Source: Antedon mediterranea
Taxonomy: Eukaryota; Echinodermata; Crinoidea; Comatulida; Antedonidae
DNA length: 64,000 nucleotides
Reading direction: 5' to 3'
Assembly (NCBI RefSeq): GCF_964355755.1
Contig: NC_092679.1
Location: 20,822,932-20,886,931, forward strand
In this document: positions 1 to 64,000 of the stretch, piece by piece
How the letters are laid out: each line of letters begins with the position of its first letter
Numbering within the stretch: the first letter of the stretch is position 1
Notes under the pieces: generated by a model
What the model was told of the DNA's origin: nothing
Seen by the model: only the letters and a program-made list of their open reading frames with translations
Databases searched by the model: none
Program-made: the position numbers and the translations under genes

Positions 1-1131
1 AGCGGTAACGGTAATAAAAATATAGAATCTATGTTATAGTGGGCAACCTAATGTTCCACATATTAAGTCCGTGAGATTTTAATGCTCAAGTTGAGTTCTT
101 GGCAGTTTTGGAATCCATAGGACTAGTAGAATTCATTGCAACTGGGGGCCAATTTTTCCCGATTTTGGCCGCCATCTTGGATTTCAAAATGGCCCCCATT
201 ATTTACTCAAAACTGATAGTAGCTCCTATTTTAAACCACGTACGAACGTAATGTGTGTGACAAATCTTACAATATTATGATAAATCAGTCATGGTACAAT
301 TTATATATGCTATTATTATAAATTGTACCATTGGACTGATTTATCATAACATTGTAAGATTCTCAAAATGTACTGACAATGCAATACAAATATGTCAAAC
401 AGCAATAATAATTATGTTAACAAATGTTTATCTAAAGTTTAACTTTAAAGCGAATAAAAACATACCAAGTCCCATGATGTATTTACCAGGAATTGGTTTC
501 TTGGCTTTGCGTAATGGTGCTAGGGTAGCACTGGCGACAACCACCAACAAGAGAAGACAATCAAATCTTGTCCAATAATGTGATTGAGAATGAGGGTTCG
601 ATGAGCTGCTGTCCTTTAAATACTTTATTCCATCCAGAGGCGTGGTACAATTTATAATAATAGCATATGGCAGCCATATTTTGATGATTAAATACATAAA
701 TGCATACATTATATACGTTTTTAATGGCGGCCATCTTGGAATTCAATATGGCTGCCATATGCTATTATTATAACTTGTACCATTCGACTGATTTATCATA
801 ATATTGTAAGATTTGTCACACACATTACGTTCGTACTTGGTTTAAAATAGGAGCTACTATCAGTTTTGAGTAAAAAATGGGGGCCATTTTGAAATCCAAG
901 ATGGCGGCCAAAATAGGGTTGGGAAAAATTGGCACCCAGTTGCAATGAATTCTACTACTCCTAAGGATTCCAAAACTGCCAAGAACTCAACTTGAGCATT
1001 AAAATCTCACAGAATTACATTAGGTTCCCCACTATTATTTCTTATGACCATTTACGTACAATGCGGAGCGGACGGTTTCCGCTCAGGATAGATACAGATT
1101 CTACGTGGGACAAGCACCGTTACCGCTCGTC
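1..1131. mobile_element. Foldback-type DNA transposon with long terminal inverted repeats
   Basis: The first ~350 bases recur in inverted orientation at about 745-1131. The outer ends read AGCGGTAACGGT and ACCGTTACCGCT. Shared internal blocks include the CTCAAGTTGAGTTCTTGGCA stretch near 87 (inverted near 975) and a GGCGGCCATCTTGG-like block. The left arm lacks about 60 bases present in the right arm near 1050-1115. The middle (350-745) has no convincing coding capacity. The left edge coincides with the window start, so the true end and any target-site duplication cannot be seen. The superfamily is not assigned. Confidence 0.75.
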
Positions 1132-1290
1132 TGTGTAAATTGGCCTTAATAGCACCTCGCTCAACCTACAAACATCAAGGTATCAAAAATAAAAGTCATG
1201 CAAAAACTCTTGAATACAAAACATCAATTTTTCTTATAAACACTAAAAATGTATATACAGTATTTACACCATGTACATAGCTATTAATTT

Positions 1291-1326
1291 TAAAGCCGAT
1301 TTTCCACCAGGCGAAAATCGGCTTTA
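1291..1326. repeat. Perfect 14-bp hairpin
   Basis: TAAAGCCGATTTTC at 1291-1304 pairs perfectly with GAAAATCGGCTTTA at 1313-1326 around the 8-nt loop CACCAGGC. It lies about 680 bp downstream of the MUS81 stop codon. It does not match the histone mRNA stem-loop consensus. It may be the core of a small MITE or an RNA structure; the function is unknown. Confidence 0.6.
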
Positions 1327-1419
1327 GGCCAAATTTTTTATTTTGTTTATTTTGACATAATTACTTTACTTTAGCAGATATTTTGGAATTTATACTTTAA
1401 TAAACTTTACTACATTAAT

Positions 1420-1679
1420 CCGGGTTGTAAAATGAAAACAAACAAATGAAAATGTGTGAACTATTTTAAAACGGGATAGATGATAATGATGATCCTGTCA
1501 AGTGTATAACAAAATATAAGAAAATTAATGAAAAAAGGAGTAATACAGAATTCATATATGTAAAAATGTTACTTATGAACTGTAACGACATTTACAAGTT
1601 AAATAATACGATTTTATGTAATATGAGATAATATGAATGTGAATAAAAGTGGTGTTTGCGCCACAAAAGAGAAAAAAAA
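1420..1679 (+). mobile_element. Retrocopied transcript 3' end with target-site duplication
   Basis: An identical 18-bp direct repeat (AAACTTTACTACATTAAT) flanks this ~260-bp insert at 1402-1419 and 1680-1697. The insert ends in an A-run (about 1670-1682), preceded about 30 bases upstream by AATAAA near 1642. It also contains a short GTGGTGTTTGCGCCAC stem-loop. These are the hallmarks of LINE-mediated retroposition of a polyadenylated, 5'-truncated RNA. The source transcript is not recognised. Confidence 0.7.
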
Positions 1680-1733
1680 AAACTTTACTACATTAATGTT
1701 ACAGTAGTTTGTAGAACAAACAATTATTAATAA

Positions 1734-1739
1734 TTTATT
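1734..1739 (-). terminator. Candidate polyadenylation signal of MUS81
   Basis: TTTATT on the plus strand reads AATAAA on the minus strand. It is about 265 bases past the MUS81 stop and before the retrocopied insert. The assignment is by position only. Confidence 0.35.
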
Positions 1740-1999
1740 CCCAAAATTTGTTTGTTATTGTTTTAATTTTCTTGTAGATAGGCAAATCAGAATAGTGTCA
1801 TTTTTTAAATAAAATGTTAATTTACGAAATAAAAACAAACTTTCAACAAAACGACCAATCAAAACTGGTAAAAGGTATAAGAAAAGGAACATATATTGTG
1901 TCTTCTAGGAACAAATACCTTTGCATAGTAATCAAATATACAGCACTTCAGAATGTGTTTGGTACGCTTGAATGCCTCGAAATGCTGGACCCTATGCTC

Positions 2000-4900
2000 T
2001 CAGCTGAGTGGGCCTGGAGTTGCATACATTCGATGAATAAGACCACTCAACATAGGGCCAAGATTACTGTAAAAACAACAAAAAATCAGCGTAATAAATA
2101 AAAGTTATGTAACTGGACACAATGAAAACCAAAGTGCAACTTAAGTAAAGCTCCATCTACACTATCAAACTAGTTTGACAAAAAAGTATGACATACCCAT
2201 ATATGGACATGATGATGTCATATTTATTACCATATTTGGGTAGATCATACTTTTTTTCAAGCTAGTTTGATAACAGGGCCGTAGCCAGCATGAGGAAGAA
2301 TAGACGCTCGAATTCGAATTTTCACTACCCACCACAATTTCTCAGCAGAGATCGTTATAATAATTATATTTAAAGAATCTTTTCCTCATCTGTTTTAACT
2401 TCTCGCTACAGCCTTGGATATTGTAGACAGAAATCCTGTATTTCTTTAATTATTCACCTTCACCATGTACTGTATATATTAAGCTCAATATATTACACTT
2501 ACCGTTGTGTTTTGCCACACTTGAGTGTGGACAGTAATCTTAGACACTCCTTTTCAGTTTCACACTCTGAATAAGCATCAAGAAGACTGAAATCAAATAA
2601 AATGCAATAAAACAAAAATACCTTACGATTCTAAAACAAATATAACAAAATGTAACACATTGTTACAAGGAGATCTTACAGTCTTACATCGCACACTCAT
2701 TTGTCACAGGGTGAATGTTAGAGGTGTAAGGAAAATCTTTGTGTAAACAACTCATTAGAAAGGTATGCGCAGAAACTTATACAGCACACATGCAGCACAC
2801 TATATGCCTCTCCGACGCATTTCTAATTAATATTTTTACAGATATATTTAATTGTGACATTTCTGAAGACATTGCTACCACTATACCAATCATATCAATA
2901 GACTAAGAAGTTTAACCAAATTCAAGAATTATATTTATAAATGGTTTTATTTTTTTAGACAATGGGATTTCCGTCCATAAAAAAAAACCTTACTGTGATA
3001 CTGTTGGATAGAGCTGAATAATAGCCTGTGCCTTCTCCGCTGTCAGACCACTGAACTGCAGCAGCTGCTTGGCAAAGACTTCACCAGTTGTCAGAACCTA
3101 TAAAATGAATCATATACAATACATATTATCCTTTATCCCGGTTGTCCTGTCCATTTTTCATTCATTCATAAACATTTATTTCTATTAATGGTGAATAGAA
3201 AATAACAATAACAAATTAAATAAAGAAATATACCATTAATAGCGGATTTTACAAGAAGTAAAACTTGTCACGTAAAACCCAACTAAAGACCCAGTAACTT
3301 TCTAAGATCTTGCCGTTTTCCATTTGAAGGATACCTGTACATACTTACAATTCAAACAGCATTAAGGTAGCTTCTGAGACTTACCCCAAATTCCACATTT
3401 TATGTAGTCATGGAATTTTTATTATTGTATATTATTCTATTGTAAACACCATATAACGGAAATGTGCCTCAGTTTTTATTTTCCAATATTTTTATTTTAT
3501 TTTATTTTATTCAGTCAAAACCAACAGCGATAAATACCGCCACTAACAGGTTTGAAACATAAAACAATACAACATCAAAAACGGTTAACAATAAAATACA
3601 GATAAAATATATATAGATATATATATAAAACATAGATCGGCATGCTATAAACAATTTCAACAATATAAACAAGTATAATGAATATATGCAAAAATGGAAG
3701 GATGACCAAACAAGAGCAAAGCTCGTACAGTATTTGGCCACCTTAACAAAATAATTAATACATGATACAAACATAATTGAAGCACAGGACGAGACAATAC
3801 TAGCTAAACATGTTGGCATATGAACTCAAAGATAGTTGGATAAGTTGGATAAGTGCCAACAAATTACATATATATTCTTACTTTATTCTTGATTGAGTTT
3901 TCGTTGAATTCATAGAAAGACATCACATGATGGGTTCTGTTATTCAATTTCTGTGAACACTTCATTTTCTCAAAGTTTTCTCTTGTGTAGGCTTTTATAG
4001 TCTTGCTCTGTTGAAATGATATTTTAATCATCTTTATTTTTTATTTTCAGACTGCATTCCGTAGTATTACTATATATATCAGAACTGTAAACTTGTTATA
4101 GTGCTACCATGGTTACAAAAATGCTGTTATTCTACAGGCCATGAGGTCCTGTAATAATAGTGGATTAATTTTGGATATTGTTCAACTGCTATTTAGGAAT
4201 TGTTTAGATATTACTTTACTGAATATACATGTACTTACTGAATAACTACTTTGAAGGTATCGTGTCATAACAGTGAGGTAGGCAACAGAGTCTTGAATGC
4301 CACAGGTCTGTTTAACATAAAACTTATCAACAACCTGCAAAACAAGAATTAATAATTCTTTTACTTAATTATCAACAAATGTATTACTTCTGAAACTTAA
4401 ATTCTACCAATAAAGAGTGGGGCTTATCCCAGGTTACCGGTCCATCTCAGCTGCTACTGTTCGTGGTAGGCCCTTTACCTGGCTGCCGTGGGTCTGTGGA
4501 GGACCTAATTCGATATAGAGAAAAACAAGAAACAATAGATAAAGTAATAATAGATCTCACCTGAGTATTGACAATTGCTTGTTGCATTGTTGCTTTTGGT
4601 AAGCTCATATTATCCATCGAACCAAAGTCTTCAACTAGGTAAATTGGATTACTTATACCACACTGTTTTAAACGAAACTAAAGAGACAAAATAAATACAT
4701 TTTATCTTTCTTAATTAATTGTAACTATTACTATATCGATTCATGTATTATTAAGTAAATTTTAAATTAGTTTTAACTACATAGAATGACTGCTTATATG
4801 ATATATTTCAATAGTGTTCCAACACCTTTTTTATTGCACACAGAAGCCAATTTTAAAAAATGTTTGGAGGACAAGATGATGACATGTGTTGGCCTAGGAC

Positions 4901-7900
4901 CTAGTTACGTCGTGTTAATTTATTGTGGGTATTCAGTCACATTACGATGTACCACATAGTTTTAATGAATTCTTGTTAAAGATGACAACTAATGACTATA
5001 TATGCAATAGGTCATAGGTCATTGCAAATCAAAAGCTTCTCATTCTCTTTACCATACTACAGTAGTATCAAATATTAGCATAACTAACCTTTTGTTCTTT
5101 GAATCGGCCATCTTTGATACTTCCGCACAAGTCATCCATTCTCTTTCTTTCAATAACATAATCCAACACAGCTTCTTTGTTAGTTTGTTGAGGGACCACA
5201 CCTTTCTGCTTTTCACGTGCTACCCACAAAAAATCACCCACCTGAAGTTTACGAACATCGAGTGCAATGTTGTTCTTCTGCAAACCTTCAAGTAATTGTT
5301 TCTTCCTTTTGCTTGCCCTAAAAAAAATGTTTTACAATCTATATCTATATTATAAGAGAGAGATAGTTTATTCGTTATATAGTCAACTCTCCCAACACCG
5401 GACACCTTTGGGCTAGCCTAGTTTTCCGGAAAGTCTGGTATTCAAAATGTGTTTTTAATGGTAAAAATGAATTTGGAACCTTTTTAACCTCAAGAGAAGT
5501 CTGGTTTTGGGAGAGTTTTCGGTTTACAAAAGCAAAACAGCATTCATCTACAAACATGAAAAGTTTAAAGGTAAAATAACAATAATTGTATAGCGCCTAC
5601 ACAAAATAAATTTTCTCTAAAAAGTGCTACAACCTCAAGGCTCGAACTACTATAGGTAGAAATTACGTCATTTCATATGCTATACGAAAGAGATGGGTTT
5701 TCAGCAACTATTTGAAGATGCCTTTAGCCAAAATCAAATAAACTCACCCTCCAATCTCACAGTTATCAACACAAAGAATGATCTCAAACGTTTCAGGATG
5801 TAGGAAAAACTCTGGCTCAAGTACACTATTTAAACCATTCTCATTGGTTCTACTAGCTGTATTAACGTCATTATCTGACCAATGAGAACCAAGAGTGTCT
5901 CTAGCTAGATTGGATCTGCTGGATGTACTAGCACCTGCCCAATTAACTCCAAACTTGTTTGTTGCTAAATCAGTACTAGCACCATTTACTATCCATTCTG
6001 TTGCAGTCTGCTTTGCACCATTTGAAGTTGTCCAATCAGATCTATTATTCAGTATTTTTGCATTATTTGAATTTGTAGTTGACCAATCAGAATTCAGTTC
6101 TGTAGGGAATGTTGAAGTAGCAGATGCTGTTTGGTTGTTTACCTTCTTTGGCTTCTTTGGTACGCTTGATTTCGCAGTGTCAGTGACAGGCCGTTTTTTA
6201 ACTTTATAAAAAGAATAGAGGAGGATATAATAATATAAGCTATAAGTTACCAATCAAAATTTCCTATAGCATACAAGCCTATTTTCAGTCTTGTACACAA
6301 CAAGATATTTGCAACAAAAATTACCATGGGTAAATTATTTAGGTTGGCAACTAATATATACATTATATAGAGGACACAAGTAATTATGTAAAGTTTTCCA
6401 AAATCAATTGTGCTTTATAGAAATCAATTTAGTTGCAGTTAAACAAGATAAGAATTGGCTAATACTTCAATTGAAAAAACAGTTTGTGTTCAACTGCCAT
6501 CATGTACATTTTGAAAGCCCATCATATGGCCCATTTCAGGGCACTATTTTTGCAATGGTGCCCAGGCAAATTTAAACTAACGCAACGGTTACCATACCTT
6601 TTGGTTTGTGTTGGATTCCGGGGCAGATATCTGTAGCCTGATCATTATCTATGTACACATATCTCATACCAGGAGGGGATGGTCTTGAATCTTCCAGGTA
6701 CTTTATATTGAACTGAATTAACTCACTTTCAATGCATTTTACAAGGAAGCCAACTCCAAAATTATCTACAATCAAAAACAGCAGATTTTTCATATTACTC
6801 TTATCTCATTATTTCCAACAGCGAGTAACCAATTACAGGATGGATAAACTATTTAATAATTTATCATGCTTATAACTAAGTCCCATTTTGAGGCTAGGGA
6901 GTGGAGTTGAAAGATTCATGAGTTACAACCCTGGCACTAGGTCAGGATTGAACCCCGGAGCTTGGGATTGGAAGGCAAGCACGTTAACCACCAAGCTACA
7001 GCTCCACTACATTATAAAACAAAGAACGGCATGTGATGCATAATTCACCACTCAGGTGTGTTATTAACATAAAATAAGATAAATCATTTACTTAAACCAA
7101 TCTACATTTCGTTTAGTAAATAACTGTAATAGTGTACGTACTTTAGTACTCTTCTCTTACCATCAATGAGGACCTCGGCAGAGTCCTTACTGCAGACTTC
7201 CCTCCCTTTATCGTCCACATACGTATATTGGAAAGATGTAGGTTTGGTGGATGTATGAGGTTGATTGTCTACTAGTTGTCTAGCATCAAAACCATTGTGT
7301 CTGCAAAGCAAACGTTTTGTCAGAATCAATAAGAATGGGTTGGTATATTCTCAAGTTAATTATATAACCGCTTTGAAAAAAAAAACCATATCTTAAGCTC
7401 TGTCTACACTATTAAACTAGTTTGAGAAAAAAAAGTGTGATGTGCCCAAATATGGTAGTGATATGGCTGAAAATGGTAGTGATATGACATCATCATGTCC
7501 ATATATGGGCATATCACATTTTTTTGTCACATAAATTTTGATATTGTAGACAGAGCTTAAGCTTACTTACTCATTTCTGAAATGTGCCTGGGGGGGTTGT
7601 GGAGGTGCTATTGTTGGTAGTTCTGGTAACCTCAACGGATCAACAGGTCGCATGTGGATAGGTCCATCTACGGTCAGCGTCCTGGCTTGATCATGTCCAA
7701 CCTCCAGCTTTTGAGCCAAAGTACATCCTTCTGGGGTTATGGTATATCTGAAACAAATTTGCATAACATTTAGTCAGTAAAAGTATCTCTTAATGATAAA
7801 TAATTTAAAGTAACTGCAATACTAATAGTAAATTTTCATGATGTAAGATTACGGTCTCATCGTTCTGTTGGATGGCATTGGAAGAGGATGGAAGATTGAC

Positions 7901-9716
7901 CTTACCTGGACGGGTTACCTTCTCTTGCGACCAATCCCTTGGTAATCAATGTGCTCATGGATGACCAGGCAGTGTACCGACAACCAGGATCAGGCTAAGG
8001 TAATAAAACACACAATTCTTCATGTTAAACTACCGAATCATTTATACGAAAGTAATTTTGGTAGAGAAAATAGACTTTGTATCAGCAGCTTGGTGGTTAA
8101 CATGCTTGTATTCCAATCTGAAGGTCCGGGGTTTAATCCTGACGTAGTGTCAAGGTTGTAACTCACAACTTTTTCTACTCCACTCCATAAGTCACAAATG
8201 AGAAGAAGCATGATAAATTATCATTTTTTCTTTCGATAATTGGCGAGTTTCTCATTGTTGGATTCGCATGAAATACCTGTACTACCAGATCCAGTAAGAT
8301 TGCCCACTTAAAAACTTAATTGCAACCAGCTATGGCCATGGGAGCGCAAACCTGTACAAGATAGCCTATATGATGGCGATTGTACAGTAGCTACCAGATC
8401 CAGAAATTAAAAAAAAAAATCATACACCCTAGTACCCTATTTCCTTACCACTGTCATTGATTTTTCGCTGAGTTCTTGAGCTGCTTTTTGTAATTCAGGT
8501 TTCTTCATAAATCCTTTACTGTATGGATCCTATAAGAAAAGTAGAACGATAAAGATTTATAAATCTACCAAAACTATATCCCACAACACTGTACATGCTG
8601 TCTGTGATTGTTAGTAGGCCTTACACTACAATGTAAATGAAAATTACTTATAATAAAAAAACACCTTAGAAAATTGTTACCAGTGATTGTGAAGATGATC
8701 AAGAATGATGACTGTGATATGATAACGACAAAGATGAATGATGAAGAAAATCACAACAACCATACCTGAAAATCCTGGTACAGAGTAAGTATCAACGCAT
8801 ACGGTCCGGAACGGTAAGCTGGAATGTATTCCTTTGGCGCACTAGGAACAGGAGGCTAAACAAAAAGACAAAATGATGAAAAAATAATAAGGATCAAATT
8901 CTAAAAGTAAACAACAGAAAAACAGAAAATAATAATGTTAAATGTGGGTAGGCCAATATGGATTTTACCTTTTTTCGTTTTTTAACTTTAGTTGCTGGAG
9001 TTTCATCCTCACTTTCACTGCTAACATCCATATTTAGACCTGTAATTTAAATTTAATAAATAAAACTTTAATGTAGAATTTGAGAGTATTATAACAATTA
9101 GAATTTGAGAATATTACTTACCGATACCGGTAATATAAATAATAATATAATTTAATTCAATTCAAGATTGTTTGAACAGTTTAAAACTAGGATACAAGCA
9201 ATTAATAGAGAGTATCTATCTTTTAAATCTATCGTATGGTATTATTTAGAAGAGAAAAAAGAAGAAAAAGTTACTAGCAAATAGGTTTTTTTTAACTTAC
9301 CATTTTCTTCTTTGTATGTGGCCAATTTCTTATCCAGCATTTTACAAAGTTTATCTCCAAAAAATTCAAGAATCTTTACATCTTGTCCACATTGGACAGG
9401 TAATGGGTACTTTTTGAGTGACCTCAGTGCCTAGTAGTAGATAATCAACAAAAAAATAAATCGTCTAGGCCTAGATCCAGATCTAAACACTACTAACGGT
9501 CAATACCGTATAATCAGCGGCTCACCACGTCCTCTCTCCTAGCTACCTACTAGAGACGCACTGACATGAGGCCTAACAACACGTTTGTGGGTACAGTAAA
9601 ACCTTCTATTTACTTACTTTTCCATACGTATATTGTGATTTCCATGACTGTGCCTGGGCTTCATCTTTCCATTCGGTTAACCATTGAATAAATAGCTTTT
9701 TCACAGAAAACCCCAT
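2000..9716 (-). CDS. MUS81: Crossover junction endonuclease MUS81, 17 exons
   Basis: Catalytic subunit of the nuclear MUS81-EME1/EME2 XPF-family endonuclease, which cuts 3' flaps, stalled forks and nicked Holliday junctions. Exons 5' to 3': 9618-9716, 9301-9430, 8969-9039, 8766-8855, 8449-8529, 7906-7994, 7571-7747, 7161-7300, 6598-6765, 5748-6201, 5089-5317, 4561-4677, 4239-4334, 3882-4007, 2994-3097, 2503-2586, 2000-2066. All phases close to 773 codons plus stop. Domains: an N-terminal helix-hairpin-helix ([13 protein letters not shown], then [12 protein letters not shown]); a winged helix (about 106-205); an inserted segment (about 245-350) and a Trp/Asn/Ser-rich linker (about 355-485); then the nuclease with CVDNCE (about 492-497), GDFLWV (about 527) and the catalytic VIERKRMDD (E556 R557 K558, D561/D562); and a C-terminal HhH2 ending in ATPGPLS. 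Human MUS81 is about 551 residues; the excess lies in the insert and linker. The start was chosen because [16 protein letters not shown] aligns with the family N-terminus. The donor after exon 11 is GTTAGT. Confidence 0.96.
2149..2277. mobile_element. Palindromic MITE, AGCTCTGTC family, copy a (decayed)
   Basis: Left end AGCTCCATCTACACTATCAAACTAG is recognisable, as is the palindromic middle with CATATATGGACATGATGATG. The right end has diverged after AGTTTGATAAC. It lies just upstream (minus sense) of the last MUS81 exon, in intron 16. Confidence 0.6.
4561..5317 (-). other. MUS81: MUS81 exons 11-12: XPF nuclease core
   Basis: These two exons encode the conserved ERCC4-type nuclease heart. 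The motif order GDFLWV ... [10 protein letters not shown] ... [11 protein letters not shown] and then [17 protein letters not shown] matches the family pattern GDXn-ERKX3D. All metal-binding acidic residues of the signature are present, so the enzyme should be active. Confidence 0.93.
5380..5527. mobile_element. TA-flanked MITE, CAGTCAACTCTCC family, copy 1
   Basis: Left end AGTCAACTCTCCCAACACCGG, inner GGAAAGTCTGG, and right-side GTCTGGTTTTGGGAGAG form imperfect inverted arms. Two related copies lie at 12181 and 22040. It is in MUS81 intron 10. The right end is poorly conserved. Confidence 0.6.
6813..7006 (-). mobile_element. tRNA-derived SINE, family A, copy 1
   Basis: Read on the minus strand it starts GGAGCTGTAGCTTGGTGG, with an A-box-like stretch at about 6982-7000 and a B box GGTTCAATCC at about 6945-6956. 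A shared ~110-bp tail follows, containing GCATGATAAATTAT. Homologous copies lie at 8082 (plus) and 17611 (minus), with a fragment at 18795. It is in MUS81 intron 8. Confidence 0.75.
7396..7557. mobile_element. Palindromic MITE, AGCTCTGTC family, copy b
   Basis: TTA precedes AGCTCTGTCTACACTATTAA and TTA follows GTAGACAGAGC, giving a 3-bp TTA target-site duplication as seen for PIF/Harbinger elements. The arms are inverted and pair almost throughout (AGTGTGATGTGCCC against GGGCATATCACATTTTT). It is in MUS81 intron 7. Confidence 0.8.
8082..8275 (+). mobile_element. tRNA-derived SINE, family A, copy 2
   Basis: Same family as 6813-7006, in plus orientation. It begins CAGCAGCTTGGTGGTTAACA, has the B-box-like GGTTTAATCC near 8130, and shares the GCATGATAAATTAT tail near 8210. 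It is in MUS81 intron 5. Confidence 0.7.
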
Positions 9717-10443
9717 AATTTATAAAAAGATGTTTTTCACTCAACAAAAAGTCACATTTCACGATATATGTACGCGCGCTCAACTCAAAACCAAAAAATA
9801 AACAAACTTCGGAAGTAACTAAATAAAGTTTCTAGCGGTCCAATAATATTACGTAATACTGCATAATCATAAAACATGATGTACAGTACTTTATACCAAA
9901 AGACTTTATTTTTCATGGTAACATTATTATAAAATAAAACATTATTCTTTGTAATTTTACAATATTTCAAACATAATACATATACACATTTAAATACATT
10001 ATGAGCAGCAATAAATTTGTCAGCAATAAATCTATATATGATTCAAATCCAGTTAAAACATTATTTATAGGAAGGAATATTACTGATCTGTAGACAGCAA
10101 GGGAAAGGAAAAGTCAATTGGAATCTTTACATTGATAGTTGAAAATAAGTGACTGTGTTGACTACAAGGGTGTCCTTTGTGTAGGTTAAAACATATATTG
10201 TCCCTCGTTTGTTTCACAGTAAAGTGTCCCCATGCCTTAATTGGAGTGTCCAAAAGGAGAGGCTATGCTTTACTACATAAAACCTGTTCTCAATAGTTGT
10301 ATGCGAAACAACATTAAGGTCTACCAGAATAATGGAATTTAAATTCTTTATGTCGTAATATAGACATTTTTACAATCATCTTGTAATTATTGTCCATGTG
10401 GAATGTAAGACATAATTATTTGAGATACACACTTACTCTCTTA

Positions 10444-10585
10444 AGCTCTGTCTACACTATCAAACTAGTTTGACAAAAAGTGTGATGTTCAAAATTAGGG
10501 TAGTGATATATCAAAATATCATCATGTCCATATATGGTCACATCACATTTTTTGTCACATAAAGTTTGATAGTGTAGACAGAGCT
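10444..10585. mobile_element. Palindromic MITE, AGCTCTGTC family, copy c
   Basis: Clean ends: TTA then AGCTCTGTCTACACTATCAA, and TTGATAGTGTAGACAGAGCT then TTA. Near-perfect hairpin of 142 bp. It lies between the two genes. Confidence 0.85.
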
Positions 10586-11322
10586 TTAGACGATTAAAGA
10601 GTGAAAAAAACCTGGAATATAACAAAAAATATATTAAAGATACAGTATGTACTTTTTATTTATTACTAAGAATAAGAACTGTGCTAAACAAATTTCATAT
10701 AAAAATAATCTTTATGTATAAATTAGTTATCCTCAATAGTACTTATTAATTTCGTCTTTGTAAAACTATATAATTTCAACCTAAAATATCAAGTTTGAAA
10801 TTCGTCATATACATTCATCCCTATAATTCAGTATTACTATTTCATGATTGGTTAATATTGGTTTAATGCTCATTTATAAGCCACCAGGTTATGGAGAACG
10901 CTTAAATAGATGTAAAGTTCAATATGTATTCTTGGTTTTGAGATAGTGAGAGAGAAGCACACGGTATACTATGGAAGGATTACTATAAGTTAACTTATTT
11001 CTCCATGCTATACCTCACAAGGACTGAAAATAGACCAGCACACAATTAAGTATTTGGGCAGCAGGTTCAAGAAACGATTCAAGGTCTTTTAAAAATGTTT
11101 ATAGTACAGAATAGAAATGATATAAAAACCAATGGGTTAGAGAACTAGGTGCACCCTTATTTCAACAGAATTAATTTGTTCTATATGCTAAACCATCAAC
11201 CACCATCACTACAACCATTAGTATCACTAAAACAAACAGCAAATATCATCACAAATAAATTGTCTAAAATTTAATTCCAAGGAATGATTGTGAAGAGTTT
11301 GGAATCTATTTAGCCTATGTAA

Positions 11323-11465
11323 AGCTCTGTCTACACTATCAAACTATTTTGACAAAAAAAGTGTGATGTGTCTAAATATGGTAGTGATATGCTCAAATAT
11401 AGTAGTGATATGACTTCATCATGTCCATTTTTTGTCACATAAAATTTGATAGTGTAGATAGGGCT
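11323..11465. mobile_element. Palindromic MITE, AGCTCTGTC family, copy d
   Basis: Left AGCTCTGTCTACACTATCAA, right TGATAGTGTAGATAGGGCT. The flanks are TAA and TTA, so the duplication is imperfect. It lies in the WDR81 3' flank or UTR. Confidence 0.8.
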
Positions 11466-11863
11466 TTAGATGCTTTGTGTGAGAATAAAATGTGGTTCTA
11501 TAGGAGATAGTTGTAGTCTAGCAGAATAATATGTAATGATTATTTTCCAAAACTAAATGTAGATTTAACAGTCATGGATAACTGTGAAAATTTGTATTAG
11601 GGCCTGTACGACACACAGCAGGCAGCAGTGAAGCACCTACCAAGATAAGCACACACCGAGATGATCTTCTGCTCTTTTCTTTACATAGTGTACATACAGT
11701 GTATGTTAAACCAGGATTCTCACGGGGACATAGTAACACAAAGACATAAGCGCACCGTAAGTAATTCGACCAATCACAATTGGTCAACAATATTTAAAAT
11801 ACACTATATGTACACAGGACCAACAGCGTTATGTCCAATCAAGAATTTACTGTTAAAACTAAA

Positions 11864-14800
11864 TCATGCTGATAGTGATATACTGCTGTTATCCGAGGCC
11901 ATCAGGAAGAGTTTCTGCTTTGGTAGAATTTCTAAAGCACTCAGATTTCCTTTAAGAACATCAGCTCGTATCTTAGTGTTGTACCAATTGGCCTAGAAAT
12001 ACAGTAGAACAAAAAAAAAATGGTTTAGAAAAATAAACAAAGAAAATGACACCACAATTACACATATATAAATACATAAACATGAGTACTGATTGACTGC
12101 AAGTAAAATCCCTAGGTGGGCTTTACAGAAAAAAACAATCGTATTTCCCAACCCCACATCCCATTGGTCTAATTTATTTATACTCTCTCAATACTGGTAA
12201 ATATGTCTGGTATCACTGGTGTATTCTGGTACATGTGTTTTTAAAAAATTCAAATCTTTTGAACTTTAAAAAAAAAAGGGGTTTTTTGGGAGAGTTCCTA
12301 GTTTACAGAGAATTTGGAGAGTTAACTGCAGATAGAAAAAATATTGTTTTGAAAGCCGTTACCTGTGATGATATTGAGTTATAGATGCCAATACGGTTAG
12401 ACGTTGTACCAGAAACAATCTCATTCTGGCAAATAGAGAAACAATGCACTGGCTCACTAATACCTAAAATGTAGAATATGTTATGATCTTGTGTTATTCT
12501 ATATTTATGTAATTTACTTGTAACATAGCAGAAACTCTAAACCTATTCTGAATTTAGTGAATTTCTGCTGTATAATAACATTTAATTGAAAACAGATTTT
12601 CTTTGTTAAGCTCTGTCTACACTATCAAATTTTATGTGACAAAAAAATGTGATTTGCCAATATGGACATGATGATGTCATAACACTACCATATTTGAGCA
12701 TATCACTACCATTTTTGGGCACATCACATTAGTTTGATAGTGTAGACAGAGCTTTAAGTTCATTGTTAACACTACTGTATACTCTTAGCATGTGTTTATA
12801 CATGACATATTGTACCTCTAAACGAACAAAGGCGATGGCCGTCATCTCTCCACAATGCCATGCTATGATCTACTGAAGAGGTAACAAAGCTTCTATCTGT
12901 GTGCGCTTTTATCTAAACAGGAATGAAATCCAAAAGAAATTCAAATTAAAGGAGAAAATATTGGGTTTTTTTTAAAAGTAGTAAAAAATCATGGAGAATT
13001 TTTCAAGCAAGGAAGCATTTTTAGCAATAAATTAAATTGTTATATTTACGGAAATGAACATACCTGTAAAATTTCTCCTTCATGTACCTTCCACCCACCT
13101 AGTAGAAGTCCAGTCCTCAGGTCAACCATTGACAGCACACCAGATGACAGACCAACACCTAACAGGTTACCCTCTTTATTGACAGCTAGGCAGCGAATCA
13201 AACCTGTAACAAAAAAATATATATATTCTGTTAAGCTCTGTCTATACTACTATCAAAAAAAATGTGATGGGCCCTTATATGGACATGATGATGTCATATC
13301 ACTACTATATTTGGGAATATCACTACCATATTTGGGCACATCACACTTTTTGATAGTGTAGACAGAGCTTTATACCTAATTTTTTTCTAGATATTTAACA
13401 TTATTATTGAAGACAAACTTTCTAACCTAATGGACCAGATGTAACCTTGAATTCTTGTTTCATATCCTTTATTCTTGTGTCAATCATTCGGACGCTGGCA
13501 TCGGATGTCCCGGCCAGCAACGTACAACTCGGAGCAGGACACTTGACCAGGACAGTAGCCGAGGTTCTGGGCATGTCATACTGCCGAATCTGAGCACCTT
13601 TGAATGGATCCCATATCTGTAAATCATATAGCATAGATTACTATTAGTACGTTAATACAATGTCTTTCCAATACTTTTCGTGTTAGTCCTCAAAGCACTA
13701 GATAACTGATCATGAGAAAAATAAATACTGAGCGCTTTAATAAATCATTTATTCCTACTGTAATTAGATCCTACAATGGTATTCTAAGAAGATAATGCTG
13801 TGCAAAATGAACCTAATTTTATTTGTTTCTCTCTGTGTTTTTTGACATATCTTATATTTCTATCATGATTGTTGTGCTTGTGTTTGCCTTTTTGTGTACT
13901 TTTTAAATGTTTTTATGAATTTTTGTCTTATCACAACAACGATGACTATGAAGCTTAAAAATTGTTTTCCCAAGCCTTCTTTGTAATTGAGAATTCCAGT
14001 TTTTAGTTAAAATGACATGCATGAGTGAATTTTCTTAGTACTATAGTTAATAGTAGAAGACTATTAATTGTTTTTAAAAGATCATGGTTTTCAATTGATG
14101 CTGTCTTGGGATAACAGGAATTTCTAAGTCTAATGATGATGTTAATGTTGATCATGATTAAAAAAGGCAGGACAAATGTCTCACATGAACAGTGCCATCA
14201 CAAGAAGCAGCCAGTCTAACAGACTCCAGGAATGTTACAGAAAAAGCTGCACGTTTATGCAAGTAGTATGTCCAGCGAGACGATGCCTTATGGCTGCCAT
14301 TGCCATGACTCGTCAGAGACCACACACGCACAGTCTTGTCTTTGCTAGCGCTAAAAAACGTCTGCTCATCATCAAGTACGTGTAAGGAACGAATACCTCC
14401 ACTGTGGCCTAAAAAAAATTAAATCTTGTCGTGTCACGAAAAATTATTCTTATACAGTATTTGTTTTCAATCTGCAGCAATTAATGAATTAGTTATTACA
14501 GTAGAGCTTTGGGAAAACCTCTATTCAGGGGACAACTTCTCACATTAATGGATACCTTCTTGCGAAACAAACAAGGGGCAATATAAGTTTAAACACTATT
14601 GCCAACCCCTATTTAAAGGACAATCCTATTATGGGAAACTTTGTTGAGTCCCCTTAATAAAAAAAAGTTCACTCACCAACGAAAGATTGTAGTTTTAACT
14701 GACAGAAACTTAAGTTTTGATCATGATTTTCTAAAAATGGACAATAAAAAAATGTTATATGCAAGACATTTTAAAACTAGAACTAGTGCATGCAAAAACC

Positions 14801-17800
14801 AATTATGAATTGTGTTTATTATTCTTTATGGTGTAAATTTAAACATTTTTGGTGTAAATAAATATAGACATAAGCTTAGACATACTGAAACAATATTACT
14901 GTACATACCAATATACTGCTGCCAATATTTGAACCATGTGCCCATTAAATGTCGGTCACTCTTTTTTTTCCTTTTGAAAACAACGAATCAATTAAATGAT
15001 AATAATGAAATTTAATATGTTTTTTTGGGAAATAGCATGGTGCAAAACAAAAAGTCATACTGTCTAAGTTTTAAAAAATACCCTAAATTGCAACCTATAC
15101 ATAATATTTGTTATGAGACCAAGTTTCATTCAAGTGAGGTACTTTTTCAGTGACTCCAGTCACTAATTTAACTGACATGATTATTTGAGTGAAGTACTTA
15201 TTTGAGTGAGGCACTTATTTCAGTAAGGCAGTCACTCATGTGAGGCTCTTATTTGAGTGAAGTACTTATTCGAGTGAGGCACTTATTCCAGTAAGGCACT
15301 CATTCATGTGAGGCTCTTATTTGAGTGAAGTACTTATTCAAGTGAGGAACTTATTGAAGAAAGCCATTTATTTGTGAGGCACTCATTTGAGAGAAACACT
15401 TATTTGAGTGAAGTATTTATTCAAGTGAGGAACTTATTGAAAGCCATTTATTTGTGAGGCACTCATTTGAGAGAAACACTTATTTGAGTGAAGTACTTAT
15501 TCGAGTAAGGCACTCATTCGAGTAAGGCACTCATTCGTGTGAGGTAATCATTCGAGTAAGGCACTTATTTGAGTGAGGCTTAGACATTTATTTAGGGTAA
15601 ACAATAAAACTTACAACAAGCCTGGTTTTACAATTCCTTTACTCATGATGGGAGAAGAACTACGCTGAACATCCTCCAGCCTACCATTCCTCAGCAGCGT
15701 TTGTTCTATGGGGATGCTTGATATAGCTGACGTGTTTGAGATATCAATGCGATTACCAGTCATTGTCACATTTGTCCCAAAGCTGCCACAATATTCATCC
15801 TCATCCAGTCGACTTGGTTGAACTGTTTAATGAACAAAACCATGTAAAGAATTTTACATATGAAATTTCATTAAATTAAATATGGTAAAGTTTGTTACTG
15901 TTATATACACTAGAATAAAATGTTTTAAATATGATATGAAAAAATGTTATCTTACCAGAAGCACCGATATCAACAAACCAACAAGTGTTTCTTCTGCTGT
16001 CATCTTCAAAAAAAAAAAATAAATAAATATTTTAATGATTTTGAAGCAAGTTAGGGTGTTGAAACGAGTTAACAATCTCCTATTAAAACGAAGAGAAATA
16101 CAGAATACCATAATATCAAATGTGTTTAAGACAAGAAATATTTGTGATTTGGGTAGCAAAGTTGTAAATTGGTAATAGTAGTCAAAAACAAACAATAGTT
16201 TACCATCAGATCCTTCACTAGCAGCTGGTGATAGCAAGGCATTCATAGCGATTCTTTCTTCTGCTAAAGCTTTCTCGTGTGCATTGGATAACTTCCAGAT
16301 TAAATCACTGTTCTCAATGTGGTTTGACATGTAAATACTAAAGGAAAAAACCCACAGAAATACATACATAAATTAGAATATAAAATAAACAAAAACCAAT
16401 AATGTCAAATATAGTGGAGTGGTATATTGGTGGGTTTGATGCCTGCCTCCAAATTAACTGCTACTGAGTTCAAATTCTGCCTCAGTCAGGTTTTTTTCTT
16501 ATAATGAAAAAAAAAGTTCACACCGTTCCCCAAGCCTCATAATGATCTTATAGTTTGAAAGAAAGATTTACCGTAGGTCAGTGTCAGGTGGCACTGCTCT
16601 TGCAGCTGCTGTGGGTTATTGGAACTAAGGCCTTACTTCAGATCTACAATACACTGGACTATTATTATCACACCAATCATTAATTAATTTTACCAATTTT
16701 ATTGAGAGTATGAACCAGCAATACAATAAAATGTACTGTTACTTACTCTCCGATGAGATGACAGAGTGGAATGTAAGCTGCGTTGGCTAGTTCTGGTGTG
16801 AACGACTGCTGAAGCTGCTGGCGAATATCACCAAAACCTTCGCTCTCTTCAAACATCTCCAAAGTTTCTTGTGACATGGCTATTAATAAAATGTGATGTG
16901 AACAGACGGTGAAATAAATTACCAAATATAAGAACAGTACAAATAAAAAAATGCATGTTGATGATGATGGTGATGTTGATAACAATTGTGGTAGTGATGT
17001 GAGGTTGTTGTTGATGTTGATAAAGATGATGTTGTTAATAACAATGATGACTATGAAGTAGAAACAATTTGCAGAGTACTGATGATGCTAATAATGACGA
17101 TGATTATATTTTTTATGTTATGATTTTTGATGATTAAATGCTTAAAAAAATAGAACAAAAAGAAACTTACGAGAATTGCTAATTTGATCGGACAATGAGC
17201 TGCCAAGTTGTGTGTTAAGTGATGATGTATTCTCTTCTTCTCCTTTCAAATTCTCAAGCTTGGTTGGCGTACCAATCTTGTAGGATCTTGTGTTGCTGTC
17301 CATCTTAATCTCGCAATACATATCCTCACTGTCAGTACTTAGTGTAAGACTTGTGTTGCGCTCATAAGCTGCGAATGATGGAGAAGTATAACTTGGTCAC
17401 ATGAAAAAACTTTTTAGAAAATATCTTCATAGTTTTGCAATTGCACAGGTGTCTATAGAAAATATTTATCTGTCCGTCAATATCTTTCCAATGTTATTAA
17501 ATACAAGGTAAATAATCCTTCAATTTGAAATGGCAGCCATAAGGGACACTGTATCAAAAAATGCAGGTCTGGGCATACAAATTAAAACTTTTTTTTTTTT
17601 ATTTCATATGCATCCTCCAACAGCAAGTAACTCGCCAATTACAGGGTGGATAAACTATTTTATAATTTATCATGCTTATAAAGTCTCATTTGTTGAAAGA
17701 GTCGTGAGTTACAATCCTGGCACTACAGTAGGTCAAGATTGAACCCTGGACCTTGGGATTGGAAGACCATAGTGTTTAACATTCATTTAGAATTTAACAG

Positions 17801-20800
17801 AACCTAACTGCAATTGTCTAAGAAAACGCAAGTAACCTTTGTGCCGTAGTGCAAGTTCATCAGATCCGTCCCCATGAATAAGACTAAAACAAAGAAAGAA
17901 CTGCTGTACAAGTGAGATCATGTGTTCTCGTGCCATCTCGCGTCCAATTCTCCCAGCGATTGATATTACGATGTCTACGATCTTGAAGCAGATGACAGAA
18001 CGAACATGTCCACCGCCGGAAAAGTTAATAACTAAAGATGATAACGTCATGATTATAGGTTTCAGGAGTTTTTGTAGGATGAGCTGAAATAAAAAAAATC
18101 AAAAAAGATTAACATACATTATAGTTTGGTAGTAATATGCTAAGTAAATTCACTCAACAGAACAAATAGTGGGAAATGTCTTGTTTTTGAGCAATCATTG
18201 TGCGAGCCATTTGGTTTTCATGACACTGGTGTAAATATAGTTTGATTTTCTACTACAAAATAGTTTTCATTTTTTTACTCTTCAAAATGTTTGATCATTA
18301 ATTATGAGACTTGCAGACATAATTTTTATGACAAAAATGTTGATAAATATAATTAAAATTAATAAATCATGCTAAAAATGTTGTTGTACCTTTAACTTTT
18401 CCATAAGCTGTGTATCATTGAGGTAAGGCAAAAGAAACTTAAGTAAGGACAGACAAGATACAAGGCTTGCTTCACTTTTGGTGTTCATCTTTTTACGAAC
18501 CGATGCTACCTATTAAAAAATAAAAAGAAAATGGTACGTTCCATGTTATAAAAAAAAACTTAATTAATATCCATATTAATCTTTGATTTATATTCTTATA
18601 CAAGAGATATAATGAGTAAAATTGGAGACTGAAGTAAAATATATTTTATACTTTTTAAACATTTAAAAAAAAAAGAATTTACTTCCACATCATCTAACAG
18701 CCAAAACAAGATTTGGAATTACAGGATGTGAAACACATGCTTTCTAGACCAAGTATAATATGATGCTAAGGTATTTAGAAAAGTAATCAAAAAAAGCCTA
18801 GGATTATCACAGGATTTGAACCAAGAACTATTGAATTGGTAAGCAAGCAGGTCAACCACCAAGCTGCAGTGCCATTAACAATGATGAAATGAATTAGCAT
18901 AAACCTACACATGTTTGTATATAAGGTAAGTACTGTTTAAATATTAATTCTTCTCCATAAATATCTGCAATGTGAATAAGGCTATAGAAAACAGGCTCAG
19001 CAAATGTATCGCCAACCACCACACGTTTATCCATGAACAACACATCTTCATCTGCAAAAATAATTCAATATCAAAATCAATCAATCAATATCTAAAAAAC
19101 CTGCACCTGTGACATCACAGCAATTTACGGTGACGGCTGTACGGCAAGTGCATGGATATCCTTATTCTGATTGTTCTGCAATCATATGTACATCCCTAAT
19201 ACCTTGTAAAAATATGGACCTCGGTCAAGTTGTCCTTTAACTAGTGCATGATTTCAAAGAGTTTATGTAGTTTCTGCCTCAATAACAACATGTAACCCTA
19301 AATAAACCAGCATTTGGGGAGTTGACCAACAGATTCATGTTGCATAACTTTACAATGATTAATTCAGTATTCTCTGTACATTCATAAGAGCGTAAAAGAA
19401 AACAACATTACTTACCGCTACTACTTTCACTGTCCGAGTCCTCATCAAGCCACCTCAGTTGCTCTTGATCACAGAAGCACTTCTCAAGTATCAGTAGTAG
19501 TCTTTTGCTAAGATGCACAGCAGTCAAAAAGGGGCCGATCTTATCTGCCAACCACAAGATGCTTTCCATTGCAGTGTCTATTAGAGTTGTTCCTGGTGCC
19601 ATCTGAGATGTGCTGTTGTCTATTTCATCAATACCCTTGACAGAAGTCTCAATTGCCAATGCTTCTTCCACTTTCACTGATTCAGCCTTATCATCATAAT
19701 AAAGTTTGTGTCTTGGAGAAGGTTCATTGATATCTTTTGGTTGGTTTGTGGGATCTCCGTCTTTGTCATTTTCTTCCACCAGGTTTGGTTCTTCACTTGC
19801 GTAACCATCTGAGCTTTCATTCATCTCTGATGAAACCATTGTGCTTTCCCCGTCATTGACAGTGAGTTGAGAAGAACTTTGAGTACAATCATCACTGACA
19901 TACTCTTCTTCATTCTCATAATCAAGAGCATCATGGCTTTCAGAAACTCTGGTCTGTGTGAAAGACCTCTGTCGCTGAGCATTCAACACAGGCATTGGGA
20001 ATTCAGTTTCGGATCTGAAGCTTGGACAAGCATGCTGTCCTATAAGTACTTCTACAAGAAACTCAACAAAGTTACACAAAAAGCATTCAAAACCAAACCG
20101 AGAGATCAGCTGTGATAAAAATGCTTTGTGGAAGATCAAAATAAAGTTTGATGATTTGAAAGATGATTTATACATGTGCTTGAGCAAACTACAAAGTTGG
20201 TTTTCTGTGACCTCCGGGCCTAGATGCTGACCAATGATATTAAAAAGAAGAAGGAATGCATACAGCCTACAATCCTCCTTCTGAAACAACGGAATCAAGC
20301 ATGGCAACAAAAGATCTTTTCCTTCTTCAGTCAACCCTTCTAGCAGCTTTGGAAGAAACTTTGCAATATTTTGAATTTCTTCAAACACATGTTGCTGCTT
20401 TGTCGTCTCGGTACTTTCAGGAGCTAGTTCTTCAAGAAATGCGGTTAGCTGTTTGACTTTACAGATGAGTTCATACATGGCAGGGAAGTAAGCAGGAAAT
20501 GGGACAAAGTTTCCATGAGTTTGAAGAAAGAGTCCAATAGAAGGTGGTGGATATCCTTCCTTAATGGCAACCAGCTTGATGTTCTTTGAATCAAAGTCTG
20601 GATTGTCCAGTTGAAGGAGTTCCCGTAGTAAGCTTTGTACTGGTCTTAAATTTAAAAGAAGACATCATAATATTCTGGTTAATAGTAAAAGTATCTTTTT
20701 GATATATTTGCATAATTGAGTACCCAGGTGCTCACAAAATCTGTAGGACAAGTTTGGTAATCCTCTTCATCATAAAGTAAATTAATACAGCAACTATATT

Positions 20801-23800
20801 CTAAAGTACATACAATATTACAAAAAACTAGAGTACAAAACATAGCCTATAATAATATTATCAAATTGTGTATATTGAATTAAAGATTTTTATACCTTGG
20901 TATATCTGAAAATTCTCTAATACAGAGTTTTCTAAGTAACATACAACGCTGGTCAAAGTTCACACCTTGCCGTTGCATCTGCAACTTAGGAGCTAGGACA
21001 ATTTCAGCTATCAAACAGCCAACCATCACGATCTCTTGTGCTAGCAGTTTATCAGATTCATCTTTAACCTTTAGAGCAGAAAATGCAAGTAAAATAGTTT
21101 GAAGACCAGGAAGTGTTTTTGTGATTGAACTCGATTACTCTCTGTATCTCGAATTACTGTAATTGATATTAGAGAGCTTCCGAAATAGCCATGTGGGTTA
21201 GGCAAGATGGCAGGTCAGAAACAGCCATGCATTGCCTCCCTCCAGGCAACGCCAAATCACATTGCCTGTTCAACGGTCAAGTTTCCTTGTAATCTGCATG
21301 CACACAGTAAATTGCACAGTTGGTTGCACGGCAGACACTGCCGCGTCGCCTGCTTGGAAAGCACCCTATTTTTGTTAACTAGTAATTCAATATTTTATTG
21401 ATGTCAATACATGTAGAGATCATGAACATCACAATACAATATATATTACATATTATAATACTATCTTAACAAAAACAATAAAAGCTTTTTAATTCTTGGA
21501 CGGTACTCTTTGTATTGTTTGAAGTTTTTTGTTGTCTACCTTTACGTACCAAGAAGCTCTATTCACCATATTGATAGAGGAGGCTAGACCCAGCTTGACA
21601 TCCCTTAAATCCACTTCTGACCTGATCAACTCTCTTAAGGGCCTTTCACACCTGCTCCGGCACGGTTCCGGTCCGGCGACGGCAAATCCAATCGAACGTC
21701 AATGTTTCGTTTTCACGCGGCTACGCGCATATCGATTGGTGCTTGGCCGCGTGGAGCGTCGTAAAAACCGGACCGGAACCGTGCCGGAACAGGTGTGAAA
21801 GGCCCTTTACTCTTTTATAAATTTACTTACAGACAATGGTTGATGTTCTTGGCTTTTGACTGGTAGCTCATGCAGTGATTTACCCGTAAATGTATAAAGT
21901 GACTCAATATGATCTAACATTGCTAACGGTTTGTAGTCTTCAGGAATCACAATTGTCATCATTTCTGGTCGAGGAGGAGCATACTTTATTTCAGCACTGT
22001 CTGGACGAGGTCTTCAATTAGAAATAAAAAAAACGCATACAGTCAACTCTCCCAATACCAGACACCTTTAGGCTGGCCTAAAATGGTTTTCCAGAAAGCC
22101 TGTTAATCGGAATGTGATTTTAATGGGACCTTTTGGACCTCAAGAAAAGGCTTTGGGAGAGTTCTTGGTTTTCAGAGAGTCCGGTATTTGGATTGTAGAC
22201 TGTACAATATTTCACAATTTCTAATACAGATTTTAAATGCACTGTGTAATACAATCACAAGTTTCAATTTGGAACCTTTAGCAATACTGTGCATATATAT
22301 TATGTTATCATGTTTTAATTTTTTCATTAAACTATTAACTGTTTATGGTACCTGAAGAGTTTTTTAATTGGATTTTTACTTGAAAGATCATCATTTCCAG
22401 TTAAGGCAGCACTCAGAACATCTTTAACAACTTTGAAAGGTTCCTGGGATGTTAAGGTGCTAACGTCAAGCTCATTACTCTGCTCAAATTCCTAAGAAAA
22501 TATTGTATTTAACTTTAGATGGTGAGTAGATTATTTTATATGTGTAGGCTACACAATACAAGACACATCAGAGAGGATAAAAGGCTTATGGTGGTTTTCA
22601 ATGATAAGCAAACTTTTCTGCTTTGTATATAAATTTGTTTAGGAATAGTGTAACAAACCTTTGAACTTACAGCGCCATCACTCCTACTAGAGGACGTTTC
22701 TCCAACTAGTTGGTTTGTTGTCGAACTAGAATCAGCAGGGCTGTCTGTCGACAACGTACCTTCACTAGTTGGAACCTGAAGAAAATATTAAAATGCGATT
22801 TTGTTGAGTACAGTATATCAATTATTCAAATGAATAAAATTGCATCAAGAATCTAATACTAAATGTTCTTGCAGTTTTAAACTGTTAAAATTGTGTGCAT
22901 GTGCACAATTAAAATGAACTACTTCCTGGGTCATAGTTCATTGCAAATTGAAACCTCTCTATTATATTAAGTCTTGAATCTACAAAGAATATTATAAAGA
23001 AACGGAAAGGTCAACCATTCGAAAAAGGTCAAGAACAATAACAAACTCACCTCTATTTTAAACGACTTCTGTGTAAATTCAGACCAGTAGAAACGTGAGG
23101 ACCACTTAGGAGCTTCCGGTGAAGTGAAGCGTGACATTGTAAGGCGTTTAGGATGAGGATGTGCAAACAGTTGAAGTACTCCGTGTCTTCTTGGTTCTGT
23201 ATGTTGGTCCACTAACTGCAAGCACACATTACGTGCTTTAACTGCCGCATTACCTGATAACTGACAATACATGAATAAAGTGATGCAGCAGATATTTCTG
23301 CTCTGTCTACACTATTAAACGTTATATGACAAAGATGTCATGTGCTCATAGATATATGGACATGATGATGTCATATCACTACCATATTTGGTCACGTCAC
23401 AATAATAAACTAGCACATCACACTGTTTTTGTCAAACTAGTTTCATAGTGTGGACAGGGCTTTAGGTGCAGTAAGTGTAACGATAAAGATAATGGATTAA
23501 AATAAAGCTCTATTTTGTAGCATTGAGCAAGGAACATTTAACATTAATCTCCTGCAGTTATGGTTGCAATGGGCTGCAATAAATGCGGATATACACTAGC
23601 AGGCTTGCGACCAAACGTAGGTCTTTATATTGTATAAAAAAGATCGAAAATAAGTTTTTAAGATTGCAGCTTCTTCTTACTATCAGGCCTTTGGTCCATA
23701 TATATTGCAATCCAAAGTAAAAGTAGAAGTTTAAAATAGAAGTTAAAAAAAAATACCTTATAGCCAAATGTCAGATCAATCCACTTATGTAGTCTTTCCG

Positions 23801-26800
23801 ACACGAAATCTCCTTCTAATATTCTACGATGCTGACTGATAAATTCTTGAGGACTACTAGCCCATGTTGGCAGTTCCAGGTCAGGAAGGTCATCATGAAT
23901 TGAACGGAAAATATTCGGTTCTGAAAAGAATTCTGGGATACATTCATCTGGAGTCCAAGTTTGTAGTCTTTGAATACTCACTGGGTATTCATTTGGAACC
24001 CATTTAGACCTGACATGCTTACAGAGAACTGCTTTAGGAGTCCTTCTTGCATGATAAATGTAGTAAGTGATCTCTGATAGAATATCTGATATGTGATGTC
24101 GAGGTTGCGAAGGCATTCCGCCGAGATTCGGTATAGACGCTTCATACGTTAAGTCTAACTGCTCGTCTCCTTTATTTAAGCGATACTTAGACTTGGAGAG
24201 GTCGCGGAATCCACCATTTGGACACGAGAAATCCATAACCCAAGGGAATATGGGATGGTAGTTAGGATTTCCCAACTCTCGACCTGTGAGGCTATTTAAG
24301 GCCATCAAATAATCAAAGTTACTAATATGTCCTAGCACCCAATCTTGTACTAGCTTTGGTAGATTTTCTAGAGTTGTTGATTGGTCACTGCATTTAATGG
24401 AATGGTTAGGAGATCCATCAGTTGAGTTGTTTTTTATGCATGAATCCAGTTCATCATTGCACATGGAGTTCTTTGGAATGTTGTCAGTCTTCATTCTTAT
24501 AATGGAGTTCCAATTTGGACCGAGGAACTTCAACCAGATATCTTCCGTCAGCTCAAAGTTTCTTAAACTGATGTTTCCGCAAGGTATCCCATTGGCGTGA
24601 CAATGATGAATGGCGTGGAACAACTGGTAAATAACAAAGAGCAACTTAGCGTGAGAGTTCTGCAGCATGGCAGGGCTAAAGAGAATGCTGTCGTGAAGTG
24701 AAGGCTTAGGTTCTACCATCAGGAGGTACAGCACATCAGTAGAATCAACAGCACACAACATTGGGTAGATATTTGGATGGCCAGGTCTGGTTTGCTGGTC
24801 AGTAGCAGATTTCTTCTTTGTTTGAATAATTGGTATATTGTAAACCTTCTTTATGGCATCAACCAAACCAAGTTGCCGCACCTAAATATTTGAAAAATAT
24901 TAATAAAGAGATTAGTATTATAACCATGTACAACCCCAGAGAGGGTGGTTAATGCTTAAAAATCTATGAACTCTATTAGTTAAACAATTAGACAATACAC
25001 TACAATATAATAAAAATATATTTGTATACAACATTCTTAATCTAATTTAATAATCTAAATATTTATGAATAATTACCTACTCTGCACCAGAAGTAAATCT
25101 AACATATATATTTTCATTACCCTTTTACATTTCAAAGTTTTATTTATAGTGATATTTCTCATTATAAATTATTTTATTCATTCTGTTTTTTCATGTGTGA
25201 TCCACTTGTGGTACCAGTGGTAAATAAGTTAGAGTCAACTGGGTCAGTTTTTTTTTCTTTTCATGTGTGATCCACTTGTGGTACCAGTGCTAAATAAATT
25301 AGTCAACTGGGTCAGTTTTTTGTTTTTTCATGTGTGATCCACTTGTGGTACCAGTGCTAAATAAATTAGTCAACTGGGTCAGTTTTTTGTTTTTTCATGT
25401 GTGATCCACTTGTGGTACCAATGCTAAATAAGTTAGTCAACTGGGTCAGTTTTTTGTTTTTTTTTCATGTGTGATCCACTTGTGGTACCAGTGCTAAATA
25501 AGTTAGTCAACTGGGTCAGTTTTTTGTTTTTTTTCATGTGTGATCCACTTGTGGTACCAGTGCTAAATAAGTTAGTCAACTGGGTCAGTTTTTTGTTTTT
25601 TCATGTGTGATCCGCTTGTGGTACCAGTGCTAAATAGGTTAGTCAACTGGGTCAGTGTTTGGTTTTTTTTCATGTGTGATCCACTTGTGGTACCAGTGGT
25701 AAATAAGTTAATCAACTGGGTCAGTTTTACTTACTTCTGTTTGCTGAGACTTCACGTACATTGATGATAGAGTTTCATATTTATAAAAGTTTGTTTTCCA
25801 TTGATGAACAAATTCTTTAGTAGATATAGTCTGCATCCAGTCCATCAATTCCAGGTTTGGTGCAACTTGGCTATCAGCATTCAATGCAGGTATGCTAAGA
25901 AAAATTGTAAGATTTCATCATGCAGGCATTTAAATTTTAAGTATGACAAAAATTAGTATAATTTCTAGATGGATTTTTGACTTATAATTAGTAAAAAGAT
26001 AAATATTTTGGCACATCCGTTAATAACTAATAGCAAAACAAATAATACTCTAAAAATAAACTACATATCTTATCTAATATCAAAATATAAAGTAAATTAA
26101 TCATATTAATAACTTATAATTAAATTTAATTAGGCAAATCATATAAATACAGTTTGTCCTTCCTGTCGTCCTTGTCGTGTTTGTATCGTCGTACATGTCC
26201 GTCCCTGTCTGTCAGTAGCTAACCTTATGCTTATTATTATTATTTTTAACTTTTTATTCTTTCTGGTGGATCCAGGCTTAAAGCCCCTTGGGGTTTAAAT
26301 GGTATTCTCCAGGCATAATGCAACTATTATTTACTTAATTTCCAACCACTTGTATCTTTTATATTTTGTATATGTTTGCATTATGTGAATAAATTTGAAC
26401 TTGAACTTGATATGGGATTTCATACTGTACATATACTATATGAGCTTGAATTTTTAGACAAAAATCGAAACGCCGACTGATGGACTAACATACAAAGACA
26501 AGAAATACAAAATACGCAATTTTATTGTTAAATGGCATGCAGGTATGGCAACTAGACATGATAAATCAATTAAATATCCCTTTTAACGCAAATGACAAAA
26601 ATAGTCTTTCCAATTCTTTTTTTTTTCTTTCTTTCATTTGTTTTTATTTGAGAGGTAAGCAGTATGATGTGAAGACCTCATTAAACTTACCAGCAACTAC
26701 TGTTGTTTACTTTTTGAAACGCTTTTATTTCAAGCCTCTGCCAAGCTTCAGGTAGATCTTCATATGTCACAGAATAAACAGTAGAAATTTGATGGTCAGA

Positions 26801-29070
26801 TGCTGATAATGTCCCAATGCAGCCTGTTTGAAGCATCTGCTTAACCCATTCTGTTGGTACCTATGAAACAAGAGGGTGAATTTTAAAAATTACCATCATA
26901 ATCACCACTGTACTATTTTGTAAGACTACAGTAAAGCTCTGTCTACACTATCAAACTTTGTGACAACAAATGTGATGGGCCCATGGACATGATGTCATAT
27001 CACTACCACATTTGGGCCTATCACTACCATATTTCGGCACATCACACTTATTTTGTCAAACTAGTTTGATAGTATAGTCAAGACAAGACTGAATGTGTCA
27101 CAGAGGGTGCAGTACCAGGTAGGCTGCCTAGCTTTTAAAGCCATGAACAATATTGCCCCTTGATACATCACCCAACGATTTTCCACTGTTCCGATACACT
27201 CTATGAGGACTAGGGCTGCTTCCAGGGGAGACTTACTGGTACCCAAAGTTAAATTGGAATGTTTCCGGCGCTCTTTTATTTATTCTGCTTGTATTTTATA
27301 TAATGTATTACCTTCTGTTTTGAAAGAATGTACCAATATTAACTCGTTTAAATTTAATTTTAAAAAACACATTTTATCGTAATTGTTTAATTGAATTTTT
27401 TGGATAATTATTTTTTTATATAATAGTTTTAAATTTAAATGTATATAATAGATTCGTATTAGTTAAGTATAGTTTTATATATTTTGTCATTTTTAAGAGG
27501 GCCCCTGAATATCAGCTGGCCTGCGGGTTCAGCTGGAAGGGTTACCCTCTATAAATAAAGTTGAAATAAAATAAAATAAAAAAAACTTTAGCCTCTAGCC
27601 TAGAATATAGAGAAGGCTAGTAGTAGGTCAACTAAACGGGTCCTCCTAAAACCTGCCCAGAGAATGCCTACAGACTGCACTAATTTAAACATAATTTGTT
27701 ATAAACTGAAGCATACGGTAAATCTTCTAATAGTAACCCACACTCTAAAATAGTAACCTCCCTTCTAATAGTCACCCACACTCTAAAATAGTAACCTCCC
27801 TTCTAATAGTAACCCACACTCTAAAATAGTAACCTCCCTTCTTATAGTAACCCACCTTTTGAAGTCAATCTATAATAATAACCCACTACTCTAATAGTAA
27901 CCCATAAGGGTAACTATTAGAGTCACAAAAACTATTGACAAAATGACATTACCCTATGAAGACTGGTCGTTTAATGACAGCCGTATTTTGAAAATAAGGA
28001 GATAATGCATGTTGATTATATAAGGAGATAATGCATGTTGATAAGGAGATAATTCATGTTGATCTCGGGAGTGGGGGAGGATTGAGTGTTTTTGAGTTTA
28101 TAAAATAAATTTAGAGTTCAAACAAGTTTGTTTAATCGTACTGTTTTATTATTTTGCTATGAGTTGCTGACCGGAAAAGTTGGGGTGGGTTACTATTTTC
28201 AGGTGCTTAATTTAAGATTAGTAATAGTAACCCACTACTCTAATAGTAACCTTCCTTCTAATAGTAACCCTCCTTCTAATAGTAACCCACCCTAAAAAAA
28301 CAATCAAAGAATAATAATTCAGGCTTATAATTAGAAGATTTACGGTACTTCCTTTTCAGATAATTTAAACGGATCAGTTTAGAGTTTCATCAACTACTTC
28401 ATCTTTTTATAAAAGTGTTTATAATTGATGGTAAATAATGATATTATATATGACTGTAATAAATGAATGTAATAAAGTAATGAGAGCTACAGCTCAGTGG
28501 AAATTTAATTAACAAATACACACGATCAAATCTTTATTTAATCATTTACAGATAGATATAATTATCATACTAGTTCACTATAATTATGTTGTCACAACGA
28601 TGTTGCAAAATTTTTCTACTAACATGACGTTTGAGTAAAAATGTTCTTTAAAAAGTCTCTGTAATCTGAAAATGTTTTGTTATATAAGAACGTTTTAATA
28701 TCATATAGGCTTACGTAAGTGTATATATATTATGAGTGAGTCATATGGCCGAGCGGTTAAGGCAGGGGCGCCGTTTACCGTACCTAAAGAGCCAACAACA
28801 ACATCGGCAAGGGTTCGAGGCCGACTCGCTCCTAGTTCTGGTGGTGGAACAAGTCTTCTCGGATAAGGACTATAAACCGTAGGTCCAGTGTACACAGTTA
28901 TAACCTGTGTGTACTTTAAAGAAACCCAGTTCATTATTCGAAAAAGAGTAGGGGGTTACCCCGGTGAACTGGTTCACACAATAGCCCCTGTATCAGGGGG
29001 ATTACCACCTATCTGATAGGACAGTGATTAATTCACTATTGGTAATCCTTGGCCACATTGCCTAAAGACA

Positions 29071-29101
<31 letters not shown>

Positions 29102-29674
29102 AAATAAAACATTCAAGGCCAAAATTTACTTAGATAAATATTGTAAATAATAAATAAACTGTTCTCTTCGGTCTTCGGGTGCTTCTTTCAGTGCCTCAGC
29201 AGGCGGTTTAGTTGTGTTTTATTTAGTAGGACCTCAACTCAATTCAAAACAAGCCAATCAAAATAATGATATAATAATATTAATAATAATAATAATCAGT
29301 AAAAATGTTTTTATAATGGCCTTTTTTTATTCCTATATATGATAACGCTAAAAATCAAGCCAGTATTACTATTATTACGTGAATATAATTTAGCGTGTTG
29401 TAGGACTAGCTAGGCGGTCTCTAGGTACTACCGGGATTCACCCCTACTAGGCTACCTACTCTAGCTAGATTACTACTAATCTATAGGCTACGAGAGACGG
29501 TAAGTACGGTAGGCTAGGCCTAGATAGTAGGCCTAAAACTAACTAGCCGGCCTCATCTCAAGAGGAAAACAGTCTTACTGCAGCAGTAATTGCTCCATTT
29601 TCTCTACTTTTTAGCAATCTAACATCTAGAAACAAATCCTTTGAAATCTGGTCAATGCAAATGTTGCTTTCCAT
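11864..29674 (-). CDS. WDR81: WD repeat-containing protein 81 (BEACH-WD40), 25 exons
   Basis: In vertebrates WDR81 acts with WDR91 on endosomes to restrain PI3-kinase complexes and in aggrephagy. Exons 5' to 3': 29579-29674, 26691-26860, 25735-25894, 23757-24881, 23051-23260, 22671-22775, 22352-22491, 21831-22011, 20896-21068, 19416-20644, 18909-19051, 18390-18509, 17837-18083, 17171-17368, 16747-16879, 16204-16337, 15956-16003, 15615-15822, 14909-14958, 14185-14408, 13427-13616, 13064-13203, 12816-12912, 12363-12463, 11864-11992. All phases close to 1916 codons, close to the ~1941 of human. The long exon 4 carries a pseudokinase-like stretch (HANGIPCGNISLRNF) and the BEACH domain (VLGHISNFDYLMALN, NPNYHPIFPWVMDF, WTPDECIPEFF, WIDLTFGYK; about 319-525). 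Residues from about 1610 to the end form WD40 repeats (KDKTVRVW, LQIWDPF, VDHSMALW). The start MESNICIDQISKDL was chosen because both duplicated exon copies keep it. The exon 13 donor is the unusual GTTACT. Confidence 0.95.
12181..12328. mobile_element. TA-flanked MITE, CAGTCAACTCTCC family, copy 2 (decayed)
   Basis: The right arm ends GGAGAGTTAACTG, and GGGAGAGTTCCTAGTTTACAG matches the 22040 copy. The left arm is degenerate (CTCTCAATACTGG). It is in the last WDR81 introns. Confidence 0.5.
12609..12753. mobile_element. Palindromic MITE, AGCTCTGTC family, copy e
   Basis: TTA-flanked on both sides; ends AGCTCTGTCTACACTATCAA and TTGATAGTGTAGACAGAGCT. Orientation of the asymmetric middle is opposite to copies b and c. 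It is in WDR81 intron 23. Confidence 0.85.
13064..14408 (-). other. WDR81: WDR81 exons 20-22: WD40 propeller blades
   Basis: Exon 20 (14185-14408) gives GHSGGIRSLHVLDDEQTFF followed by SASKDKTVRVW, a textbook GH...W-x repeat. Exon 21 (13427-13616) gives IWDPFKGAQ and DASVRMIDTR. Exon 22 (13064-13203) gives IRCLAVNKEGNLLGVGLSSG. These support a C-terminal propeller. Confidence 0.9.
13234..13369. mobile_element. Palindromic MITE, AGCTCTGTC family, copy f
   Basis: TTA then AGCTCTGTCTATACTA at left, TGATAGTGTAGACAGAGCT then TTA at right. The left arm has lost about 10 bases. It is in WDR81 intron 21. Confidence 0.85.
14499..14662. mobile_element. Mariner-like MITE fragment
   Basis: It starts after TA with CAGTAGAGCTTTGGGAAAAC and contains CCTCTATTCAGGGGACA, matched in inverted sense by CCCCTATTTAAAGGACA and GACTCAACAAAG-type arms to about 14662. 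The right terminus is unclear. It is in WDR81 intron 19. Confidence 0.5.
15136..15598. repeat. Minisatellite, ~17-bp unit, in WDR81 intron 18
   Basis: About 25 imperfect units of the type TTGAGTGAGGCACTTAT or TCGAGTAAGGCACTCAT follow one another, with larger 48- to 60-bp higher-order repeats (the GAGAGAAACACTTATTTGAG block occurs twice, near 15392 and 15471). Confidence 0.85.
16405..16500 (+). mobile_element. tRNA-like SINE fragment, second type
   Basis: GTGGAGTGGTATATTGGTGG resembles a tRNA A-box region, and GAGTTCAAATTCTGCC resembles a B box about 50 bases later. No clear A tail is present. It is in WDR81 intron 15. Confidence 0.45.
17611..17785 (-). mobile_element. tRNA-derived SINE, family A, copy 3
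   Basis: It matches 6813-7006 in the same orientation, including the CCAACAGCAAGTAACTCGCC end, GCATGATAAATTAT inverted near 17660, and the inverted B box GGATTGAACC-like GATTGAACCCTGG near 17737. It abuts exon 13 of WDR81. Confidence 0.7.
18795..18875 (-). mobile_element. tRNA-derived SINE fragment, family A-like head
   Basis: Only the tRNA-like head remains: inverted B box GGATTTGAACCAAG near 18813 and A-box region CAACCACCAAGCTGCAG near 18854. It is in WDR81 intron 11. Confidence 0.5.
19416..20644 (-). other. WDR81: WDR81 exon 10 (large internal exon)
   Basis: This 1229-bp exon encodes an alpha-helical region (VKQLTAFLEEL, LLLPCLIPLFQKEDCRLYAF) followed by a long acidic, serine-rich disordered stretch (DYENEEEYVSDD, SSDGYASEEP), and ends with helices including SILWLADKIGPFL. 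It links the BEACH and WD40 halves. Confidence 0.9.
21638..21806. mobile_element. GC-rich palindromic MITE with TTA duplication
   Basis: TTA, then AGGGCCTTTCACACCTGCTC; GAACAGGTGTGAAAGGCCCT, then TTA. Inverted arms of about 40 bp include CGGCACGGTTCCGGTCCGG. The GC content is far above the flanks. TTA duplication and GGCCTTTCACAC-type ends fit PIF/Harbinger MITEs. It is in WDR81 intron 8. Confidence 0.85.
22040..22202. mobile_element. TA-flanked MITE, CAGTCAACTCTCC family, copy 3
   Basis: Ends CAGTCAACTCTCCCAATACC and GGTATTTGGATTGTAGACTG, each flanked by TA, which suits a Tc1/mariner-type duplication. It is the best preserved of three copies. It is in WDR81 intron 7. Confidence 0.75.
23300..23461. 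mobile_element. Palindromic MITE, AGCTCTGTC family, copy g
   Basis: It starts CTCTGTCTACACTATTAAAC and ends AGTTTCATAGTGTGGACAGG. It is the most diverged of the full-length copies, with no clear TTA at left. It is in WDR81 intron 4. Confidence 0.75.
23757..24881 (-). other. WDR81: WDR81 exon 4: pseudokinase-like segment and BEACH domain
   Basis: This 1125-bp exon encodes 375 residues. The first half has a kinase-like catalytic-loop region, HANGIPCGNISLRNF, in which the HRD/DFG catalytic residues are not apparent, so no kinase activity is expected. The second half has the BEACH signature blocks, up to LHKWIDLTFGYK at the 3' edge. Confidence 0.9.
25190..25727. repeat. Minisatellite, ~66-bp unit, eight copies, in WDR81 intron 3
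   Basis: Eight near-identical units carry CATGTGTGATCCACTTGTGG, then TACCAGTGCTAAATAAGTTA, then GTCAACTGGGTCAG, joined by T-runs of varying length. The array ends about 7 bases from the exon 3 splice donor (25734-25729 on the minus strand). Confidence 0.95.
26215..26410 (+). mobile_element. LINE 3' tail
   Basis: It ends in TGTGAATAAATTTGAACTTG with a short TTGAAC microsatellite, preceded by GGTGGATCCAGGCTTAAAGC. This is typical of CR1/L2-like LINE 3' ends. There is no coding part. It is in WDR81 intron 2. Confidence 0.5.
26935..27077. mobile_element. Palindromic MITE, AGCTCTGTC family, copy h
   Basis: Left AGCTCTGTCTACACTATCAA; right arm TCAAACTAGTTTGATAGTATAG, then broken where the adjacent LINE remnant starts. 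It is in WDR81 intron 1. Confidence 0.75.
27080..27595 (+). pseudogene. Decayed non-LTR retrotransposon: reverse transcriptase C-terminus and 3'UTR
   Basis: Translation of 27085-27370 reads RLNVSQRVQYQVGCLAFKAM, then YITQRFSTVPIHSMRTRAAS, then NSFKFNFKKHIL, the usual order at the C-terminus of CR1/L2-type LINE polymerases. An in-frame TGA interrupts it near 27158, so it is dead. The 3' end carries AGGGTTACCCTCTATAAATA followed by an (AAATA)-type tail to about 27595. It is in WDR81 intron 1. Confidence 0.7.
27725..28295. repeat. Minisatellite of AATAGTAACCC units
   Basis: A 34- to 36-bp unit built from AATAGTAACCCACACTCTAAA and ATAGTAACCTCCCTTCT repeats about four times (27735-27905). Scattered units recur at 28220-28295, with an inverted GGGTAACTATTAGAG near 27909. 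It is in WDR81 intron 1. Confidence 0.8.
28737..29108 (+). mobile_element. tRNA-derived SINE, family B (Leu/Ser-tRNA-like head)
   Basis: A box TGGCCGAGCGGTTAAGGC at 28747 and B box GGTTCGAGGCC at 28812 give RNA polymerase III promoter spacing. A body of ~230 bp follows, then an A-run and an (AATA)n tail at 29071-29108. The paralogous site in the second copy of the duplication (near 31335) is empty, so it inserted after the duplication. Length and tail exclude a plain tRNA gene. Confidence 0.85.
29579..29674 (-). other. WDR81: WDR81 exon 1
   Basis: It encodes 32 residues from MESNICIDQISKDLFLDVR to NGAITAA and splices in phase 0 with GTAAGA to exon 2, which begins VPTEWVKQML. An in-frame upstream ATG at 29758 would add a hydrophobic stretch. 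I treat it as 5'UTR because the frame is closed by a stop in the duplicate copy. Confidence 0.85.
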
Positions 29675-30859
29675 CTCACATTTCTCAAAAAAGTACTTGT
29701 AATTCAGTTGAGAAAAGCAAAATTTGATCAACAGTACTAATAATAGCAGGCAAAACATAACCTTTCACCAGAAGATTGTTCTATTATTTTATAGGGATAA
29801 ATTATTCATGGACGTAACAAAAACATTAACAATTTCTTATCGTTTTATATCAAAATTTATTTTATGAAATAGATTTTAAAGGTTTGAAAAACGTACGGTT
29901 GATTAAAAATTAATATAACAATAAATGTGATGGGGTTGGTTTATATACATACCTTGTAAAAAAACAATGTAAATGGAATGCGCTAATAAATATAATGCAT
30001 ATTCATAGTTACCTATGAATATTTTTTATCAAAAATATGTATTTAAAAAAACAATTCAAATTGCAATATATTTCACAATAATACATTTAACGGTTAAATA
30101 TTAATATATAGTCTTTCATATGTAATTAAAAGATGGTTTTGTTAATTTAATAAATTATGAACCATATTGACACCGATATTGTAGCAAGGTAGAAATGTCT
30201 GTGTATAAATATAAACATAAACATAATCGTTTGACAAGGCCGATCGTACATTACTTTTAAATCATCCCAGTAACAGATTGACCCATCTCAAGGTGCCCTT
30301 CCAGCAGCAATACTTATTATATGATTAATAACTAATTAATAATAATTAAATAAATGTATATACTAGTACTAGTAATCATAAAAATGTTTATTTTGTAAAT
30401 AAATATATTAGCATAAAAAAAATGTATTTAAACAAACAGTATTTTTAAATTTTTATTTTGTAAATATATTAGCATAAAAAAAAGTATTTAAACAAACAGT
30501 ATTTTAGAGTAAAAAAATGTATTTAAACAGACAACTGAAAATAATAGCGTTTACCATTAAATGATAAATCACACACGCGACGTCGAAAAAAGAAATCACC
30601 CTAACCGAAAGCGAACGCCATAATTATGTCATCAAATTATAGTAACAAAGAAATAGTTTTCACTTGCACATGCTGGCGTAAGAATTATCCGCTCGTGCGG
30701 ATACTTGAAGCAGTCAGGCGAAACGCTTGTCAAAAGTGCAGAAGGCCACTAGTTTTGAAAATAAAAAAATGGTGGACAGAAGAGTACGACTTCTACAACT
30801 AAAGAAGTGTATTTATATACCTAATCCCGTATAAAGATATTTTTATAAACTGAGGCATA

Positions 30860-32530
30860 GGCCTACTTCCTTTTCAGATAATTTAAATGGATCAGGTTGG
30901 ACCTTGGAGTTTCATCAATTACTTCATCTTTAAAGTGTTTATAATATAATAATAATAATAATTTATTTAGAAAACGCTTTTTGAACAGCGGCACACATAA
31001 TAATGGTGCATCCTTAAAACAATTAAACATACAATATAAAAATATATGAGTATAAATAGAGGGCTACTAATGATGATATATATAATGAGTGTGACTGTAA
31101 AAAACGAATGTAATAAAGTAATCAGAGCTACTGTCTGCTTAGTGGAAATTTAACAAATACACACGATCAAATCGTTATTTAATCCTTTACACAGATACAG
31201 ATATTATACTATTTTACTAGTTCACTATGTTGTCACAACGTTGTTCATTTTTACTCAAATGTCTATACAAGGTCTCTGAAAATGCTTTGTTATATAATAT
31301 TAATAACGTTTTAATATTACATATAGGCTTACGTCAATTTATAAAACATTCAAGACCAAAATTATAGACCTTAGATAAATAAATATATTAAAAAATAAAA
31401 TATTTCTATTTATATATTATATTGTTTTGTAACAGGGGGTTTCTACTTATAAGCTGTGCTTCAGAGATTCCCTCTTTCCATTCTTTTGTTTGGTAATGAT
31501 TATTTATGTATGTTTATGTTTGTTTTTTTTTTAATGGAAATAAAGAAACAAACAAACAAACTGTTCTGTTCGGTCTTAAGTTCGGGTGCTTCTTTCAGTG
31601 CCTCAGCAGGCGGTTTAGTTGTGTTATATTTAATACCTCAATTCAAAACAAGCCAATCAAAATACAATTTTAAAAAGCAGTACAAAATGTTTTAATAATG
31701 TTTTTATTCCTATATGATAACGCTAAAAATCAAGCCAGTGTTACGTGAATATAGGACTAGCTAGGCGGTCTCTAGGTACTACCGGGATTCACCCCTACTA
31801 TTAGTATACTAGGCTACCTACTCAAGCTAGACTATACTAGGCCTATAGATACTATAGGCTACACAAGAGAGGGTAGGCCTCGCATATCTCAAGAGGAAAA
31901 CACTCTTACTGCAGCAGTAATTGTTCCATTTTCTCTACTTTTTAGCAATTTAACATCTAGAAACAAATCCTTTGAAATCTGGTCAATGCAAATGTTGCTT
32001 TCCATCTCACATTTCTCAAAAAAGTACTTTTAATTCAGTTGAGAAAAGCAAAATTTGATCAACAGCGATCTATAATAGCAGGCACAACATAACCTTTCAC
32101 CCGAAGATTGTTCTATTATTTTATAGGGGATAAATTATTCATGGGCGTAACAAAAACATTAACAATTTCTTATATAATCGTTTTATATCAAAATCTATTT
32201 ATGAAATAGATTTTTAAGTTTTGAAACAAACTATTGTTAATTAAAAATCAATATAATAATAAATATAACAGGGTTGGCTTATAAATACCTTGTAAAAAAA
32301 ACATTGTAAATGGCATGCGCTAATAAATATAATGCATATTCATAGTTACCTATATAAAAAATATGTATTTAAAAAAACAATTTAAATTGCAATATATTTC
32401 ACAATAATACATTTAACGGTTAAAAAATAGTATATAGTCTTTCATATGTAATTAAAAGATGGTTTTGTTAATTAGTTTAATAATTTATGAACCATATTGA
32501 CACCGAAATTGTAGCAACGTAGAAATGCCT
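30860..32530. repeat. Segmental duplication, copy 2
   Basis: Tandem partner of 28345-30545. It has its own insert near 31400-31560, which looks like a LINE-type 3' tail ending in AATAAAGAAACAAACAAAC. Exon, donor and flanks are retained. Confidence 0.85.
31910..32005 (-). CDS. Duplicated WDR81 first exon (possible alternative first exon)
   Basis: A second copy of WDR81 exon 1 keeps the ATG, the full 96-base frame and the GTAAGA donor. Two residues differ (R19K and A28T). It lies 2.3 kb upstream of the first copy, on the same strand. It could serve as an alternative first exon splicing to 26860 or be a silent relic; sequence alone cannot tell. In this copy the upstream frame is stopped by TAA shortly before the ATG. 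Confidence 0.6.
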
Positions 32531-32559
32531 ATGTTTAAATATAAACATAATCGCCTAGC

Positions 32560-32850
32560 CACATCGATCGTACATCACTTTCAAGTCAAGCCACTGATTC
32601 TCCGAGTCTGATCCCTAGTAGGCAGATCGACCCCAGCAAGGTGGCCCCACTGTAGAGAGTATAGAGCTTCGGTTCTCCCGAGTCCCAGCGCTCGGTAGTA
32701 GAATCACGTATGTTGGAAACCGCCGTGTTATGATGCGTGTGCTGGTCTTCCATAGGGTGTAATTGTTGTAGGCTACAATTCCTGTCCTCGATCAACCTAG
32801 GTCCAACTAGGGCGGGAGGGAGTCTGCTCGTCAATGCTTCAGTTCTTCTT
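32560..32850. other. GC-richer segment of unknown origin
   Basis: Base composition shifts clearly from the AT-rich flanks. An 82-codon open frame on the minus strand (32586-32834, DSTTERWDSGEPKLY) may be a fragment of a mobile element, but I recognise no domain. Confidence 0.3.
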
Positions 32851-32904
32851 CATTGGTACGATCACAAACGCTGTGCCTGTGGCACGTAGCGGATTTTTTC
32901 TAAA

Positions 32905-33085
32905 GGGGTCGTCAAACACACGGCCAACCTGTGGTTCTTTTTTGGCCAGCCTGTGGTCCGAGGGCACTAGCATGAAAACACACAGCCCGTCTCAGCTCTG
33001 TGATTCTTTTTTGGCCAGCCTGTGGTCCGAGGGCGTTAGACATACTGGCCAGCCTGTAGTCCCAAGGGCGCTAGACAACTTTTCC
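32905..33085. repeat. Repeat of GGCCAGCCTGTGGTCCGAGG units
   Basis: Three to four imperfect units of GGCCAGCCTGTGGTCCGAGG plus GCGCTAGAC-like spacers follow GGGGTCGTCAAACACACGGCC. The same block occurs in inverse orientation at 60905-61035. Confidence 0.75.
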
Positions 33086-33195
33086 ATGCTTTTCTAAAGT
33101 GAGCCCTCTACAGCTGTTTTCATTTTATAAAAACTTCACTGTGCTTTGACAAGAATATGTGTTGTAATTTATGGGTCTTAATGTATTATATTAGA

Positions 33196-33330
33196 TTATT
33201 GGTTATCCGCAACGAAGTTGCAGGATAACCTCTTGTGATTGTACGAAATCATCATCATCATCATTGGTTATCCGCAACGAAGTTGCAGGATAACCTCTTG
33301 TGATTGTACGAAATCATCATCATCATCAAC
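33196..33330. repeat. Two tandem 67-bp copies of a Helitron-type 5' end
   Basis: GGTTATCCGCAACGAAGTTG followed by CAGGATAACC forms a hairpin, then CTCTTGTGATTGTACGAAATC and a (CAT)n tract. Two nearly identical units stand side by side, directly before array copy 1, whose 5' end is similar (GTTATCCGC...GCGGATAAC). Confidence 0.7.
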
Positions 33331-33336
33331 TTTTTA

Positions 33337-34935
33337 TTAGTTATCCGCATTGAGCGGATAACTCCTTGTAACTGTCCTGTTTCATCATCTTTTTTTTTTT
33401 TCTGTATTCTTCTTTCTTTCTGTCATTTTTGTGCAGAGCATATCTCAAAAACGTGTACAGTTAACATTTCATAACTTTGTCAACATATGGGCATTCACGT
33501 GAAGTTGTGCTTTTTTATTTTTGAATGACGTCAGAATTGCGCAACATGACTTACGCGCGTTTTAACGAATTTAGCGTATTTAACATTAATCAAAAACCAT
33601 ATAACAATTTAAATTGAAACTTAGCAAAAGTAAAATTTATATTCTGCGCTAACCGACTGTGAAAAAAAAATGGCATGTTTCACACGAAGTTACGCGCGCA
33701 CGCGCGTTTAAAATTTAAAAATGCAAAAAATCAATTTCTAATCAACTTTCTACGCGTTTCATGTCATTTTGAGCATGTAAAAAATTCCCACGCGCGCGAA
33801 TATTTTTACGCGCGTGGTGCGCACGTAGCGTTGAAAACAATTTTTTTCGCGTGATTTAGGTTTTTCCAGCCTTTTCTAGTAATTTTACCAACTTTTAAAC
33901 GATTTCGACTTAAAATCACGTCATACGAGCCCGTAGAATTGGATAATTTATGTGCGTTTTTTTATGAAAAAGTTCAAAAATTCATCAAAATTTGTCAAAA
34001 TTATACCTTTTTTTAAACAGTTGTAGTTTCTAAACTAAACGGTAAAAGTTGTTTTTATTACGTTTTCTGGAAGATGATGAGTTGTAGATATCGTATCATG
34101 CATCAATATGGCTAACCGGACATTTAGACGTCATCGTATGGCCACTCGAATATAAAATATAGGGATTTTTTCTCTTTTGTCATAGCGCATCACATTGAAT
34201 AGAGCGCATCTCCACTTATCCGTTTTCCATTTTCACGCCGATTTTGATATTGTCTAGGTCAATCAACTATCCTTTGCATGAGTTAAAAATATTTTAATTT
34301 TTATGACGTCATCATGCCTAAAAATTTAAATTGCGTGTGCCTTTAATTTCATCTTTACAGTAAATTTTAATCTGTTATAGCTCGTACGAATAAAATGTGA
34401 TAATCACGATTAAAACGTTTTCTGGAAGCTATTGGATTGTAGATACAAAATCATCTAAAAATGTTGCCATTCGGATGTTGTGACGTCATCATATGGCCAG
34501 TTAAATAAGAAAAGTCGTATTTTCATCTTTTGCGTCATAATTCATTACATTTAAAAGAGCGTGCATCAATATTTCACGTATTCAAATTTCTTCTGCACTT
34601 TAATATGTTGTTACTGAAATAATTTCCTTCCCAAATTGCTGTCTTAGTTTTTCATTTTGATACCGTCGCCATGTTAAAAATAGGAATAAACGGGGGGTCC
34701 CGTAATTTCACCTATTCTACACTGTATGTAATATGTATACAGATTATACTGTGTATACTATATATGAATTTAAATAATAAAATTCAGCAATAACAACATA
34801 TCATATTCTTCAGTTCAGGTCATAATGCCAACGTGAACACTTCCTTTTGTCCTCAACATATCCCCTTAATGTTAATGTTGCACCACTTGCACGGCGGATA
34901 ACCAAACTCGTCAAAGTGACGAGTTACATGTCTAG
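33337..34935 (+). mobile_element. Non-autonomous Helitron-type element, copy 1
   Basis: It starts TTAGTTATCCGC and ends with GCGGATAACCAAACTCGTCA, a CTCGTCA-AAG-TGACGAG hairpin, TTACATGT and a terminal CTAG. The subterminal 5' and 3' inverted repeats and the hairpin near CTAG match the asymmetric-inverted-repeat design of Helitron-2/Helentron relatives. About 1.6 kb, non-coding. Confidence 0.8.
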
Positions 34936-36524
34936 TTAGTTATCCGCACTCAGCGGATAACTCCTTGTAACTGTCCTGTTTCATCATCTTTTTTTTTTTT
35001 CTGTATTATTCTTTCTTTCTGTCATTTTTGTGCAGAGCATATCTCAAAAACGTGTAAAATTAACCTTTCATAACTTTGTCAACATATGGGTATTCACCTG
35101 AAGTTGTGCTTTTCTATTTCTGAATGACGTCAGAATTGCACAACATGACTTACGCGCGTTTTAACGAATTTCGCGTATTTAACATACATCGAAAACCATA
35201 TAACAATTTAAATTGAAACTTAACAAAAGTTTTAGTTATATCTTGCGCTAACTGACTTTGTAAAAAAAATGGCATGTTTTACACGAAGTTACGCGCGCAC
35301 GCGCGTTTAAAATTTCAAAACGCGAAAAATCAATTTCTAATCCACTTTCTACGCGTTTCATGTCATTTTGAGCAGGTAAAAAATTCCCACGCGTGCGCAT
35401 TTTTTTACGCGCGCCGTGCGCACGTAGCGTTGAAAACAATTTTTTTCACGTGATTTATGTTTTTCCAGCCTTTTTTAGTAATTTTACCAACTTTTAAACG
35501 ATTTAGACTTAAAATTACGTCATACGGGCACGTCGAATTGGATAATTTACGTGGGTTTTTGATGAAAAAGGTAAAAAATTCGTTAAAATTTGTCAAAATT
35601 ATGCCTTTTTTTAAACAGTCGTAATTTCTAAACTGGACGGTCAACTTTTTGTGGATGACATATTCTTGAAGTTGATGAGGTGTAGATATCGGATCATGTA
35701 ATAATATGGCTAACCGGACATTGTGACGTCATCGTATGGCCACGCGAATATAAAATATAGGATTTTTGTATCTTTCATCATAGCGCATGACATTTAATAG
35801 AGCGCATCTCCAATTATCTGTTTTCCATTTTTACCCCGATTTTTATATTATCTAGGTCAATCAACTATCTTTCGTATGAGTTAAAAATATTTTAATTTTT
35901 ATGACGTCATCATGTCTAAAAATGTAAATAACGTGGGTCACTTATTTTCGTCTTTACAGTAAATTTCAATCTGTTATAGCTCGTCAGAATAAAACGTGAT
36001 AATCATGATTAAAACGTTTTCTGGAAGCTATTGGATTGTAGATACGAATTTATGTAAACATTTTGCCAATCGGATGTTGTGACGTCATCATATGACCAGT
36101 TAAATAAAAAAAGTCGTATTTTCATCTTTTGCGTCATAATTCATCACATTTAAAAGAGCGCGCATCAATATTTTACGTATTTAAATTTCTTCTACACATT
36201 AATATGTTGTTGCCGAGATAATTTCCTTCCGAAATTGCTATCTTAGTATTTCATTTTGATACCGTCGCTATGTTAAAAATTGGAATAAATGGCGGGTCCA
36301 GTCATTTCACCTATTCTACACAGTATGTAATATGTATACAGATTATATTGTATATATAATATGACACAAAATAACAGAATTCAGCAATAACAACATATCA
36401 TATTCTTCAGTTCAGGTCATATTGCCACAATCTTTTTCTGTGTGCAATATTCTAACGTATGACGTCTACGTGGCCTTTGTCGTGCGGATAACTAACTCGT
36501 CAAAGTGACGAGTTACATGTCTAG
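34936..36524 (+). mobile_element. Non-autonomous Helitron-type element, copy 2
   Basis: It begins immediately after the CTAG of copy 1 with TTAGTTATCCGC. Its 3' subterminal GCGGATAACTAA is the exact 12-base reverse complement of that start. It ends with the hairpin and CTAG at 36521-36524. Nearly identical to 57724-59243 and 62105-63582. Confidence 0.85.
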
Positions 36525-37271
36525 TTCTTCTTCTTTCTTTCTGTATGATTTTTGTGTAACGCTTTTCTCTGAAACTTGCAAACATAACATTTTGTTAACT
36601 ATGTTAACATTTTGACATTTATGTAACGTCGTCAAGCGAAGCTTTTCATGATGTTTACAATTGCGCAAAGTGACGTACGCGCGATTTAACGATTTTCTCG
36701 TATTGAACATATGTCGAAAACCAAATAACATTTCAACTTGAAACTTTGCAAAAGTTTAATTTATATCATGCGCTAACTTTCTGTTGAAAAAAAATTGCGT
36801 GTTTTACACAAAGTTACGCGCGCACGCGCATTTAAAATTTCAAAATGCGCGAAACTAATTTATAATCAACTTTCTACGCGTTTCATGTCGTTTTAAGCAT
36901 GTAAAAAATTCCCACGCGTGCGCACATTTTTACGTGTGCGGTGCGCACGTAGCATTGAAAACGTATTTTTTTCGCGTGATTTATGTTTTTCCAGCCTTTT
37001 CATGTAATTTTACCAAATTTTTAACAATTTCGACTTAAAGATACGTCATACGAGCACGTCGAATTGGACAATTTGCGCGCGTTTTTTATGAAAAGGTTAA
37101 AAAATTCGTTTAAAATATGCCTTTTTTTAAACAGTCGTAATTTCTAAACTAAACGGTCAACTTTTTGTGGATGGCATATTCTGGAAGTAGATGAGTTGTA
37201 GATATCGGATCAGGTATTAATATGGCTAACCGGACATTGTGACGTCATCGTATGGCCACGCGAATATAAAA
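36525..37271 (+). mobile_element. Helitron-type element, copy 3, subfamily B, interrupted
   Basis: It starts TTCTTCTTCTTTCTTTCTG without the 5' palindrome and carries the subfamily-B sequence (ATTTTTGTGTAACGCTTTTC). It stops at GCGAATATAAAA, where copy 4 begins. In intact copies that point continues ATATAGGATTTTTG, so copy 4 probably inserted here and the rest was lost or displaced. Confidence 0.75.
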
Positions 37272-38668
37272 TTAGTTATCCGCTTTCACGGATAACTCCT
37301 TGTAACTGTCCTGTTTCATCATCTTTTTTTTTTTTCTGTATTCTTCTTTCTTTCTGTCATTTTTGTGCAGAGCATATCTCAAAAACGTGTACAGTTAACA
37401 TTTCATAACTTTGTCAACATATGGGCATTCACGTGAAGTTGTGCTTTTTTATTTTTGAATGACGTCAGAATTGCGCAACATGACTTACGCGCATTTTAAC
37501 GAATTTAGCGTATTTAACATTAATCAAAAACCATATAACAATTTAAATTGAAACTTAGCAAAAGTTTAATTTATATTCTGCGCTAACCGACTGTGGAAAA
37601 AAAATGGCATGTTTCACACGAAGTTACGCGCGCACGCGCGTTTAAAATTTTAAAATACAAAAAATCAATTTCTAATCAACTTTCTACGCGTTTCATGTCA
37701 TTTTGAGCATGCAAAAAATTCCCACGCGCGCGAATATTTTTACGCGCGTGGTGCGCACGTAGCGTTGAAAACAATTTTTTTCGAGTGATTTAGGTTTTTC
37801 CAGCCTTTTCTAGTAATTTTACCAACTTTTAAATAATTTTGACTTAAAATTACGTCATACGAGCACGTCGAATTGGATCATTTACGTGTGTTTTTGATGG
37901 AAAAGTTCAAAAATTCGTAAAAATTTGTCAAAAGTATACCTTTTTTTAAACAGTCGTAATTTCTAAACTACACGGTCAACTTTTTGTGGATGATATATTC
38001 TTGAAGTTGATGAGTTGTAGATATCGGATCAGGTATTAATATGGCTAACCGGACATTGTGACGTCATCGTATGGCCACGCAAATATAAAATATAGGATTT
38101 TTGTATCTTTCGTCATAGCTCATCACATTTAATAGAGCGCATCTCCACTTATCCGTTTTCCATTTTCACCCCGATTGTGATATTGTCTAGGTCAATCAAC
38201 TATCTTTCGCATGAATTAAAAATAATTTAATTTTTATGACGTCATCATAACTAAAAATTTATATTACGTGTGGCATTAATTTCATCTTTACATTAAATTT
38301 AAATATATTATAGCTCGTAAGAATAAAATGTGATAATCACAATTAAAACGTTTTCTGGAAGCTATTGGATTGTAGATACGAAATCATGTAAACATTTTGC
38401 CAATCAGATGTTTTGACGTCATCATATGGCCAGTTGAATACAAAAAGTCGTATTTTCATATTTTACGCCAAAGTTCATCACATTTAAAAGGGCGCGCATC
38501 TATATTTTACGTATTCAAATTCCTTCTACACGTTAATATGTTGTTGCTGATATAATTTCCTTCCGAAATTGCTAACTTAGTGTTTCATTTTGTTACCGTC
38601 GCCATGTTAAAAATTGGAATAAATGGCGGGTCCCGTAATTTTACCTATTCTACACTGTATATAATAAT
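37272..38668 (+). mobile_element. Helitron-type element, copy 4, 3' end missing
   Basis: It starts TTAGTTATCCGCTTTCACGG and follows subfamily A to CCTATTCTACACTGTATATA, then loses similarity. No hairpin or CTAG is found, so the 3' end is truncated. Confidence 0.75.
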
Positions 38669-39088
38669 TTATGTATACATATTTAACTGTTTATACTGAC
38701 CGTGACGTAATGGTATAGCCCAAATAATTTATTTCCTACCTATTTCTATAATGTAGCAGGCCAAATAAGACTAGGTTCTGATTGGCTATTTTACTGTGCG
38801 TGTAATTCAACTACTCGCTTAATTGTGGTAAACAACTTATCCAGGGACCTAGTAGGCCTCTGGCACTCTTCGTTTTGATTCCAAGCTAGTGGGACGTGAA
38901 TATATATATATATATTTCTACTTAATTGTGTTGTATCTTGTAATTATAAGTTCTACCTTATATGAACAAAAGGCTCATGAGAATTTAACCTACTTGTACC
39001 TTCATCATTTATCTATTTACATTATACTTGAAGTCGACGGAATTTTACATTCGCCGAACCTGACACTACCTGTCATCATAAACATAAA
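38669..39088. other. Unassigned spacer
   Basis: No reading frame, RNA gene or clear repeat is recognised apart from a short (TA)n at about 38900-38912. Confidence 0.5.
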
Positions 39089-39093
39089 CCCTA

Positions 39094-39960
39094 TCAAGGA
39101 ATATATATCACAAGAATGAGTAATCCGCGATTTTCCCTGTAACAGTAATATTGTCCATGTGGTAGGGCGCCGCCATAAGTGTGGATGTATCTGGGATGTA
39201 TACAACTTTTTGTGACGGTTTCAATAATCAAAGGCTAGACCACCGGTAGCATTTTCAGGATAAACTACTACAACTACATGCCAACATGAATTAAAGAATA
39301 GATCCATGATGCCAACATCATGTTAAATACTATTTGGATATTTAATTGTTATTTTTATGCAATTTATTTAGTAAAAACTGCCGTATAAACAGTTTGCTTT
39401 ATCAACCGGGCGCTACGATAGCGTGACCGGGCGTGTTGGTGTTTACGCGTTTTCACGAAGGATAGTTTAATAATATTCCTATATTTAACTTGTTTCTGGT
39501 AAAACAAATAAATGTTAATGACATTTATCATTTTGTCCTATTAATAACATGTATTTTATACTAATTTATATCATAAAAACAATACTTAATTTACCGGGCG
39601 TAGAGTAGTACACGGCAATGGTAAAGAATAGGCCGTGCTGAGTAACGATTCGTTGATTTTTGGTGTTGCTGTGTTAGGCCTTTTTTGTGAACTAACTTAG
39701 CATGTTAGTAAATAATTGTCTGTAAAAGTGAATGTACACTAGTTTGTTAATAAATATGTATTATAAAATAGTTTACAATTGCAAAAACTATTATCATAAT
39801 TCTATTTAATGTGACATGTATAATATCTATTAAATCAAGTTTTATTTAGTATGTATACATCCACCCTTATGAGGGCGGGCCTCATTCACTGGAGCTCTGT
39901 GTTACAAATTTCTCATGCAAAAATCGCGGAATACTCATTCTTGTGATATATATTCTTTGA
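39094..39960. mobile_element. 867-bp DNA transposon with ~42-bp inverted repeats and CCCTA duplication
   Basis: The left end TCAAGGAATATATATCACAA, then GAATGAGTAATCCGCGATTTT, is mirrored at the right end by AAAATCGCGGAATACTCATTC, then TTGTGATATATATTCTTTGA. CCCTA stands at 39089-39093 and again at 39961-39965, a 5-bp target-site duplication. The inside has GGGCG-containing blocks but no coding frame. Superfamily not assigned. Confidence 0.85.
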
Positions 39961-40004
39961 CCCTATTTACCTAGCAATAATTACTTAATTTAGTGTACGT
40001 GCGT

Positions 40005-40700
40005 GTTGTGACGTCATCATATGGTCAGTTGAATAAAAAAAGTCGTATTTTCATCTTTTGCGTCATACTTCATCTCATTTAAAAGAGCATCTATATTTTA
40101 CGTATTCAAACTTCTTTAACATGTTAATATGTTTGTGATCAGTTGATTGTCTTCCGAAGTTGCTATCTTCCTGTTTCATTTTGATGGGTCATCATATTAA
40201 AAATTGAAGAATTGAAGTCGAGACTAATATTTTAATTATGCTAGACTGTATAATAATGTATAGAGTATATGGTATACTGATACTATAAGACACAAAATAG
40301 ACAGAATTTATATTCTTCAGGTCATAATGACATAGCCTAATTTTTTTATGTGCATAATTTTTAACGTACATGCACGTGGATATGGCACAAATATAGACAG
40401 AGTTCAGCTCAACTACGGTATATATTATGATCAATTTTCTGTCTTCTGATTTAAAAATATTTTATTTTTTATAAAGTCATCATGTCTAAAAATTGGAACA
40501 ACTTGGATCACTTATTTTATCTTTATAATATACATCCATCTCTCATAACTCTCTCCAAATTTAAAGTGATAGCCATAAAACTTAATATGGAAGCTGTTAA
40601 ATTGTAGTTATGAATTCATGAAAACATTTTCCTATTGGATTTGTGACGTCATCTGGCCAGGTCAAGTAAAATCGGATTTTCATTCCATTTAAGAACGCGC
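40005..40700 (+). mobile_element. Old Helitron-type element fragments
   Basis: TTGTGACGTCATCATATGGTC, then AAAAAGTCGTATTTTCATCTTTTGCGTCATAC, matches the 3' third of the array element, but with many substitutions. A second diverged fragment follows (about 40440-40700, AAGTCATCATGTCTAAAAATTGGAAC; TTGTGACGTCATCTGGCC). Confidence 0.65.
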
Positions 40701-41890
40701 ATCTGGAAATATTATATGTTATATCAGAGTGACTTCATTTTAATATGTTTTAAATCAGAATATTCCATTTGATTCTCCGATTGGTTTGTAATTTTGGTTA
40801 TCTAATATCCTGTTTCTATTTCAAGTTTGAACATTATAATGTCAATTCAACAATGTGTGTTAATAATTATTCAAACTGTGTAGATTAAACTCATTTCATT
40901 TAATAGTTTACATAATAAAAATTGTATATTTTTTTCATATCATACACATATTTTGCAAATTAATTCGTCTATGGATAAACAATTATATTAGGCCTACAAT
41001 TATATTGATTTTTTCACATGGATAATTTTTTGGTTTATGCAAAATTCGCCATCAAGACGTGGCATTGAATACTCTACGTGAACACTTCTATCTGTCATAA
41101 AACTAGCCATTGGACTACCAAAAAATAGCTAAAACATAAATAAATACAAAAACAGGATACACAAGCAGCCAAAAAAGGAAATAAACAGGAAATAAAAGAA
41201 GAAACTATTAAATAGTGAATTATATGTACAAAAGAAAGATTTGTTTTTGCTAAAATATAATAATTATAAGACTATTTATTTATAAACACATTTATTAAAA
41301 ATAATGATAGGACGTATAATCAAAGTATTTTTACGCGGTATTGTTTAAGTTGCCGCACTACATGTGACCTTACTTATACAATTTGTATTAAAATAATACA
41401 CCAATAATTATAATGTGTTGTCTATTGCAATATACTTCTACGGGTAGTAGCATCATCAATAACAACATAATTATGCACAAAGGGTTCTTTTCTGAAGTCC
41501 GTAATTATTTCTTTTATAAATATATCTATGACTGTCTTCAATTCTTGTAATGGACCTCATTTTGCTTGACCACAAACATTGATTACAATTTGAAACCATT
41601 TAATTTCATTACACTCCGTAACACTTGCATAAGAAGCCTACTTGTGTTGAATTATTATAAATGCTATCTGAATAGAAAGAAAAACAAGTACCATAAAAAA
41701 GGTATACATTAAAATATGTCTAATCAAATTGTTAATCGTATCAAATGAAATGTTTTTTTAACAGTTTTATTAACTTATTTATTTAATAGATAATGAGGTT
41801 GTTATATACACACTATCTGTGTATCATAGCATTTTTGAAATTCATATTTAATTCATTATTTTATATATATGTGAATGAGATAATACTATT
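40701..41890. other. AT-rich spacer without recognised features
   Basis: I see no convincing coding sequence, RNA gene or repeat here. It could contain the 3' end of the Helentron-like element, but no hairpin-plus-CTAG end was found on the minus strand. Confidence 0.4.
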
Positions 41891-41896
41891 CCGAAC

Positions 41897-41940
41897 GAGA
41901 TCTTTTCCAGAGATGACCGCACAAAATGTGAAAAGATCTC
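41897..41940. repeat. Perfect 11-bp stem-loop
   Basis: GAGATCTTTTC (41897-41907) pairs exactly with GAAAAGATCTC (41930-41940) around a 22-nt loop containing GACCGCACAAAATGT. The next 130 bases are less AT-rich than the surroundings and include GGTGGCGGAGCAGTCAG. This could be a structured RNA or element terminus; the identity is unknown. Confidence 0.45.
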
Positions 41941-42114
41941 ATATCAAAGGTGGCGGAGCAGTCAGAAAACTACTCTGCATAGAGGCGTTAATTCCAATAA
42001 TCCCTAACATGAGGGTTTACTCACCTGATAATAATGTATTCCTCCATACAGATTTTGGCAGTTATGCTTGTCTCCTATGAAGAAAGATTTATTAAGTTCT
42101 GTTTGTAAAATTCT

Positions 42115-42290
42115 TTTTTTTTTTCTTAATTTTTCATAATAATAGGACATAGGAATAAATGTAAAGATTATAATCCCAATATAATTTGAAATGGCCTTAC
42201 AACAACACAACAACACCTTATATAATAACTATAATAAATATCGTCTGTTTGGATTCGATCCAGACTTTTCCTAACTATAGACATAATTAA
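42115..42290 (-). pseudogene. Decayed copy of the Helentron endonuclease C-terminus
   Basis: On the minus strand this region matches the end of the 42570-51755 reading frame: ACTATAATAAATATCG against ACTATAATAAATTGG, and AAGATTATAATCCCAATATA, then ATTTGAAATGGCC, against the ORF's final codons. Frameshifts and a CAACAA insert break it. It is a relic of a second, tail-only copy next to the intact element. Confidence 0.55.
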
Positions 42291-42569
42291 TAACTATAAT
42301 ACTGTACTATTAAAATGGGATTCCAAAAAAATTAAATGTAACCTATATAACATTCTTGTATGTCACGTACAGTATGTTAGTTTTAGTGGGTATTTCTTTC
42401 TACAGAGAATTGCTATTGTTTTTTAGTTCTTTTTAAAATTGTTTGTTTTTATCCAGTTCTATTTTAAGTTCGTTTTATGATTTTCTTTATTAAAGTTCTG
42501 TTTATAAGTTTGTTTAACCTTCCTTAAAACAATTCCGATTAAGATTAAACATCTGAGTTAATATAAAGA

Positions 42570-45500
42570 TTATAATCCAAATTTAATTTGAATGGCCTCA
42601 TGGTAACTATAATAAATTGGAATTACATGTGCCTGCATTGAATCTAGACCTTTGCTATATACATGATCAATCAATGTATTACTTTCAGTAGTAGAACTTG
42701 TAACATGTTGTTGATAACCACTCTCTGTCATTAAATTATTCACTTTGGAAGGTTGTTTGAAAAGATTTTCATTAAAGTCGCCCATTATGATACATTTTGT
42801 ACTTACTTTATGCAACTTTTTTAATAACTTCCTCAAATTTTGACAAAATTGTTTAATATCATAGCTCGGAGGTCTATAAATTACTGATACAGCAACTGAA
42901 ATTGGACATGTTATTAAAAATGAAATTACCTCTATGTCGTTAATACCTATGTCCAACCTGCTTGAAAATTTGTTCTTAGTATAGACTGCAACTCCACCAT
43001 GAGCCTGATTTTTTAAGTAATCATTTTTATTAGAATATGAGTCATATCTTGCTTGGTGATAGAATTTATACGGCTCTATACTTAAGTCAACAAAATCATC
43101 ATCCTTATTTAGCCATGTTTCAGTTAGACATATGGTAGTAGAATTCATAATCAAATCATTGCACTGAAGATCAGCAAAATGTTGTTTAAGCCCTTGAATA
43201 TTATGTAACATTATTGAAAATTCAGAACCAGAATCATTAACTTCTTTATCACATTGTATGTATGAATTCATCTTGTTTAAATATTCCTTTATAGTAGGAT
43301 CACAATAAATCAACTTAGAATTAACATGTTCAATGGTAAGTCCAGATATTGAGGTAACACGACTGAGTGCTACATATGCTTGTCCAGGCGCAAAGGTATT
43401 TTTAAGGCAAACCAGTGCTTTATTCATTGTCATTCCTTGCACTTTATGAACTGTGCATGCATATGCTAATTTGAGTGGGAATTGCTTTCGACTGTATTTT
43501 TTTCCAATAGATTCTTGAAACATTTCAATTGCCTGAATACCAATGTCCTTGTTATCAAATTTCACTTTAATTGATATTGGTTTAGCGTTTGGACTGGGCT
43601 TAATTATTTCTTCCACATGTCCCATACATCCATTTGTTAAGCCTTTTTTAACATCTACATTTTTAATCAACATCACTCTGGCATTAAGTGCAATCCACAG
43701 ATAATTTAATAAATTAGTTTGACATGATTTCCGAGGTTTATCACAATGTTTGTCTTGTTTCTTGCTGTTTACTACAGTATCCTCTGCTTCAATGCATATA
43801 ATATCTAAACATGTTTTATGCAACATTGTTTTATTCCATTCATTAACCTGCTTATTACATGGGTATATATGAACAGCATCGTCACATTGTTCACCTGTTT
43901 CACATGATTTTAAAACTGATAAATCTTTGTCAGACAAGCAATCATTTCTTTCTTTTGTGCGCAATTTGTTTAAAAGTACAGCAAACTCTTTATCTTCTTT
44001 TTGCCTCATGATTTCATCTAACTGCACTTTTTTAAAGTTATCTACCCATAATGAGTTTTCCAATGTGTTTTTATACAAAGAAGTGCCCCTCACAGGCGGT
44101 AACTGATAAAAATCACCAACTGCAATTATTGAAATATTACCAAATGCACTATCATTACGTACTTGCTTTATTTGCCGCAATCGTCCGTGGATGTACCAGA
44201 GTAACTTTTGATTTACCATTGATATTTCATCTATAATAACAATTTGCAATTGACCTAACTGATTACGAAGTGCACTTATTTTTTCTTCTCCAAGTGGTTG
44301 ATATGGAAGTGAAATATGAATAGGAATAGACAAAGCACTATGAATGGTATGACCTTTAATATTATATGCTGCAATCCCTGTAGGAGCTAGTTTCAATATT
44401 GACATATCATCCGGATTTTCCAACATTTTTCCGAGAATACGTGTTGCTTCATTATAAATACAATTAACCAAATGGCTTTTTCCAGTGCCAGCGCCTCCAG
44501 TTATAAAAGTGTAAAACGATTCAGGTTGTTTGCCATTAACTTTATCCAAGCACCATTGCCTTGTCTTATAAAATATTTGTTTTTGTTGTTTATTTAAAGA
44601 TCGAATCATTTTGTTCAGTTCCGGTCTTGAAATACTAGATGAGTTACACTCTATTGTAGATGTTTCATTTTTTTTTAGGCCAAAATCTGGAACAAAAAAT
44701 TCATTTTCTTCATCATCAACGTCTACATTTGGCTTTGGATTCTCTAATCTTTCCTTTTCACTTTCCGGACATAATAGACCCCATGCATCTTCTTGTGGTC
44801 CAAATTTTGCTAAAACCCCTTCTGCATGTTTAATAGCATCTGCAGTTTTGTCATACCTTTCCATGTTTTCATCAACTATAACATTTACTTTTTGTAATTT
44901 ACTGCCATATAATTTTACAGATCCTAGCTCATAAAATTCTTGATATGTTTGAAATTTCAATGGTTTTAACTGTTTATCTGTTCGAAATGGCAAAAATAAC
45001 TGCAATATACTCATAAAATATTTTTCAGATGCTGTATTCATTGGAAACCGAGGGTACCTTATTATAGCATTGTCAGTTCGTGTTCTTTTTTGGATGAATC
45101 CTAGTTTTTTTTGTAACTTGAATACGTTCTTTCTTTGCACGTTTCCTTTCATTTCTGATGTACTTAACATTCTGTAATAAGAACAAAATGTTGCAAGACA
45201 CATTGTATTAAATTCAGAATTATTTGGTCGAGCTTTATATTTGTCGAGCTTATTTGGCAACCATGCACTTTGATTATCATCCACTTTGTTTTTAATTACA
45301 CTTAGTGGTAAACTCATTCTAACAGGATTAGGTCCTACTGGGATAAATTCAACTTTCCTTGAACATTCTTTCAATCTCAAGCCACAAACACGATAAACAC
45401 TTTCTTGCGCAGATACTTCTCGATTGTTCATGTACACATGACCAAGTTTACTTAGGCTTTGTCTGGCATTTTCATTTCCTTCTTTCACTTCGGATGCTGC

Positions 45501-48500
45501 ATGAGATAAAAGTAAGCCCATTTCCCGTTCAGATTTTGACATATATCCTATAACATATGTAACACATGCATATACACTGGTAATGTACTGAATATCCATA
45601 TTAGCATTCCATGCTCTAAGTAAGGAAGGATTGTATTGATTTACCCACACATCTTGGGGGTTTCTCTTTAAAACAATCTTTTCTTCATTAGTTATACAAT
45701 TATTTGCATCCTCATATGCACCCTGAGTAATATTTAAACTTTGAAAAAGTTCCTTGGCGCTTTGATACGTTTCTTCATTTGTCAAAGCATTTTTTACCGA
45801 GGTTAATAATTCTTGCGCTTGTTTATTTGCATTATCATTATCATTATTATCATCATCATTGTTTTTATCCACAATTGTAGGTCTCATAACAAATGTTTTT
45901 TCAGAAGGCTGTCTCGGGAAGTTAAACCTGCAATTTGTTCCCTTCTTTTTACACGATTTCGAATGTCTTTTACTGTGAATCTGCACACTGGTAACAATTT
46001 CATTCATTTCAGAATCTACAAATTGACGTGGCACAGAACAAGAAATATATTTGTCAATAAATTCAATAACTTTTTTATCTTCATCTTCATTAAAAACAGG
46101 GGCATTTTCGACCCATACCAACATATGAACATGTGGACTTCCCCTCATTTGAAATTCAATTCTATAAAAATAATCTGTGACTTTACCAATAGGCTGGGTT
46201 TCAGACAAAATAACTTTTTTCAAAAAAGTATGAAAGCGTTTGTCAAACATTCTGGCAACAGTCACTGGATTTGATTTTAGCAAATTACATTTGTCTGCCC
46301 ATTCCAAATCATCAATGTTTCTTTGGTCTCCTGTTTGACTCAACAATGTCGTCATTATTTCTTTCCAACGTAAGTCAGCACTTGAGAATGAAAGAAAGAA
46401 TGTTGGTTTACCAATCTGTCTAACCATTGCTAATACATCTTTCTGTGTTGCTTGCCAGTAAGGTGGAGTTCCACGTATTTGTTTTAGAAATTTATAACCT
46501 TTATCAGATTTTAAAATCTCCTCAATTTTGTTTATGTTTTTTAAATCAGATACAGTTACTTTACTAAAATTATCTTTTTTACTTGAACCTTTTCGCAACG
46601 CTATGGAAATACTTGATAAAATTTGTTGAAGTTCATATATAGATTGGGCATAAAATATAAATTCTGTGTTTTTTGCAAACCTGTTATCTACATGCATTAA
46701 TCTATTGTGTAAGTATCGTCCAAGTGTTATCTTAACATCTCTTGTATCATGGAATGTTGGTTGACCTGTTGGAAATAGTACTGGAAAAGATTTTGCTTCA
46801 TTGTTTTCATTACTTAATAATGCAATAGGGCTATTATTTTCACATGGTGCACAACAGATTATATCACGAAAATATTCATCAACTAAATTTTGTCGCCTGT
46901 CAACAGGTTGTAGACTTGTATCAAACGCAACACCACACAATCGATCTTCTTCTTCTTCTTCATTGTTTTCTACATATGTTTGTTGATTAGTAGTTTTACT
47001 TTCAATGTTTTCTTTAGACAAATAATTGTGCCAATTTTCATCAATTGCTACGTCAAAATACCATTTGTTATGATCTTGTAAATATTCAAGAGCTTGAATA
47101 ACATTGGATGTGTTAACAAATTTATATTTATAATAACCTTTGTACGACAATTTTCGCTTCAATTTTACGGATATTAACTGATCATCAGCCTCTGGTCTAG
47201 GCAGAATTTTTACAGTTTCAATAGTATTTGATGGTACGCATACAACTGGTCCATGTATTCCATGCTGTCCACCTTTAGGTAAATTCATTAATTTCATAAA
47301 AGGAATATTTAATCCAATCAGATGTTGCTCTAAATTATTTAAACATTTTAGCTCAGGAGGAATTTCTTGTAGTTCTAAATTGTTTGAATTGGCTTCTGCA
47401 GGGACTTTACCTTTCAGCAATTTCTTGTGACATGTGAAACAAATCCATAATGTGCATCTTGGTGATTTGGCAAATTGACAAGGATTATTACATTCATTGT
47501 TGCAAATATGTAAATATTTTTCATTTATACATGTCCTATACTCGTACTTAGCTTTCGTGCATTTGACAACTTGATTTTTGAATAACATTTTAAAGCATAC
47601 GCAACAAACATATTCAGGACCATGAGATGTTGATTCTCTGAAGTTTTGCAAAACAAATTCAAAATTACGCTTTTCTGCTCTCCGTATTTTACGATGCCTC
47701 ATGTTTTTTAGTACAACATTTTTTCGGAAAAGTGAATCACCATGATATTTTTTGGTAAATCTTTGATTACAATTTGTTTTAAATTTTGAATCACTGTGGT
47801 ATTTGTCGTTAAACTTTTTCTTACAGCTTTGACGAAATGTTGTGTTGCTATGATACTTTTCTGTAAACCTTTGCTTACAACTTTGACGAAATTTTAAATC
47901 AATACGATATTTCTCTCCTAAGTCTTGCTTCAAAATACTTCGATACTTCCGCTTTAAGTTTTGTCTGAATGTTGAATTATTGCGATACTTTGCTGCTAGT
48001 TTTTGACTAAGGTTTTGTCTGAATGTTGAATTATTGCGATACTTTGATGCTAGTTTTTGAATCAGGTTTTGTCTAAATTGTAAATTATTCATATACTTTT
48101 GTGCCATATTTTGTTTATTGTTTTGTTTAAAGTTTTGTCTAAATATTAAATCAGTTTGATATCTATTTTTTCTTTTCTCTTTTAAATTTTGCCTAAACCT
48201 TTCATTCAATCTATAATATTGCACACTTTTAGCTTTCTTGGTTGTCCGATAATCCAACTTAATGTTGTCATTTTGTTTCATCTTACTTCGTACTTTAAGA
48301 TTATAATTGGGGTCACACCTGTACGCCTTCTGTTGTCTTTCTCGATTTTCCTTTCTTTTAGACAATTTATAATTGTCATCAGCATATTTTATTCTCTGTG
48401 CCGCTTTAACTTTACGTTTCTTTTCTTCTCTGTATACAGAATCATTTTTATATTTCTTTCGTTGTACCTCCGCTTTATTATGTTTCTCTACATTCGTCGT

Positions 48501-51500
48501 ACTGTCATTTGAACGTGTTGTCCTCATTCGCTTTTTGTTTTCAAGTCGTTTATTTCTTTCAATCGTTGTTTTATTATCTCTTATTGTCTTTATTTTGTTT
48601 GAACAACTTCCTTCGAAATTTTTACTCCGTTTCTGTTTGGGTCCTATAGCATCTTCAAGTATTTCATGACTAATTTCTTTTCTTTTCCGTGTATTGTTAT
48701 GTTTTGTCAAATTATTTTTCATAACACTAGGGTCTACACTTATTTCTGAGGAGCTATCCACATCATCACTATCCACAATTGTTATTGTTTCCGGAACATA
48801 ATTTAAATTGAAATCAACAGACTCCACTACATTAAAATGCACATTTCTGGTGTATAGAATATACATACCGTTGTCAGTTGTAACCTCATTAATTTTTCCA
48901 GGGTTTTTTGCAGAAAACATTTGCCAAGTCAAAAGCTGATCATTGAATGAATAAATATCTGTATTAAGCAAGTTTGCCATTGCACTTATTTCAGTATTAG
49001 AAGCCCATGTTCCATTATCCATTACTCTTTTTTTAATCACATATTCCATAACTGTTCTATATTCCACACTTAATGTACTACTAAACAAGTCGTCAGTTTC
49101 CAATAAATGATTACCAATTGCTTTTCTTAAAATTAAATGATTATTTTCAGTCCCAGAAATAATATATGAAATTGCACGATAAAAACAATTACCATCACCC
49201 GTAATATTCTTAATTTGACAAGGATGTCCAATATGACTTGTTCGATTAATACCACAATTTCTACCGGTATGTTCACAATTAATGCCAACTTTATGACACA
49301 TACTTTTCCTTTGTGCTTCTAAAATTGGGACAAATTTAAAATTCTTGTCAGGTCTCTCTCCATACTGAACATTAACTATTTCAATTTCGTCATCAGTTTG
49401 ACATCCATTACTTGTTGAAACATCATCCTTTTTATTACTATGTTTGTTGTCTTTAATTGTAGAATCAATATTGTTGTTAGGTAATGTTTTGCTACATTTA
49501 AACTGGGAAGATGTACCCGGTGCATTAACATCGCAATTTTCAGAGTTGTTTTGTTCACAATTATCATCTAACGTGACAGAAGAAGAGGAACATAAAAACA
49601 TAGATTCATTTTGAACATTTACACCCGTCAGTTCAAACTCTGTTTCATGTAAATTACAATTCATTGATCTTGCTAACTTTAAACAATAACTGTATACACC
49701 TTGCCAAGATGTACTATAAATTAAAATGCTCTTTCCATGTTCACTAACACAACCAACACGATCTCTTGCATGTGGATCAAATATAAGGAAACCATTTACA
49801 CGTTTAATAATAGCAAATGTACTTCTGTTAAAATTCATGAAACAGGCATCATGTTGATGTAATTCTTGTTCAAGAGCTTGCTTTAATGACAAGGCTCCAT
49901 ATTCAGCCATCGATTCAAGACTCCCATCTATTATCCCAAACACTGATTCTTTGGGAGATATTAAAAATTTGCTATCTAACATATCCAATTTTTTCGGCAG
50001 TTCAGAAATCATCAGAAGATCCTCATCCATAGTGGAATCTTTTTGGATATAATAGTACAACTCATTTCCAAGTGTCAATATTGTGTCAAGATCATTTTTA
50101 TAAAATTCATTTCCATTCCTCTTTGTTGAATAAACAATAGCTACAAGACTATTTGCAACACACTGTTTACCACGTGCATAGCCAAATCTAGAATGCCCTT
50201 GATTAAAACTACCCTGTGCTATAGTTCTATTATTAGTAATACTATTACATGGGTTTACAACACTTTTGTATTGCTTAAATGACGCAACGTTTTTCGTATT
50301 ATCATCAGATATTTTGCATTCATTGGTTGAAACTTTAATATCGACACTGTTATCATCATTCATATTATATTGTTTAAAATTATTTGTAGGTCGTGTATTC
50401 TCCCTAATTGTTTCCTTGGATGTTTTTGTTTGTTCCTCGTCAATTATTAATACTTCATGATCTGTAACATCACAACTACTATCTAATCTTAGTTGATTTA
50501 TTTTGCTATTACTCTTTGGTTCATCACTAGCTACTTTGTAGACGTTGTCTTCATTGCATATTACTTTTGAATTGTCATCATTACCCAAGTGATCTGAAAT
50601 AAAACTTTTACTTATGTCTTCATCCATTTTATGGTTATCATTATCCTCTTGTGATTTCTTTTTATTTGACCTTTTGACAAAACGACCTTTTTTCCGTGGC
50701 TGTTTCGTGTTAAATCCACCACCAGAAAGTTGTTGTATTGTGTTCGTTATTGTTGTCACTTCTGAAGCATCACTCGTAGGGCTATGTACATCAACATCTA
50801 CCTTTTCATTAAGTATTGTTTGTGAATTGTCTGGAATTTTTTCTCTATCCACATTTTCATGCAGTTTCTTGTTTCGTTTTTCATAAAAATCGTTGACAGC
50901 TTTACCAATATATGTTACACCTAGTTCAATAATTATACCATTTATAACACGCCTTTTTCTGTTCTTATTTCCTCTTTTTTTTTTCCCTTGTTTTCTGATA
51001 CTGTTATTTTTCCTGGATTTTACCTTAATCCATTCTCTACCAAGTAAATTTTCACTTTCTGTTTGTTGACATTGTGAGTTGGTATTAGTCTTCGTTATAT
51101 TCCGTTGGTTGGACTTCCAATTCCGTTCATTTTGCGTAAATTCTTCAAAGTTAGCGTTAGATTCATCATGTTCTAGAATCATATACCTATTAAAATGACA
51201 CGCAATACCTATCTCACCCAACATATTATTTGCAAAATTACTATTTCCACACATCGAACAGATCCAAATTACTCTTGAATCACAGAGTTTGCCTTCAAAC
51301 ATTTGTCTTACACATGTCACATGGTAAAATTTACTGCAACAATCACATGACACATAATTTTCATCTGCTATATATTCAATATTACATAAGCCACATTTCT
51401 TAAACTCAGAGGCGACCGCTGTACCAGAAGAAACATTTACGATGTCATCAACTATTTTTTTAATGAATTCACAAATGTCAGTATGTGTATCTTTTTCGTC

Positions 51501-51755
51501 CATGTTGAGAGTGCTTACGTTTTTGACATTTGTAGGTAAACAGCATTGATCGGGTACATCTGTAACCTCGGTTTTATATATAATGCTATTATTAACTTTA
51601 CCAGGTGTGTTGTCGTTGTTGTACTCTTTACTTGTAACGTCTTTATGGTTTGTACATAAACACCACATCATTAACAACAACATTAAAAACAACATAGTAA
51701 CAACAACAGTTATCAATTGTGTATCCATTACTGTATGTATAATAATCAAGACCAC
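42570..51755 (-). CDS. Helentron-type RepHel transposase, 3061 aa, with PHD, two DUB-like proteases and endonuclease
   Basis: One intact, intronless frame. In order: a hydrophobic start (about 10-35); a PHD finger C4HC3 (C121-C169); a basic, NLS-like stretch (about 245-268); a tegument-type cysteine protease fold with GKQC (C532) and FDPH (D660, H662); an OTU protease GDGNC (D854, C857) with H973; lysine/arginine-rich repeats of the KYRNNSTFRQNL type (about 1050-1375); Cys/His zinc clusters (about 1383-1450); a Rep nuclease with the HUH motif PHVH (H1875, H1877) and paired tyrosines Y2067 and Y2071 (TYVIGYMSKS); a PIF1/RecD-like helicase with Walker A GGAGTGKS (K2426), Walker B DE (2509-2510), GDFYQLPPV and AYVALSRV; and a C-terminal AP-like endonuclease (HNIQG, TETW, MGDFNEN, LIDHVYS). 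Known for the family: Rep nicks and strand-transfers, the helicase unwinds, and Helentrons add the endonuclease. The final SDH-type motif reads SYH. The first ATG may not be the true start; M10 or M85 are alternatives. Confidence 0.96.
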   Translation of the reverse strand: MVLIIIHTVMDTQLITVVVTMLFLMLLLMMWCLCTNHKDVTSKEYNNDNTPGKVNNSIIYKTEVTDVPDQCCLPTNVKNVSTLNMDEKDTHTDICEFIKKIVDDIVNVSSGTAVASEFKKCGLCNIEYIADENYVSCDCCSKFYHVTCVRQMFEGKLCDSRVIWICSMCGNSNFANNMLGEIGIACHFNRYMILEHDESNANFEEFTQNERNWKSNQRNITKTNTNSQCQQTESENLLGREWIKVKSRKNNSIRKQGKKKRGNKNRKRRVINGIIIELGVTYIGKAVNDFYEKRNKKLHENVDREKIPDNSQTILNEKVDVDVHSPTSDASEVTTITNTIQQLSGGGFNTKQPRKKGRFVKRSNKKKSQEDNDNHKMDEDISKSFISDHLGNDDNSKVICNEDNVYKVASDEPKSNSKINQLRLDSSCDVTDHEVLIIDEEQTKTSKETIRENTRPTNNFKQYNMNDDNSVDIKVSTNECKISDDNTKNVASFKQYKSVVNPCNSITNNRTIAQGSFNQGHSRFGYARGKQCVANSLVAIVYSTKRNGNEFYKNDLDTILTLGNELYYYIQKDSTMDEDLLMISELPKKLDMLDSKFLISPKESVFGIIDGSLESMAEYGALSLKQALEQELHQHDACFMNFNRSTFAIIKRVNGFLIFDPHARDRVGCVSEHGKSILIYSTSWQGVYSYCLKLARSMNCNLHETEFELTGVNVQNESMFLCSSSSVTLDDNCEQNNSENCDVNAPGTSSQFKCSKTLPNNNIDSTIKDNKHSNKKDDVSTSNGCQTDDEIEIVNVQYGERPDKNFKFVPILEAQRKSMCHKVGINCEHTGRNCGINRTSHIGHPCQIKNITGDGNCFYRAISYIISGTENNHLILRKAIGNHLLETDDLFSSTLSVEYRTVMEYVIKKRVMDNGTWASNTEISAMANLLNTDIYSFNDQLLTWQMFSAKNPGKINEVTTDNGMYILYTRNVHFNVVESVDFNLNYVPETITIVDSDDVDSSSEISVDPSVMKNNLTKHNNTRKRKEISHEILEDAIGPKQKRSKNFEGSCSNKIKTIRDNKTTIERNKRLENKKRMRTTRSNDSTTNVEKHNKAEVQRKKYKNDSVYREEKKRKVKAAQRIKYADDNYKLSKRKENRERQQKAYRCDPNYNLKVRSKMKQNDNIKLDYRTTKKAKSVQYYRLNERFRQNLKEKRKNRYQTDLIFRQNFKQNNKQNMAQKYMNNLQFRQNLIQKLASKYRNNSTFRQNLSQKLAAKYRNNSTFRQNLKRKYRSILKQDLGEKYRIDLKFRQSCKQRFTEKYHSNTTFRQSCKKKFNDKYHSDSKFKTNCNQRFTKKYHGDSLFRKNVVLKNMRHRKIRRAEKRNFEFVLQNFRESTSHGPEYVCCVCFKMLFKNQVVKCTKAKYEYRTCINEKYLHICNNECNNPCQFAKSPRCTLWICFTCHKKLLKGKVPAEANSNNLELQEIPPELKCLNNLEQHLIGLNIPFMKLMNLPKGGQHGIHGPVVCVPSNTIETVKILPRPEADDQLISVKLKRKLSYKGYYKYKFVNTSNVIQALEYLQDHNKWYFDVAIDENWHNYLSKENIESKTTNQQTYVENNEEEEEDRLCGVAFDTSLQPVDRRQNLVDEYFRDIICCAPCENNSPIALLSNENNEAKSFPVLFPTGQPTFHDTRDVKITLGRYLHNRLMHVDNRFAKNTEFIFYAQSIYELQQILSSISIALRKGSSKKDNFSKVTVSDLKNINKIEEILKSDKGYKFLKQIRGTPPYWQATQKDVLAMVRQIGKPTFFLSFSSADLRWKEIMTTLLSQTGDQRNIDDLEWADKCNLLKSNPVTVARMFDKRFHTFLKKVILSETQPIGKVTDYFYRIEFQMRGSPHVHMLVWVENAPVFNEDEDKKVIEFIDKYISCSVPRQFVDSEMNEIVTSVQIHSKRHSKSCKKKGTNCRFNFPRQPSEKTFVMRPTIVDKNNDDDNNDNDNANKQAQELLTSVKNALTNEETYQSAKELFQSLNITQGAYEDANNCITNEEKIVLKRNPQDVWVNQYNPSLLRAWNANMDIQYITSVYACVTYVIGYMSKSEREMGLLLSHAASEVKEGNENARQSLSKLGHVYMNNREVSAQESVYRVCGLRLKECSRKVEFIPVGPNPVRMSLPLSVIKNKVDDNQSAWLPNKLDKYKARPNNSEFNTMCLATFCSYYRMLSTSEMKGNVQRKNVFKLQKKLGFIQKRTRTDNAIIRYPRFPMNTASEKYFMSILQLFLPFRTDKQLKPLKFQTYQEFYELGSVKLYGSKLQKVNVIVDENMERYDKTADAIKHAEGVLAKFGPQEDAWGLLCPESEKERLENPKPNVDVDDEENEFFVPDFGLKKNETSTIECNSSSISRPELNKMIRSLNKQQKQIFYKTRQWCLDKVNGKQPESFYTFITGGAGTGKSHLVNCIYNEATRILGKMLENPDDMSILKLAPTGIAAYNIKGHTIHSALSIPIHISLPYQPLGEEKISALRNQLGQLQIVIIDEISMVNQKLLWYIHGRLRQIKQVRNDSAFGNISIIAVGDFYQLPPVRGTSLYKNTLENSLWVDNFKKVQLDEIMRQKEDKEFAVLLNKLRTKERNDCLSDKDLSVLKSCETGEQCDDAVHIYPCNKQVNEWNKTMLHKTCLDIICIEAEDTVVNSKKQDKHCDKPRKSCQTNLLNYLWIALNARVMLIKNVDVKKGLTNGCMGHVEEIIKPSPNAKPISIKVKFDNKDIGIQAIEMFQESIGKKYSRKQFPLKLAYACTVHKVQGMTMNKALVCLKNTFAPGQAYVALSRVTSISGLTIEHVNSKLIYCDPTIKEYLNKMNSYIQCDKEVNDSGSEFSIMLHNIQGLKQHFADLQCNDLIMNSTTICLTETWLNKDDDFVDLSIEPYKFYHQARYDSYSNKNDYLKNQAHGGVAVYTKNKFSSRLDIGINDIEVISFLITCPISVAVSVIYRPPSYDIKQFCQNLRKLLKKLHKVSTKCIIMGDFNENLFKQPSKVNNLMTESGYQQHVTSSTTESNTLIDHVYSKGLDSMQAHVIPIYYSYHEAIQIKFGL

Positions 51756-51839
51756 AAATTTGTGTCAAATTCTATAACAATTACTAATTTATTTATTCTG
51801 TAAAATGCTATAAAAAATCGTTACGTATGGCTACAAAAG

Positions 51840-52095
51840 ATAGTTCACTTGTTCTAAAAATTAGTTCGCTGTTCTAAAAATTATTTCACTGTTCTAAAAA
51901 TTAGTTCACTTGTTCGGAAAATTAGTTCACTGTTCTAAAAATAAGTTCTCTTGTTCTGAAAATTAGTTCACTTGTTCGGAAAATTAGTTCACTTGTTCGG
52001 AAAATTAGTTCACTTGTTCTGAAAATTAGTTCACTTGTTCGGAAAATTAGTTCACTTGTTCGGAAAATTAGTTCACTTGTTCGGAAAATTTGCTC
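51840..52095. repeat. Minisatellite, ~21-bp unit AAAATTAGTTCACTTGTTCGG
   Basis: About twelve units of AAAATTAGTTCACTTGTTCG or TAAAAATTAGTTCACTGTTC lie 85 bp upstream of the RepHel start. Tandem repeats near the 5' end are common in Helentron-type elements, so it may belong to the element. Confidence 0.9.
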
Positions 52096-52112
52096 ACTCT
52101 TTCTGTAGTTTG

Positions 52113-52345
52113 TTCACTTTTCTATGTTCACTTTTCTATGTTCACTTTTCTATGTTCACTTTTCTATGTTCACTTTTCTATGTTCACTTTTCTATGTTCA
52201 CTTTTCTATGTTCACTTTTCTATGTTCACTTTTCTATGGTCACTTTTCTATGTTCACTTTTCTATGTTCACTTTTCTATGTTCACTTTTCTATGTTCACT
52301 TTTCTATGATCACTTTTCTATGTTCACTTTTTCTTAGTTCACTTT
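52113..52345. repeat. Minisatellite, 14-bp unit TTCTATGTTCACTT
   Basis: About sixteen near-perfect units (some with GGTCAC or GATCAC) follow the 21-bp array directly; the shared core GTTCACTT suggests one arose from the other. Fourteen bases is not a multiple of three, so open frames across it repeat over three periods and are not coding evidence. Confidence 0.95.
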
Positions 52346-55300
52346 TTCTGTATTCACTTGTAATGTATTCTCTTGTATTCACTTGTAATTAATTTGTATG
52401 TATGTTGTTTATGTTGTGTATATTTTCTATATTTTGTTGACTTTAATTGTATTGAATGGTGTTGTGTCTTCCAAAGTTTGGCAGATCGGCTTTTCAAAAC
52501 TGAAAAATAAAATGAAAAAAAATAATCAATTTGGTTTACTTTACATTGTGAAAGTGACAATCCAAGTGATTGTTTGTGGTTGTATCAATTGAAGGGTGTC
52601 CAGTAGGCAAGTGGCAAACCATATGTGTTATGTTAATGAGGGTGTAGACATAAACATACATAAAAGGTTTACTTTGAAGCCAAAAGCTGGCTGACCACCA
52701 ATAGAAATGGTAGTTGTGCAATGGCCTATTTAGAAGTTTATTAGTACAGTAGTAATTGAGCTATAGCTATAGCTGCACTTGGTACAAAGGCATCTCTTTG
52801 ATAAGCACTTTAGCCTTGTTTTATTTATTTCATATAGGTCTATTATTATACATGTAGTTGTACTTCTTTGAAACACACAATTATTTATGTTGTTATTATG
52901 TTGTACTACTTTAGATACTTATGGAAGGTATGCAGTGTATAATAGATACCGTATATGTTACTTTGTATTTATGGTTTGTTTGCTTTAGTAAATTGAATTT
53001 ATGTCCACATTGGCAAGATACAAACATTTGTGCAGTTATGTATAGGTTTAGAATTTTCAGTTTATTTTATTTAGTAACTACTGCAAGCATGGTCCTATAA
53101 TCAAGAGTCACAATGATTTATAGCTTACATGACTAATTGACCTGCAGCCATGTACCTACAGGCGATAATTATAAACTGTAAAAGGTAAACTGTAGAAAGG
53201 AATTGTTACTTAGAAAGGAATTACTTTACGATACACTGGTTTGTTGTTATGTTTAACACACCATATGACCTGATTTTATGTTAACCAGTAAAATACATTC
53301 CTCGTACAAAATGTTACAAGTTGTAGATAAAGGGAAGTTTAAGAATGACTAGATAATTTGGTGAATTCTTACACTTACAGGATTTCAACTGCTGTAAACT
53401 TCTTTTTTAGATGTCATAAATGGAACAAACTGAAAGACAATACATTTTACATCTTGTAAACAACGCATAAAAAACAATCATACTAATGCAACATGGTAAA
53501 CTACAGAAAGGAATTGGTACTTGGAAAAATTCAACCTTTGCGAATTGTCTACTTATAGAAAGTTACGTTAGGCAGAGTTGATTGTATATGGTAAGAACTG
53601 ACCGTATTATCAAAATTCAGCAATTCCACTGCACAAATCAAACACCTGCAAGGGAAAAAGAATTGATTAAGTAAGGTGTATCAGGTCCTACAAATTTAAA
53701 ATAGCCAATACAATGCACCAGTCCTTATTGTAATGTCAATTGAATGAAGCCGTGTTTTAATTATACACTGTACCTAGCTAGGCCCTTATATATTAGATAG
53801 CAGCCCTGTACTGTATACTGTACTATATGGCTAGCTAGGCGTGGTACGACCCTACCACAGATTATGTGAAGGTGTTCTATAAATAGTATGTTTAGCTATT
53901 TATTGTCAATTGTTATCGTGATCTAAGAAGTTTCAAAATTACCGTAATGGCAGAGTGTATTATCTTATTCATTATTTTGATCATTATAGCAACATCATAA
54001 TACTATAATAGTCCTATACATACAAGTACTTTTAGTACATTTGTATTATTCGGGTTTTAATAAATCATGATCTGTTGAGCGCAGGAAAAAAACCTGAAGG
54101 AAACTTTAAAATAACTGAAATATTTTATAGGCTCAAAAGAAAGATTAAAAAGGCCTGTCAGGTACTAGCCTGTTTGACGAGAATTACTTTACGATACATT
54201 GGTCTGTTGCTATCTTAAACATGCCATATGACCTGATGTTATGTTTTAACAGTAACATGCATTCCTCGTACAAAATGTCAGAAATTGTAGATAAAGGGAA
54301 GTTTTAAGAATGATTAATTTGGTGAATTTTTACACTTACAGGATTTTATGAAGAATTACTTAATAACTGCAACAACATTGGAGTCCACCTTCTAGCCAAT
54401 CTACAGTATAACTCATTGAACAAACACTCACATAAACAATGTATCATAAAGGTGCAACCTATGTGGTCACTGTTTATCAGCTACAATCTGCAAACTACAA
54501 ACATACAAGAAAAATATATTTTTAATAAATATTTCACAAACATATTCATCATATTTTTCATAATTTTAAGTATTTACATACAACTATCTAATTACAATGA
54601 TTTAATGGACAAAGAATGTCACCAGGCAAGTATACGTAAAATAACAATTATTTTAAGAAACGTAGTAACTCCCAATTCAACTACTATACGATTCTCGATC
54701 GATGCCTACATCCTCACATTCTCATACCACAGCTATGAACAGGATGATTAGGCCGTACATTTTCATGATTTTATTCCATCTGGACCAAACAATTATTTAA
54801 AACAGTTCCTTTCTAATTCATCTCAATCTTCCGTAATATAAGTGGCTATTAAATATGATACAGCATTTCACTCTCTATCAGTTCATCATCACTGTCAGAA
54901 AGATCCCAGTGACACCAAAGTTAAATCAATAAATTATTTATTTTGTTTACTTACAATATTTAAGAGGTTACTGGCTTTAATAAAACTGTAACAGAAGAGA
55001 CAATCTGACAGGCACAGATGTACAGCACGCCTAATTACTATCCAACAGTAGAACCTAAAAACAAACATAAAGAGAAAGTTCAAGTAAAAACAGTAAACTA
55101 ATTTGTACAAAGAAGCGAAACTACTATTATTACTACTCAAATGCACCTCTATAATTACCGTACCTTTACTTTTTAGAAGTATGGATACAGTACCGTATCA
55201 TTAGCCATAACGTTTATTTTTTCTAACAATCATATTTGTAGGCCTAGTTAGTAGGCCTATGCTCTAAGAAAGTGTATAGGCCTAGGCATATTAGTGCATA

Positions 55301-55490
55301 ATTATTAATATGCTGATAATTACTTTAAGAAAGAATTTCCCACACTACAGTAAGACTAGTTTAGTGTTCAAACATTTCATATAGATAGGCCTACATTACA
55401 ATCCCCTATTTAGTTACCAATTTAATTTCAATTTTGCCAGCTAGCTAGAGCCTGCGCCTAGTATTTATGAATTTTAAAGTTTTAGTAATA
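52346..55490. other. Spacer with a diverged direct repeat
   Basis: No gene is recognised. A ~170-bp block (GAATTACTTTACGATACA..., CATATGACCTGAT..., TACACTTACAGGATTT) at 53215-53390 recurs at about 54180-54350 in the same orientation with roughly 15-20% differences judged by eye. A shorter block (GTAAACTGTAGAAAGGAATT) at 53187 recurs near 53505. Confidence 0.6.
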
Positions 55491-56854
55491 CAGTAAAACC
55501 TTCATTTTACATACAGTACGGGACCGAAAGGCGTACATAAAACATGGGATTTGTAAAATCAAGGTTGACCTTAAATTGACCCCAAATACGTAGAGATCGT
55601 AGCTATAAAGGCTACCGTGACTTTACTGTACAGCATATGCAGGACAGGTGGTCACTAGCCTAGCTAGGTAGCCATTTCCTAGGCCCTAGACTATTCAGGC
55701 CAGGCTAGCAGGCCTAGACTAGCATCAAGATGTGAGGCCTAACTAGAAAAGTACAGTATATAGGCCTACAGCCTGTGCATTTAAATAAAGTGTTATAAAT
55801 AAAATATCAATGTTCTTGTATTTTCTATCAATAAAAACAGTCGCTGCTGTTGAGGGAATGCGTGTGTAGCTTGTCTCACACAGCAGCCATGGCTTTATTT
55901 GTTGTCAGAGCCATATTATATATAAAGAGTTACGACATTGAAAATTAGAAGCCATTTTTGTGTCAAAGAATTCGCACGCTGAGGGCGCGCGCGTCTCTTT
56001 TGTATAGCGTTTTCCTATAGTTCATGCACTATTTTTAGATTTTGTTGTCTATGAAATAACGCTTAGATTCCGTTTTTAATTTAGTAATTAATTTTATTAA
56101 TGGTATTGATTTGTTAAAATATATATATATTTTTTATAATAACAAAAAAATAAATGCTAGGGGCTACATGGAAGTTAGGATACATCAAAGAATGAACCAA
56201 TACAAAAAACACACAAATTCACCTCTCTTTTTATGCAGTATATGGCTTTCTGTGTGTTTTTTACACAAACTGCGCCGCTAACGTTATTACCATTCAGAGA
56301 CTCGTTCATCATTTCATTTGTAATAATTTGCCTTTATTATTTAAATATTGTTCATACCCTTTTCAGTATATTAACAAATATATCCACGACACTTTATTAT
56401 TTTATTTAGTCATCAAAGCATGCATTATGAATTGAAAATATTACATAATTGTTATTAATAGGTGGTAGTTATGGGATGTTTTGTTCCAAAATCAATCAAT
56501 CGAACGTTATAATGTACTAGCGCACGCGCGCGCAATATTCTTTGGCGCAAGTACTTCTGTACGCTGTGCACATCGATATTTCATCGTAAAATGTGCAATT
56601 ACATTTTTTTTAATACAAGAAAAAGTTTAAAGTATTTTGTTGCTCCTATACTTTACATGCATTAATGGAGACAAGTTTGACACATTTTGATCTGCATATC
56701 ACGTGACTGTGTAATCCAATGTCGTAACTCTTTATATAATATATGGCTCTGTTTGTTGTTGTTAAATTGCGCCCTCAATGTACGAAAATGATGACGTCAT
56801 CGGTTATTTTAAGCGTACGTAAAATCCAGGGTACGTAAAACACAGGTTTTACTG
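55491..56854. mobile_element. TA-flanked DNA transposon split by a hAT-type MITE
   Basis: CAGTAAAACCTTCATTTTAC at left and GTAAAACACAGGTTTTACTG at right are inverted ends, each next to TA. Without the nested insert the element is about 510 bp. TA duplication and CAGTAAAACC ends fit a Tc1/mariner or pogo-like non-autonomous element. Confidence 0.75.
55906..56751. mobile_element. hAT-type MITE with 8-bp duplication
   Basis: CAGAGCCATATTATATATAA, then AGAGTTACGACATTG, is mirrored at the right by CAATGTCGTAACTCTTTATA, then ATATGGCTCTG. TTTGTTGT occurs at 55898-55905 and 56752-56759, an 8-bp target-site duplication. CAGAG termini and 8-bp duplication define hAT. No transposase is inside; the GC-rich GCGCGCGCG blocks at both sides of its middle are unexplained. 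Confidence 0.88.
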
Positions 56855-57470
56855 TATTATTATAGGGGCCTAGGCCTATGCTATTTTTTGTACTACAGTA
56901 TTATTATAATGTCGTTGTTTGTCCTTGAACTAGCCTAGTCCTACTAAAATCAACACGTATTCTTGTACAGGCTATTACTGACTTTGTACACTGACTGTGT
57001 AGTAGTAGGCCTATTTGTTCATATTTTAACATACAAATCTGGCCATCCACGATTGTCGTGCTCCTTTTCGGAAGCCATCTGGCGGAAACGTCACGAAGTT
57101 ATTATCATCTCTGAAAACTACAAACAAAATCAAATAATCCACATAATTTCTTACCTATTTCTTATACTGTAGTAATACAATTGTAAACAAACTTGAATTT
57201 GATAATATTACAACAATTTTATATCGAATCGTCAACGAATAATAATAAATAATAGAGAGCGGCGGCTCTGTAAAATCAAAATGGAGTTATCCACGTCAAC
57301 GCGTTTTCGTTTCTCTCTCTCCTCCCTTCCGCGAGATCAAATTTCACCAACACAGTATGGCATGCAATCTCCGCCAAAAATACCAATATTGTAACGAATA
57401 GCGAAAATTAGTTTCCACGTAGACTTTTGCATTTCTACGTGCTTTCTCGTTTTTTTGTGGTTCACGTTTC
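56855..57470. other. Spacer, no gene recognised
   Basis: It contains a TAGGCCTA-rich stretch (56866-56880, 57006-57012) and a mixed-composition block at 57255-57420. An ATG at 57281 opens only a short frame. Nothing further is supported. Confidence 0.4.
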
Positions 57471-57471
57471 T

Positions 57472-57723
57472 CTAAAATGTGTAAACATAACATTTCATAA
57501 CTTTGACAACATGTGGGCATTTACGTGAAGTTGTGCACCTCCTATACAGATTATACTGTGTATACTATATATGATTCAAAATAATAGAAATTCAGCAATA
57601 ACAACATATCATATTCTTCAGTTCATGTCATTATGCCATAATCTTTTTCTGTGTGCAACATTCCAACGTATGACGTGCACGTGGCGTTTGTCGAGCGGAT
57701 AACTAACTCGTCAAAGTGACGAG
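57472..57723 (+). mobile_element. Helitron-type element, internally deleted copy with intact 3' end
   Basis: A short 5'-internal piece (ACATAACATTTCATAACTTTG) joins directly to the 3' region (TATACAGATTATACTGTGTA), GCGGATAACTAA and the CTCGTCA-AAG-TGACGAG hairpin (57707-57723). The TTACATGTCTAG end is absent; the next copy follows at once. Confidence 0.7.
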
Positions 57724-59243
57724 TTTCATTCTTTCTTTCTGTCATTTTTGTGCAGAGCATATCTCAAAAACGTGTAAAGTTAACATTTCATAACTTTGTC
57801 AACATATGGGTATTCACCTGAAGTTGTGCTTTTCTATTTTTGAATGACGTCAGAATTGCACAACATGACTTACGCGCGTTTTAACGAATTTCGCGTATTT
57901 AACATACATCGAAAACCATATAACAATTTAAATTGAAACTTAACAAAAGTTTTAGTTATATCTTGCGGTAACTGACTTTGTAAAAAAAATGGCATGTTTT
58001 ACACAAAGTTACGCGCGCACGCGCGTTTAAAATTTCAAAACGCGAAAATTCAATTTCTAATCAACTTTCTACGCGTTTCATGTCATTTTGACCAGGTAAA
58101 AAATTCCCACGCGTGCGCATTTTTTTACGCGCGCCGTGCGCACGTAGCGTTGAAAACAAATTTTTTCACGTGATTTATGTTTTTCCAGCCTTTTGTAGTA
58201 ATTTTACCAACTTTTAAACGATTTAGACTTAAAATTACGTCATACGGGCACGTCGAATTGGATAATTTACGTGGGTTTTTGATGAAAAAGGTAAAAAATT
58301 CGTTAAAATTTGTCAAAATTATGCCTTTTTTTAAACAGTCGTAATTTCTAAACTGGACGGTCAACTTTTTGTGGATGACATATTCTTGAAGTTGATGAGG
58401 TGTAGATATCGGATCATGTAATAATATGGCTAACCGGACATTGTGACGTCATCGTATGGCCACGCGAATATAAAATATAGGATTTTTGTATCTTTCATCA
58501 TAGCGCATGACATTTAATAGAGCGCATCTCCAATTATCTGTTTTCCATTTTTACCCCGATTTTTATATTATCTAGGTCAATCAACTATCTTTCGTATGAG
58601 TTAAAAATATTTTAATTTTTATGACGTCATCATGTCTAAAAATGTAAATAACGTGGGTCACTTATTTTCGTCTTTACAGTAAATTTCAATCTGTTATAGC
58701 TCGTCAGAATAAAACGTGATAATCATTATTAAAACGTTTTCTGGAAGCTATTGGATTGTAGATACGAATTTATGTAAACATTTTGCCAATCGGATGTTGT
58801 GACGTCATCATATGACCAGTTAAATAAAAAAAGTCGTATTTTCATCTTTTGCGTCATAATTCATCACATTTAAAAGAGCGCGCATCAATATTTTACGTAT
58901 TTAAATTTCTTCTACACATTAATATTTTGTTGCCGAGATAATTTCCTTCCGAAATTGCTATCTTAGTATTTCATTTTGATACCGTCGCTATGTTAAAAAT
59001 TGGATTAAATGGCGTGTCCAGTCATTTCACCTATTCTACACAGTATGTAATATGTATACAGATTATATTGTATATATAATATGACACAAAATAACAGAAT
59101 TCAGCAAAACAACATATCATATTCTTCAGATCAGGTCATATTGCCACAATCTTTTTCTGTGTGCAATATTCTAACGTATGACGTCTACGTGACCTTTGTC
59201 GTGCGGATAACTAACTCGTCAAAGTGACGAGTTACATGTCTAG
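57724..59243 (+). mobile_element. Helitron-type element, copy 5, subfamily A
   Basis: It begins TTTCATTCTTTCTTTCTGTC (5' palindrome missing) and runs to the hairpin and CTAG at 59240-59243. Almost identical to copy 2. Confidence 0.8.
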
Positions 59244-60773
59244 TCTTAATCTTCTTTCTTTCTGTATGATTTTTGTGTAACGCTTTTCTCTAAAACTTGC
59301 AAACATAACATTTTGTTAACTATGTTAACATTTTGACATTTATGTAACGTCGTCAAGCGAAGCTTTTCATGATGTTTACAATCGCGCAACGTGACGTACG
59401 CGCGATTTAACGATTTTCTCGTATTTAACATATGTCGAAAACCAAATAACATTTTAAAGTGAAACTTTGCAAAAGTTTAATTTATATCATGCGCTAACCT
59501 TCTGTTGAAAAAAATTGCGTGTTTTACACAAAGTTACGCGCGCACGCGCATTTAAAATTTTAAAATGCGCAAAATTAATTTCTAATCAACTTTCTACGCG
59601 TTTCATGTCGGTTTAAGCATGTCAAAAATTCCCACGCATGCGCACATTTTTACGTGTGCGGAGCGCACGTAGCATTGAAAACGTATTTTTTTCGCGTGAT
59701 TTATGTTTTTCCAGCTTTTTCTAGTAATTTTACCAAATTTTAAACAATTTCGACTTAAAGATACGTCATACGAGCACGTCGAATTGGACAATTTGCGCGC
59801 GTTTTTTATGAAAAGGTTAAAAAATTCGTTTAAAATATGCCTTTTTTTAAACAGTCGTAATTTCTAAAGTAGACGGTCAACTTTTTGTGGATGACATATT
59901 CTGGAAGTAGATGAGTTGTAGATATCGGATCAGGTATTAATATGGCTAACCGGACATTGTGACGTCATCGTATGGCCACGCGAATATGAAATTTAGGATT
60001 TTTGTATCTTTCGTCATAGCTCATCACATTGAATAGAGCGCATCTCCACTTATTCGTTTTCCATTTTTACCCCGATTTTGATATTGTCTAGGTCAATCAA
60101 CTATCTTTCGCATGAGTTAAAAATATTTTAATTTTTTTTACGTCATCGTGCTTAAAAATTTAAATCACGTGTGGCATTAATTTCATCTTTACAGTAAATT
60201 TTAATCTGTTATAGCTCGTAAGAATAAAATGTGATAATCACGATTAAAACTTTTTCTGGAAGCTATTGGACTGTAGATACGAAATTATGTAAAAATGTTG
60301 CCAATCGGATGTTGTGACGTCATCATATGGCCAGTTAAATAAAAAAGGTCGTATTTTCATCTTTTGCGTCATAATTCATTACATTTAAACGAGCGCGCAT
60401 CAATATTTCACGTATTCAAATTTCTTCTACATGCTAATACGTTGTTGCTGAGATAATTTCCTTTCGGAATTGCTACCTTCGCGTTTCATTTTAAAACCGT
60501 CAACATGTTAAAAATTGCAATAAATAGCGGGTCCCGTAATTTCACTATTCTACACTGTATGTGATATGGATACAGATTATACTGTGTATACTACAGTATA
60601 TATGAATTTAAACAATAAATTTCAGCAATAACAACATATCATATTCTTCAGTTCAGGTCATAATGCCAACGTGAACACTTCCTTTTGTCCTCAACCTATC
60701 CCCTTAATGTTAATGTTGCACCACTTGCGCGGCGGATAACCAAACTCGTCAAAGTGACGAGTTACATGTCTAG
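59244..60773 (+). mobile_element. Helitron-type element, copy 6, subfamily B
   Basis: It begins TCTTAATCTTCTTTCTTTCTG right after the CTAG of copy 5. It is the only B copy complete to its 3' end: GCGGATAACCAAACTCGTCA, hairpin, TTACATGT, CTAG at 60770-60773. Confidence 0.82.
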
Positions 60774-60904
60774 TTATTTTTTATATTAAATAATGTTTTT
60801 GGACACATTTACGGCCGCCATCTTGTTGGTTCCCCCTCCTGTTGGAATCACTTTTCAGTCTGGAGTACACCCTCTAGTGTTCTTATTACATCTCTCTGTC
60901 TATG

Positions 60905-61035
60905 GCTCTCTGGCTGACCGAAATGTGTAGCGCCCTCGGGACCACAGGCTGGCCAAATGTCTAGCGCCCTCGGACCACAGGCTGGCCATAAAAGAACCAC
61001 AGGCTGGCCGTGAGTTTGACGACCCCTGCTCGATT
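60905..61035. repeat. Inverted copy of the 32905-33085 repeat
   Basis: CCACAGGCTGGCC units with GTCTAGCGCCCTCGG spacers, ending GGCCGTGAGTTTGACGACCCC, are the reverse complement of the block that precedes the first Helitron-type array. Confidence 0.8.
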
Positions 61036-61328
61036 TTTTTAACGTACCTTTTTACCTGCATACGACGATCAAGTGGTTAGGATTCCGGCAGAATTAACGC
61101 AACGTACTATCAAATACTTATTTTTAATTAAATTGAATTGTATGACGATGACTTTTCTTGGGCTTGGTTCAAATGCATAATAATTAATATCGTTTTTTTA
61201 TTATGCAAATTATATTAAGCAGAATGTTGAGTTGAACTTGAGGCTGACTACTTACTATATTATTACGTATTGGTATGTGGTAACAATTAAAATCTGATCG
61301 ACGACGGTTATCTACGGTGGCCTATAAG

Positions 61329-61600
61329 TGTCACGGCAACTTTCAAAAAATATCACGGCAATTTTTTCAAAAAAAGCCACGGCAATTTGAAAAAGCCACG
61401 GCAATTTGAAAAAAGCCACGGCAATTTGAAAAAAGCCACGGCAATTTGAAAAAAGCCACGGCAAGTTTAAAATAAAACATCACGGCAAATTAAAAAAAAA
61501 ACATCGCGGCAATTTAACAAAAATACCACGGCAACTTAAAAATGAAACACCACGGCAAATTAGTATTGAAACACCTAAACACCACGGCAAATTACAGAAT
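61329..61600. repeat. Minisatellite, ~20-bp unit GCCACGGCAATTTGAAAAAA
   Basis: About twelve units share the core CACGGCAA with A-rich spacers of varying length; the central five (61370-61460) are nearly perfect. Confidence 0.9.
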
Positions 61601-61708
61601 GCCACGGCGGAAGTGAGTTACCACGGCGGAAGTGAAACCTTTGGAATCTTCGATTTTTTCTGAGGTAAGTAATAGTTTGTGCATTGATGTAAATATTATA
61701 TTAATTTA

Positions 61709-61963
61709 TTAAACTGCAGCAGTTTACGTGTTTATTGCACTCTTCTTGAACTTTCTAGGCCGGGCTAGACCATAGGCCTTATTACAAGGTAGGCCTAGGC
61801 CCTATAACATTCTACAATGTTTTAATATATTTACAGTAATCTGTTTTTTATATAACAAGTTGTTTTTACAGTAGACCTAGCTACTATTGTAGGCCTAAGG
61901 CCTAGGGCTAGTAGTAGGCATAGCTAGGCCTAGTGCAATAAACACGTAAATGCAGCAGTTAAA
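61709..61963. mobile_element. Short inverted-repeat element
   Basis: AACTGCAGCAGTTTACGTGT, then TTATTGCAC, at left is mirrored by GTGCAATAAACACGTAAATG, then CAGCAGTTAA, at right. The middle is rich in AGGCCTA. Target duplication not clear; classed as a possible MITE. Confidence 0.55.
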
Positions 61964-62104
61964 TATTTTTTTATTTTATTTTATTTCCAGTATACTTACC
62001 TAGTGTTATATGGCTATTGTTATTGACTGAATGATTGAAAGACTGTTGTAAGCAAAGCTATGATGTAAACCTATTTATTTACTATACTATTTCAAGTCCT
62101 AAGA

Positions 62105-63582
62105 TAAACGTGTAAAGTTAACATTTCATAACTTTGTCAACATATGGGTATTCACCTGAAGTTGTGCTTTTCTATTTCTGAATGACGTCAGAATTGCACA
62201 ACATGACTTACGCGCGTTTTAACGAATTTCGCGTATTTAACATACATCGAAAACCATATAACAATTTAAATTGAAACTTAACAAAAGTTTTAGTTATATC
62301 TTGCGCTAACTGACTTTGTAAAAAAAATGGCATGTTTTACACGAAGTTACGCGCGCACGCGCGTTTAAAATTTCAAAACGCGAAAAATCAATTTCTAATC
62401 CACTTTCTACGCGTTTCATGTCATTTTGAGCAGGTAAGAAATTCCCACGCGTGCGCATTTTTTTACGTGCGCCGTGCGCACGTAGCGTTGAAAACAATTT
62501 TTTTCACGTGATTTATGTTTTTCCAGCCTTTTGTAGTAATTTTACCAACTTTTATACGATTTAGACTTAAAATTACGTCATACGGGCACGTCGAATTGGA
62601 TAATTTACGTGGGTTTTTGATGAAAAAGGTAAAAAATTCGTTAAAATTTGTCAAAATTATGCCTTTTTTTAAACAGTCGTAATTTCTAAACTGGACGGTC
62701 AACTTTTTGTGGATGACATATTCTTGAAGTTGATGAGGTGTAGATATCGGATCATGTAATAATATGGCTAACCGGACATTGTGACGTCATCGTATGGCCA
62801 CGCGAATATAAAATATAGGATTTTTGTATCTTTCATCATAGCGCATGACATTTAATAGAGCGCATCTCCAATTATCTGTTTTCCATTTTTACCCCGATTT
62901 TTATATTATCTAGGTCAATCAACTATCTTTCGTATGAGTTAAAAATATTTTAATTTTTATGACGTCATCATGTCTAAAAATGTAAATAACGTGGGTCACT
63001 TATTTTCGTCTTTACAGTAAATTTCAATCTGTTATAGCTCGTCAGAATAAAACGTGATAATCATGATTAAAACGTTTTCTGGAAGCTATTGGATTGTAGA
63101 TACGAATTTATGTAAACATTTTGCCAATCGGATGTTGTGACGTCATCATATGACCAGTTAAATAAAAAAAGTCGTATTTTCATCTTTTGCGTCATAATTC
63201 ATCACATTTAAAAGAGCGCGCATCAATATTTTACGTATTTAAATTTCTTCTACACATTAATATGTTGTTGCCGAGATAATTTCCTTCCGAAATTGCTATC
63301 TTAGTATTTCATTTTGATACCGTCGCTATGTTAAAAATTGGAATAAATGGCGGGTCCAGTCATTTCACCTATTCTACACAGTATGTAATATGTATACAGA
63401 TTATATTGTATATATAATATGACACAAAATAACAGAATTCAGCAATAACAACATATCATATTCTTCCGTTCAGGTCATATTGCCACAATCTTTTTCTGTG
63501 TGCAATATTCTAACGTATGACGTCTACGTGGCCTTTGTCGTGCGGATAACTAACTCGTCAAAGTGACGAGTTACATGTCTAG
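62105..63582 (+). mobile_element. Helitron-type element, copy 7, subfamily A, 5'-truncated
   Basis: It starts within the element at AAACGTGTAAAGTTAACATT and then follows copies 2 and 5 almost base for base to the hairpin and CTAG at 63579-63582. Confidence 0.82.
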
Positions 63583-64000
63583 TCTTAATCTTCTTTCTTT
63601 CTGTATGATTTTTGTGTAACGCTTTTCTCTAAAACTTGCAAACATAACATTTTGTTAACTATGTTAACATTTTGACATTTATGTAACGTCGTCAAGCGAA
63701 GCTTTTCATGATGTTTACAATCGCGCAACGTGACGTACGCGCGATTTAACGATTTTCTCGTATTTAACATATGTCGAAAACCAAATAACATTTTAAAGTG
63801 AAACTTTGCAAAAGTTTAATTTATATCATGCGCTAACCTTCTGTTGAAAAAAAATTGCGTGTTTTACACAAAGTTACGCGCGCACGCGCATTTAAAATTT
63901 TAAAATGCGCAAAATTAATTTCTAATCAACTTTCTACGCGTTTCATGTCGGTTTAAGCATGTCAAAAATTCCCACGCATGCGCACATTTTTACGTGTGCG
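63583..64000 (+). mobile_element. Helitron-type element, copy 8, subfamily B, runs off the window
   Basis: Same junction as at 59244 (CTAG then TCTTAATCTTCTTTC) and same subfamily-B sequence. It continues past the end of the window. Confidence 0.8.

Follow-up and report, generated by a model that had tools for sequence, protein, structure and literature searches.

A Helentron of the crinoid Antedon mediterranea with tegument-type and OTU protease domains and an N-terminal extension bearing a likely PHD finger and a membrane-type segment

The window analysed here, a stretch of 64,000 nucleotides from Antedon mediterranea, carries on its minus strand a frame of 3,061 codons without internal stops (42570-51755), in which an initial annotation saw an intact Helentron protein of 3061 residues with two kinds of deubiquitinase-like protease and a PHD finger. 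What kind of protein is this, and which of its parts are new? The frame proved to be intact. It is not a chance ORF, because a twin copy on contig C7 encodes a protein with identical start and length (3,052 aa) and because, of the 51 counted places in the genome with the tegument-type deubiquitinase domain (VTD), 39 fall within frames that run 2,800 aa or more from stop to stop, 38 of these with a PHD region. All 3,061 codons are open as stated, but the protein itself is likely 3,052 aa long, since the GTG start of the longer version arises because the ORF finder applied the bacterial code. The true start is most likely the ATG at residue 10 (MDTQ...), because it aligns with the starts of other PHD-bearing copies (MDTQ, MDTK, MDME, MGTQ, MDAQ and MDTL); one copy, L011, has an extra in-frame ATG upstream of the aligned one. 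Residue numbers below are those of the 3,061-residue frame (ATG = residue 10, at 51728). The protein is laid out as follows:

42570..51728, minus strand: Helentron ORF, 3,052 aa from the ATG, stop codon counted (start alignment among PHD-bearing copies)
51657..51713, minus strand: hydrophobic membrane-type segment, residues 15-33, ITVVVTMLFLMLLLMMWCL (Kyte-Doolittle 2.66)
51249..51395, minus strand: likely PHD finger, C4HC3, with C121, C124, C137, C140, H145, C148, C166 and C169 (ligand alignment, profile searches)
49581..50228, minus strand: VTD (Herpes_teg_N/C76), residues 510-725, with Q519, C532, D660 and H662 (Pfam match 516-667)
48822..49220, minus strand: OTU protease, residues about 846-978, with D854, C857 and H973 (Pfam match 853-936)
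47496..48308, minus strand: basic repeat region, residues about 1150-1420, of KYRNNSTFRQN-like units (sequence, limits by eye)
47958-48089: tandem repeat inside the basic repeat region (repeat analysis)
47034..47414, minus strand: DUF6570 (Pfam E 1.9e-20)
46116..46709, minus strand: Helitron_like_N / Rep (HUH) domain, with H1875 and H1877 in RGSPHVH (Pfam E 5e-36)
43353..44597, minus strand: PIF1-type helicase, residues about 2387-2801 (Pfam PIF1 match 2387-2589, E 7e-28)
42648..43202, minus strand: C-terminal Exo_endo_phos domain of AP-endonuclease type, residues 2852-3036 (Pfam E 9e-10)

Pfam placed six families above their cut-offs on the whole protein (Helitron_like_N, PIF1, DUF6570, OTU, Exo_endo_phos and Herpes_teg_N), and weak helicase matches lie C-terminal of the PIF1 match. 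The Rep, helicase and AP-endonuclease modules that the initial annotation named as known in Helitron/Helentron proteins were all recovered: a Rep (HUH) domain and a PIF1-type helicase share one protein, which ends in an AP-endonuclease type domain. A further diagnostic of Helentrons is a Ser placed between G and P in the Rep motif, with F/Y-x-R close by, according to the sections of PMC4067079 drawn on here. The window protein has this Ser, with F/Y-x-R nearby, in FYRIEFQMRGSPHVH. By these sequence features, the element is an autonomous Helentron, a rolling-circle DNA transposon.

The first protease domain had been proposed to be of the tegument (C76) type, with C532, D660 and H662 as its catalytic residues, and similarity of residues 500-720 to cysteine proteases was indeed found. 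Herpes_teg_N matched residues 516-667 of the whole protein with an E-value of 4.6e-9 (36.6 bits against a cut-off of 25), and the excised domain scanned alone scored 43.7 bits against the same cut-off. A phmmer search of the PDB with the window VTD gave a herpesvirus large tegument deneddylase as its sole match (E 0.0077). A profile of 11 VTD sequences, all from this genome, matched 8ADD, a zebrafish Helentron VTD, with an E-value of 2e-10, three tegument proteins (E 0.0029, 0.033 and 0.092) and the bacterial deubiquitinase 8adb (E 0.76); the other 13 of the 18 matches (rhodopsins and one 'nascent chain', 0.45-0.96) were taken as chance. In the 8ADD alignment, GKQC lay over NRQC and FD[PS]H over FDSH. 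The triad of 8ADD is C322, D451 and H453, and each Ala mutant is inactive, as given in the sections cited of PMC9741609. On the printed alignment, the QC-Cys and the Asp of 8ADD are 128 residues apart by count, versus 129 by the numbering of that paper, possibly because a loop residue is absent from the structure. GKQC and FD[PS]H were kept in all 15 VTD sequences read, including the C7 twin and the broken-frame copy L016, with FDSH replacing FDPH in L010, L018 and L019. The triad geometry rests on alignment because single-sequence AlphaFold models were uninformative (mean pLDDT 34.3 for the VTD and 45.7 for a second model of the window protein). Searches of collections that, by their descriptions, are without animal genomes gave 18 pattern matches and no confirmed ones for the VTD profile in viral contigs, 28 pattern matches and no confirmed ones in genome contigs, and no tblastn match in phages. 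As judged from its sequence, the window VTD is a cysteine protease additional to the OTU domain, is of the herpes tegument type and is a predicted deubiquitinase.

The OTU domain, also claimed initially, is a firm assignment by sequence comparison: Pfam gave an E-value of 7.8e-10 (39.8 bits against a cut-off of 23.3), and an OTU profile matched OTUD5 (PDB 3tmo) with an E-value of 3.7e-10 and with the Asp, Cys and His aligned. OTUD5 is a host enzyme. D854, C857 and H973 were invariant in 10 of 10 copies. The residue positions first given for the zinc ligands (C121 to C169) and for C532, D660 and H662 are exact, and the OTU Cys, C857, lies 325 residues past C532, close to the claimed distance of about 320. 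What did not hold was the suggestion that two types of deubiquitinase in one Helentron are unusual, since the survey in PMC9741609 (Erven et al.), as far as its cited sections go, reports 121 Helitron proteins with a VTD plus an OTU domain. VTD-bearing Helentrons were published there in 2022 together with activity assays, so the two-deubiquitinase arrangement as such is already known.

The PHD-like finger stood as well. All eight zinc ligands, as well as the Trp that precedes the final Cys pair, were invariant in 10 of 10 copies. PF00628 was listed for all 10 excised PHD regions (E up to 1), the best E-value being 1.3e-5; the window's own excised fragment scored 20.6 bits, below the cut-off of 24. 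A PHD profile matched 1wev (E 4.5e-5), which we take to be a PHD although its entry names just a cDNA, and MTF2 (E 8.1e-5); among the 60 matches shown, many were named PHD or histone-modifying proteins, and some RING, nanos and other proteins appeared at weaker E-values. Pfam did not list PHD for the window protein scanned at full length (E up to 1), nor for the full-length PHD-bearing L008, L010 and L015 (E up to 0.01). Scans of L017-L019 likewise listed no PHD, but since the same scan misses the PHD of L008, L010 and L015, it says nothing on PHD absence in L017-L019; that absence rests on PHD-region matches in the genome and on N-terminal comparison of the ORFs. Together, these sequence comparisons indicate that the window protein likely has a PHD finger.

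Stretches of about 200 or more VTD residues occur at no fewer than 51 places in the genome (354 Mb, 18 contigs), and two of these places contain stops; this lower bound counts 51 of 68 matches, the other 17 being shorter fragments. At 45 of the 51 VTD places, a PHD region on the strand of the VTD lies no more than 2.5 kb upstream, also a lower bound, as 45 of 52 PHD matches were counted and the last seven (partial or isolated) omitted, none of which adjoins a VTD match scored as PHD-less. The window copy matches its C7 twin at 98.4% identity along 15.9 kb, and two copies on contigs C1 and C10 match each other at 99.97% in the 3.0 and 3.5 kb compared; because of these identities, the Helentron burst was probably recent. 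Separate, stronger Helitron_like_N matches (G000:C7:8918426, C1:19630172, C5:12374108 and others) lie in frames of 1,132-1,452 aa, perhaps representing other Helitrons that, by sequence, are without N-terminal proteases.

Selection was gauged by NG86 dN/dS for each domain in 13 chosen pairs of copies, giving figures that are rough because copies within one genome have in part recombined and silent sites are almost saturated in the L018/L019 pairs. The ratio was 0.13-0.31 for the VTD (13 pairs), 0.19-0.54 for OTU (12 of the 13 pairs had a value), 0.06-0.18 for DUF6570 and 0.10-0.20 for Rep (12 pairs with a value each) and 0.10-0.17 for the helicase. The linkers gave 0.43-0.77 (residues 176-500) and 0.34-0.87 (726-845). 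In the eight PHD-bearing pairs, residues 10-84 gave 0.28-0.70, residues 85-120 gave 0.31-0.92 and the PHD itself 0.19-0.69, which is not clearly low; values for PHD against L017 (0.73, 0.84) and for the N-terminal part of L008-L017 (0.26) were dropped, having been aligned to a protein without these modules. The VTD and OTU domains are under purifying selection that is weaker than that on Rep and helicase.

The comparison with the C7 copy also bore on the ends of the element, and the following features surround the ORF:

37278..53096, minus strand: stretch common to the window and the C7 twin
37275..37296, minus strand: candidate 3' terminal hairpin, GTTATCCGTGAAAGCGGATAAC, directly after which the window and C7 copies diverge
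51841..52359, no strand assigned: 21-bp and 14-bp tandem repeats directly upstream of the ORF (repeat analysis)
33199..37270, minus strand: stacked modules resembling non-autonomous elements, palindromic at the 5' end and hairpin-bearing at the 3' end, with an end hairpin at 33199 (sequence)
57543..64000, minus strand: more stacked modules, upstream and running past the window edge (sequence)

Helentron ends are marked by subterminal inverted repeats, palindromes and a 3' stem-loop. The hairpin at 37275-37296 is probably the 3' end of the element, as read from its sequence and the divergence there. A hairpin at 33.2 kb had been a candidate for this end and was rejected because the C7 divergence sits at 37275-37296; by its sequence, it belongs to the stacked modules. 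Comparison with the C7 copy did not reveal a 5' end of the window Helentron copy, the palindromic 5' ends that were found being on the flanking modules. Piecewise similarity to the C7 copy extends to 54346, and if this upstream similarity belongs to the element, the element is longer than 17 kb. The tandem repeats at 51841-52359 vary between the window and C7 copies. The stacked modules are mostly about 1.5 kb long, with the palindrome AACTCGTCACTTTGACGAGTT plus GTTATCCGC on their 5' sides and, in some only, GTTATCC...GGATAAC hairpins on their 3' sides. For the hairpin unit at 33199-33330, GGTTATCCTGCAACTTCGTTGCGGATAACC, the genome gave 1,285 first-look candidates, of which 40 were scored; the window sequence and eight copies agree as far as CCAA and from there on differ or enter another hairpin or 5' palindrome. 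Elsewhere in the window, a frame at 23658-24881 matched the BEACH domain (E 1.8e-34) and is probably a host gene or exon, judging from this match.

Copies form same-strand clusters with a spacing of 20-48 kb on contigs C1, C3, C4, C6, C8 and C11. VTD neighbours less than 60 kb apart were on the same strand in 17 of 17 pairs (26 of the 51 places), as against 14 of 24 for wider neighbours, in counts whose pairs are non-independent and lump segment duplications with repeated insertions. In two cluster spacers (L020-L023), 3' modules are followed by repeats of about 345 bp and then by the next ORF.

At the extreme N-terminus lies a hydrophobic segment that the initial annotation did not mention. 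The N-terminus holds the protein's best 19-residue Kyte-Doolittle window (2.64-3.36) in 11 of 11 PHD-bearing ORFs (the window copy, L004/L005 and L008-L015, twin included), although these are not independent, the C7 twin being the same as the window and L004 the same as L012 in this segment. The best N-terminal values in the PHD-less ORFs were 1.27 (L017), -0.86 (L018) and -0.28 (L019). Up to 26 of the 63 nucleotides of the segment differ from the window copy; among 10 copies (twin omitted), the share of comparisons that show a difference is 0.317 at codon position 1, 0.174 at position 2 and 0.466 at position 3, the corresponding figures for linker 176-500 being 0.148, 0.155 and 0.190. This codon-position pattern is evidence of selection on the segment. 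The segment could instead be a cleaved signal peptide or an artefact of translating T-rich DNA rather than a membrane anchor, since it is T-rich and T at the second codon position yields hydrophobic residues; in a neutral simulation from the window copy, between 2 and 67 runs out of 400 attained the observed hydrophobicity in each of nine comparisons, the weakest of which were L014 (67) and L011 (31). We consider this unlikely: the remaining seven comparisons attained the observed value in just 2 to 14 of 400 runs, and T is enriched most at codon position 2 (a share of 0.67-0.82, versus 0.33-0.55 at position 1 and 0.24-0.33 at position 3). As for a signal peptide, we reason that a secreted transposase is hard to square with nuclear work. 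The segment has few charges before it and a Lys-containing sequence after it. Read by the positive-inside rule of membrane topology, this pattern suggests that the N-terminus is short and lumenal and that most of the protein lies in the cytosol or nucleoplasm.

The account that we consider likely is that of a recently active Helentron whose VTD and OTU domains protect the transposase and whose N-terminal extension serves as an anchor and, through the PHD finger, for docking to chromatin. One long protein carries an HUH Rep domain, a PIF1-type helicase and an AP-endonuclease type nuclease, preceded by two unrelated predicted deubiquitinases. We infer that the VTD and OTU domains may strip ubiquitin chains from the transposase and nearby partners, in the case of the VTD chains of the K48 and K63 types by analogy with the zebrafish enzymes, so that the host would fail to route the transposase to the proteasome; the initial annotation had also raised chromatin at target sites as a possible object of these proteases. 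The hydrophobic segment would probably anchor the protein in a membrane continuous with the nuclear envelope, leaving its bulk on the cytosolic or nucleoplasmic side, and docking to histone tails would probably be the task of the PHD finger. More tentatively, and on balance doubtfully, the copies could represent a clade with a membrane-anchored transposase, placed by an N-terminal signal-anchor at the ER or nuclear envelope with its PHD finger, deubiquitinases and Rep-helicase turned towards the cytosol or nucleoplasm, and tied to chromatin by the PHD finger, in which the deubiquitinases guard the protein against degradation linked to the ER and nuclear membrane.

The PHD finger and hydrophobic segment might alternatively be captured passengers without a role, recombined in and out of the family. 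Three of the 14 aligned ORFs (L017, L018 and L019) have neither the PHD region nor the segment, yet are long and open; these modules are therefore not essential for the family. The most diverged families, L018 and L019, encode the VTD, OTU and transposition domains, start near a KKxGRF-type motif and have no PHD-region match beside them. In a tree of the C-terminal half, L017 is nested with strong support (100/100) in the PHD-bearing clade, so that by this tree its PHD-less state would be a loss or a swap; the VTD and OTU trees leave room for other readings. In two mosaic copies, C4:17912855 and C1:3136460 (L016), identity with the window copy is 100% and 95%, respectively, in the PHD region but only 85% in the VTD; because of this, modules probably recombine among copies. 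The relaxed dN/dS of the linkers fits passengers too. Conversely, the invariance of the eight PHD ligands, the retention of the segment in every PHD-bearing ORF despite its nucleotide divergence and its low variation at second codon positions make a role-less extension improbable, and we keep to a probable anchoring and docking role.

We regard as less probable still that the VTD and OTU domains chiefly process their own polyprotein, freeing Rep-helicase from a membrane-bound N-terminal part, instead of removing host ubiquitin. A membrane-anchored transposase would need release, the modules are separated by poorly conserved linkers, and cleavage between Rep, helicase and endonuclease is named as a possible OTU role in the sections of PMC4067079 drawn on here. 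However, zebrafish Helentron VTDs cleave ubiquitin chains according to the cited sections of PMC9741609, and L018 and L019 retain both proteases without the hydrophobic segment. An inserted herpesvirus gene was dropped as an explanation because a single intact Helentron frame recurs throughout the genome and diverged families carry the same domain. Protection of the transposase by its deubiquitinases is the likely reading that we retain.

The N-terminal membrane-type segment and PHD finger are the part worth pursuing. A rolling-circle transposase that operates at a membrane would come as a surprise, should the segment prove real in cells, and such anchoring, if true, could help explain the clustered same-strand insertions. 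The Helentron deubiquitinases of PMC9741609 were assayed as purified domains, in the sections of the paper used here. Dozens of recent open copies, some having and others lacking the PHD finger and the membrane segment, make up a natural set of variants in which the roles of each module can be compared. Among the matches listed in a search of titles and abstract openings, with Repbase outside its scope, none described a Helitron or Helentron protein with a PHD finger or membrane segment; within that scope, the novel part appears to be the N-terminal extension.

Among known systems, the herpesvirus large tegument deneddylase (PDB 6w2d; profile E 0.0029) belongs to the protease family of the window VTD, whereas the large tegument protein is a virion protein (PMC9741609, in the part cited) without the transposition domains of the window Helentron. 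OTUD5 has a DGxC motif and a C-terminal His like the window OTU, but is not part of a transposase. The OTU Helentrons of PMC4067079 resemble the window element in Rep/helicase, C-terminal endonuclease and the Ser of RGSPHxH, and also in a 3' stem-loop (a candidate hairpin in the window element), tandem repeats and abundant non-autonomous partners, which the flanking stacked modules resemble; the features given for them in the cited sections do not include a VTD, a PHD finger or a membrane-type segment, all three of which the window Helentron has. The main text of PMC9741609, as far as it was available, mentions PHD 0 times, in contrast to the PHD finger of the window Helentron, and 'transmembrane' once, in a figure legend for all analysed proteins. 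As described in that paper's cited sections, zebrafish DrT2 has a VTD plus an OTU domain and DrT1 two VTDs, activity was measured for the VTD of one zebrafish VTD-plus-OTU element, and the role suggested for Helentron deubiquitinases is protection from proteasomal degradation. DrT1 and DrT2 share with the window Helentron a tegument-type deubiquitinase with Cys and Asp-x-His, DrT2 also shares the joint presence of VTD and OTU, and the structure of DrT1-VTD2 (8ADD) aligns with the VTD profile of this genome.
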